Shown here: positions 1 through 32,805 of the stretch, piece by piece | How the letters are laid out: each line of letters starts with the position of its first letter | Numbering within the stretch: the first letter of the stretch is position 1 | DNA from: Candidatus Aenigmatarchaeota archaeon | GTDB taxonomy: Archaea; Aenigmatarchaeota; Aenigmatarchaeia; QMZP01 | DNA: 32,805 nt | Direction of reading: 5' to 3' | NCBI GenBank assembly: GCA_030670085.1 | Contig: DAOVCJ010000008.1 | Location: 1-32,805, forward strand | Notes under the pieces: generated by a model | The model's input: the letters and a program-made list of their open reading frames with translations, nothing else | Database searches by the model: none | Told to the model about the DNA's origin: nothing | Program-made: the position numbers and the translations under genes

Positions 1-1
1 A

Positions 2-3000
2 TGGCACCCGTCAGGAGTGAACACAACCTTCTGGATCAGCTACAACAGCTCAAGCATGGCTCCTGCGAACTTAACCACAACCAACGGAACAGGCTATGCA
101 TACGTAGACTTCAACCCAACCTGTGAATACTCAGTCGGCAAGCACGAATGGTTCGCAGGATCAACCGATGACTACTACCAGAAGCTCAACACCTCAGAAA
201 ACCTCACCATAACAATCAAGGATGACCTAATCCAGACCATAGAGGATCCGGATGGCGAGGAGTCTGACAGGGGAGTCAACATAACCATCAATGTAAGCAT
301 AGTAGATAACTGTAACAATAACATAACGAATGTTACTATTTACTTTATCCTGACCAATGAGAATTCAGGCACAAACTATTACTGCAATGATACGATGGAG
401 AAGGACAACGGAACCTACAACTGCACCTTCAATACAAGTGCTATGGAAGCAGGTTGGTTCAACATAACCATGGTTTCCAACAAGACCTACTACAACGACA
501 ACACAACGATTAAGTACCATGCCTTCTGGATTGAGACAACACCCATACTGGAAAACTCTAGGGTTTCACCATGGATAGGAGGTTGGGGTGCTGACTTCAA
601 CTACTCTGTGCAGGTTACAGACGAGGATGGTGACACTGTAAGGGTAAGACTTTGGGAGAGGATTGTTAACGGGTCATGGAGCCCGATACAAGGACCAGGC
701 GGCTTTTATTACCAAGACGTATCAGGCATAAACCAGACAGTGACCTTCCAGATAACAACGTTCCAGTGTGGTGACCTCGGAGGAGAATTCAACATAACAA
801 GGCAGTTCAAGTTCAACTGCACAGATGATCCAGGTTATCCATCTCAATGGGATACTAACGAGACAGATGTGAAGAACTACACAGAGCAGAGAGACACCGT
901 GAGGATAGACCTCACTGACGGAGACAACGAGTCTATAAAGAGGTCAGGAGGATATTACTTGCTTAGACTAAGGATATTCGACCTTGATACAAACATATTT
1001 ATAGATGTGTACAACACCCAGGGAGAATTCTGGGTAACCAAGAACGGAACAGGAGACTGGGAGAGCAGTGGTTATAAGTATTCGGATGATCAGGGATACA
1101 TAGAATATAACTTCACTCCTGCATGTAGCCCCAAGTATGAGGTGGGCCCACAGTTATGGAGGGGAGGAACATCAGGAGACACTTGCTTCTTTGATAACAC
1201 GTCAGATAATTTCAATCTCTCGATATGGACAGACCCGCTGAATGTGAGCCTTACGATACCCGATGGAGAAAGATACAGGAGAGGTGTGGACAACGTAACA
1301 ATAAGAGGACAAGTTCAGGATGAATGTGGAGGCATCACAAACGCTTCGGTTACGTTACAGGCAAAGATGGGTATTGCATATACATATGACTGCGAAACAT
1401 GGTCAACTATCATAGATGAAAGTGAACAGGGCGGATCTGATGGATGGTACAACTGCACGTTCTGGGGACCAACCAACACCTCTCAGTGGCCAGACCAAGT
1501 CCTTTACAAATTCAACACCACCATGCAGGCAAGCAAAACGTACTACAACGATTCGCAAACCACAACAGATGTAGATTCCTTCTGGCTCAGTGAACCTCCA
1601 GACATATACTATGATGCTAGTCCGCATATAGTAAGTCCACCAAGTGGTGGTTGGGGAGCTCAGCATACATTTACTGCTCATGTCAGAGACTTGGAACTCG
1701 CTGACACTGTCAATGTAACCCTATGGAAGAAGGTGGAGGGAGATAACTGGACAATGATAAACCAGACTAACGTATCCAGTGGAAACACAAGCTTTACAGC
1801 CGTCCAGTTCGTGCACAGATTTAACTGCTCTGAAATAGGACCAAACGAAACCAACTACTATAAATGGAACACCTCAGACAAGTGGGATGACTTCAATGAG
1901 ACATCCACCAACAACTTCCAAATGCTCAAGGACAACATCCAATCCATATGGATGTTGGGGCACAATGCAGAGGTGAACAGAGAAGGGACTGACTACGCGA
2001 CCCTGCAGGTCAGGATAAGAGACACTGATTATTACAACCAATACATAGGAGCTAATTATTCAGGAAGGATCTGGATCACGGTTAACGGAACAGGAACGGG
2101 TTCATGGGATGATGGATACTGGAATTCAACAGATAGTAACGGATATCTAACAATACAATTCAATCCAGACTGCTCTCCATTATACAAAGCTGGATACCAG
2201 GACTGGAGGGGTGGTATAGATTTCAACGATACATGCTACAAGCAGATCAACTCCACTGACAGGAACGTGTCTGTTAAAGGCCAACTCAAGAACTACTTGG
2301 AAATACCACAGTATGGTAACCAGACGGTTGTAGGAGACCCATTGGATGTTAGATTCAATGTTTCTACTGACTGTGATGAGTTAATACCAAATACAACAGC
2401 ATCAGTCGAGTTTGGCGCGCCCGATGATTGGTGGAATGAATCCTATACCCCAACAGATGAGGGAACAGGGTGGTACAACTACACATGGGATACATCATTC
2501 CATATGGGAGGCTACTGGGACATCAGGATAAATTCTAGCATAGACTACTACGATTTAAATACAACAACATGGGAGGACTGGGTCTACCTAGAGAATACAC
2601 CACCCAACATAACCTCTGCAAACGTTACACCATCCTCAGGTGGATGGGGGACTATATTCGAGTACAGTGTCAACATATATGATGACCAGCAGGACAACGT
2701 GACGTGCAGTCTTTACATATCCACTAACAACGGAACCTCATACAGCAAGTGGAATGAAACCATAATATACGGAGGACAGGATTGGTGTAACCTTACGGTT
2801 TCGAATTTCAACTGCTCCCATATGAACTCTGATCAGAATGACACGAATTACTTCTACTTCAAGATAGAGGATGGGACCAACATCAACTACACAAACAACA
2901 TAACAGGTCCTTTCATAACATATGATCCCGTCAACATCACGTACATATATGGTGACGGTTCGCAGATAAACAGACCCGATTCCATGGCCAACAATTCAGC

Positions 3001-6000
3001 CACGTTAATAGTTTACATTAATGATACCCTGAAGAATGAGTCCGTTGTTCTAGGAACAGAGGTGACATTCTGGGTTACGTACAATGGTTCTGACTGGGAC
3101 ACAGGAAACCAAACATATGCAAACGGTTCAGGATATGCAATAGATGATTTCAACCCTGGTTGTTCACATCCGATTTTCACTTACTACAGGGTTGGCAACC
3201 AGACATGGAAGGCGGGGGTAACGGATTCCTGTTATGAGAATATAAATCTATCAAGTAACTACAGCCTGACCATTTACGGGAAGCTCGAAAATGAAATAGA
3301 TTTGCCGCCATTAGGACAAACATATGAGAGGGTCAATGAAAACATCTCGGTAAGGGGTGTTGTAAGGGACGATTGTTTGAACACCCTCCTAGAGGCTAAC
3401 GTAACCTTTAACTTCACCCATGAAGGTGGAACGGAGTACGATTGCTGGCCGACAACCAATATAACCATATACTACGAATGTACAAGGAATACGACTGGAA
3501 TGTTTGCGAGGTGGTACAACACCACCATGTATGCCAACTACACAGACCACTACGATAACATAACCACTACAGGGGATCACTTCTTTATAAAAACCAAGCC
3601 ATTCCTTTACAACGCAACTGCCCTGACAGACCCGGGTGGATGGGGAGAGAGGTTTTACTTCTTCGTGAACATAACAGATGAAGATCTAGACAACGTCACA
3701 GTTAACCTCTACACAAAGAAGTACGGAGCTGCCAGTTGGGGATCTCCAAAGAACTCCACATGGATAGAGGCTCCTGTCAATGAATCTGTTGTTTTGTCAT
3801 GGAAGGATGACACCTGTGATAATACAGATACATGGGAGTTCTACTTCGAGGGAACGGATAACAGAAGCCTTTCGAACGTGTCAAAGACTTATAACTTTAC
3901 TGTAGAGAAAGATGAAGTCAACTTCACTATGATGTTTGGACACAACGAAGTTGTATGGAGAAATGGAACAGATAACCTTACGTTTGTTGTTTACTTATAC
4001 GATACAGACAGAGACACAATAGTGGCTTCAGGATCAAATACAAGCTTCTGGGTAACAATGAATGCTTCTGATCCAAACTCCTGGGACTCTGGGTTTACCA
4101 CATATGTAAATGCAACTTCCTACATAAACTACGAATTCCCGACCTATGTTCCAGAACCAACAGAATGTAACTACACGGTTGGCGTTCAGGAATGGAAGGC
4201 AGGAATGGGTGGGGTTAACGAAGACAAATGCTACATGTCCATGAATTCAACCGAGTACAACATAACCATAAGGGCAAATCTTATACCCCAGATAATATCA
4301 CCAAACGGCGAGGGATTCCTGTGGGGAACACCAATTCCAATAGTAGGATTTATGGAGGATGACTGCTATTCTGTTGAGGATATAGAGATAAGGTGGAGGT
4401 TTGAACACCCACCTGATGTCTTCTATAGATACCAAGATCCAGCAAACCAAAGCAGTGGTTGGTATAATTATACGTTAGCAGGAAGTGATACTCAGAGATC
4501 ACCAGGATATTATGATATTCAAATGCAGGCAAACTACAATAACCAGAATCCTTACTATGGTTACAATTACACAAATAAACCGGATGCCTTCTTTATCGCC
4601 TTGGCACCAGTAATAACAGATCACTCCATAGACAAGACGCTTGCTGGCTGGGGTGAGGAGAACAAGTTCAGTGTAAGGATTAATGATCCTGATCTCAACT
4701 ACAACAACATTACCCTGTGGAAGAGGTTGTGGAATGTTTCAGCAAAGATATGGGAAAACTGGACCCTGGTTGATAATAAATCCATAGATCAGTTAACCAA
4801 TGTATGGGTGGATTTCTTCGAGAGGTTTACCTGCTCAGACATGGGACTGAATGAGTACAGATTTGATACAAAGGATGAATTCAACTTCTCAGACTCTACC
4901 TACAACGACCTGACCAACGTATCAGGAAAGCTCATACATAACGCATCGGATAACGTTCTGGAGAACATATCAAAGACCATACACACTGCGACTGAGGATT
5001 CAGGATTCAACTACTCGGAGCAGATAAATACGTCAGGTGCGATGGAATACTTCAACATAACCATAGAGAATACAGGAAACCAGACCTTCTACTTCAATCT
5101 TACGGTAAACGGAGTCCAGATAGCAGAGAACCAGTCTATTGCAAATGGAACGAATGAAACCACAGATGCAGTGACAGGAGGTTCAACCTTCGCACTTCCA
5201 GGTAACCAGACCATCAACCTGACGGTGATGAATGAATCCGGTTCACCAATGAATGCGAACTACACAGAGTATCTTGCTTACGTGGTCCTGGACTCTGGTT
5301 TTGACTACAACGAAGACATATCCGACTCAGGTGGCGTCTCGTTCTTCAATGTAACAATTGAGAACCTCGATACCCAAACCTTCTACTTCAACCTCACAGT
5401 TAACGGATATCAGGTAGCAGAGAACCAGTCCGTTGCAAGCAGCACCAACGGGACGATTGATGCGTGGGCAGAGGGAGCAAGCTTCACCCTTCCAGGTAAC
5501 CAGACAATCAACCTGACCATTATGGACATATATGGAAATGAGACAGGTGCGAAGTACAGGTCGTATCTGAGCTACACTTCAGGTATCCTTCTTTTCAAGC
5601 TGGAACCAGACAACGTTACGTTAGAGGTCTGCAAGCCAGGACAGTGTTCACCGTACTCCAACACAACAGTAAGAAGACTTGGAGATACCACAGCGTATCT
5701 GAACTTCAGGATATACGATGAAGATTACAGTCTTTACCCGAACGGAACCTCTGGAAGGGTATGGGTAACCGAGGACCACTCCAACTACACTGTTGTTCTG
5801 GACTGCAATTCAGAAAACTCAGGTTACTGCCATGTGGACTACAATGCAACATGTTCATCAGACGTGGGGGTGCAGTACTGGATAAGCGGAACGTATGATA
5901 GTTGCTATGAGCCTGTCAACACGTCTGTCGAGAACCTTAATGTTATAGGCCAGTTGTATGCAAGAACAATCCAGCCAGATGAGAATGACGTACTCAACAG

Positions 6001-9000
6001 GAACGTTAGCGAGATATTGAATATTACCATCGTAGACGAGTGTGACAACTACATCAGCGATACTGATGTAAGCTGGTATAATGAGACCCCGCTTTTGATA
6101 GCGAATGCTTCTGGTTCAAGCTTTACATACTACAACTCAACATGGTACATCCTAGAGGACTATGTGTTGGGACCAGAGATCATCTACACCAATTCGACCA
6201 GAACAAACTACGATATGGGAAGCAACACCACACACGTCTACATATACGGATGGGCATCCATTGACAACATAGACCCAGACAACTACACAGAGTATCCAGC
6301 AGGGGCGATAGTAAATGTCACATGCCATGTTATTGATATAAACACGGGTCAGCCAATCCAGGATTACAACGTCACCTATTACAAGAACGAATCATGGCAG
6401 AACTTCTCCCTGACCAACCAGTACGGAAATGCCACCTGGGAGTGGAACACCACAAATGACACAGCAGGATGGTATGACATAAAGTGTAACATATCAGACG
6501 ATACAGTGAAGTATTACAACACATCCGTCTCTTACATGAGCACCCTGATCAAGGTGAGAAGGCAGCTTATAATAGACCAGATAAATGCCAGCGAACCCAT
6601 CGTGTACAGGAACGATTCTTACTACCCGTATGAAACAGTGATATCGGTTCATGTAAATGATGCAAGCATAGGTAATGCCAACGCAAGCAACGTGACCTTC
6701 TGGAACACGTCAATGATGATTGGCTACTGCATGACCAATGAAAGTGGTAACTGCAACATAACCTGGAACCCCTACAACAAATCTGCTGCAGACAACCACA
6801 CAATCTATATAAACGCAACCAAGGGCGGTCTTGAGGACTCTGCTACAGAGCAGACCTATATAGAGATATGGGGTGTGCTGATACTGAACATAACTTCTCC
6901 GATTAATGAAAGCAATTACACAAAGACGGATAACATAACGCTTGACGTGAACATAACTAACGAGCTTGGGGAGGATATAACCGATGCCAATGTTTCTTGG
7001 TGGAATGAGACGAGCTTCCTTGTTTCAGGGGACCACTATGAAAACTTCTCTCTGACAGGCCAGTCACCAGGTAACAGAACAATCACATCCAACGCAACCA
7101 AGACCTACTACCTGTCGGGTAACGATACAGTTAAGATTCTGATAAGTGGTGTGGCTGATGTCCTTTGGGACTCACCAGCAAACTACACAGAGTTGCCTTA
7201 TCCAGATCCATTCAATGCCACGTGCAGGGTTGTTGATGCTATATCAGGGGCAGGTATAGATGAATACAGGGTTGAGATGCATTACTATTACACCCCACCC
7301 AACTTCACCTTCCTTGCTAACCTCACTACAAACGAATCAGGTCACGCAACCTATAACTTCACACCATCCCAGAAGGGATATGTGACATTCAAATGCAATA
7401 TTACTGACAACTCAACCAGGCTGATAACTGCAGGTATCAGCAATGCTTACGGTATAGTCGCTGTCAATGACACGACCCCGCCTGTTGTAAAGAACGTAAC
7501 AATCGAACCGAACCAGAGCATAGAGGCGAACCTCAACTACACCAACATAACAGCCAACATCACAGACGATATCGGTATTAGCGGGATCTGGATAACCATA
7601 GGTCTACCGAATGGCAGTTATGAATATAGGAACATGACCAATATCAGCAGTGACCTGTACAGATACCAGTACTGGCCACATCAGCATGGTATGCACAATG
7701 TTACCGTGCATGCAATAGATGACCCACCAGAGTACAACCTCAACTCTTCCAGTACATATTATTTCGATGTCTGGGGCAAGATTAATGGGGTTGTAAACCA
7801 GACTATCGAGCAAATGGTTTATGGTATAACCCAATACCAGGGATTCAATTTCAGCATCTACGTAAACTTCACGAACCTCGGACCACCGAAGGGATATTAC
7901 ATAAATTTGAGTGTATTGGATGACCAAGCTATATTGCAGTTCGGGCAGAACATGACAGAATGTGGAAACATGTCAGCTAACGCTACTTGTAACTGGACTG
8001 TTAACGTAACAGTTCCACCAGGAACCCCACCACTGCTCATAAAGATATACGGGTATGCAAACTGGACAGACCCAGACAAGATAGAGAATGCAACGTATAA
8101 CATCACTAATGTTTATGTGTCTTCAAACCCAATGATGAACATAATCGAGGATGAGATTCAAAAGGATGCACCGCATGGGAGAGAAACGTATGTCGGGAAC
8201 ATAACGATTGAGGCTGATGGTAACGATGCAGTACAGTTCATATCCTTGAGCCTGGTTGGAGGAAACCTGGCAACAGACTGTCCTGAATGTGTCGTGACCA
8301 TGATTCCATCCAGCTGGGATTACCTGGCTGCTGGGAATGACTTCACTATAGACATAAACATAACAGTACCAATTGCCCAGGCACCCGGTGTTTACTGGGC
8401 AAAGATCAAGGCAACAGCTGCGAATGCAGAGCAGGACAATGCAACCCTTAACATAACTGTCCCAACCAACAAGACCTGGACCAGAACCCCAACAACCTTC
8501 GGAACAATCTTGCTACTACAGAACACGAGCGGTTCCCTGCCAGGACCTATAATAGCAAAGAACCTTGGTAACACCGTAATCCCACTCAGGGTTTACAGGC
8601 AGGGTAATGGAACAGGTTTGATAACCTCGATAACACCCGAATATTTCGATCTCGGTGCAAACACAACCAGGAACATAACAGTCAACTTCACTGGTGTAGG
8701 GCAGCCGCAGGGATTCTACTACGTAAACCTTCTGATAAGGAATGATACAGCTGATCCAGCAGAGCAGTCGGTTGACTTCTGGCTCAATGTCACGAACATA
8801 CCACCAAATATAACCAATGTGACTGTTGATCCGTTAGTATTCGAGATAATCTATGAGAATGTAAGTATATCAGCAACCATAACAGACAACTTTGGTGTGG
8901 CGTCTGCATGGATAAATGTCACAAGGCCAGGTACAGGCAATTACATAAAGACCATGAACAGCAACGGTTCATTCTACTACATAAACTACATCACAAACAT

Positions 9001-12000
9001 ATCCGGAATCCATGGCTTGAGGATATGTGCAAATGATACAACAGGATTGACGGGGTGCATAAGTGTTATCAACCTAACAGCATCTGGGACAACTCCTGTT
9101 CTGATAGAATCCAACGTAACCTCGATAAACATAACCAATGTAACCCTTTACAGCAGCGACAGCTTCGCTTTCAATTTCACACTGGATCCAATATATGTGA
9201 GGGTCTTCAGCCTTACGTTTAACATAACGGCTCCGGTGAACCTGTCCGTGACAGTAGATTACTTCAACTACACAACGATATACAAGAATGAGACCAGATA
9301 CAATGAGAGCAGTGTTATCATACTAAACGGAACATGGCCAGATACATTCAACGTGAGCCTGATAGCAAACTGGATAAATCTAAATGGCACCTACGGTTAC
9401 AACGTCACGAACATAACAGTCAATGTTATGCCGAATCCTGCCATAAATATAATCCAAGGGAACATCTCCTATGTCATCCTGAGCGGAAACTCAGATAATG
9501 AAACCATAACAATAGAATCCATAGGAAACACCAATACAACCAACATAACATTCCACTGTATACAGGGAGATGTGTGCATCAACTTTACCATGAACTACAC
9601 ACCGAGCTTCATACCTATTCTTCCACCAGGGAACTCAACAGATGTGAACATAACCATTGGGGTCCCACCATTCTATCCAGCAGGCGAGGAGTATGGATAC
9701 ATAAAGGCAAATGGTTCGAGTGGGGAATCTGATATAGTTATAGCCACTGTACAGGTCCCGTTGAACCTTTCCTGGACACAGGAACCAAGCCAGATATCAA
9801 AGAATGTCAGTCACCAGACCTCAGGAGACTTTGGAGAAATAAGCATACACAACATTGGTAATGCATACCTTATCCTGGATGCGGTCAAGTCCGGTGATAT
9901 ATTCCCGTACATAGAAATAAACGTGAGCAAGCTTTACCTGGAGATAGGCGAGTATGGAAGCATAGGAATAAACTACACCGTTCCTTACGTCTCCAACGTT
10001 ACAACCTATCAGGGTCTGATAGTGACGAGCAACTATACAGCAGACCCACCGACAAGAACAACCACTGTTGAAATAATAATACATCCTTACAGTGTGGATA
10101 TAATCTCGCCAACAGAGGCAAACCCGAGAATGAACGTCACTGATAACGACACCATAGAGGTCAGGGTTAATGTTACCTATGGAAACGTCCCGGTAAACAA
10201 CAGCATGGTGTTCAACCTCACCATGCTTAATGAAACATGGTCCATGGAAATGACACTGACTTCAGTGAACTACTCGAATGTAACAGAGCTGTGGCATCTG
10301 AGCTTCACCCCACCGAACATGTCAATGGGAAGCGGATTTGATATAAATATGACAGCCTACTACACAAATTTGAGCCTGAGGTTATCAGACTATGAAGGAA
10401 AGGCGATAATATACAGGGACCCGTATCCGCCACAAATCGAACTGCATGTCCCGGAAAGGGTACCTGCAAACACAACAGCCAGGTTCTACGTGAATGCGAC
10501 AGATTCTGGCGCGATAAAAAACGTAACCATAGAGGTTACATACCCGAACAATGCAACAGACATGTTTGATGCAGAGTTCATAAGCAGGAATGGAAGCGTA
10601 TACAATTATCAATTGAACTTCTCCAACACCTCGCAGCTTGGTATATACTATGTGAATGCAACAGCATATGACCTTGCCGGCAACTCCAATTACACTGTGA
10701 AGACTTTTGAAATATACCCTGGTTTATGGTTTGCTGGTTATGCCAGAGATGAGGAGAGACTGAGCAAGCCACCTATAGTGATAAACTTCACTTTCTATCT
10801 ACCAGGAACGAGCACGGTTACCTTCAACTTCAGTTCAAATTCAACAACAGGTTACTATAATGAGACCATTGATGCGAGGGAATACGAAATAAATGTTGAC
10901 TTCTGGGAAGAATCAATAAGAACCTATAACACAAACCTTGTAACCAGTGTTCATGACCCGGTCATGTTCGGTAAGATACACGACTACAGGACACCGAGGA
11001 GGTCTCTGAAGGCATACTATGTGAATACCTCGAAGCTCAACTACAGCTATGGAGAGATAATCTTCAATTCAACAGAGTGCCAGACACCAGGCAACTGTAG
11101 GTATGCGGATTACATTTCTGAGTATCTGGGAATCTATCAGTGCTCGGGCTGGACTGTGATGTGGGTCTGTGGTGCTAACTGGACAAGACTGGATACGGAC
11201 GTGAATTTAACCACAGGAATAGTGTCTGCCAACGTAACAAGCCTTACAGGGGCATTCGCTCTGGCAGAGTACGTATGTGGTAATGACGTATGTGAGGATG
11301 AGTATGGAGAATCTGTTGGGAACTGCCCGCAGGATTGCATCCCAGCAGCACCGATTCCCCCAATAATACCAGGGGGTGGTGGTGGAGGGGCACTTGTTGC
11401 TGCACCAGGGGCACCGGTTGTTCCGTATGAAATAAAAACCACTCTGATCTACGTTACCCTGAAACAGGGTGAATACGAGATTCATTCAATGGAGGTCCTG
11501 AACAACCAGTACAGGACGATAATCGCAAACTTTGAGGTTGAAGGTCTGATATGGGATTTCATCCAGCTTGAGAAAACAAGCATAACCATACCACCCATGT
11601 CCATAGGACTGGGCAAGATAAAGATATTCACCCTTCCGACCACAACCCCGGGAATATACACAGGTGACATCATAACAAGTATAGGTAACGACACCTATAG
11701 AACCCCTGTAACAATAAGGGTTGAGGAGACCCCAACACCACTGCTTGACGTTCAGATAAGGGCTTTAACAAAGACCGTTGCACCCGGTGATGAATTAAAA
11801 TTTGAAGTAACCTTGCTGAACATGGGAGAAACAGAGAAGATAGAGGATATAGTTGTTATATACCTGATAAAGAACCTTTATACAGAAAAGGTTATAACGA
11901 AGTTTGAAGAGACCCTCGCAGTGGAGCAAAAACTCACGGTGAGAAGGAATATAACCATACCTGGGGATACACCCTATGATAGGTATGTGATTGAGGCAAA

Positions 12001-13279
12001 CGTGACGTATTGGTATGGTATTAAATCCGCATCCTCCAGCGATGTTTTTGATGTTACCCAACTACCACTTCCCTTGCTTGCTTTAAGAGAAATATTCATG
12101 AATTGGATCACATACATCATTATTCCTGCTATTTTTGCAATAATGTATGGAGGTCGGAGATTTTATGCTTACTACAGGGAGAAAAAGAGGAAGAAAACCA
12201 GATACATCTTCCCACTGGACTTCAAGAAGCTTCCACAGGCAGGTCCGGACGCATTCCCTGTTGGTAAGATAGCAGAGACGGATGTTGTTGCATACTGGAA
12301 TCTGCAACAGCTCATGACACACGGTATATCAGCCGGATCAACAGGAGCGGGCAAATCCGTTTCGTCTATGATAGTTACAGAAGAGCTTCTGAAGAGAAAG
12401 GTACCTGTAATAGTTTTCGATCCAACTGCCCAGTGGACAGGATTCCTGAGACCTTGCAGAGACAAGCACATGCTTGACCTGTATCCAAAGTTCGGACTGA
12501 AGCCAGAAGATTCGAGGAGGTTCACAGGAAGGATAATTGAGATAACAGATCCGGACACAACAATAGATGTCAGGAAGTATATGAAGCCCGGGGAGATCAC
12601 AATCTTCCTCATAAATAAGATGGATCCCGCACAGTTAGACCATTTCGTTAGGAAGACCATATCGGATATATTCAAGATACCCTGGCCGGAATCAAAGACG
12701 CTGAAACTGTTCATAGCGTATGACGAGGTCCACAGACTGCTTCCAAAGTATGGAGGTAAGGGCGGATATGTAGCGTTGGAGAGAGGATGCAGAGAGTTCA
12801 GGAAGTGGGGTATAGGATTGTGGCTGATATCGCAGGTATTGATGGATTTCAGGGGAGCAATAAGAGCAAACATATCAAGCGAGATACAGTTAAGAACGAA
12901 GTATACAGGAGATATAAGGAGGGTCAGCCAGAAGTACGGTTTCAGATATTCATCCACCATAAGCAAACTGAAGACAGGAACCGGTATGGTTCACAATGCA
13001 GAGTACAACCATGGTAAGCCGTACTTCATTGAATTCAGGCCATTGCTCCATGATACCGGAAGGCTTAGTGAGAAGGAGATTAATCAGTACATAAAGTACG
13101 ACGAGGAGATAGCAGGGCTTGAGGAAAGAGTAAAGGCACTGAAAACAAAGGGAATAGACACATCTGACCTTGAGTTTGAACTCAAGCTTGCAAGGGACAA
13201 GGCAAACCAGACCATGTTCGCAATGGCAAAGACGTACATAGATTCCGTGAAGACAAAGGTTACAAAGCTTAGAGGTTGA
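2..13279 (+). CDS. Giant surface protein fused to a C-terminal HerA/FtsK-type ATPase (5' partial)
   Basis: The reading frame is open to the left edge, so the true start lies outside the window. Residues here count the GTG at nt 17 as 1. Residues 1 to about 4027 are an Asn/Thr/Ser/Tyr-rich ectodomain of beta-sandwich-like repeats; N-X-S/T sequons are dense (eight in the first 100 residues) and paired cysteines recur, as expected outside the cell. A four-Cys motif lies at 3754-3774 and a six-Gly linker at 3786-3791. One hydrophobic helix (about 4030-4048) is followed by a basic YREKKRKK stop-transfer segment. The cytoplasmic part carries Walker A GSTGAGKS (4107-4114), Walker B LFIAYDEVH (D4236, E4237) and a later ISQ motif, the pattern of HerA/FtsK/TraG motor ATPases, which pump DNA or protein through rings. 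A helical hairpin ends it (4363-4420). The HerA assignment is by motif; the substrate is unknown. It is the first gene of the operon seen here. Confidence 0.88.
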   Translation, partial: WHPSGVNTTFWISYNSSSMAPANLTTTNGTGYAYVDFNPTCEYSVGKHEWFAGSTDDYYQKLNTSENLTITIKDDLIQTIEDPDGEESDRGVNITINVSIVDNCNNNITNVTIYFILTNENSGTNYYCNDTMEKDNGTYNCTFNTSAMEAGWFNITMVSNKTYYNDNTTIKYHAFWIETTPILENSRVSPWIGGWGADFNYSVQVTDEDGDTVRVRLWERIVNGSWSPIQGPGGFYYQDVSGINQTVTFQITTFQCGDLGGEFNITRQFKFNCTDDPGYPSQWDTNETDVKNYTEQRDTVRIDLTDGDNESIKRSGGYYLLRLRIFDLDTNIFIDVYNTQGEFWVTKNGTGDWESSGYKYSDDQGYIEYNFTPACSPKYEVGPQLWRGGTSGDTCFFDNTSDNFNLSIWTDPLNVSLTIPDGERYRRGVDNVTIRGQVQDECGGITNASVTLQAKMGIAYTYDCETWSTIIDESEQGGSDGWYNCTFWGPTNTSQWPDQVLYKFNTTMQASKTYYNDSQTTTDVDSFWLSEPPDIYYDASPHIVSPPSGGWGAQHTFTAHVRDLELADTVNVTLWKKVEGDNWTMINQTNVSSGNTSFTAVQFVHRFNCSEIGPNETNYYKWNTSDKWDDFNETSTNNFQMLKDNIQSIWMLGHNAEVNREGTDYATLQVRIRDTDYYNQYIGANYSGRIWITVNGTGTGSWDDGYWNSTDSNGYLTIQFNPDCSPLYKAGYQDWRGGIDFNDTCYKQINSTDRNVSVKGQLKNYLEIPQYGNQTVVGDPLDVRFNVSTDCDELIPNTTASVEFGAPDDWWNESYTPTDEGTGWYNYTWDTSFHMGGYWDIRINSSIDYYDLNTTTWEDWVYLENTPPNITSANVTPSSGGWGTIFEYSVNIYDDQQDNVTCSLYISTNNGTSYSKWNETIIYGGQDWCNLTVSNFNCSHMNSDQNDTNYFYFKIEDGTNINYTNNITGPFITYDPVNITYIYGDGSQINRPDSMANNSATLIVYINDTLKNESVVLGTEVTFWVTYNGSDWDTGNQTYANGSGYAIDDFNPGCSHPIFTYYRVGNQTWKAGVTDSCYENINLSSNYSLTIYGKLENEIDLPPLGQTYERVNENISVRGVVRDDCLNTLLEANVTFNFTHEGGTEYDCWPTTNITIYYECTRNTTGMFARWYNTTMYANYTDHYDNITTTGDHFFIKTKPFLYNATALTDPGGWGERFYFFVNITDEDLDNVTVNLYTKKYGAASWGSPKNSTWIEAPVNESVVLSWKDDTCDNTDTWEFYFEGTDNRSLSNVSKTYNFTVEKDEVNFTMMFGHNEVVWRNGTDNLTFVVYLYDTDRDTIVASGSNTSFWVTMNASDPNSWDSGFTTYVNATSYINYEFPTYVPEPTECNYTVGVQEWKAGMGGVNEDKCYMSMNSTEYNITIRANLIPQIISPNGEGFLWGTPIPIVGFMEDDCYSVEDIEIRWRFEHPPDVFYRYQDPANQSSGWYNYTLAGSDTQRSPGYYDIQMQANYNNQNPYYGYNYTNKPDAFFIALAPVITDHSIDKTLAGWGEENKFSVRINDPDLNYNNITLWKRLWNVSAKIWENWTLVDNKSIDQLTNVWVDFFERFTCSDMGLNEYRFDTKDEFNFSDSTYNDLTNVSGKLIHNASDNVLENISKTIHTATEDSGFNYSEQINTSGAMEYFNITIENTGNQTFYFNLTVNGVQIAENQSIANGTNETTDAVTGGSTFALPGNQTINLTVMNESGSPMNANYTEYLAYVVLDSGFDYNEDISDSGGVSFFNVTIENLDTQTFYFNLTVNGYQVAENQSVASSTNGTIDAWAEGASFTLPGNQTINLTIMDIYGNETGAKYRSYLSYTSGILLFKLEPDNVTLEVCKPGQCSPYSNTTVRRLGDTTAYLNFRIYDEDYSLYPNGTSGRVWVTEDHSNYTVVLDCNSENSGYCHVDYNATCSSDVGVQYWISGTYDSCYEPVNTSVENLNVIGQLYARTIQPDENDVLNRNVSEILNITIVDECDNYISDTDVSWYNETPLLIANASGSSFTYYNSTWYILEDYVLGPEIIYTNSTRTNYDMGSNTTHVYIYGWASIDNIDPDNYTEYPAGAIVNVTCHVIDINTGQPIQDYNVTYYKNESWQNFSLTNQYGNATWEWNTTNDTAGWYDIKCNISDDTVKYYNTSVSYMSTLIKVRRQLIIDQINASEPIVYRNDSYYPYETVISVHVNDASIGNANASNVTFWNTSMMIGYCMTNESGNCNITWNPYNKSAADNHTIYINATKGGLEDSATEQTYIEIWGVLILNITSPINESNYTKTDNITLDVNITNELGEDITDANVSWWNETSFLVSGDHYENFSLTGQSPGNRTITSNATKTYYLSGNDTVKILISGVADVLWDSPANYTELPYPDPFNATCRVVDAISGAGIDEYRVEMHYYYTPPNFTFLANLTTNESGHATYNFTPSQKGYVTFKCNITDNSTRLITAGISNAYGIVAVNDTTPPVVKNVTIEPNQSIEANLNYTNITANITDDIGISGIWITIGLPNGSYEYRNMTNISSDLYRYQYWPHQHGMHNVTVHAIDDPPEYNLNSSSTYYFDVWGKINGVVNQTIEQMVYGITQYQGFNFSIYVNFTNLGPPKGYYINLSVLDDQAILQFGQNMTECGNMSANATCNWTVNVTVPPGTPPLLIKIYGYANWTDPDKIENATYNITNVYVSSNPMMNIIEDEIQKDAPHGRETYVGNITIEADGNDAVQFISLSLVGGNLATDCPECVVTMIPSSWDYLAAGNDFTIDINITVPIAQAPGVYWAKIKATAANAEQDNATLNITVPTNKTWTRTPTTFGTILLLQNTSGSLPGPIIAKNLGNTVIPLRVYRQGNGTGLITSITPEYFDLGANTTRNITVNFTGVGQPQGFYYVNLLIRNDTADPAEQSVDFWLNVTNIPPNITNVTVDPLVFEIIYENVSISATITDNFGVASAWINVTRPGTGNYIKTMNSNGSFYYINYITNISGIHGLRICANDTTGLTGCISVINLTASGTTPVLIESNVTSINITNVTLYSSDSFAFNFTLDPIYVRVFSLTFNITAPVNLSVTVDYFNYTTIYKNETRYNESSVIILNGTWPDTFNVSLIANWINLNGTYGYNVTNITVNVMPNPAINIIQGNISYVILSGNSDNETITIESIGNTNTTNITFHCIQGDVCINFTMNYTPSFIPILPPGNSTDVNITIGVPPFYPAGEEYGYIKANGSSGESDIVIATVQVPLNLSWTQEPSQISKNVSHQTSGDFGEISIHNIGNAYLILDAVKSGDIFPYIEINVSKLYLEIGEYGSIGINYTVPYVSNVTTYQGLIVTSNYTADPPTRTTTVEIIIHPYSVDIISPTEANPRMNVTDNDTIEVRVNVTYGNVPVNNSMVFNLTMLNETWSMEMTLTSVNYSNVTELWHLSFTPPNMSMGSGFDINMTAYYTNLSLRLSDYEGKAIIYRDPYPPQIELHVPERVPANTTARFYVNATDSGAIKNVTIEVTYPNNATDMFDAEFISRNGSVYNYQLNFSNTSQLGIYYVNATAYDLAGNSNYTVKTFEIYPGLWFAGYARDEERLSKPPIVINFTFYLPGTSTVTFNFSSNSTTGYYNETIDAREYEINVDFWEESIRTYNTNLVTSVHDPVMFGKIHDYRTPRRSLKAYYVNTSKLNYSYGEIIFNSTECQTPGNCRYADYISEYLGIYQCSGWTVMWVCGANWTRLDTDVNLTTGIVSANVTSLTGAFALAEYVCGNDVCEDEYGESVGNCPQDCIPAAPIPPIIPGGGGGGALVAAPGAPVVPYEIKTTLIYVTLKQGEYEIHSMEVLNNQYRTIIANFEVEGLIWDFIQLEKTSITIPPMSIGLGKIKIFTLPTTTPGIYTGDIITSIGNDTYRTPVTIRVEETPTPLLDVQIRALTKTVAPGDELKFEVTLLNMGETEKIEDIVVIYLIKNLYTEKVITKFEETLAVEQKLTVRRNITIPGDTPYDRYVIEANVTYWYGIKSASSSDVFDVTQLPLPLLALREIFMNWITYIIIPAIFAIMYGGRRFYAYYREKKRKKTRYIFPLDFKKLPQAGPDAFPVGKIAETDVVAYWNLQQLMTHGISAGSTGAGKSVSSMIVTEELLKRKVPVIVFDPTAQWTGFLRPCRDKHMLDLYPKFGLKPEDSRRFTGRIIEITDPDTTIDVRKYMKPGEITIFLINKMDPAQLDHFVRKTISDIFKIPWPESKTLKLFIAYDEVHRLLPKYGGKGGYVALERGCREFRKWGIGLWLISQVLMDFRGAIRANISSEIQLRTKYTGDIRRVSQKYGFRYSSTISKLKTGTGMVHNAEYNHGKPYFIEFRPLLHDTGRLSEKEINQYIKYDEEIAGLEERVKALKTKGIDTSDLEFELKLARDKANQTMFAMAKTYIDSVKTKVTKLRG
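17..4954 (+). repeat. About 1-kb super-repeats in the giant ectodomain
   Basis: The N-terminal part of the giant protein is built from degenerate units of roughly 330-356 residues. A GGWG/AGWG landmark recurs at nt 578, 1646, 2639, 3635 and 4643 (residues 188, 544, 875, 1207, 1543). Each unit also has an FW(V/I)(T/S)-x-N module ending in a pattern like F-x-P-x-C...VG-x-Q-x-W-x-(A/G)G...D-x-C. It then has a module beginning D-(D/E/N)-C and ending in GWYN-like residues. The paired cysteines suggest one disulphide per module. A further FWVT-like module without the full unit follows near nt 5755. Units have diverged strongly at the DNA level, so the expansion is old. Confidence 0.85.
4997..5584 (+). 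repeat. Tandem duplication of a 98-residue module
   Basis: Two adjacent 294-bp units (4997-5290 and 5291-5584) encode near-copies of one domain. Both start DSGF(N/D)Y and share FYFNLTVNG, (I/V)AENQS and LPGNQTINLT in the same order and spacing. Silent and conservative changes dominate, so this duplication is more recent than the surrounding 1-kb units. Confidence 0.85.
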
Positions 13280-13308
13280 AATATTAGGAGAGGATTTAAT
13301 ATAAAATT

Positions 13309-13317
13309 GTGAGGTGA
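13309..13317 (+). promoter_or_regulatory. Shine-Dalgarno site for the coiled-coil linker gene
   Basis: A purine-rich stretch reading gaggtgagg lies just upstream of the ATG at 13322, complementary to the anti-SD end of archaeal 16S rRNA. The short 42-bp gap after the giant gene and this strong site suggest translation from a shared mRNA. Confidence 0.6.
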
Positions 13318-13321
13318 GGAT

Positions 13322-14980
13322 ATGGCTAAAAAACCTGAAGAGATTTTGACTGAACTGCAGAAGCAGGAGGAGGATATTGAGATATTATTGTCATCACTGG
13401 AGGAGGCCTACTCAGAGGCCGGTATAACAGAGAAGCATTACAAAGAGGTCAAGACGAAAAATCAGAAGAAGCTGAAGGAGATAGGGAGGAAGATAAAGAG
13501 GATTGAGAAAAAGGTGGGTAAGAAGGTCAAAGAGAAAAAACCAAAGACAGTGGGGGAGATTATAGAGGCAGAGGAGGGGCCTGTCCCTATATCAAAGCCT
13601 CTTGAGGGTGAAATGCCCGCTGAGCCTTCTGCTGAGATGCCTAAACCCACCCCTGTGGCGGCTCCACCAGCTGCAAAACCCGGGAAGGAGAGATTCTCTG
13701 CAGACGACATAAAGGGCATGCTCTCAAGGTTTGTAAAAGAGATAAAGCCAGGGGGACCCGAGGTTCTACCAAAGGTTGAGAAGATGGAGGTCAGGCTGGA
13801 GAAGATGAACGCTTTCCTTAATGCAATGAAAGATGAAAAAACTTCTGGGAATGAAACCATAAGGAGGCTGACAGAGGAGATAGGTGAAATGAGGTCGAAT
13901 ATTGGGGCCCTTGACAGGAAAACAAGCCAGCAGGAGATAATTGTTACTGAAATAAACACCGCAATTGCTGATCTGAAACCACAGAAGTTTGTGAAGTTTT
14001 TGAGAAAGGAAGATGCTCAGGTCAAGATGCATGATGCAAAGATACAAAGGATCGAAGACGTGACATCCCTCCTAATAAAAAGGATAACACAGGTTGAGGA
14101 AGTTCTGAAAAAGATAGGCAGCCTTGAGAAGATTGCTGATTTTGGGAGGGATATCGCAAAGAGGCTTGTTGAGATCGAGAACAGGGAAAAGAGAATAGGA
14201 AGGATTTCAGACAGGATAGATTCAATCTTTATGCAACTGAACAAGAGGCTCGATGAGTTTATGCTGTACAAGGCAAAGCAAGACACACTCGATGAGCTTT
14301 CAAGGGAGATGATGAAGACCATAGATGAGATGAATACCAAGATCGAAGGGTTTGCCAAAAAGGAGGATCTGAATCTGCTCAGGGAAACGTTGGAATCCAG
14401 AATATCTGGAGTTGGAGTACCTGCTGCTTCCCCAGAGGTGATGAAACTGCAGGAGCAGAAGAGTGAAATAGAGGGGTTGCTTGGCATCTTAGAGGAACAG
14501 TTCAAGAAGGGCGAGCTCAAGAAGGAGGAGTATGAGAAGGCAAAGAAAGTAAACACAGAGAGAATGGAGAGCATAGATAAGAAAATCCAGGAGAAATCGC
14601 AGGCTGCGTCAGTAGGAGTCCCGGCTCCTGTAGAGGAGCCCCAGGGGCAGCCAGCACCAGAGCCCGTAAAAGAGGAGAAGCCTACAGAAGAGAAACCAGG
14701 GGCTAAGAAGAAGAAACCCACAGAGGAGGAGAAACCTGCGGAAACCCCACTTGCGAAACCCACGTTAGAAGAGAAACCAGTAGAAAAGACAGTGGAGAAG
14801 CCCGTTGAAAAAAAGGCTGTGGAAAAACCACTGGAAGAGAAGAAGCCAGTGGAGGAGAAAAAACCAGCAAAGAAGGGCAGAAAAGAGCAGATGCTAGAGG
14901 AACTTGAGGAGTCCTACAAGAAGGGTGAAATAAGCAAGGAAGCTTATGAGAAGACAAAGAAGATGATAGAGGAGGGGTAA
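13322..14980 (+). CDS. Coiled-coil, Lys/Glu/Pro-rich cytoplasmic linker protein with three SHOCT-like hairpins
   Basis: No signal peptide or membrane helix is visible, so the 552-aa product is probably cytoplasmic. A helical hairpin at about residues 17-60 is followed by a Pro/Ala-rich linker (about 85-120), a long heptad-rich coiled coil (about 125-365), a second hairpin (381-425), an E/K/P tail of EKPxE-type repeats (about 430-515) and a third hairpin (519-552). The hairpins share LLxxLExxYKKGEIxKExYEKxKK, the look of SHOCT oligomerisation modules; one more copy ends the next gene's protein. The gene sits between two surface-protein genes and its stop abuts the next start. A scaffold joining the cytoplasmic ends of its neighbours is an inference. 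I recognise no enzyme motif and no named orthologue. Confidence 0.85.
   Translation: MAKKPEEILTELQKQEEDIEILLSSLEEAYSEAGITEKHYKEVKTKNQKKLKEIGRKIKRIEKKVGKKVKEKKPKTVGEIIEAEEGPVPISKPLEGEMPAEPSAEMPKPTPVAAPPAAKPGKERFSADDIKGMLSRFVKEIKPGGPEVLPKVEKMEVRLEKMNAFLNAMKDEKTSGNETIRRLTEEIGEMRSNIGALDRKTSQQEIIVTEINTAIADLKPQKFVKFLRKEDAQVKMHDAKIQRIEDVTSLLIKRITQVEEVLKKIGSLEKIADFGRDIAKRLVEIENREKRIGRISDRIDSIFMQLNKRLDEFMLYKAKQDTLDELSREMMKTIDEMNTKIEGFAKKEDLNLLRETLESRISGVGVPAASPEVMKLQEQKSEIEGLLGILEEQFKKGELKKEEYEKAKKVNTERMESIDKKIQEKSQAASVGVPAPVEEPQGQPAPEPVKEEKPTEEKPGAKKKKPTEEEKPAETPLAKPTLEEKPVEKTVEKPVEKKAVEKPLEEKKPVEEKKPAKKGRKEQMLEELEESYKKGEISKEAYEKTKKMIEEG
14971..14977 (+). promoter_or_regulatory. Shine-Dalgarno site inside the end of the preceding gene
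   Basis: The sequence ggagggg lies within the last codons of the upstream gene, four bases before the ATG at 14981. With the stop and start directly adjacent, this indicates translational coupling of the two genes. Confidence 0.6.
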
Positions 14981-17900
14981 ATGAAGAGAAAAGCCATACT
15001 CGTAGCTTTATTCGTAGCACTGGTAGTTGTACTTGGTAATCAATACACGACCTCCCTAGAGGTCGGTGACGAATGGTTCAACTCAACCTGGCACTACAGG
15101 ATAAAGATAGATGTGAATACATCTGACTATGACAGAATGAACTGGCCTGTGGAGTATGAGGTAAACTTCACTCAACTCTTCGAGCAGATGAACACAACAG
15201 GAACCTTTGATAATCAATCAGTAAGGGTTTTTGAGTATAATGATGCAGGAGGTATCATGTGGGAGATGCCCAGCCAGTTCGATGAAGCAGAAGATTACAA
15301 CGCCTCCACAAATGCGGCTGGTACGCTTGTTTTCATTCTCAATGGAACAACCAATGCAAATACCCTGAGGCAGTTCTATGTCTACTTTGACAGGACAGAG
15401 GCAGGGACGAAAGAGGATGAGGCATATGATACAGGAATGAAGGTTACAGGCACTGATGGAGATTACACAATAAACAACACACAACTCAACTTCAGAATAG
15501 ATACGGAAAGGGGAGAGAATACATCTGGCCTTTGGAACGTAACCTATAATGACCAAGACCTGACTAATCTTTTCAACCCATCAGGAGCTTCAGATAAAAC
15601 AAGGGAGTTCACAATAATAACTGACGGAACGTATAACTACACATACGACCTCAGAGGCAACGCAACCATAATAGAGGGTCCTGTGAGAGTAACCATAAGG
15701 CAAACAGGCTACGAGGCTTACTGGAACGATCCTGACAACAAAACCAACAGGACCAAGATCGTAAAGGAATACTTTTTCTACCTTAACAACACATACGGTG
15801 TTTCAAATATCAGTGCTTGGGTTCTGATAAGGCAAAATATTACAAACATCTATACTTCTGACATATACAGGGAATCTAAGTCAGGTTTCCCAGCCTTAGA
15901 TGCCCTGGGAGCTTACAGCTCAGGGTACAAGGTTGCATATAACTATTCAGTTGACCCTGGTTCATGGGTAAGGGCCACCTACACGCTGGGAGGTTCTATG
16001 ACTGCTTTTATAAATGTCAATGAAACAGGTACAAGCAACTTCATTGCTGGAAATTCTTCGGATTCGGACAGGGTAGGTATAGATCTCGCCAACACAACCA
16101 TACAACCAAACGAATCAATAGTGGATGTGGCTGCGATTGTTTTTGGTGATACAATAAAGACGCCTAATATTATAACCAATGTAAGGGACAGGTTGATAAA
16201 CCCGCTTAACATAACTGCTCACGCACCAGAGGGCTGGTGGATAGAGATCGATCCGAAGATGTACACAACCCAAGATGTCGATGTTAACATATTCAACAGA
16301 AATGAGTCATCTCTGATAGCAGCAAACATAACCTATGATCCCTTCAACTCTACTGTGAGTGCAAACGCAACCTTCAACAACGGAACCATCGATACGTCAG
16401 ATGACATAACAATAGTTTTGTATGATGACGGTACTCATGGTGATAACCAATCAGGAGACGCTATCTACAGTAACTACTTCAACTTCACCAATACATCAAC
16501 TGTTGGTGAATGGAACTTCACTGTGAGAATCTATGACAGTGAAGGATACTTCCTGAATGAGACAACCTTTGTTTTCAACATCACGGACATCTACAACCTT
16601 AGCATGAGGATATGGAATGACACAGGACTTCCGCGAACCACTAATGCAACACTAAATCTTACTACTTACAGACGGGATATAATGATACCTGGTGCGAACA
16701 TAACATGTTCTTATGATTCCACACCAATCCCTGACCAGAACATAACAGATCTTGGTGACGGGACATACAATATAACCTTCTATACAGGCGATGAATACGG
16801 TCTCTACTATCTTAACTGTACAGCCACCAAGGATGGAAACAGTGGTCAGGAATCTGAAGAATTTACAGTCGAATCACCCCAAACTAATATTGGTATAACA
16901 AAACAGCCAAGCGTTTACGAACTTTACAATATCACATACTTCCATAACGAAAGCTTCAACCTGAGAATAACCATGAACAACACAGGGAATTCCTCTGCAT
17001 ACGATACTAACATAACCATAAGCCTTCCGCCAGAGCTGGTACCCAACACAACGTTTTATAACATTGGGAACATACTCATTGAGACAGAGGGGGTTAGGAA
17101 TTTCAACATAACAATTCTGAACAACACCCAGTCAGGAGAATATATAATAAACATAACAGTCAACTGGACAAACCTTAACGGAAGCCTGGGATATAACGAG
17201 ACCCTCGTCAATGTGACAATATACCAGAATCCTGAGATCCGAGTACCAGAGGAACTAAGAATTGGGATAATCGCACCTGGAAATTATAGTCTTATAGATA
17301 ACTTCACTGCGATATCCTATGGAAACTACTATCTTGACAGCATAACCTTCAATGTTACGAATCCAGACAATTTCACGATAGAGTTCGATCCAGAGAACAT
17401 ATCCGGTATGAATCCAGGAGAATCCCAGGAAGTTCAGATGAATGTTTCTGTTCCATCATATCAAAAAACCGGAATATATAACCTCATGGTTAATATAACA
17501 TCCTCTAACAACGGCTATGATAACCTCACTCTCCAGATAATAGTTTCTGGAACAAACATGAGTCTTGTTGTCCAACCAGAATACTATATTTCCTACAATG
17601 TAACAGCTTTTGAGAATGAAAACTTCACACTCAACGTAAACACAACAAACACCGGAAATACAACCGCGTTCTATGCATCCATAAATTTCAGCCTGCCCCA
17701 AAACTGGACCGTTACCAACTCATCGAAGTGGTGTGGAAACGTCAGCAGGGGAAATTTCTGCTACGATGAGTTCAATGTAACCATAGCAAACCTGACTCCA
17801 CCAGGAAACTACACTGTCAACGTAACAGTGAACTGGGAGGACATAGACATTGGCCTGAAGTCAAACACCACCATAATAGAGGTCGAGGTTGTATCCAATG

Positions 17901-20851
17901 TAACCCTTGAGGTTCCTGAAAAAAGCATGACAGAAGATATTAAGCACGGAACCGAGGAGGTCATAGGAGTCTTCAACCTGAGATCAACTGGTAATGACAT
18001 GGTTGAGAACATATCGTTCAACGTGACAGGTTTTGAGAACTTCACTATTGAGTTCAACCAATCCTATCCCCTGAATCTCAGTGCAGGGAATTTCAGGACA
18101 GTAACCATTAACGTATCAATACCATCAGGATATTCAAATGGAACATACGATGCAACACTGAACATAACAACCAACAACGCGGGTTTCAAGATTGTGAACC
18201 TGACGGTAATAATACCTGTGGACGGAAACTGGACTATGAATACCACATACTGTGAACACTCCCAGACCCCTGCAGAGGGTGTTTTGTGTGATGTTCTGAT
18301 AAACAATACAGGTAACATGCTGCTGAATTTCAGTGTAAGCCCAGCCGCTGTGAACCACACGAACGTGAGCAAAACCAGCTTCTCCATAAGCGGGAACAGT
18401 AACACCATCCTGACAGTCTACTACAACGTCAGTGACGTGCAGGGGGAGGATGATTGGTATGCAGACTACACCGTAGATGCGATACAGTCGTATGCAAACT
18501 TGAGTTATATGGTTCTGAGTGTTTTCCTGAGCAGGTTCGTAATGGCCAATATAGGCATAGAGATAGTCCCGAACATGACAGAACAACTGGCTACTGTCAC
18601 TGTATGGGTCAACGTGACAACCATTTCAGGAGCAACTATACCCTGGGTTGAGTTAAAGGTTACATCACCGGACGGGACAAACTACACAACGAACATGCAA
18701 CAACTGTACTGGTTTGGGTGCACAGGAACAGGACCGAACTCTGTGAGTTGCTGGTATTCATCTTACCCGAGCACATGGGGAAACACAACACTCAGGGGGA
18801 ACTACACGGTGACTATTTTTGTGAACGATTCCATGGGCATCAACTCAACCAATACGTCCATGTTCAAGATTTACACAAAACTGGATGTAATCCTTTTCAC
18901 CCTGCAAACAACTTATAGTAATAAAGACTACCAAGGTTCCATATTCTATAAAGCAAGGGATGAAGCATCGGATGTTTTAGAAGGGGTTAATGCGACATTC
19001 ACGATATTAAATCCAGACAACCTGACAGTTTTCAACAAGACTTACACCACCATGTCAGACGGTTTCGTTAGAAATGATTATGGTGGAATATATGTAGACT
19101 TCATTGTAAATAATTATCCAGCCGGAAACTATACAGTCGATTCCTTCTCAAGGTATTATGATGAAGATGTTCAGTTGTATGTTAACCAGTACAAAAACTT
19201 TCAGTTTGAGCTCGTGGATAAGCCACTTGTCTATGGGATACTTGCACACCTTCGGGTGTATCCTTTATGGTATCAGAACAGTATTATAAGATTTTTAATG
19301 TGGTTCACCGATTCCTCTGGGACATTGAGTGATCCTGATGATATAAATCTGGTTGTGAGGGACCCTGCAGATAATGCCTACTTTAATATCTCAAAATCCC
19401 AGATGACACCGGAAGGCGAAGGAGTTTATACGTATAACTTTGCCATGCCCTCGGATTCTCCAGTCGGGGTCTATGATGTTAATCTAACAGCATATAAGGA
19501 CAATTTCACAACAGTGGCTTTTGACTATTTCAGGGTTTCCTTTGGTGGACCATACGATGTTGAGATAACATCAATAGAACCAGAGGTATCAGTAGGAGAT
19601 AACCTGGATTTTGATTTGTACATGGAAAACAAGGGAGATATTGATAATGAAGATGTACTAGTTGAGTATTGGGTTTACGGTAATGGCCAAACATGGGATT
19701 ACAAGACTTTCTCAACAAACCTGAGAGCAGGGGAGAACAAAACCTTCCCCAGAATTGCGTTCATATTCAGCAACCAGCCTGCTGGAACATACACACTGAA
19801 TGTTAAAGTAACCTATGATCCTGTTCACAATCTTTATGCATCTGCAAACGCAACATTCATGGTTACTGGTGTAGGTCCACCCCCAGGTCCACCAGGTCCA
19901 CCAGCCCCAACACCAGGACCAGCCCCACCAGGAGCACCAGCAGCCATAAACATAACAGAGTATGAGGATGAGGTTGGGGTCGAGATAGGTATTCAGAGAC
20001 TGGTGAATGTTGTTGTGAAGAATACAGGAGGATCAATCCTCAACAACGTCGAGCTTCTCATATCCGGATCCGCATCAGACTGGATAACGGTTGAGCCGTC
20101 AGTTGTTGATTCCCTGAATGCGGGATCCCAGGCAGTCTTCACTCTGAAGATAGTGGTTCCAAGGGGAGAAGCGTCAGGCCAGTATGACGTTAGAATGACA
20201 GCGCAATCAGATCAGGCAAGCGATGAAAAGACATTCAGACTCTTTGTTTTCACATCAAGGAAGGACCTGATAGAGTTCGAGCTCGTGAGGCTCAAGGCAA
20301 AACTGAAGGAGCTGGAGAACGAGGCAGACAAACTGGAGAGCCAGGGTATAGATGTATCAAAGGCAAGGGAAAAGCTTGCTGAGGCTGAAAGGAAGATCGA
20401 GATGGCCGAGGAATACCTCAACAGGAACCTGTATGATGCATCCCTCGATGCTGTTTACACAGCTTGGAAACTGCTCAAGGAGGCTGAAGACCTGCTTAAA
20501 GAGGCTGCGGTAGGTATAGCAATACCTTGGTGGGTAATACTTTTGATAGTCTTCATAATAGTTATAGTGGTTCTTGGATTCCTGATAAGGAGGATGACCA
20601 AGAGCTTAAGGATGATACTCAGGGGAAGACTTTCAGAGGCAAGGATGGTTGCGCAAACAGTAAAAGGTGCTGGTGTTGAGATAGACAGAATGAAGGATGA
20701 GAGGTATAAGACACAGAGATTGCTTACACTTCTTGGAAGCCAGTACAAAGAGGGTATAATTTCAAAGGCTGCATACGAGAGCCTGAAGAAGAGAAGTGAG
20801 AGTAAGATAAAGGATTTGGACAAGAAGATAAGAGAAGCCCTGGTGAGATAA
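14981..20851 (+). CDS. Large secreted, membrane-anchored surface protein with COG1470/NEW3-like and CARDB-like repeats
   Basis: The N-terminus is a clear signal peptide (basic MKRK, then a hydrophobic run to about residue 20). The mature start, EWFNSTWHYRIKI, resembles DUF2341-type surface domains. The body is sequon-rich and repeats modules such as NWxNLNGxxGYN plus NPEI, and SPx-type beta-sandwiches ending in GxYxxxxNIT. These resemble NEW3/COG1470-like and CARDB-like domains of archaeal envelope proteins; the same modules occur in the giant ATPase-bearing protein two genes upstream. A Pro-rich tether (1630-1655) precedes another beta domain, then a helical region with LESQGIDVSKA (about 1768-1845). 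A transmembrane helix follows at about 1850-1870, then a cytoplasmic SHOCT-like hairpin (1909-1956). Overall it is a stalk anchored at its C-terminus with a short inside tail, probably a structural partner. Exact domain names would need a profile search. Confidence 0.87.
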   Translation: MKRKAILVALFVALVVVLGNQYTTSLEVGDEWFNSTWHYRIKIDVNTSDYDRMNWPVEYEVNFTQLFEQMNTTGTFDNQSVRVFEYNDAGGIMWEMPSQFDEAEDYNASTNAAGTLVFILNGTTNANTLRQFYVYFDRTEAGTKEDEAYDTGMKVTGTDGDYTINNTQLNFRIDTERGENTSGLWNVTYNDQDLTNLFNPSGASDKTREFTIITDGTYNYTYDLRGNATIIEGPVRVTIRQTGYEAYWNDPDNKTNRTKIVKEYFFYLNNTYGVSNISAWVLIRQNITNIYTSDIYRESKSGFPALDALGAYSSGYKVAYNYSVDPGSWVRATYTLGGSMTAFINVNETGTSNFIAGNSSDSDRVGIDLANTTIQPNESIVDVAAIVFGDTIKTPNIITNVRDRLINPLNITAHAPEGWWIEIDPKMYTTQDVDVNIFNRNESSLIAANITYDPFNSTVSANATFNNGTIDTSDDITIVLYDDGTHGDNQSGDAIYSNYFNFTNTSTVGEWNFTVRIYDSEGYFLNETTFVFNITDIYNLSMRIWNDTGLPRTTNATLNLTTYRRDIMIPGANITCSYDSTPIPDQNITDLGDGTYNITFYTGDEYGLYYLNCTATKDGNSGQESEEFTVESPQTNIGITKQPSVYELYNITYFHNESFNLRITMNNTGNSSAYDTNITISLPPELVPNTTFYNIGNILIETEGVRNFNITILNNTQSGEYIINITVNWTNLNGSLGYNETLVNVTIYQNPEIRVPEELRIGIIAPGNYSLIDNFTAISYGNYYLDSITFNVTNPDNFTIEFDPENISGMNPGESQEVQMNVSVPSYQKTGIYNLMVNITSSNNGYDNLTLQIIVSGTNMSLVVQPEYYISYNVTAFENENFTLNVNTTNTGNTTAFYASINFSLPQNWTVTNSSKWCGNVSRGNFCYDEFNVTIANLTPPGNYTVNVTVNWEDIDIGLKSNTTIIEVEVVSNVTLEVPEKSMTEDIKHGTEEVIGVFNLRSTGNDMVENISFNVTGFENFTIEFNQSYPLNLSAGNFRTVTINVSIPSGYSNGTYDATLNITTNNAGFKIVNLTVIIPVDGNWTMNTTYCEHSQTPAEGVLCDVLINNTGNMLLNFSVSPAAVNHTNVSKTSFSISGNSNTILTVYYNVSDVQGEDDWYADYTVDAIQSYANLSYMVLSVFLSRFVMANIGIEIVPNMTEQLATVTVWVNVTTISGATIPWVELKVTSPDGTNYTTNMQQLYWFGCTGTGPNSVSCWYSSYPSTWGNTTLRGNYTVTIFVNDSMGINSTNTSMFKIYTKLDVILFTLQTTYSNKDYQGSIFYKARDEASDVLEGVNATFTILNPDNLTVFNKTYTTMSDGFVRNDYGGIYVDFIVNNYPAGNYTVDSFSRYYDEDVQLYVNQYKNFQFELVDKPLVYGILAHLRVYPLWYQNSIIRFLMWFTDSSGTLSDPDDINLVVRDPADNAYFNISKSQMTPEGEGVYTYNFAMPSDSPVGVYDVNLTAYKDNFTTVAFDYFRVSFGGPYDVEITSIEPEVSVGDNLDFDLYMENKGDIDNEDVLVEYWVYGNGQTWDYKTFSTNLRAGENKTFPRIAFIFSNQPAGTYTLNVKVTYDPVHNLYASANATFMVTGVGPPPGPPGPPAPTPGPAPPGAPAAINITEYEDEVGVEIGIQRLVNVVVKNTGGSILNNVELLISGSASDWITVEPSVVDSLNAGSQAVFTLKIVVPRGEASGQYDVRMTAQSDQASDEKTFRLFVFTSRKDLIEFELVRLKAKLKELENEADKLESQGIDVSKAREKLAEAERKIEMAEEYLNRNLYDASLDAVYTAWKLLKEAEDLLKEAAVGIAIPWWVILLIVFIIVIVVLGFLIRRMTKSLRMILRGRLSEARMVAQTVKGAGVEIDRMKDERYKTQRLLTLLGSQYKEGIISKAAYESLKKRSESKIKDLDKKIREALVR
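19868..19945 (+). repeat. Proline-rich tether in the surface protein
   Basis: A 26-residue stretch is made almost only of Pro, Gly and Ala (GPPGPP-type repeats). It probably forms a stiff extended spacer between the outer beta domains and the membrane-proximal part. Confidence 0.7.
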
Positions 20852-20853
20852 AC

Positions 20854-21678
20854 CTACTTGGTTAGTGACTTTAATTTGAAATCCAGGAGTTCCCTTCTTG
20901 GTTTTTCCCTCCTGAAAAAAGAGGAGACTCTGGAGAAAAATCCCTGGGACTTGTACGTTTCCCCAGCAATGTGCGCGGCAAGCTTCATTATCTCCTTGCT
21001 TGCCTTTGCCCTCGGATTGTAGTCAATAACAGGAAGCTTTGCAGCCAGACTCTTTATAACGTTTTTATCCCTGGGTATCTCGGATATCACAGGCAGCTCG
21101 ACCAGTTGCTCTATCTCGTTCGGGAACAGTTCATGCCTGCCCTCACCGCTCATATTCAGAACAATTCCAAGGGGCTTTGCCCCAATCTCGCTTGCAACAT
21201 TAAAGCATTTCATCGTATCTATTATCGTGGGGATAAACGGTGTTGTGATGAAGAGAAGTTCATCACTCGCTTGTATGGTTGCCATTACCTCTCTCCCAAA
21301 GCCAGGGGCGCCATCCAAAAATATAAAATCCGCACTCCCAAAAAGAGTCTTTATATGTTTTTTCAGTTCTGCGACATCAACACCCTTCAAGTCATTCAAG
21401 GACAAGGAAGCGGGTATTATCCTCATACCAGGTATGCTGTAATTGTATATGGCCTTGTCAATTCTGACCTCTCCCGACAAGACCTGATTCAATGAAACAG
21501 GGTAGTAATACATCCCAAGATAAAGACCGAGATGAGAAGCCGTTACATTGCAATCCACTATGATAACATCCTTTTTAAATTTTGAGGCAAGGGCTGCTCC
21601 CAGGTTGATGACTATGGTGGTTTTTCCAACACCGCCTTTCCCAGATATCACCCCGATTATTCTGCTCAAAGAGAACAC
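20854..21678 (-). CDS. MinD/ParA-family deviant-Walker ATPase
   Basis: The 274-aa protein has the deviant Walker A motif KGGVGKTT (residues 14-21) with the signature Lys14, a switch-I-like VDCNVTASHLG, and a Walker B region FIFLDGAPG. These define the MinD/ParA/Mrp-type dimeric ATPases that position or assemble cell structures. The ending FFSRVSSFFRREKPRR could form an amphipathic membrane-binding helix, as in MinD, but it is followed by further residues. The start is GTG at 21678; no Met occurs before Walker A, and a TATA-like box lies 27 nt upstream, so the mRNA is probably leaderless. It converges on the surface operon with only 2 bp between stop codons. A role in placing that surface complex is inferred from context; an alternative is general division-site or archaellum-like positioning. 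Confidence 0.9.
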   Translation of the reverse strand: MFSLSRIIGVISGKGGVGKTTIVINLGAALASKFKKDVIIVDCNVTASHLGLYLGMYYYPVSLNQVLSGEVRIDKAIYNYSIPGMRIIPASLSLNDLKGVDVAELKKHIKTLFGSADFIFLDGAPGFGREVMATIQASDELLFITTPFIPTIIDTMKCFNVASEIGAKPLGIVLNMSGEGRHELFPNEIEQLVELPVISEIPRDKNVIKSLAAKLPVIDYNPRAKASKEIMKLAAHIAGETYKSQGFFSRVSSFFRREKPRRELLDFKLKSLTK

Positions 21679-21700
21679 CCCAACTATTAATTGAGTTAAT

Positions 21701-21710
21701 AATTTAAAAG
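21701..21710 (-). promoter_or_regulatory. TATA-like box for the MinD-type gene
   Basis: On the minus strand the sequence reads cttttaaatt, centred about 27 nt before the GTG at 21678, which fits leaderless archaeal transcription. Confidence 0.5.
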
Positions 21711-21723
21711 CTATTCCTATTTT

Positions 21724-22383
21724 TTACCACTTGAACGGGTACATGAACTTATTGAGTTCAGCCTCACTCCGTATTATTATCGGAATGTCCTTACCTATCT
21801 GTAGGCTTAATTTTCGGATGTAGTTTAGAAGGTCCCTGTCTGAGAAAACAGATACTATCGTTGATATTATTCTGAGAACCACGTCTGCCCTGTATTTTCT
21901 ACAGAAAAGGATAAGGTTGAAGAACAAGAGGAACAGGAATATATCAGAGAATATGCAGGGTCCGTATTTGCCGAGCAAATCCCTGTCATTCTTGTAGAGG
22001 ATCTTGAGGTTCTCTTGGTCAAAAATCTCCTTTGCATGATCCTTTATGAATTTCTGAATAATCGGCCATTTTACACTCAAAAGCGCTATGGGGAGCCACT
22101 GATTTCCTGTTCCTTTCAAGAGATACTGATCCTTTATGTACTCGGGAATCCATTCGAATTTTGGCTTCAGTTTCCTACCCTCCTTTACTATAAATTTTTC
22201 TTTTATCATACGAATGTACAATGGTTTCTTCAATCCCATCTCGTTATGATAAAGATAATTCGTGTTTATTTCCCATCTGTTCTGTATCTCGAAAACCGAT
22301 ACTCCCTTATCTGGATTTCCTGCACAGTTTAGCCATATAAGCCAGAAATTCTTATACCCACGAATGTCAGATTTCTTTTTCAT
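21724..22383 (-). CDS. Hypothetical protein, possible winged-helix N-terminal domain
   Basis: I do not recognise this 219-aa protein. Residues about 28-75 (VSVFEIQNRWEINTNYLYH, then basic strands) have the helix, helix and wing-like layout of a winged-helix DNA-binding domain; this is only a fold impression. The middle has an unusually hydrophobic aromatic stretch, FSDIFLFLLFFNLILF (about 147-162), which could be a buried core or a membrane segment. The rest is mixed and Lys/Ile-rich. Its codons are more AT-rich than those of the surface operon. The ATG has a TATA-like box about 25 nt upstream, so a leaderless mRNA is likely. The gene lies 45 bp upstream of the MinD-type gene on the same strand and diverges from the giant coiled-coil pair. 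A local regulator is one possible role. Confidence 0.75.
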   Translation of the reverse strand: MKKKSDIRGYKNFWLIWLNCAGNPDKGVSVFEIQNRWEINTNYLYHNEMGLKKPLYIRMIKEKFIVKEGRKLKPKFEWIPEYIKDQYLLKGTGNQWLPIALLSVKWPIIQKFIKDHAKEIFDQENLKILYKNDRDLLGKYGPCIFSDIFLFLLFFNLILFCRKYRADVVLRIISTIVSVFSDRDLLNYIRKLSLQIGKDIPIIIRSEAELNKFMYPFKW

Positions 22384-22403
22384 ATTAAAAAATTGTATGA
22401 AAG

Positions 22404-22413
22404 TAATATAAAC
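22404..22413 (-). promoter_or_regulatory. TATA-like box for the 219-aa hypothetical gene
   Basis: The minus strand reads gtttatatta, centred about 25 nt upstream of the ATG at 22383, with no room for a Shine-Dalgarno leader. Confidence 0.55.
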
Positions 22414-22436
22414 TTTCTGAAAAAATTAACAAAAGA

Positions 22437-22458
22437 CGTGTTTTAGCTTTAAAACACG
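22437..22458. repeat. 9-bp inverted repeat in the divergent intergenic region
   Basis: Arms cgtgtttta (22437-22445) and taaaacacg (22450-22458) are perfect reverse complements around a 4-nt loop. It lies upstream of both divergent genes, so it is more likely an operator for a dimeric regulator than a terminator. No T-run follows it on either strand. Confidence 0.55.
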
Positions 22459-22498
22459 CTGACAAGGTTTCTTTAAAAATCCAAAAAATTCCAAAAAA

Positions 22499-22518
22499 AA
22501 TAGTATATATATACTATT
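22499..22518. promoter_or_regulatory. 20-bp perfect palindrome upstream of the coiled-coil operon
   Basis: The sequence aatagtatatatatactatt is identical to its reverse complement. It sits about 20 bp upstream of the TATA-like box of the coiled-coil pair, where an activator or repressor could act. Its central TA-repeat makes some symmetry likely by chance in AT-rich DNA, but the flanking aatag/ctatt arms extend it. Confidence 0.5.
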
Positions 22519-22535
22519 AAATGCATATAAAAATT

Positions 22536-22548
22536 CATTTATATACCC
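22536..22548 (+). promoter_or_regulatory. TATA-like box for the giant coiled-coil operon
   Basis: The sequence catttatataccc lies about 41 nt upstream of the ATG at 22583. Transcription would start near 22568, giving a short leader that contains a weak gggga Shine-Dalgarno-like site. Confidence 0.5.
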
Positions 22549-22582
22549 CTTTTAATTATAAAATACAAAATTTGGGGATAAC

Positions 22583-25500
22583 ATGCCGAAAAAGCGCAAG
22601 GCTAGGGGAAGAAAACCTAAGAAACAAAAAGATTCGGGTCAGGAAAAAATCATAAAAGGACTCGAAAAAGAAAAGATTGATCTGCAGGAAAAGACCAAAA
22701 ATTTACTGCAAATCATAGAAACCATTTCAAAATCTGAATCAGAACCAGAATCTGAGGAAGATGAGAAAGAAACAGAAGACGTTGAAGAAAAGAAATCACT
22801 AAAAGAAAAACCACTCTCTGTCTTGAAAAAATTTGATGATAAAATAAAAAAAAGACTCGAAGAAAATAAGTCAAAGGAAGATTTAAGAAAAGATGTTTCA
22901 AAGATGATAAAAGAAAGTGTAGATTCCAAATTCTCAAAATTATCAGAGGATTTAAAAAAGATTTCTGATCTTGAGGGTAAGATAAATAAACTTGCAGAAA
23001 AAGCTACGATGCCTGTACCCACACCATCATTAGTGGCCCCAGAGGCCTACGAAGTGGGCAAACCGCCAGCTGGAACAGTATCAAAGGGATTGGCAGCATT
23101 CGGGGAAGAGGTTGATCTGCAGACAGAACTGCTGGAAATAAAGAAATCAATAACCGGTCTTAACAAAAATCTTGAAAATCTGAAAAAGAAAACAGATTAC
23201 AGCATAACAAGTATAGAGGAAAAGATAAAAATCCTAGAAAAGGTACCCATGCTGGAAGAGAAGTTTCAGACCATCAGCGAAAAGCTGGGTCCAGACAACG
23301 TTCAAAAACTGAGGAAGCTCATATTCTCTGCTGATGAGCTTGTTGATGAGGTTATACCCGACCTTGTTGGCAAAAAAATGAGAGCCAGGATGGAACCCGC
23401 TGTTAATGAGATCAGGAGTCTGAAACACAACATCGAGGGATTGAGAACAAACATGAACCATCTGAGGGTAGAGATTCTCAATCTGCAAAAAATGAAAGAA
23501 GAGATAAAAACCTTGGAGATGGAAAAGGACAGGATATACAAGGAGATAATAGGAAGGGATATGAAGTTCCACGAGGGTGTGGACATACTGAAGGAGAACA
23601 TAAAGAAAAGGATGGAAACCCTCTCAGCAGAACTTTCTGAAAAAATAAAGGAATCCCATAAATTAAATCACGAAAAGATCGAAAAAGACGTAAACAAAAT
23701 ATTTTCTGATGTAATCCAACTCAAACTTTCAGAGATGGAAAAAAGCTATACAGAACTTAATGATAGGGTAAAAAAACTGGATATGGTTGATGAAAAACTG
23801 AACAAGAAAATTAGTGAATTAAAGGCGCCGGAGAAGATTAAGAAATGGGTGGGAGACCAATTGAAGATTGTATACGATCAGACAATACCTGAAATAAAGT
23901 CAATCAAAAAAGAGACTCTGAATTATTCGGAGTTAATGAAATCCCTGAAGGAAGAGATTAAAAGTATTGATGCATCTTCATTGGGAGTTTCCAAAACAAC
24001 TGAAGTGCAGAAGGAAAAAATAGAAAAACTGGTTACTGACAAGAAAAATCTCGCAAAAACAATAGAGGATCTGAAATCAGAGATCAGGGTACTGGACGAG
24101 AAATTTCTGATGGAAAAGGAAAGGATATCTGGCCTTGAGGGTGAGGTAAGAGCAAGGGAAACAGAGTTCAGTACAGACCTAGACAGGCAGAAGAGTGAGA
24201 TGGCTGACTTTAGACTCGAACTAGTGAAAATGATAGATAGCAGCATAAAGGCCATGAAGGGGGAGCTAGAAGAAGAAAGGATGGAGGATATCAAAAACCA
24301 GACAAACGAACTGAAGTCAGACATAATGAGGATTCAAAACCTGAAAAGCGAGCTGGAGGAGTACAAGAAAAGGCAGGAAGCAAAGTTCGATGAGTTGACC
24401 TCGGATTTGAAGAATTTACCACCAGACATTAAAACGCTTGGTGGAAGGATAGAAAGTTTGGAAATCTTGGGCAAAAAATTGAATAAGGAAAAAATAAACG
24501 AATCAGAATTTTCCAGCATTATGAAATTGATAACCAAACGTATGGGTGAGATTGAAGATCATTTTGATGAGATTGAAGATAAGGTTTCTGAAGACAAGTC
24601 CCGTATAGAAAAGACAATAAGCGATTTACTTTCTAGCGATAAAATTATAAAATCAGCACAGGAATTAATCGGAAAGGATATTGAAGGAAAAATCCAGGAT
24701 TTAACAAGTTCATTATCTTCTGATATAACTTCGCTATCAGAAAAACTGAAAACCGATTCTGATACAATCTCATACCTGAAGGAAAAATACAATGTACTGG
24801 ATTCACTGACAATGGGTGTGCCAAAGAGGCTCGAATCCCAGGAAATCCTTATAAACAAGGTAATGGAATCAAAGGAATCCCTTGCGAAGAAAGCAGAGGC
24901 CATAGCAGCGGAACTGAAATCCCTTTCCGGGAACCTGTCGGCTGAAAAAGACAGGTTAGTGAACCTGGAGCAGAAAATGACTCTTCAGGACAAAGCAAAT
25001 GAATCAAAAATCAATGAGATATCAAATAATCTTGCAAATATCAATGAGAGTATAATCTCGGATATTGATGCTGTCAAAGCCAAGGTAAGTGAGATTGAAG
25101 CCCTGGGCGAATCCCTTAAAGAGAAGTCCATAAGTGAGTCAGAGTTCGTCTCAACCGTAAAGTCAATATCCAAGAGAATAGACGATATAGAGAACCTATA
25201 TACAAAGCTTGACAAGCAATCAAGTTCGGACAAAACAAAGCTTCAAGCCGCTATCAATCAAGCGTTATCCGATGAAAGGGTTCTGAAGTCAGCGCAGGAA
25301 TCCATCGGTAAATGGATGGATGAGAATATACAGGATCTTAGCAAAAAGGTATCCTCGGATATGGAAACACTTTCGAAAAAGATAGAAGAAAAATCAGAGA
25401 GCCTTAACAAGAAACTTTATTCGGACATGGAAAAACTTAAGGGAGAACTAGATGAACAATCCGAGTCAATGCTGAATGTAAGGGGAAAATTATCTGTTTT

Positions 25501-25996
25501 GGATTCCCTGACCAAGCAGTCAGAAGAGCAGGAGAACGTAATATCAAGGCTGAAGGAAAAGGTTCAGCTCCTGAATTCCCTGACCAAGGACTTCCCCAAA
25601 AAATTCGATCAGCAGACAAACGAATTGAAAGACCTTATGGGATCGAGCGGATTTCTGACCAAGAGAATAGATTCCCTGGATGGGTATCTGAACAACCTGA
25701 ATGAAAAAACCGACTCAGGCAGCGAAAGATTAACAACCCTGGAGAAGGATTTCAAATCCGATTCCAAGTCACTGGAAAGAAGGCTCGATGGACTGGATAA
25801 GAGCCTTGCCAGCATACAAAGCAGTTTACAAAGCTCATCTTTGGAAATAGGCGTATTGAAGGAAAGACTGGGTGATATGGAAAAAAGGTTTGATCAGTCT
25901 GTAAAGAAAAGCATGGAGGAAAAGCATCTTCTCAGGGAGGAGATGAAAAAACAGGGTGAAAGGGTAGGCAGAATCCTGAGGGAGCTGAGAGAATGA
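22583..25996 (+). CDS. Giant coiled-coil protein A (1,137 aa)
   Basis: The N-terminus is strongly basic (KKRKARGRKPKKQK), a possible nucleic-acid or acidic-surface binding tail that approaches an AT-hook. From about residue 20 to the end the protein is almost entirely heptad-patterned Lys/Glu/Ser/Leu sequence, broken by a short Pro/Gly segment (about 147-172). There is no Walker A or ABC signature, so it is not an SMC ATPase, and no signal or membrane helix. A segment is duplicated internally: NESEFSS (S641) and SESEFVS (S853) mark copies 212 residues apart, each followed by KxI(S/T)KR and SAQE(L/S)IGK. LDSLT recurs nearby. The next gene overlaps by 4 bp and encodes a paralogue. It is probably a cytoplasmic filament or scaffold; its function is unknown. 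Confidence 0.85.
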   Translation: MPKKRKARGRKPKKQKDSGQEKIIKGLEKEKIDLQEKTKNLLQIIETISKSESEPESEEDEKETEDVEEKKSLKEKPLSVLKKFDDKIKKRLEENKSKEDLRKDVSKMIKESVDSKFSKLSEDLKKISDLEGKINKLAEKATMPVPTPSLVAPEAYEVGKPPAGTVSKGLAAFGEEVDLQTELLEIKKSITGLNKNLENLKKKTDYSITSIEEKIKILEKVPMLEEKFQTISEKLGPDNVQKLRKLIFSADELVDEVIPDLVGKKMRARMEPAVNEIRSLKHNIEGLRTNMNHLRVEILNLQKMKEEIKTLEMEKDRIYKEIIGRDMKFHEGVDILKENIKKRMETLSAELSEKIKESHKLNHEKIEKDVNKIFSDVIQLKLSEMEKSYTELNDRVKKLDMVDEKLNKKISELKAPEKIKKWVGDQLKIVYDQTIPEIKSIKKETLNYSELMKSLKEEIKSIDASSLGVSKTTEVQKEKIEKLVTDKKNLAKTIEDLKSEIRVLDEKFLMEKERISGLEGEVRARETEFSTDLDRQKSEMADFRLELVKMIDSSIKAMKGELEEERMEDIKNQTNELKSDIMRIQNLKSELEEYKKRQEAKFDELTSDLKNLPPDIKTLGGRIESLEILGKKLNKEKINESEFSSIMKLITKRMGEIEDHFDEIEDKVSEDKSRIEKTISDLLSSDKIIKSAQELIGKDIEGKIQDLTSSLSSDITSLSEKLKTDSDTISYLKEKYNVLDSLTMGVPKRLESQEILINKVMESKESLAKKAEAIAAELKSLSGNLSAEKDRLVNLEQKMTLQDKANESKINEISNNLANINESIISDIDAVKAKVSEIEALGESLKEKSISESEFVSTVKSISKRIDDIENLYTKLDKQSSSDKTKLQAAINQALSDERVLKSAQESIGKWMDENIQDLSKKVSSDMETLSKKIEEKSESLNKKLYSDMEKLKGELDEQSESMLNVRGKLSVLDSLTKQSEEQENVISRLKEKVQLLNSLTKDFPKKFDQQTNELKDLMGSSGFLTKRIDSLDGYLNNLNEKTDSGSERLTTLEKDFKSDSKSLERRLDGLDKSLASIQSSLQSSSLEIGVLKERLGDMEKRFDQSVKKSMEEKHLLREEMKKQGERVGRILRELRE
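24450..25350 (+). repeat. Internal duplication in coiled-coil protein A
   Basis: Two protein-level copies with a 636-bp (212-residue) offset are anchored on SEF at nt 24503 and 25139. Shared order: LG-x-x-L-x-x-K, ESEF, KR(M/I), then SAQE-x-IGK and a D(I/M)xxLS(E/K)K segment. DNA identity is low, so the event is old. Confidence 0.65.
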
Positions 25997-28900
25997 CAGA
26001 ACTGGATGAGTTGGAGATTGGAATAGGTAGGCTTAAGAAAACCTCTAACGAGCAGAAAAAAATCATAGAGGAATTGAAAAAAGAAAGGTCTTTTCTAATC
26101 AAGAAGAACAATGCGATAGAAGATAGCATAAAGAAGATTCAGGGACAGATAAAACCGACAAAGTCCGATATTAACGAACTCAAGAAAGAACTTGAAGGGA
26201 CCGTGGTTCTCATACAGGAGATAAAGAACAAGGATTCAAAGTTCCAGTCAATGCTTACTGAGCAAAAATCAAACCTCTTTTTATTGAGATCAAGATTTGA
26301 AAAAGATTTAGATAAGGTGCTTGATGAGATTGAAGAAACGATAAAGGAGAACAAAAGGATAGAGCTGACGAGGTTTAACGAGCTGAAATCGAAGATAGAG
26401 AAATTACTAGATACGGAGGACCGGTTGAAGGATCAGGACAAAAGCCAAAAAATGATTATAGACAAACTGGCTCAGGATGTTTCTAAAATCCAGCAGACGG
26501 TTACCAGCCTAACATCAAAGAGGTTCGATATGGGGCTGGAAAATCTCAGCAAAAAACTATCATCGGAAACAAAATCCCTGATGAAGCAGATCACAGAGAG
26601 CTCAGAGGTTATAATTGGACTCAGGGATAAACTCCAATACTTTGAACCAGCTGTAAAGGATCTATCAGAAAAACTGGAATCGCAGACAAAAATATTAAGC
26701 AAGATAACGGAGTCAAAGGAATTCCTCTTGAGGAGATATGATGCCTTTGCATCGGATCTAAAATCCCTGAAGGAGAAAATCTCATCAGAGAGGGAAAGGG
26801 TAGCGGTTCTCGAACAAGATAGGGAATCCCGTAAAAAGGACATCGAAGAGATAAAAGAACACCTTGAATCAACATTCCAGCAGACCTTGCAGAGCAAGAC
26901 CAAAGAGCTGGAAGCAAACATCATCACCAAATCCAAAATTCTAGAGGAGGACCTAAAATCTCTATCCAAAGAGATATCCCTGAAAAAGGATAGGATAGCG
27001 GTTCTCGAACAGGAACTGAAAAACCAAGAAGAGAATCAGGAATCCAAAAACAAGGAACTTTCTGATTCTATGGAGAAGGTTCAGTTGAATGAGGCAAGGA
27101 GAGAGGAAAAATTCAACAACATGGTAGGAAGACTCCAGGAGCTTCAGATAAGAACAGAAGACAGCGTAAAATCTCTTAATGAAAAAATAACCCAGATATC
27201 CAAGATTGAGGGGAATTTGGAAAGAAAGCTCCACAAGGAGAACGAGGCAATATTTAAGAGGCTTGGTTCGAGTTATGATGAGCTGGATGAAAGAGTACTG
27301 AATTCTGATAACTCCATATCAAGATTAGGCGAATCGGTTAAGGGACTTGGTAAAAGGCTGGAAGAGCATTTCATGCTACTTAATGAAACTGGGAAGAGGC
27401 TGTCTGTTTTGGAGAATGAAATCGGAGAGCAGTCAAAAAGCCAGGAATCCCAGGTCAAGGATTTTAACAACATTGTAAAGATTATTGATGATATTGAAAA
27501 GAGAATTCTGAGTTCAGACAAAATGATATCACAATTGGATGGGCTGGTGGAAAAGATAGATACCCTTGATAAGGAGTCAAAAAGAACAGATGACCTGGAC
27601 AGGAGGCTTTTGAATTCCGAAAACCTGATATCTCAGATAGATAGTTCTGTCAAGGAAATTAAAAAGTTTGAAGAATCCTATAAGAAGGAGATTGAATCCA
27701 GGTTCCAACAGGTGTTGAAAGACAGGACCAAGGAGCTGGAAGCAAACCTGACCGGTAAATCCGAAAGCCTCACAAAGGACATAAAGTCTCTGGCCAGAGA
27801 ATTATCCTCAGAAAGGGAGAGGACAGGTGTTCTTGAACAGGACAGGGAATCAGTTAAAAAGGATATCGAAGAGGTGAAAGAAAGCCTTGAATCAACATTC
27901 CAGCAGACCTTGCAGAGCAAGGCAAAAGAGCTTGAGGCAGACATAATCACAAGATCTAAAAGTCTAGAAGAAGAGCTTAAATCCCTAACCAAAGACTTAT
28001 CCTCAGGAAAGGAAAGGATAGCGGTTCTCGAACAGGAACTGAAAAACCAAACAAAGGGGCATGAATCTCAGATAAAGGATTTGAATAATCTAGCAGGAAC
28101 CCTGGATGGCATTGAGGAAAAGATATTGAATTCTGATAACTTTATGCAGAGGATAGACGATTCTGTCAGAGGCATCGAATCTAAGTTCCAGCAGATGCTA
28201 CAGACCAGAACCAAGGAACTGGAAGCAGGCCTTATCGGTAAATCTGAAAGCCTGGTAAAGGACCTAAAAACCCTAACCAAGGATCTATCCTCAGAAAAGG
28301 AGAGAATAGCTTTTATTGAACAGGATATGAAGAGCCACTTCAGGGAGCAGAAACCGAAAACCAAAGAATTGGGTGTTTTATCAGAGAGCATGAGGCGACT
28401 AGAGGAAAGAGTCTCGGATTATGAAAAACTAATTTCACATACGAGCGAGGCAGTTACAGAGATGAGAACAAGGATTATGGATGAGGAGGGGATAGCAAAG
28501 AGCTTTGAGGAGCAATCAAAGGTAATAGACAGGGTAACCAATGCCGGGGAGAGATTAACTATGCTTGAAGAGAGGATGAGGGCCCAGTCAAGAGATCATG
28601 ACCTGAGATTCAATGAACTGATAGCTGTTATAAAGGACCTCGAACTCGGGGAGACCAAGAGGATAGAAGAATTCAATAGTTTTGTTGACAGGTTCCAGAA
28701 GCTGAGAATGAAAACAGAGCATAATCTCACACTGTTCAACCAGAACGTGAAAAAATTATCAGACGTCAAGAGTGAAATCAAGGCTGATATAAACAAAGAC
28801 ATTGAGACTAGATTAAAAGAATTTGGTTTGGAGTCTGGCAACGTTAAAAATAGGATTAATGCTACAGAGGAATTGCTTGTACAGCTGAGAGATACATTGA

Positions 28901-29568
28901 AAGAATTAGGACTGAATATGGATAGCTGGGCAGGAAAAACAAAATCCCTGGAAATGGGATTGAAAAACCTGACAGGAGAACTGACTTCTGAAAAAGAGAC
29001 CAGAATGTCTCTTGAGCAGAGACTGAAGTCCCAGGAAAAGGGCAGGGAGTTAATGTTTGCCAACGTAAGCAATCTGATGAGAGATATGGAGTTAGGTGAG
29101 GCAAATAGGATAAGGGAATACAACAACTTTATAGCTAAATTTAGGGAAATGAGAATCAATGCCAATGAAGTCATAAAATCACTCAAAAAAGAGACAGACA
29201 CCTTCAAGAAAATGAACGCAGATTTCACTGCCAAGGAGACCAAGATTAATGACAGAATCAATTCATTCACAGAGGATATCAACAACAGGATAAAAACCAA
29301 TGAGGGAATGTACGATTCAGAGATGGACGCATTCAAAAATAAACTTGATGATGTTGTTAGGGAACTGATTGCAGTCAAAGAGATGCAGAAGGAGCCTTTC
29401 GGAGCGGCTAAAGAAACAACAGTACAAGATGCAGGGATACAAAAAAAAGAACCGACTGTATTAATGGAACCAAAGAAACCAGTGTCAATAAAGATAGAAG
29501 AACCCGAGCCAAAGGAACCAGAAATGTTAGCCAAGCCCTTGAAAAAACCAGAAAAAGATTTATTATAG
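25993..29568 (+). CDS. Giant coiled-coil protein B (1,191 aa), paralogue of A
   Basis: The ATG overlaps the upstream stop in an ATGA junction, so translation is coupled. The protein is nearly continuous coiled coil with no ATPase motif, signal or membrane helix, ending in a Pro/Lys/Glu-rich tail (about 1135-1191). It contains four related blocks: FQQxLQxxTKELEA, then KSxxLxxDLKSL, then SSxKERIAVLEQ, near nt 26870, 27700, 27895 and 28190. The segment LESQTKILSKITESKE matches RLESQEILINKVMESKE in protein A, followed in both by LKSL and (S/A)E(R/K)(E/D)R; this is the basis for calling them paralogues. The pair could form a hetero-filament or rod. The 3' end overlaps the convergent kinase gene by 6 bp. 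Confidence 0.86.
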   Translation: MTELDELEIGIGRLKKTSNEQKKIIEELKKERSFLIKKNNAIEDSIKKIQGQIKPTKSDINELKKELEGTVVLIQEIKNKDSKFQSMLTEQKSNLFLLRSRFEKDLDKVLDEIEETIKENKRIELTRFNELKSKIEKLLDTEDRLKDQDKSQKMIIDKLAQDVSKIQQTVTSLTSKRFDMGLENLSKKLSSETKSLMKQITESSEVIIGLRDKLQYFEPAVKDLSEKLESQTKILSKITESKEFLLRRYDAFASDLKSLKEKISSERERVAVLEQDRESRKKDIEEIKEHLESTFQQTLQSKTKELEANIITKSKILEEDLKSLSKEISLKKDRIAVLEQELKNQEENQESKNKELSDSMEKVQLNEARREEKFNNMVGRLQELQIRTEDSVKSLNEKITQISKIEGNLERKLHKENEAIFKRLGSSYDELDERVLNSDNSISRLGESVKGLGKRLEEHFMLLNETGKRLSVLENEIGEQSKSQESQVKDFNNIVKIIDDIEKRILSSDKMISQLDGLVEKIDTLDKESKRTDDLDRRLLNSENLISQIDSSVKEIKKFEESYKKEIESRFQQVLKDRTKELEANLTGKSESLTKDIKSLARELSSERERTGVLEQDRESVKKDIEEVKESLESTFQQTLQSKAKELEADIITRSKSLEEELKSLTKDLSSGKERIAVLEQELKNQTKGHESQIKDLNNLAGTLDGIEEKILNSDNFMQRIDDSVRGIESKFQQMLQTRTKELEAGLIGKSESLVKDLKTLTKDLSSEKERIAFIEQDMKSHFREQKPKTKELGVLSESMRRLEERVSDYEKLISHTSEAVTEMRTRIMDEEGIAKSFEEQSKVIDRVTNAGERLTMLEERMRAQSRDHDLRFNELIAVIKDLELGETKRIEEFNSFVDRFQKLRMKTEHNLTLFNQNVKKLSDVKSEIKADINKDIETRLKEFGLESGNVKNRINATEELLVQLRDTLKELGLNMDSWAGKTKSLEMGLKNLTGELTSEKETRMSLEQRLKSQEKGRELMFANVSNLMRDMELGEANRIREYNNFIAKFREMRINANEVIKSLKKETDTFKKMNADFTAKETKINDRINSFTEDINNRIKTNEGMYDSEMDAFKNKLDDVVRELIAVKEMQKEPFGAAKETTVQDAGIQKKEPTVLMEPKKPVSIKIEEPEPKEPEMLAKPLKKPEKDLL
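26781..28050 (+). repeat. 1,023-bp-offset direct duplication in coiled-coil protein B
   Basis: Segment 26781-27027 recurs at 27804-28050, exactly 341 codons apart. Two blocks are identical at the DNA level: 37 bp at 26862-26898 and 27885-27921, and 36 bp at 26992-27027 and 28015-28050. Homology fades just beyond, so a fairly recent partial duplication or gene-conversion event is likely. Weaker copies lie at about 27690-27840 and 28180-28330. Confidence 0.85.
29542..29556 (-). terminator. Possible archaeal U-tract terminator for the PfkB-type gene
   Basis: Read on the minus strand, T5 then T6 runs occur 7-21 nt past the kinase stop codon, inside the 3' end of coiled-coil gene B. Archaeal transcription ends at such tracts without needing a hairpin. 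Confidence 0.35.
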
Positions 29569-30483
29569 CTTACTTACGAAGTCTATAACTTCGCTTTTGT
29601 TTGGAATAACTATTCCATGATTCTGGATTTTTTTACCGGCAACGAAATTTCCAATCTTCAGACAACTTTGTTCACCCTTTCCATTAACGAAGCCATAAAT
29701 CCAACCCGCATTGAAAACATCCCCAGCTGCCAAGGAATCTATACATCTGACCTTTACTGCGTTCTCCTTAAATGATCCGTCCTTAGAGAAATATGCAGAT
29801 CCTTCTTTCCCCATTTTTAATACTATTTTTCCCAATCCCGCCTCATTTAGCTTTTTTATCCCCCTGTTCACATCAGTTTCATTCGTTAACCCGTTAAGCT
29901 CTATTTTGTTCAGAAACAAACAATCTACATAGGGAATATATCTTTGCAACGTCTTCATCCACATATTGCTTTTATCAAAACATAGATCAAACATTATTCT
30001 TACCCCTCTTTTTTTGAGTGTGCTTAATAAACCCCCAAGGTCCTTATGGAGATTTCTGTGATGGAATAAACCAGGAATAAAAAGTATATCGTCCTTCAGA
30101 ATTTCCTTTAGCAAATTATCCTTAAATAAATCCACTCTCAGCTCCTCTGTTGCTCCCTTGTTTGAGAGAATCCTCCTCTCACCATTTTTATGAACCAAAA
30201 CAATAGAGTAACCGTTCATTTTGTCTGATTTGAAAAGGTTTGGTTTAACTCCAGAGGACCAGAGTTCCCCAACCAGGAATTCTGTGGAGAAATCATTTCC
30301 TATCATGCTAAAAAAATAAACACTGATACCAAGCTTTCCCAGAGCAACAGAAAAATTTGCCCCGTTTCCTCCAATGGAAAATTTAATGGAATCTATATTA
30401 AACTCCTGACCCTCCTTGGGAATCTTATCGATGTTGCAGATTACATCAAGATTCGTATCGCCCAAAACAAAAACTCTCTGCAT
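29563..30483 (-). CDS. PfkB/ribokinase-family carbohydrate kinase
   Basis: The 306-aa protein has the family's usual length and both signatures. GGNGAN (residues 38-43) belongs to the substrate-binding first motif, and DSLAAGD (249-255), with D255 as the probable catalytic base, forms the ATP anion hole. Family members phosphorylate sugars or nucleosides with ATP: ribose, fructose-6-P, ketohexoses, adenosine and others. The substrate cannot be told from sequence alone; neighbouring triose/hexose-phosphate genes make a sugar or sugar-phosphate plausible. The ATG is preceded by a strong ggaggt site 4 nt upstream, unlike the leaderless genes nearby. Its end overlaps the convergent coiled-coil gene by 6 bp, and it diverges from triosephosphate isomerase across 111 bp. 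Confidence 0.9.
   Translation of the reverse strand: MQRVFVLGDTNLDVICNIDKIPKEGQEFNIDSIKFSIGGNGANFSVALGKLGISVYFFSMIGNDFSTEFLVGELWSSGVKPNLFKSDKMNGYSIVLVHKNGERRILSNKGATEELRVDLFKDNLLKEILKDDILFIPGLFHHRNLHKDLGGLLSTLKKRGVRIMFDLCFDKSNMWMKTLQRYIPYVDCLFLNKIELNGLTNETDVNRGIKKLNEAGLGKIVLKMGKEGSAYFSKDGSFKENAVKVRCIDSLAAGDVFNAGWIYGFVNGKGEQSCLKIGNFVAGKKIQNHGIVIPNKSEVIDFVSKL
29628..29634 (+). terminator. Possible U-tract terminator for the coiled-coil operon
   Basis: A T7 run on the plus strand lies about 60 nt past the stop of coiled-coil gene B, antisense inside the kinase gene. It is the longest T-run near this convergent junction. Confidence 0.35.
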
Positions 30484-30485
30484 AA

Positions 30486-30491
30486 GACCTC
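30486..30491 (-). promoter_or_regulatory. Shine-Dalgarno site of the PfkB-type kinase
   Basis: The minus strand reads ggaggtcttatg, giving a canonical ggaggt with short spacing to the ATG. It fixes this start. Confidence 0.6.
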
Positions 30492-30555
30492 CGATACGTA
30501 TTAAAATTATTTTAGCAAGTAGAAAAAGGTTTCGCTCTATGAAACGTTACCTGTC

Positions 30556-30564
30556 ATATTTATA
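30556..30564 (+). promoter_or_regulatory. TATA-like box for triosephosphate isomerase
   Basis: The sequence atatttata lies about 35 nt upstream of the ATG at 30595, predicting a leader of about 10 nt. Confidence 0.45.
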
Positions 30565-30594
30565 GAATCCACACATATTTTTAAAAAGAGTGAT

Positions 30595-31257
30595 ATGAAG
30601 CCGATACTGCTGATAAACCTTAAGACCTACAAAGGGGGAACGGGTGAAAACGCCCTGAAACTCGCAAGGATTGCCAGCAAATTCTCGAGGAGAGGGATTG
30701 ATGTGATACTTGCAGCCCAGCCGATGGATATAACTAGGGTTTCAAAAGCCATAAAAACATTCTCGCAGCACATAGATCCCATTGAGTTCGGTGCGCACAC
30801 AGGTCACATTCTTCCCGAATCCGTAAGAAAAGCAGGAGCAAAGGGAACGATTATAAACCATTCAGAGAGAAGAATCCCGATTCGGGATATTGAAAAATGC
30901 ATAGCAAGAGCGAGAGAAGCGGGACTCACAACGGTTTGCTGCGCCTCGGGTATCGAAATAGTCAGAAAGATAGCATTATTCAAGCCGGTTTTTATTGCCA
31001 TAGAACCCCCAGAGCTTATAGGAACAAAAATCTCTGTTTCCCAGGCAAAGCCAGAGATTATAAGGAAATCTGTGGAAATCGTGAGGAAAGCATCGAGGAA
31101 GACGAGGGTTTTGTGTGGTGCTGGTATACATTCCAGGGAGGACGTTTCGAAAGCGATGGAATTGGGGGCCTCAGGTGTTATTCTGGCGTCGGCTGTTGTA
31201 AAATCTAGGAAACCTGAAAAAGTCATAAGGGAACTGATCGAGGGATTCAGCAAATAA
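30595..31257 (+). CDS. tpiA: Triosephosphate isomerase, archaeal short form
   Basis: This enzyme interconverts dihydroxyacetone phosphate and glyceraldehyde 3-phosphate in cytoplasmic glycolysis/gluconeogenesis. At 220 aa it has the shortened archaeal length rather than the roughly 250 aa of bacterial and eukaryotic forms. Active-site elements are intact: NLK (8-10) with the substrate-binding lysine, the electrophile H89 in INHSERR, and catalytic E137 in the loop-6 motif EPPELIGT. The phosphate-binding segments CGAGI (174-178) and GVILASA (194-200) are also present. Its stop is 1 bp from the stop of the convergent FBP aldolase/phosphatase, which uses its two triose products, so the neighbourhood is a functional one. 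Confidence 0.96.
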   Translation: MKPILLINLKTYKGGTGENALKLARIASKFSRRGIDVILAAQPMDITRVSKAIKTFSQHIDPIEFGAHTGHILPESVRKAGAKGTIINHSERRIPIRDIEKCIARAREAGLTTVCCASGIEIVRKIALFKPVFIAIEPPELIGTKISVSQAKPEIIRKSVEIVRKASRKTRVLCGAGIHSREDVSKAMELGASGVILASAVVKSRKPEKVIRELIEGFSK

Positions 31258-31258
31258 A

Positions 31259-32362
31259 CTACTTCTTCTTTACTATCTTGAACCCTTTATCGAGTTTTTT
31301 GAGAATCTCAACTATGCCTCCATATTCGAGTTCGCTGTAGGGAAGCATTGCAGGTCCTGAGAAACCCTGCTCCCTCATCTCAAATGCCTTTCTCGAGACC
31401 TTATTTCTTAAGTAATCCCAGAAGGGATGATCAAATGCATCCAGGGATTCAGTGAACCTTCCCTTATGAACACAAAAAGCTGCACAGCTTACCATGGGAG
31501 GGCCATCGAAGTAGGATGTCTGGTTTTCCAGTTTCACTGGCATGAGCGGCATGTTATGGGAACCCCTCATCCCCCCACCAACATAGTGACCCCGAGAAAA
31601 CGAGGAAAGAACCTCTCCGGTTGCTGGGAAGTTTTTCTGAACCCTTACAAGCATAACCGGATCATCTTTTCCAGTGTACTTCCCGGCTATATTATGAAGC
31701 CTCGTAGTACTCACAACCGCTGCTATATCCCCATCCTTGCTGTATATGCTCTCCACCACGAACCTTTCATTGTCCCTGAGAAGCGCGGCTATCTCGTACA
31801 AATTCTCAGGAGTTTTCAGATCTATGATTCTGTCTCCCTTTATGTAAGAAACATCCATTATCCTGAACCTGAAACCCTTACTAAGTTTAGGCGCGAGCAG
31901 AAGACCCGGGGTGTTCATCGGGTCTGCAAACGCGAGATAGAGCGGAAGGTTGTAAGCACCAGGTTCGGTCTTATCAGCTGCAAAGAACAGGAATGGCTCG
32001 TTGGGTCTTTCCTTAAACTCCATCTCACATACACCAGGACCCATACCTTTGACGTTGCCTGAGAAAGATGATTTAAGCAGATCCTGCCCTGCTCCATAGA
32101 GTCCCTGTTCCTTTGCGATTTCCGTCCCATCAACGAAAGCGTTCCATGCAAGCTTGTGTATCTCTTCGTTGTTTTTCCCTTTTGTGTGGGACATTAGAAT
32201 CGCAATGTCATCCCCTGTCGAGCTCACGTAAAAATCCTTGAGCAGTCTGGCTCCCTTCTTCTGGACATGATTCTTGACCGAGTTTATGATAGCTTGACTA
32301 GGTTTTATATGGCCCCCCACTGAACCTATATCCGCCTTTATCACAGAAAGTGTAACCTTCAT
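31259..32362 (-). CDS. fbp: Fructose-1,6-bisphosphate aldolase/phosphatase (archaeal type V FBPase)
   Basis: This bifunctional enzyme condenses dihydroxyacetone phosphate and glyceraldehyde 3-phosphate to fructose 1,6-bisphosphate and then removes one phosphate, making gluconeogenesis one-way. I start it at 32362 (367 aa), not at an in-frame ATG 63 nt further up. The family begins M-K-(V/I)-T-x-S-V-I-K-A-D-I-G, and a TATA-like box lies only 27 nt upstream of 32362, inside the would-be extension. Known functional residues are present: D11 and H18, D51/D52, Q93, D130/K131, the Schiff-base lysine K232 with D233/D234 (GKDDP), Q242 and R266. It is divergent from a GAPN-like dehydrogenase and convergent with triosephosphate isomerase. 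Confidence 0.96.
   Translation of the reverse strand: MKVTLSVIKADIGSVGGHIKPSQAIINSVKNHVQKKGARLLKDFYVSSTGDDIAILMSHTKGKNNEEIHKLAWNAFVDGTEIAKEQGLYGAGQDLLKSSFSGNVKGMGPGVCEMEFKERPNEPFLFFAADKTEPGAYNLPLYLAFADPMNTPGLLLAPKLSKGFRFRIMDVSYIKGDRIIDLKTPENLYEIAALLRDNERFVVESIYSKDGDIAAVVSTTRLHNIAGKYTGKDDPVMLVRVQKNFPATGEVLSSFSRGHYVGGGMRGSHNMPLMPVKLENQTSYFDGPPMVSCAAFCVHKGRFTESLDAFDHPFWDYLRNKVSRKAFEMREQGFSGPAMLPYSELEYGGIVEILKKLDKGFKIVKKK
31295..31300 (+). terminator. Possible U-tract terminator for triosephosphate isomerase
   Basis: A T6 run lies about 38 nt beyond the tpiA stop, antisense within the FBP aldolase/phosphatase gene. Confidence 0.3.
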
Positions 32363-32383
32363 AAATAAATATTCCATTCTAGG

Positions 32384-32396
32384 CTTATATAATTTT
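32384..32396 (-). promoter_or_regulatory. TATA-like box for FBP aldolase/phosphatase
   Basis: The minus strand reads aaaattatataag, centred about 27 nt before the ATG at 32362. It points to a leaderless transcript and supports the shorter start. Confidence 0.6.
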
Positions 32397-32429
32397 AGGA
32401 TTGGTTCCAAGCCTGAAACTTTCAAACCT

Positions 32430-32441
32430 GAATATTTATAA
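32430..32441 (+). promoter_or_regulatory. TATA-like box for the GAPN-like dehydrogenase
   Basis: The sequence gaatatttataa is centred about 26 nt upstream of the ATG at 32462, again predicting a leaderless mRNA. It lies about 40 bp from the divergent TATA box, so the two promoters may be co-regulated. Confidence 0.55.
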
Positions 32442-32461
32442 TCAGAAAATAAATATAATAC

Positions 32462-32805
32462 ATGAGTCCCTGGAGTGAGATAAGGTTTACAAGAGAGGGA
32501 AAGAAGGTTTACAGGCTGTTTATTGGCGGGAGATGGGTTGAATCCTCAAACAAGAAAACATTTGACGTAAAAAATCCCGTGACAGGCAAGCTGATCGCTA
32601 GGATTCAAAAAGCTACGCCTGATGATGCACTGAGAGCGATAGAATCCGCATACAAAACCAAGAGCGTGATTTCAGAGATGCCTGCTGTTCAGAGGATAGA
32701 GCTTCTCGAAAAAATCCACGAACTGGTTGTTAAATATCAGAAAGACCTCGTTGATGTGATTGTTCATGAGGCAGGAAAACCAGTAATTTATGCAGAGGGA
32801 GAGGT
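32462..32805 (+). CDS. Aldehyde dehydrogenase, probably GAPN-like (3' partial)
   Basis: About 114 codons are visible before the window ends. The N-terminus MSPWSEIRF is followed by LFIGGRWVES, then FDVKNPVTGKLIARI and ATPDDALRAIESA, and later EAGKPVIYAEGE. This is the start of an NAD(P)-dependent aldehyde dehydrogenase: the GGxWV entry strand, the NP-TG-hairpin and the E-x-GKP helix. The catalytic Cys and Glu lie beyond the edge. The archaeal members nearest in character, and the glycolytic neighbours, suggest non-phosphorylating glyceraldehyde-3-phosphate dehydrogenase, which oxidises glyceraldehyde 3-phosphate to 3-phosphoglycerate. Succinate-semialdehyde or lactaldehyde dehydrogenase remain possible. 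Confidence 0.85.
   Translation, partial: MSPWSEIRFTREGKKVYRLFIGGRWVESSNKKTFDVKNPVTGKLIARIQKATPDDALRAIESAYKTKSVISEMPAVQRIELLEKIHELVVKYQKDLVDVIVHEAGKPVIYAEGE

Follow-up and report, generated by a model that had tools for sequence, protein, structure and literature searches.

The giant gene that opens the window (the whole stretch of DNA analysed, 32,805 bp, equal to contig G000:C19 in full, from a genome of 768 kb that is 88% complete) can be assigned, by homology of its intracellular C-terminal domain, to the SPEARE family of giant surface proteins. It belongs to a sister clade of the nanohaloarchaeal SPEAREs, in which the fusion gene is followed by a conserved block specifying a coiled-coil protein, a NEW3 surface protein and, often, a MinD ATPase, and it is this block that is new here. 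Given the SPEARE precedent, the value of the finding lies in a wider family, in the placement of the ATPase nearest to HerA, and in the partner genes. SPEAREs have mainly been discussed for Nanohaloarchaeota, and are now tied to a wide DPANN family and to at least one Hydrothermarchaeum. This bears on how DPANN archaea attach to hosts and exchange material, a question that the named partner genes could make testable.

The giant fusion protein

The fusion gene (2-13279, + strand) is 5'-truncated and, on translation of the window, free of stops over 4,425 codons; the N-terminus and any signal peptide of the protein are missing because the start of the contig cuts the 5' end of the gene. Hydropathy analysis gave one membrane helix in the 4,425 residues, at 4031-4049 (12092-12148, + strand; helix 3-32 of the model), where a single helix at about 4030-4048 had been predicted. 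The ectodomain (about 4,025-4,030 residues) carries 290 N-glycosylation sequons, where shuffled sequences of equal composition gave 72.7±7.3; the cytoplasmic part, 375 residues long, has 2. On hydropathy and the sequon contrast, the protein is mostly extracytoplasmic, with its membrane helix near the C-terminus, and the original prediction of a sequon-rich ectodomain of more than 4,000 residues was borne out. A Cys-rich juxtamembrane motif, CGNDVCEDEYGESVGNCPQDC (11276-11338, + strand), is kept in the 11-kaa homologues as CGDGICDHGYGESPFTCPRDC.

The joining of ectodomain and ATPase in a single frame, also predicted, held when relatives were compared. The junction (11200-12400) is read in one frame by G001 and G002, whose ATPases are 93% and 82% identical, respectively, to that of the window, and the same ectodomain-ATPase junction is intact in complete homologues of 11,259, 11,248, 12,055 and 10,835 aa from other assemblies. 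An assembly chimera, or a frameshift joining two genes, was rejected because dozens of relatives continue through the junction in frame.

The description of the ectodomain as repeats stood only for one part of it. Motif-based alignment defined five diverged, beta-rich tandem units of about 340 aa each (554-5641, + strand), with GGWG or AGWG at residues 193, 549, 880, 1212 and 1548, and with the units 22-34% identical to the first. Clear tandem repetition is confined to about residues 185-1880; the remaining ectodomain is diverged sequence with weak matches to the beta-sandwich families NEW3, MG2 and transthyretin. Self-BLAST of the giant protein at 1e-4 found no repeats because the units are too diverged, and it was alignment on the GGWG motif that revealed them. 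A model of an ectodomain unit was almost all beta, at low confidence (pLDDT 62).

Relationship to SPEARE proteins and distribution of the fusion

The view that no characterised system has this layout proved mistaken. SPEARE proteins reaching 8,553 aa were described by Hamm et al. (2019); they have a TM helix at the C-terminus and a conserved intracellular part (PMC6642349), and the published layout comprises an Ig-like fibre, a TM helix and a cytoplasmic ATPase (PMC6642349, PMC10266531). A SPEARE protein is made in vivo, and its ectodomain was recovered in a >315 kDa fraction (PMC6642349). Known examples from Nanohaloarchaeota are SVXNc_0300, BNXNv_0298, Nha. antarcticus NAR1_1133 and SG9 AQV86_04780, and similar intracellular sequences were noted earlier in Aenigmarchaeota, Woesearchaeota, Micrarchaeota and Altiarchaeales (PMC6642349, PMC10266531). 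In phmmer searches, the window ATPase matched, over about 380 aa, the C-termini of 9,409- and 8,880-aa nanohaloarchaeal ORFs at 2.4e-104 and 1.5e-112, and an ORF with a start giving 8,553 aa, the published SG9 length, at 1.1e-107. From their exact lengths and a downstream second ATPase, the first two are probably SVXNc_0300 and BNXNv_0298. With this homology to the C-terminal ends of ORFs that have published SPEARE lengths, the fusion layout counts as already known, and the SPEARE papers together with homology at E 1e-104 to 1e-112 rule out an absence of prior art. Nor is record protein size a novelty, a 12,127-aa SPEARE having been reported from MAG KA27 (PMC8470020), which is locus L095 of this study.

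The window protein resembles SPEAREs in its giant adhesin-like ectodomain, C-terminal TM helix and homologous ATPase, and in the coiled-coil gene that follows. Hamm et al. give one or more ectodomain laminin-G domains as a SPEARE feature (PMC6642349). Neither laminin-G (by Pfam search) nor a protease domain was detected in the 4,425 aa that the contig encodes; the gene's 5' part lies beyond its end. Differences were found in the gene neighbourhood. The neighbours of the window gene include a NEW3 surface protein and MinD, where SPEAREs have instead a tandem second ATPase. In one such ATPase, SVXNc_0299, a PF03135 domain was reported, in the same paper that took the intracellular domain of SPEAREs for a VirB4/TraG-like ATPase and put forward SVXNc_0300 as a secretion straw (PMC10266531). 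The giant protein itself would then be the channel for effector injection, and cryo-ET of the SVXNc consortium, which showed cytoplasmic bridges measuring up to 11 nm (PMC11001535), agrees with such a role. We consider a straw improbable. A chain of Ig-like or beta-sandwich domains has no obvious lumen, and in G182 the corresponding ORF (623 aa), which follows the gene for the 9,409-aa protein and may be the same gene as SVXNc_0299, matched DUF87 at 4.4e-13 in Pfam but gave no PF03135. The old 'type III restriction' label of SPEAREs stems from ResIII P-loop matches, which in a true SPEARE (8.5e-7) were weaker than the match to DUF87 (4.9e-12) on overlapping residues. PMC10266531 rejects a restriction and a protease domain alike for SPEAREs; neither was found in the window protein, and the two are not taken here as defining the family.

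A search for the same fusion in related genomes, suggested with the original prediction, found its ATPase in 55 of 156 Aenigmatarchaeota genomes (17/39 of those of high quality) and in other DPANN lineages. Scanning of GTDB representatives gave 288 encoding stretches, and the record names of the best 80 of these include Aenigmatarchaeota, Nanohalarchaeota, Woesearchaeota, Pacearchaeota, Micrarchaeota, Altiarchaeota, Parvarchaeota, Jingweiarchaeum, Hydrothermarchaeum and a few others, some of the 80 records (Heimdallarchaeota, Halanaerobiaceae) being possibly misbinned. Complete homologues have a hydrophobic helix at the N-terminus as well as a TM at the C-terminus. Complete frames with the N-terminal helix include those of 2,954, 2,945, 2,950, 8,573, 8,880, 9,409, 10,835, 11,248, 11,259 and 12,055 aa, the longest having been measured by joining adjacent stretches of one contig. 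Ectodomain length ranges from about 150 aa (L087, L114) up to about 11,600 aa, with the ATPase staying nearly constant. The genome of the window also encodes a paralogue (G000:C11; 2,954 aa), with an ATPase 45% identical to that of the window.

In G001 (L038/L039, CP070801), a single-contig genome of the same genus, the NEW3 gene specifies 414 aa and the fusion ORF 1,568 aa, and the second copy contains a TAG; the shortened copies could reflect either gene decay or assembly collapse of repeats. Tandem pairs of ATPase-bearing genes (L095, L106, L108, L114, L119, G180, G182, G183) often combine a giant with a short-ectodomain version, which suggests that rings may be mixed and bear few long fibres. 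In Jingweiarchaeum, the 12,055-aa homologue (L161-L163, G162:C23) has a winged-helix-like domain before its first TM (a weak match, HTH_24 E 5.6e-4), and in G064 (L126:424-1323) a separate wHTH-TM gene lies directly upstream of the 11,259-aa gene (HTH_11, 4e-7); a DNA-binding partner that is fused in one case and split in the other may hint at regulation.

Placement of the ATPase domain

The HerA-like ATPase domain with its helical C-terminal tail (12257-13276, + strand; PF01935, PF05872, model and Foldseek) had been predicted to be of HerA/FtsK type, and in searches against HerA, FtsK and VirB4-type families HerA came first. Pfam assigns the domain to DUF87/HerA_C, with PF01935 (DUF87) scoring 29.7 bits vs a cut-off of 23.2. 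A profile of 20 relatives matched SsoHerA (4d2i) at 3.1e-11 and TkHerA at 4.4e-11, then other HerA proteins, and FtsK at only 0.008. With an AlphaFold2 model (pLDDT 81.5, pTM 0.77), HerA was the best Foldseek match (E 1.9e-8, TM 0.42), above the conjugation ATPase TcpA (3.3e-6), FtsK, and VirB4 (4ag5, 1e-4). Sequence profiles and predicted structure support a position nearest HerA within the HerA/FtsK superfamily, and rule out one outside it; the ATPase assignment of SPEARE-type proteins shifts towards HerA.

Both predicted motifs are present. Walker A, GSTGAGKS, occupies residues 4112-4119 (12335-12358, + strand), with its Lys invariant in 98/98 homologues, and YDEVH occupies residues 4240-4244, with the Walker B Asp-Glu (12722-12727, + strand) also invariant (98/98); the sensor Gln (SQ; 12833-12835, + strand) is found in 97/98. 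R4267, in the motif REFRKWG (12791-12811, + strand), corresponds, by counting along the profile alignment, to the R of SsoHerA EGRKFG at chain position 381, which we take to be the arginine finger. The 98 ORFs were chosen by REFRKW, so that its own 98/98 is not independent, and the motif was invariant also in a 20-sequence BLAST-derived set. The catalytic positions (the Lys of Walker A, DE of Walker B, the sensor Gln and, by alignment, the arginine finger) are all in place, and the invariance of catalytic residues shows that ATP use matters; transport does not follow from it.

The window protein shares its ATPase core fold with HerA (SsoHerA 4d2i, TkHerA 9x1l), and both Walker motifs, the sensor Gln and the finger Arg fall in register, but a membrane anchor and ectodomain stand where HerA has its own N-terminal domain, and the core is shorter, with about 120 residues from Walker A to Walker B. 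CedB and CedD are likewise membrane-anchored HerA-type ATPases, and the best NCBIfam matches of the window ATPase were CedD (a DNA-import ATPase; 25.9 of 600 bits) and HerA (23.5 of 800), both far under cut-off. A Ced-like uptake motor, its ring pulling DNA or another nucleic acid from a contacted or lysed partner, would suit gene-poor DPANN cells, and HerA proteins are DNA translocases. Such a motor is nevertheless unlikely: the VirB4-like N-domain carried by CedB/CedD (PMC11868833) was not seen in the window protein, where the TM helix and giant ectodomain replace it, and the VirB6-like channel (TrbL/VirB6, PF04610) was absent from the 88%-complete genome, as was the VirB4 N-domain PF03135, in a search that covered these two families. 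The VirB4/TraG ATPases of type IV secretion belong by fold to one superfamily with the window ATPase (VirB4 4ag5 1e-4, TcpA 3.3e-6), but on the VirB4 N-domain and VirB6-type channel searched for, the window protein does not qualify as a member of the type IV secretion or Ced systems.

Partner genes and a possible contact machine

The fusion gene is followed by genes for a 552-aa cytoplasmic coiled-coil partner without a TM helix (13322-14980, + strand) and for a second surface protein of 1,956 aa (14981-20851, + strand), with an N-terminal hydrophobic helix, NEW3 domains in four matched stretches, a C-terminal TM and a coiled cytoplasmic tail. Beyond these, on the - strand, are an archaeal MinD ATPase (20854-21678; TIGR01969, 220.9 vs a cut-off of 201.75 bits) and a 219-aa 'DYKNF' protein (21724-22383), which matched no family in a family search and has homologues in 8 examined loci, the window included.

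An ATPase-domain tree (FastTree, midpoint root, no outgroup) gave two clades, the first holding the nanohaloarchaeal SPEAREs, the paired tandem ATPases and the paralogue G000:C11, and clade 2 holding the window gene; membership was read off the tree, and one branch, of Woesearchaeota, was counted with the others although the midpoint root places it beside clade 2. A coiled-coil homologue lies at most three genes downstream in 40/40 clade-2 loci having a downstream ORF, and in 29/35 other loci. The NEW3 surface protein was present in 18 of the 25 clade-2 loci with at least 9 kb downstream vs 2 of 14 others, and MinD in 12/25 vs 1/14, which leaves roughly half of these clade-2 loci with no MinD found. 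Three MinD genes of this genome score over the cut-off and, judged on a single genome alone, one could lie beside the giant gene by chance; the link is argued because MinD recurs across families and phyla (L054, L057, L067, L074, L078, L056).

A MinD-positioned, contact-dependent machine for adhesion and translocation, belonging to the SPEARE sister clade, is the reading that we favour, at about an even chance. By analogy with HerA, to which they are homologous, the ATPase domains would form a hexameric (or mixed) ring beneath the membrane; such a ring would therefore bring several fibres together, all emerging from a single point on the cell. They may bind a partner cell, as the SPEARE literature on host contact and DPANN biology would suggest, and MinD and the coiled-coil protein, from gene context, may place and cluster the assembly. 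Where the cells touch, ATP hydrolysis could then drive a polymer, either unfolded protein or DNA, through the ring or alongside it, both transport and cargo being presumed for the giant protein.

Clearly less probable, though the strongest competitor, is a regulator of adhesion that transports nothing, in which ATP-driven assembly and disassembly of the ring clusters or tensions the fibres (inside-out control) and the coiled coil and MinD serve as a polar scaffold. HerA-type domains of solved function are translocases or pump-like, and every catalytic position, finger included, is retained in the window protein, which is not obviously needed for clustering. On the other hand, no channel, pilin, VirB6-like partner or secreted substrate was recognised near the giant gene, its most constant neighbour is the cytoplasmic coiled-coil protein, and the ectodomain varies in length on its nearly constant ATPase. 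ParA/MinD-family ATPases also organise archaeal motility structures and other cargoes (PMC11588486).

A further reading is put forward only tentatively: the clade-2 proteins, with their coiled-coil, NEW3 and MinD partners, might constitute a distinct DPANN contact machine. MinD would place a pump of HerA type in which ring subunit and host-binding fibre are one and the same protein, and its parts would be unrelated to type IV secretion.

In the window, MinD is adjoined by a pair of very long genes for cytoplasmic coiled-coil proteins (1,137 and 1,191 aa; 22583-29568). They found no support as conserved partners, no homologue of either being found beside other loci at E 1e-3; G067 likewise has two coiled-coil genes adjoining MinD, with no detectable homology. 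A small, weakly M50-like membrane protein (HELGH/HEITH, E 0.011) occurs in G067 (L129:2593-3033), G064 (L128), G044 (L132:4939-5421) and L069, either close to MinD or with the coiled-coil gene on one side and the NEW3 gene on the other, and might act on the giant protein as a site-2-type protease. The block in the window is flanked by metabolic genes (29563-32425), which specify a PfkB-family kinase, triosephosphate isomerase and an archaeal fructose-1,6-bisphosphatase.
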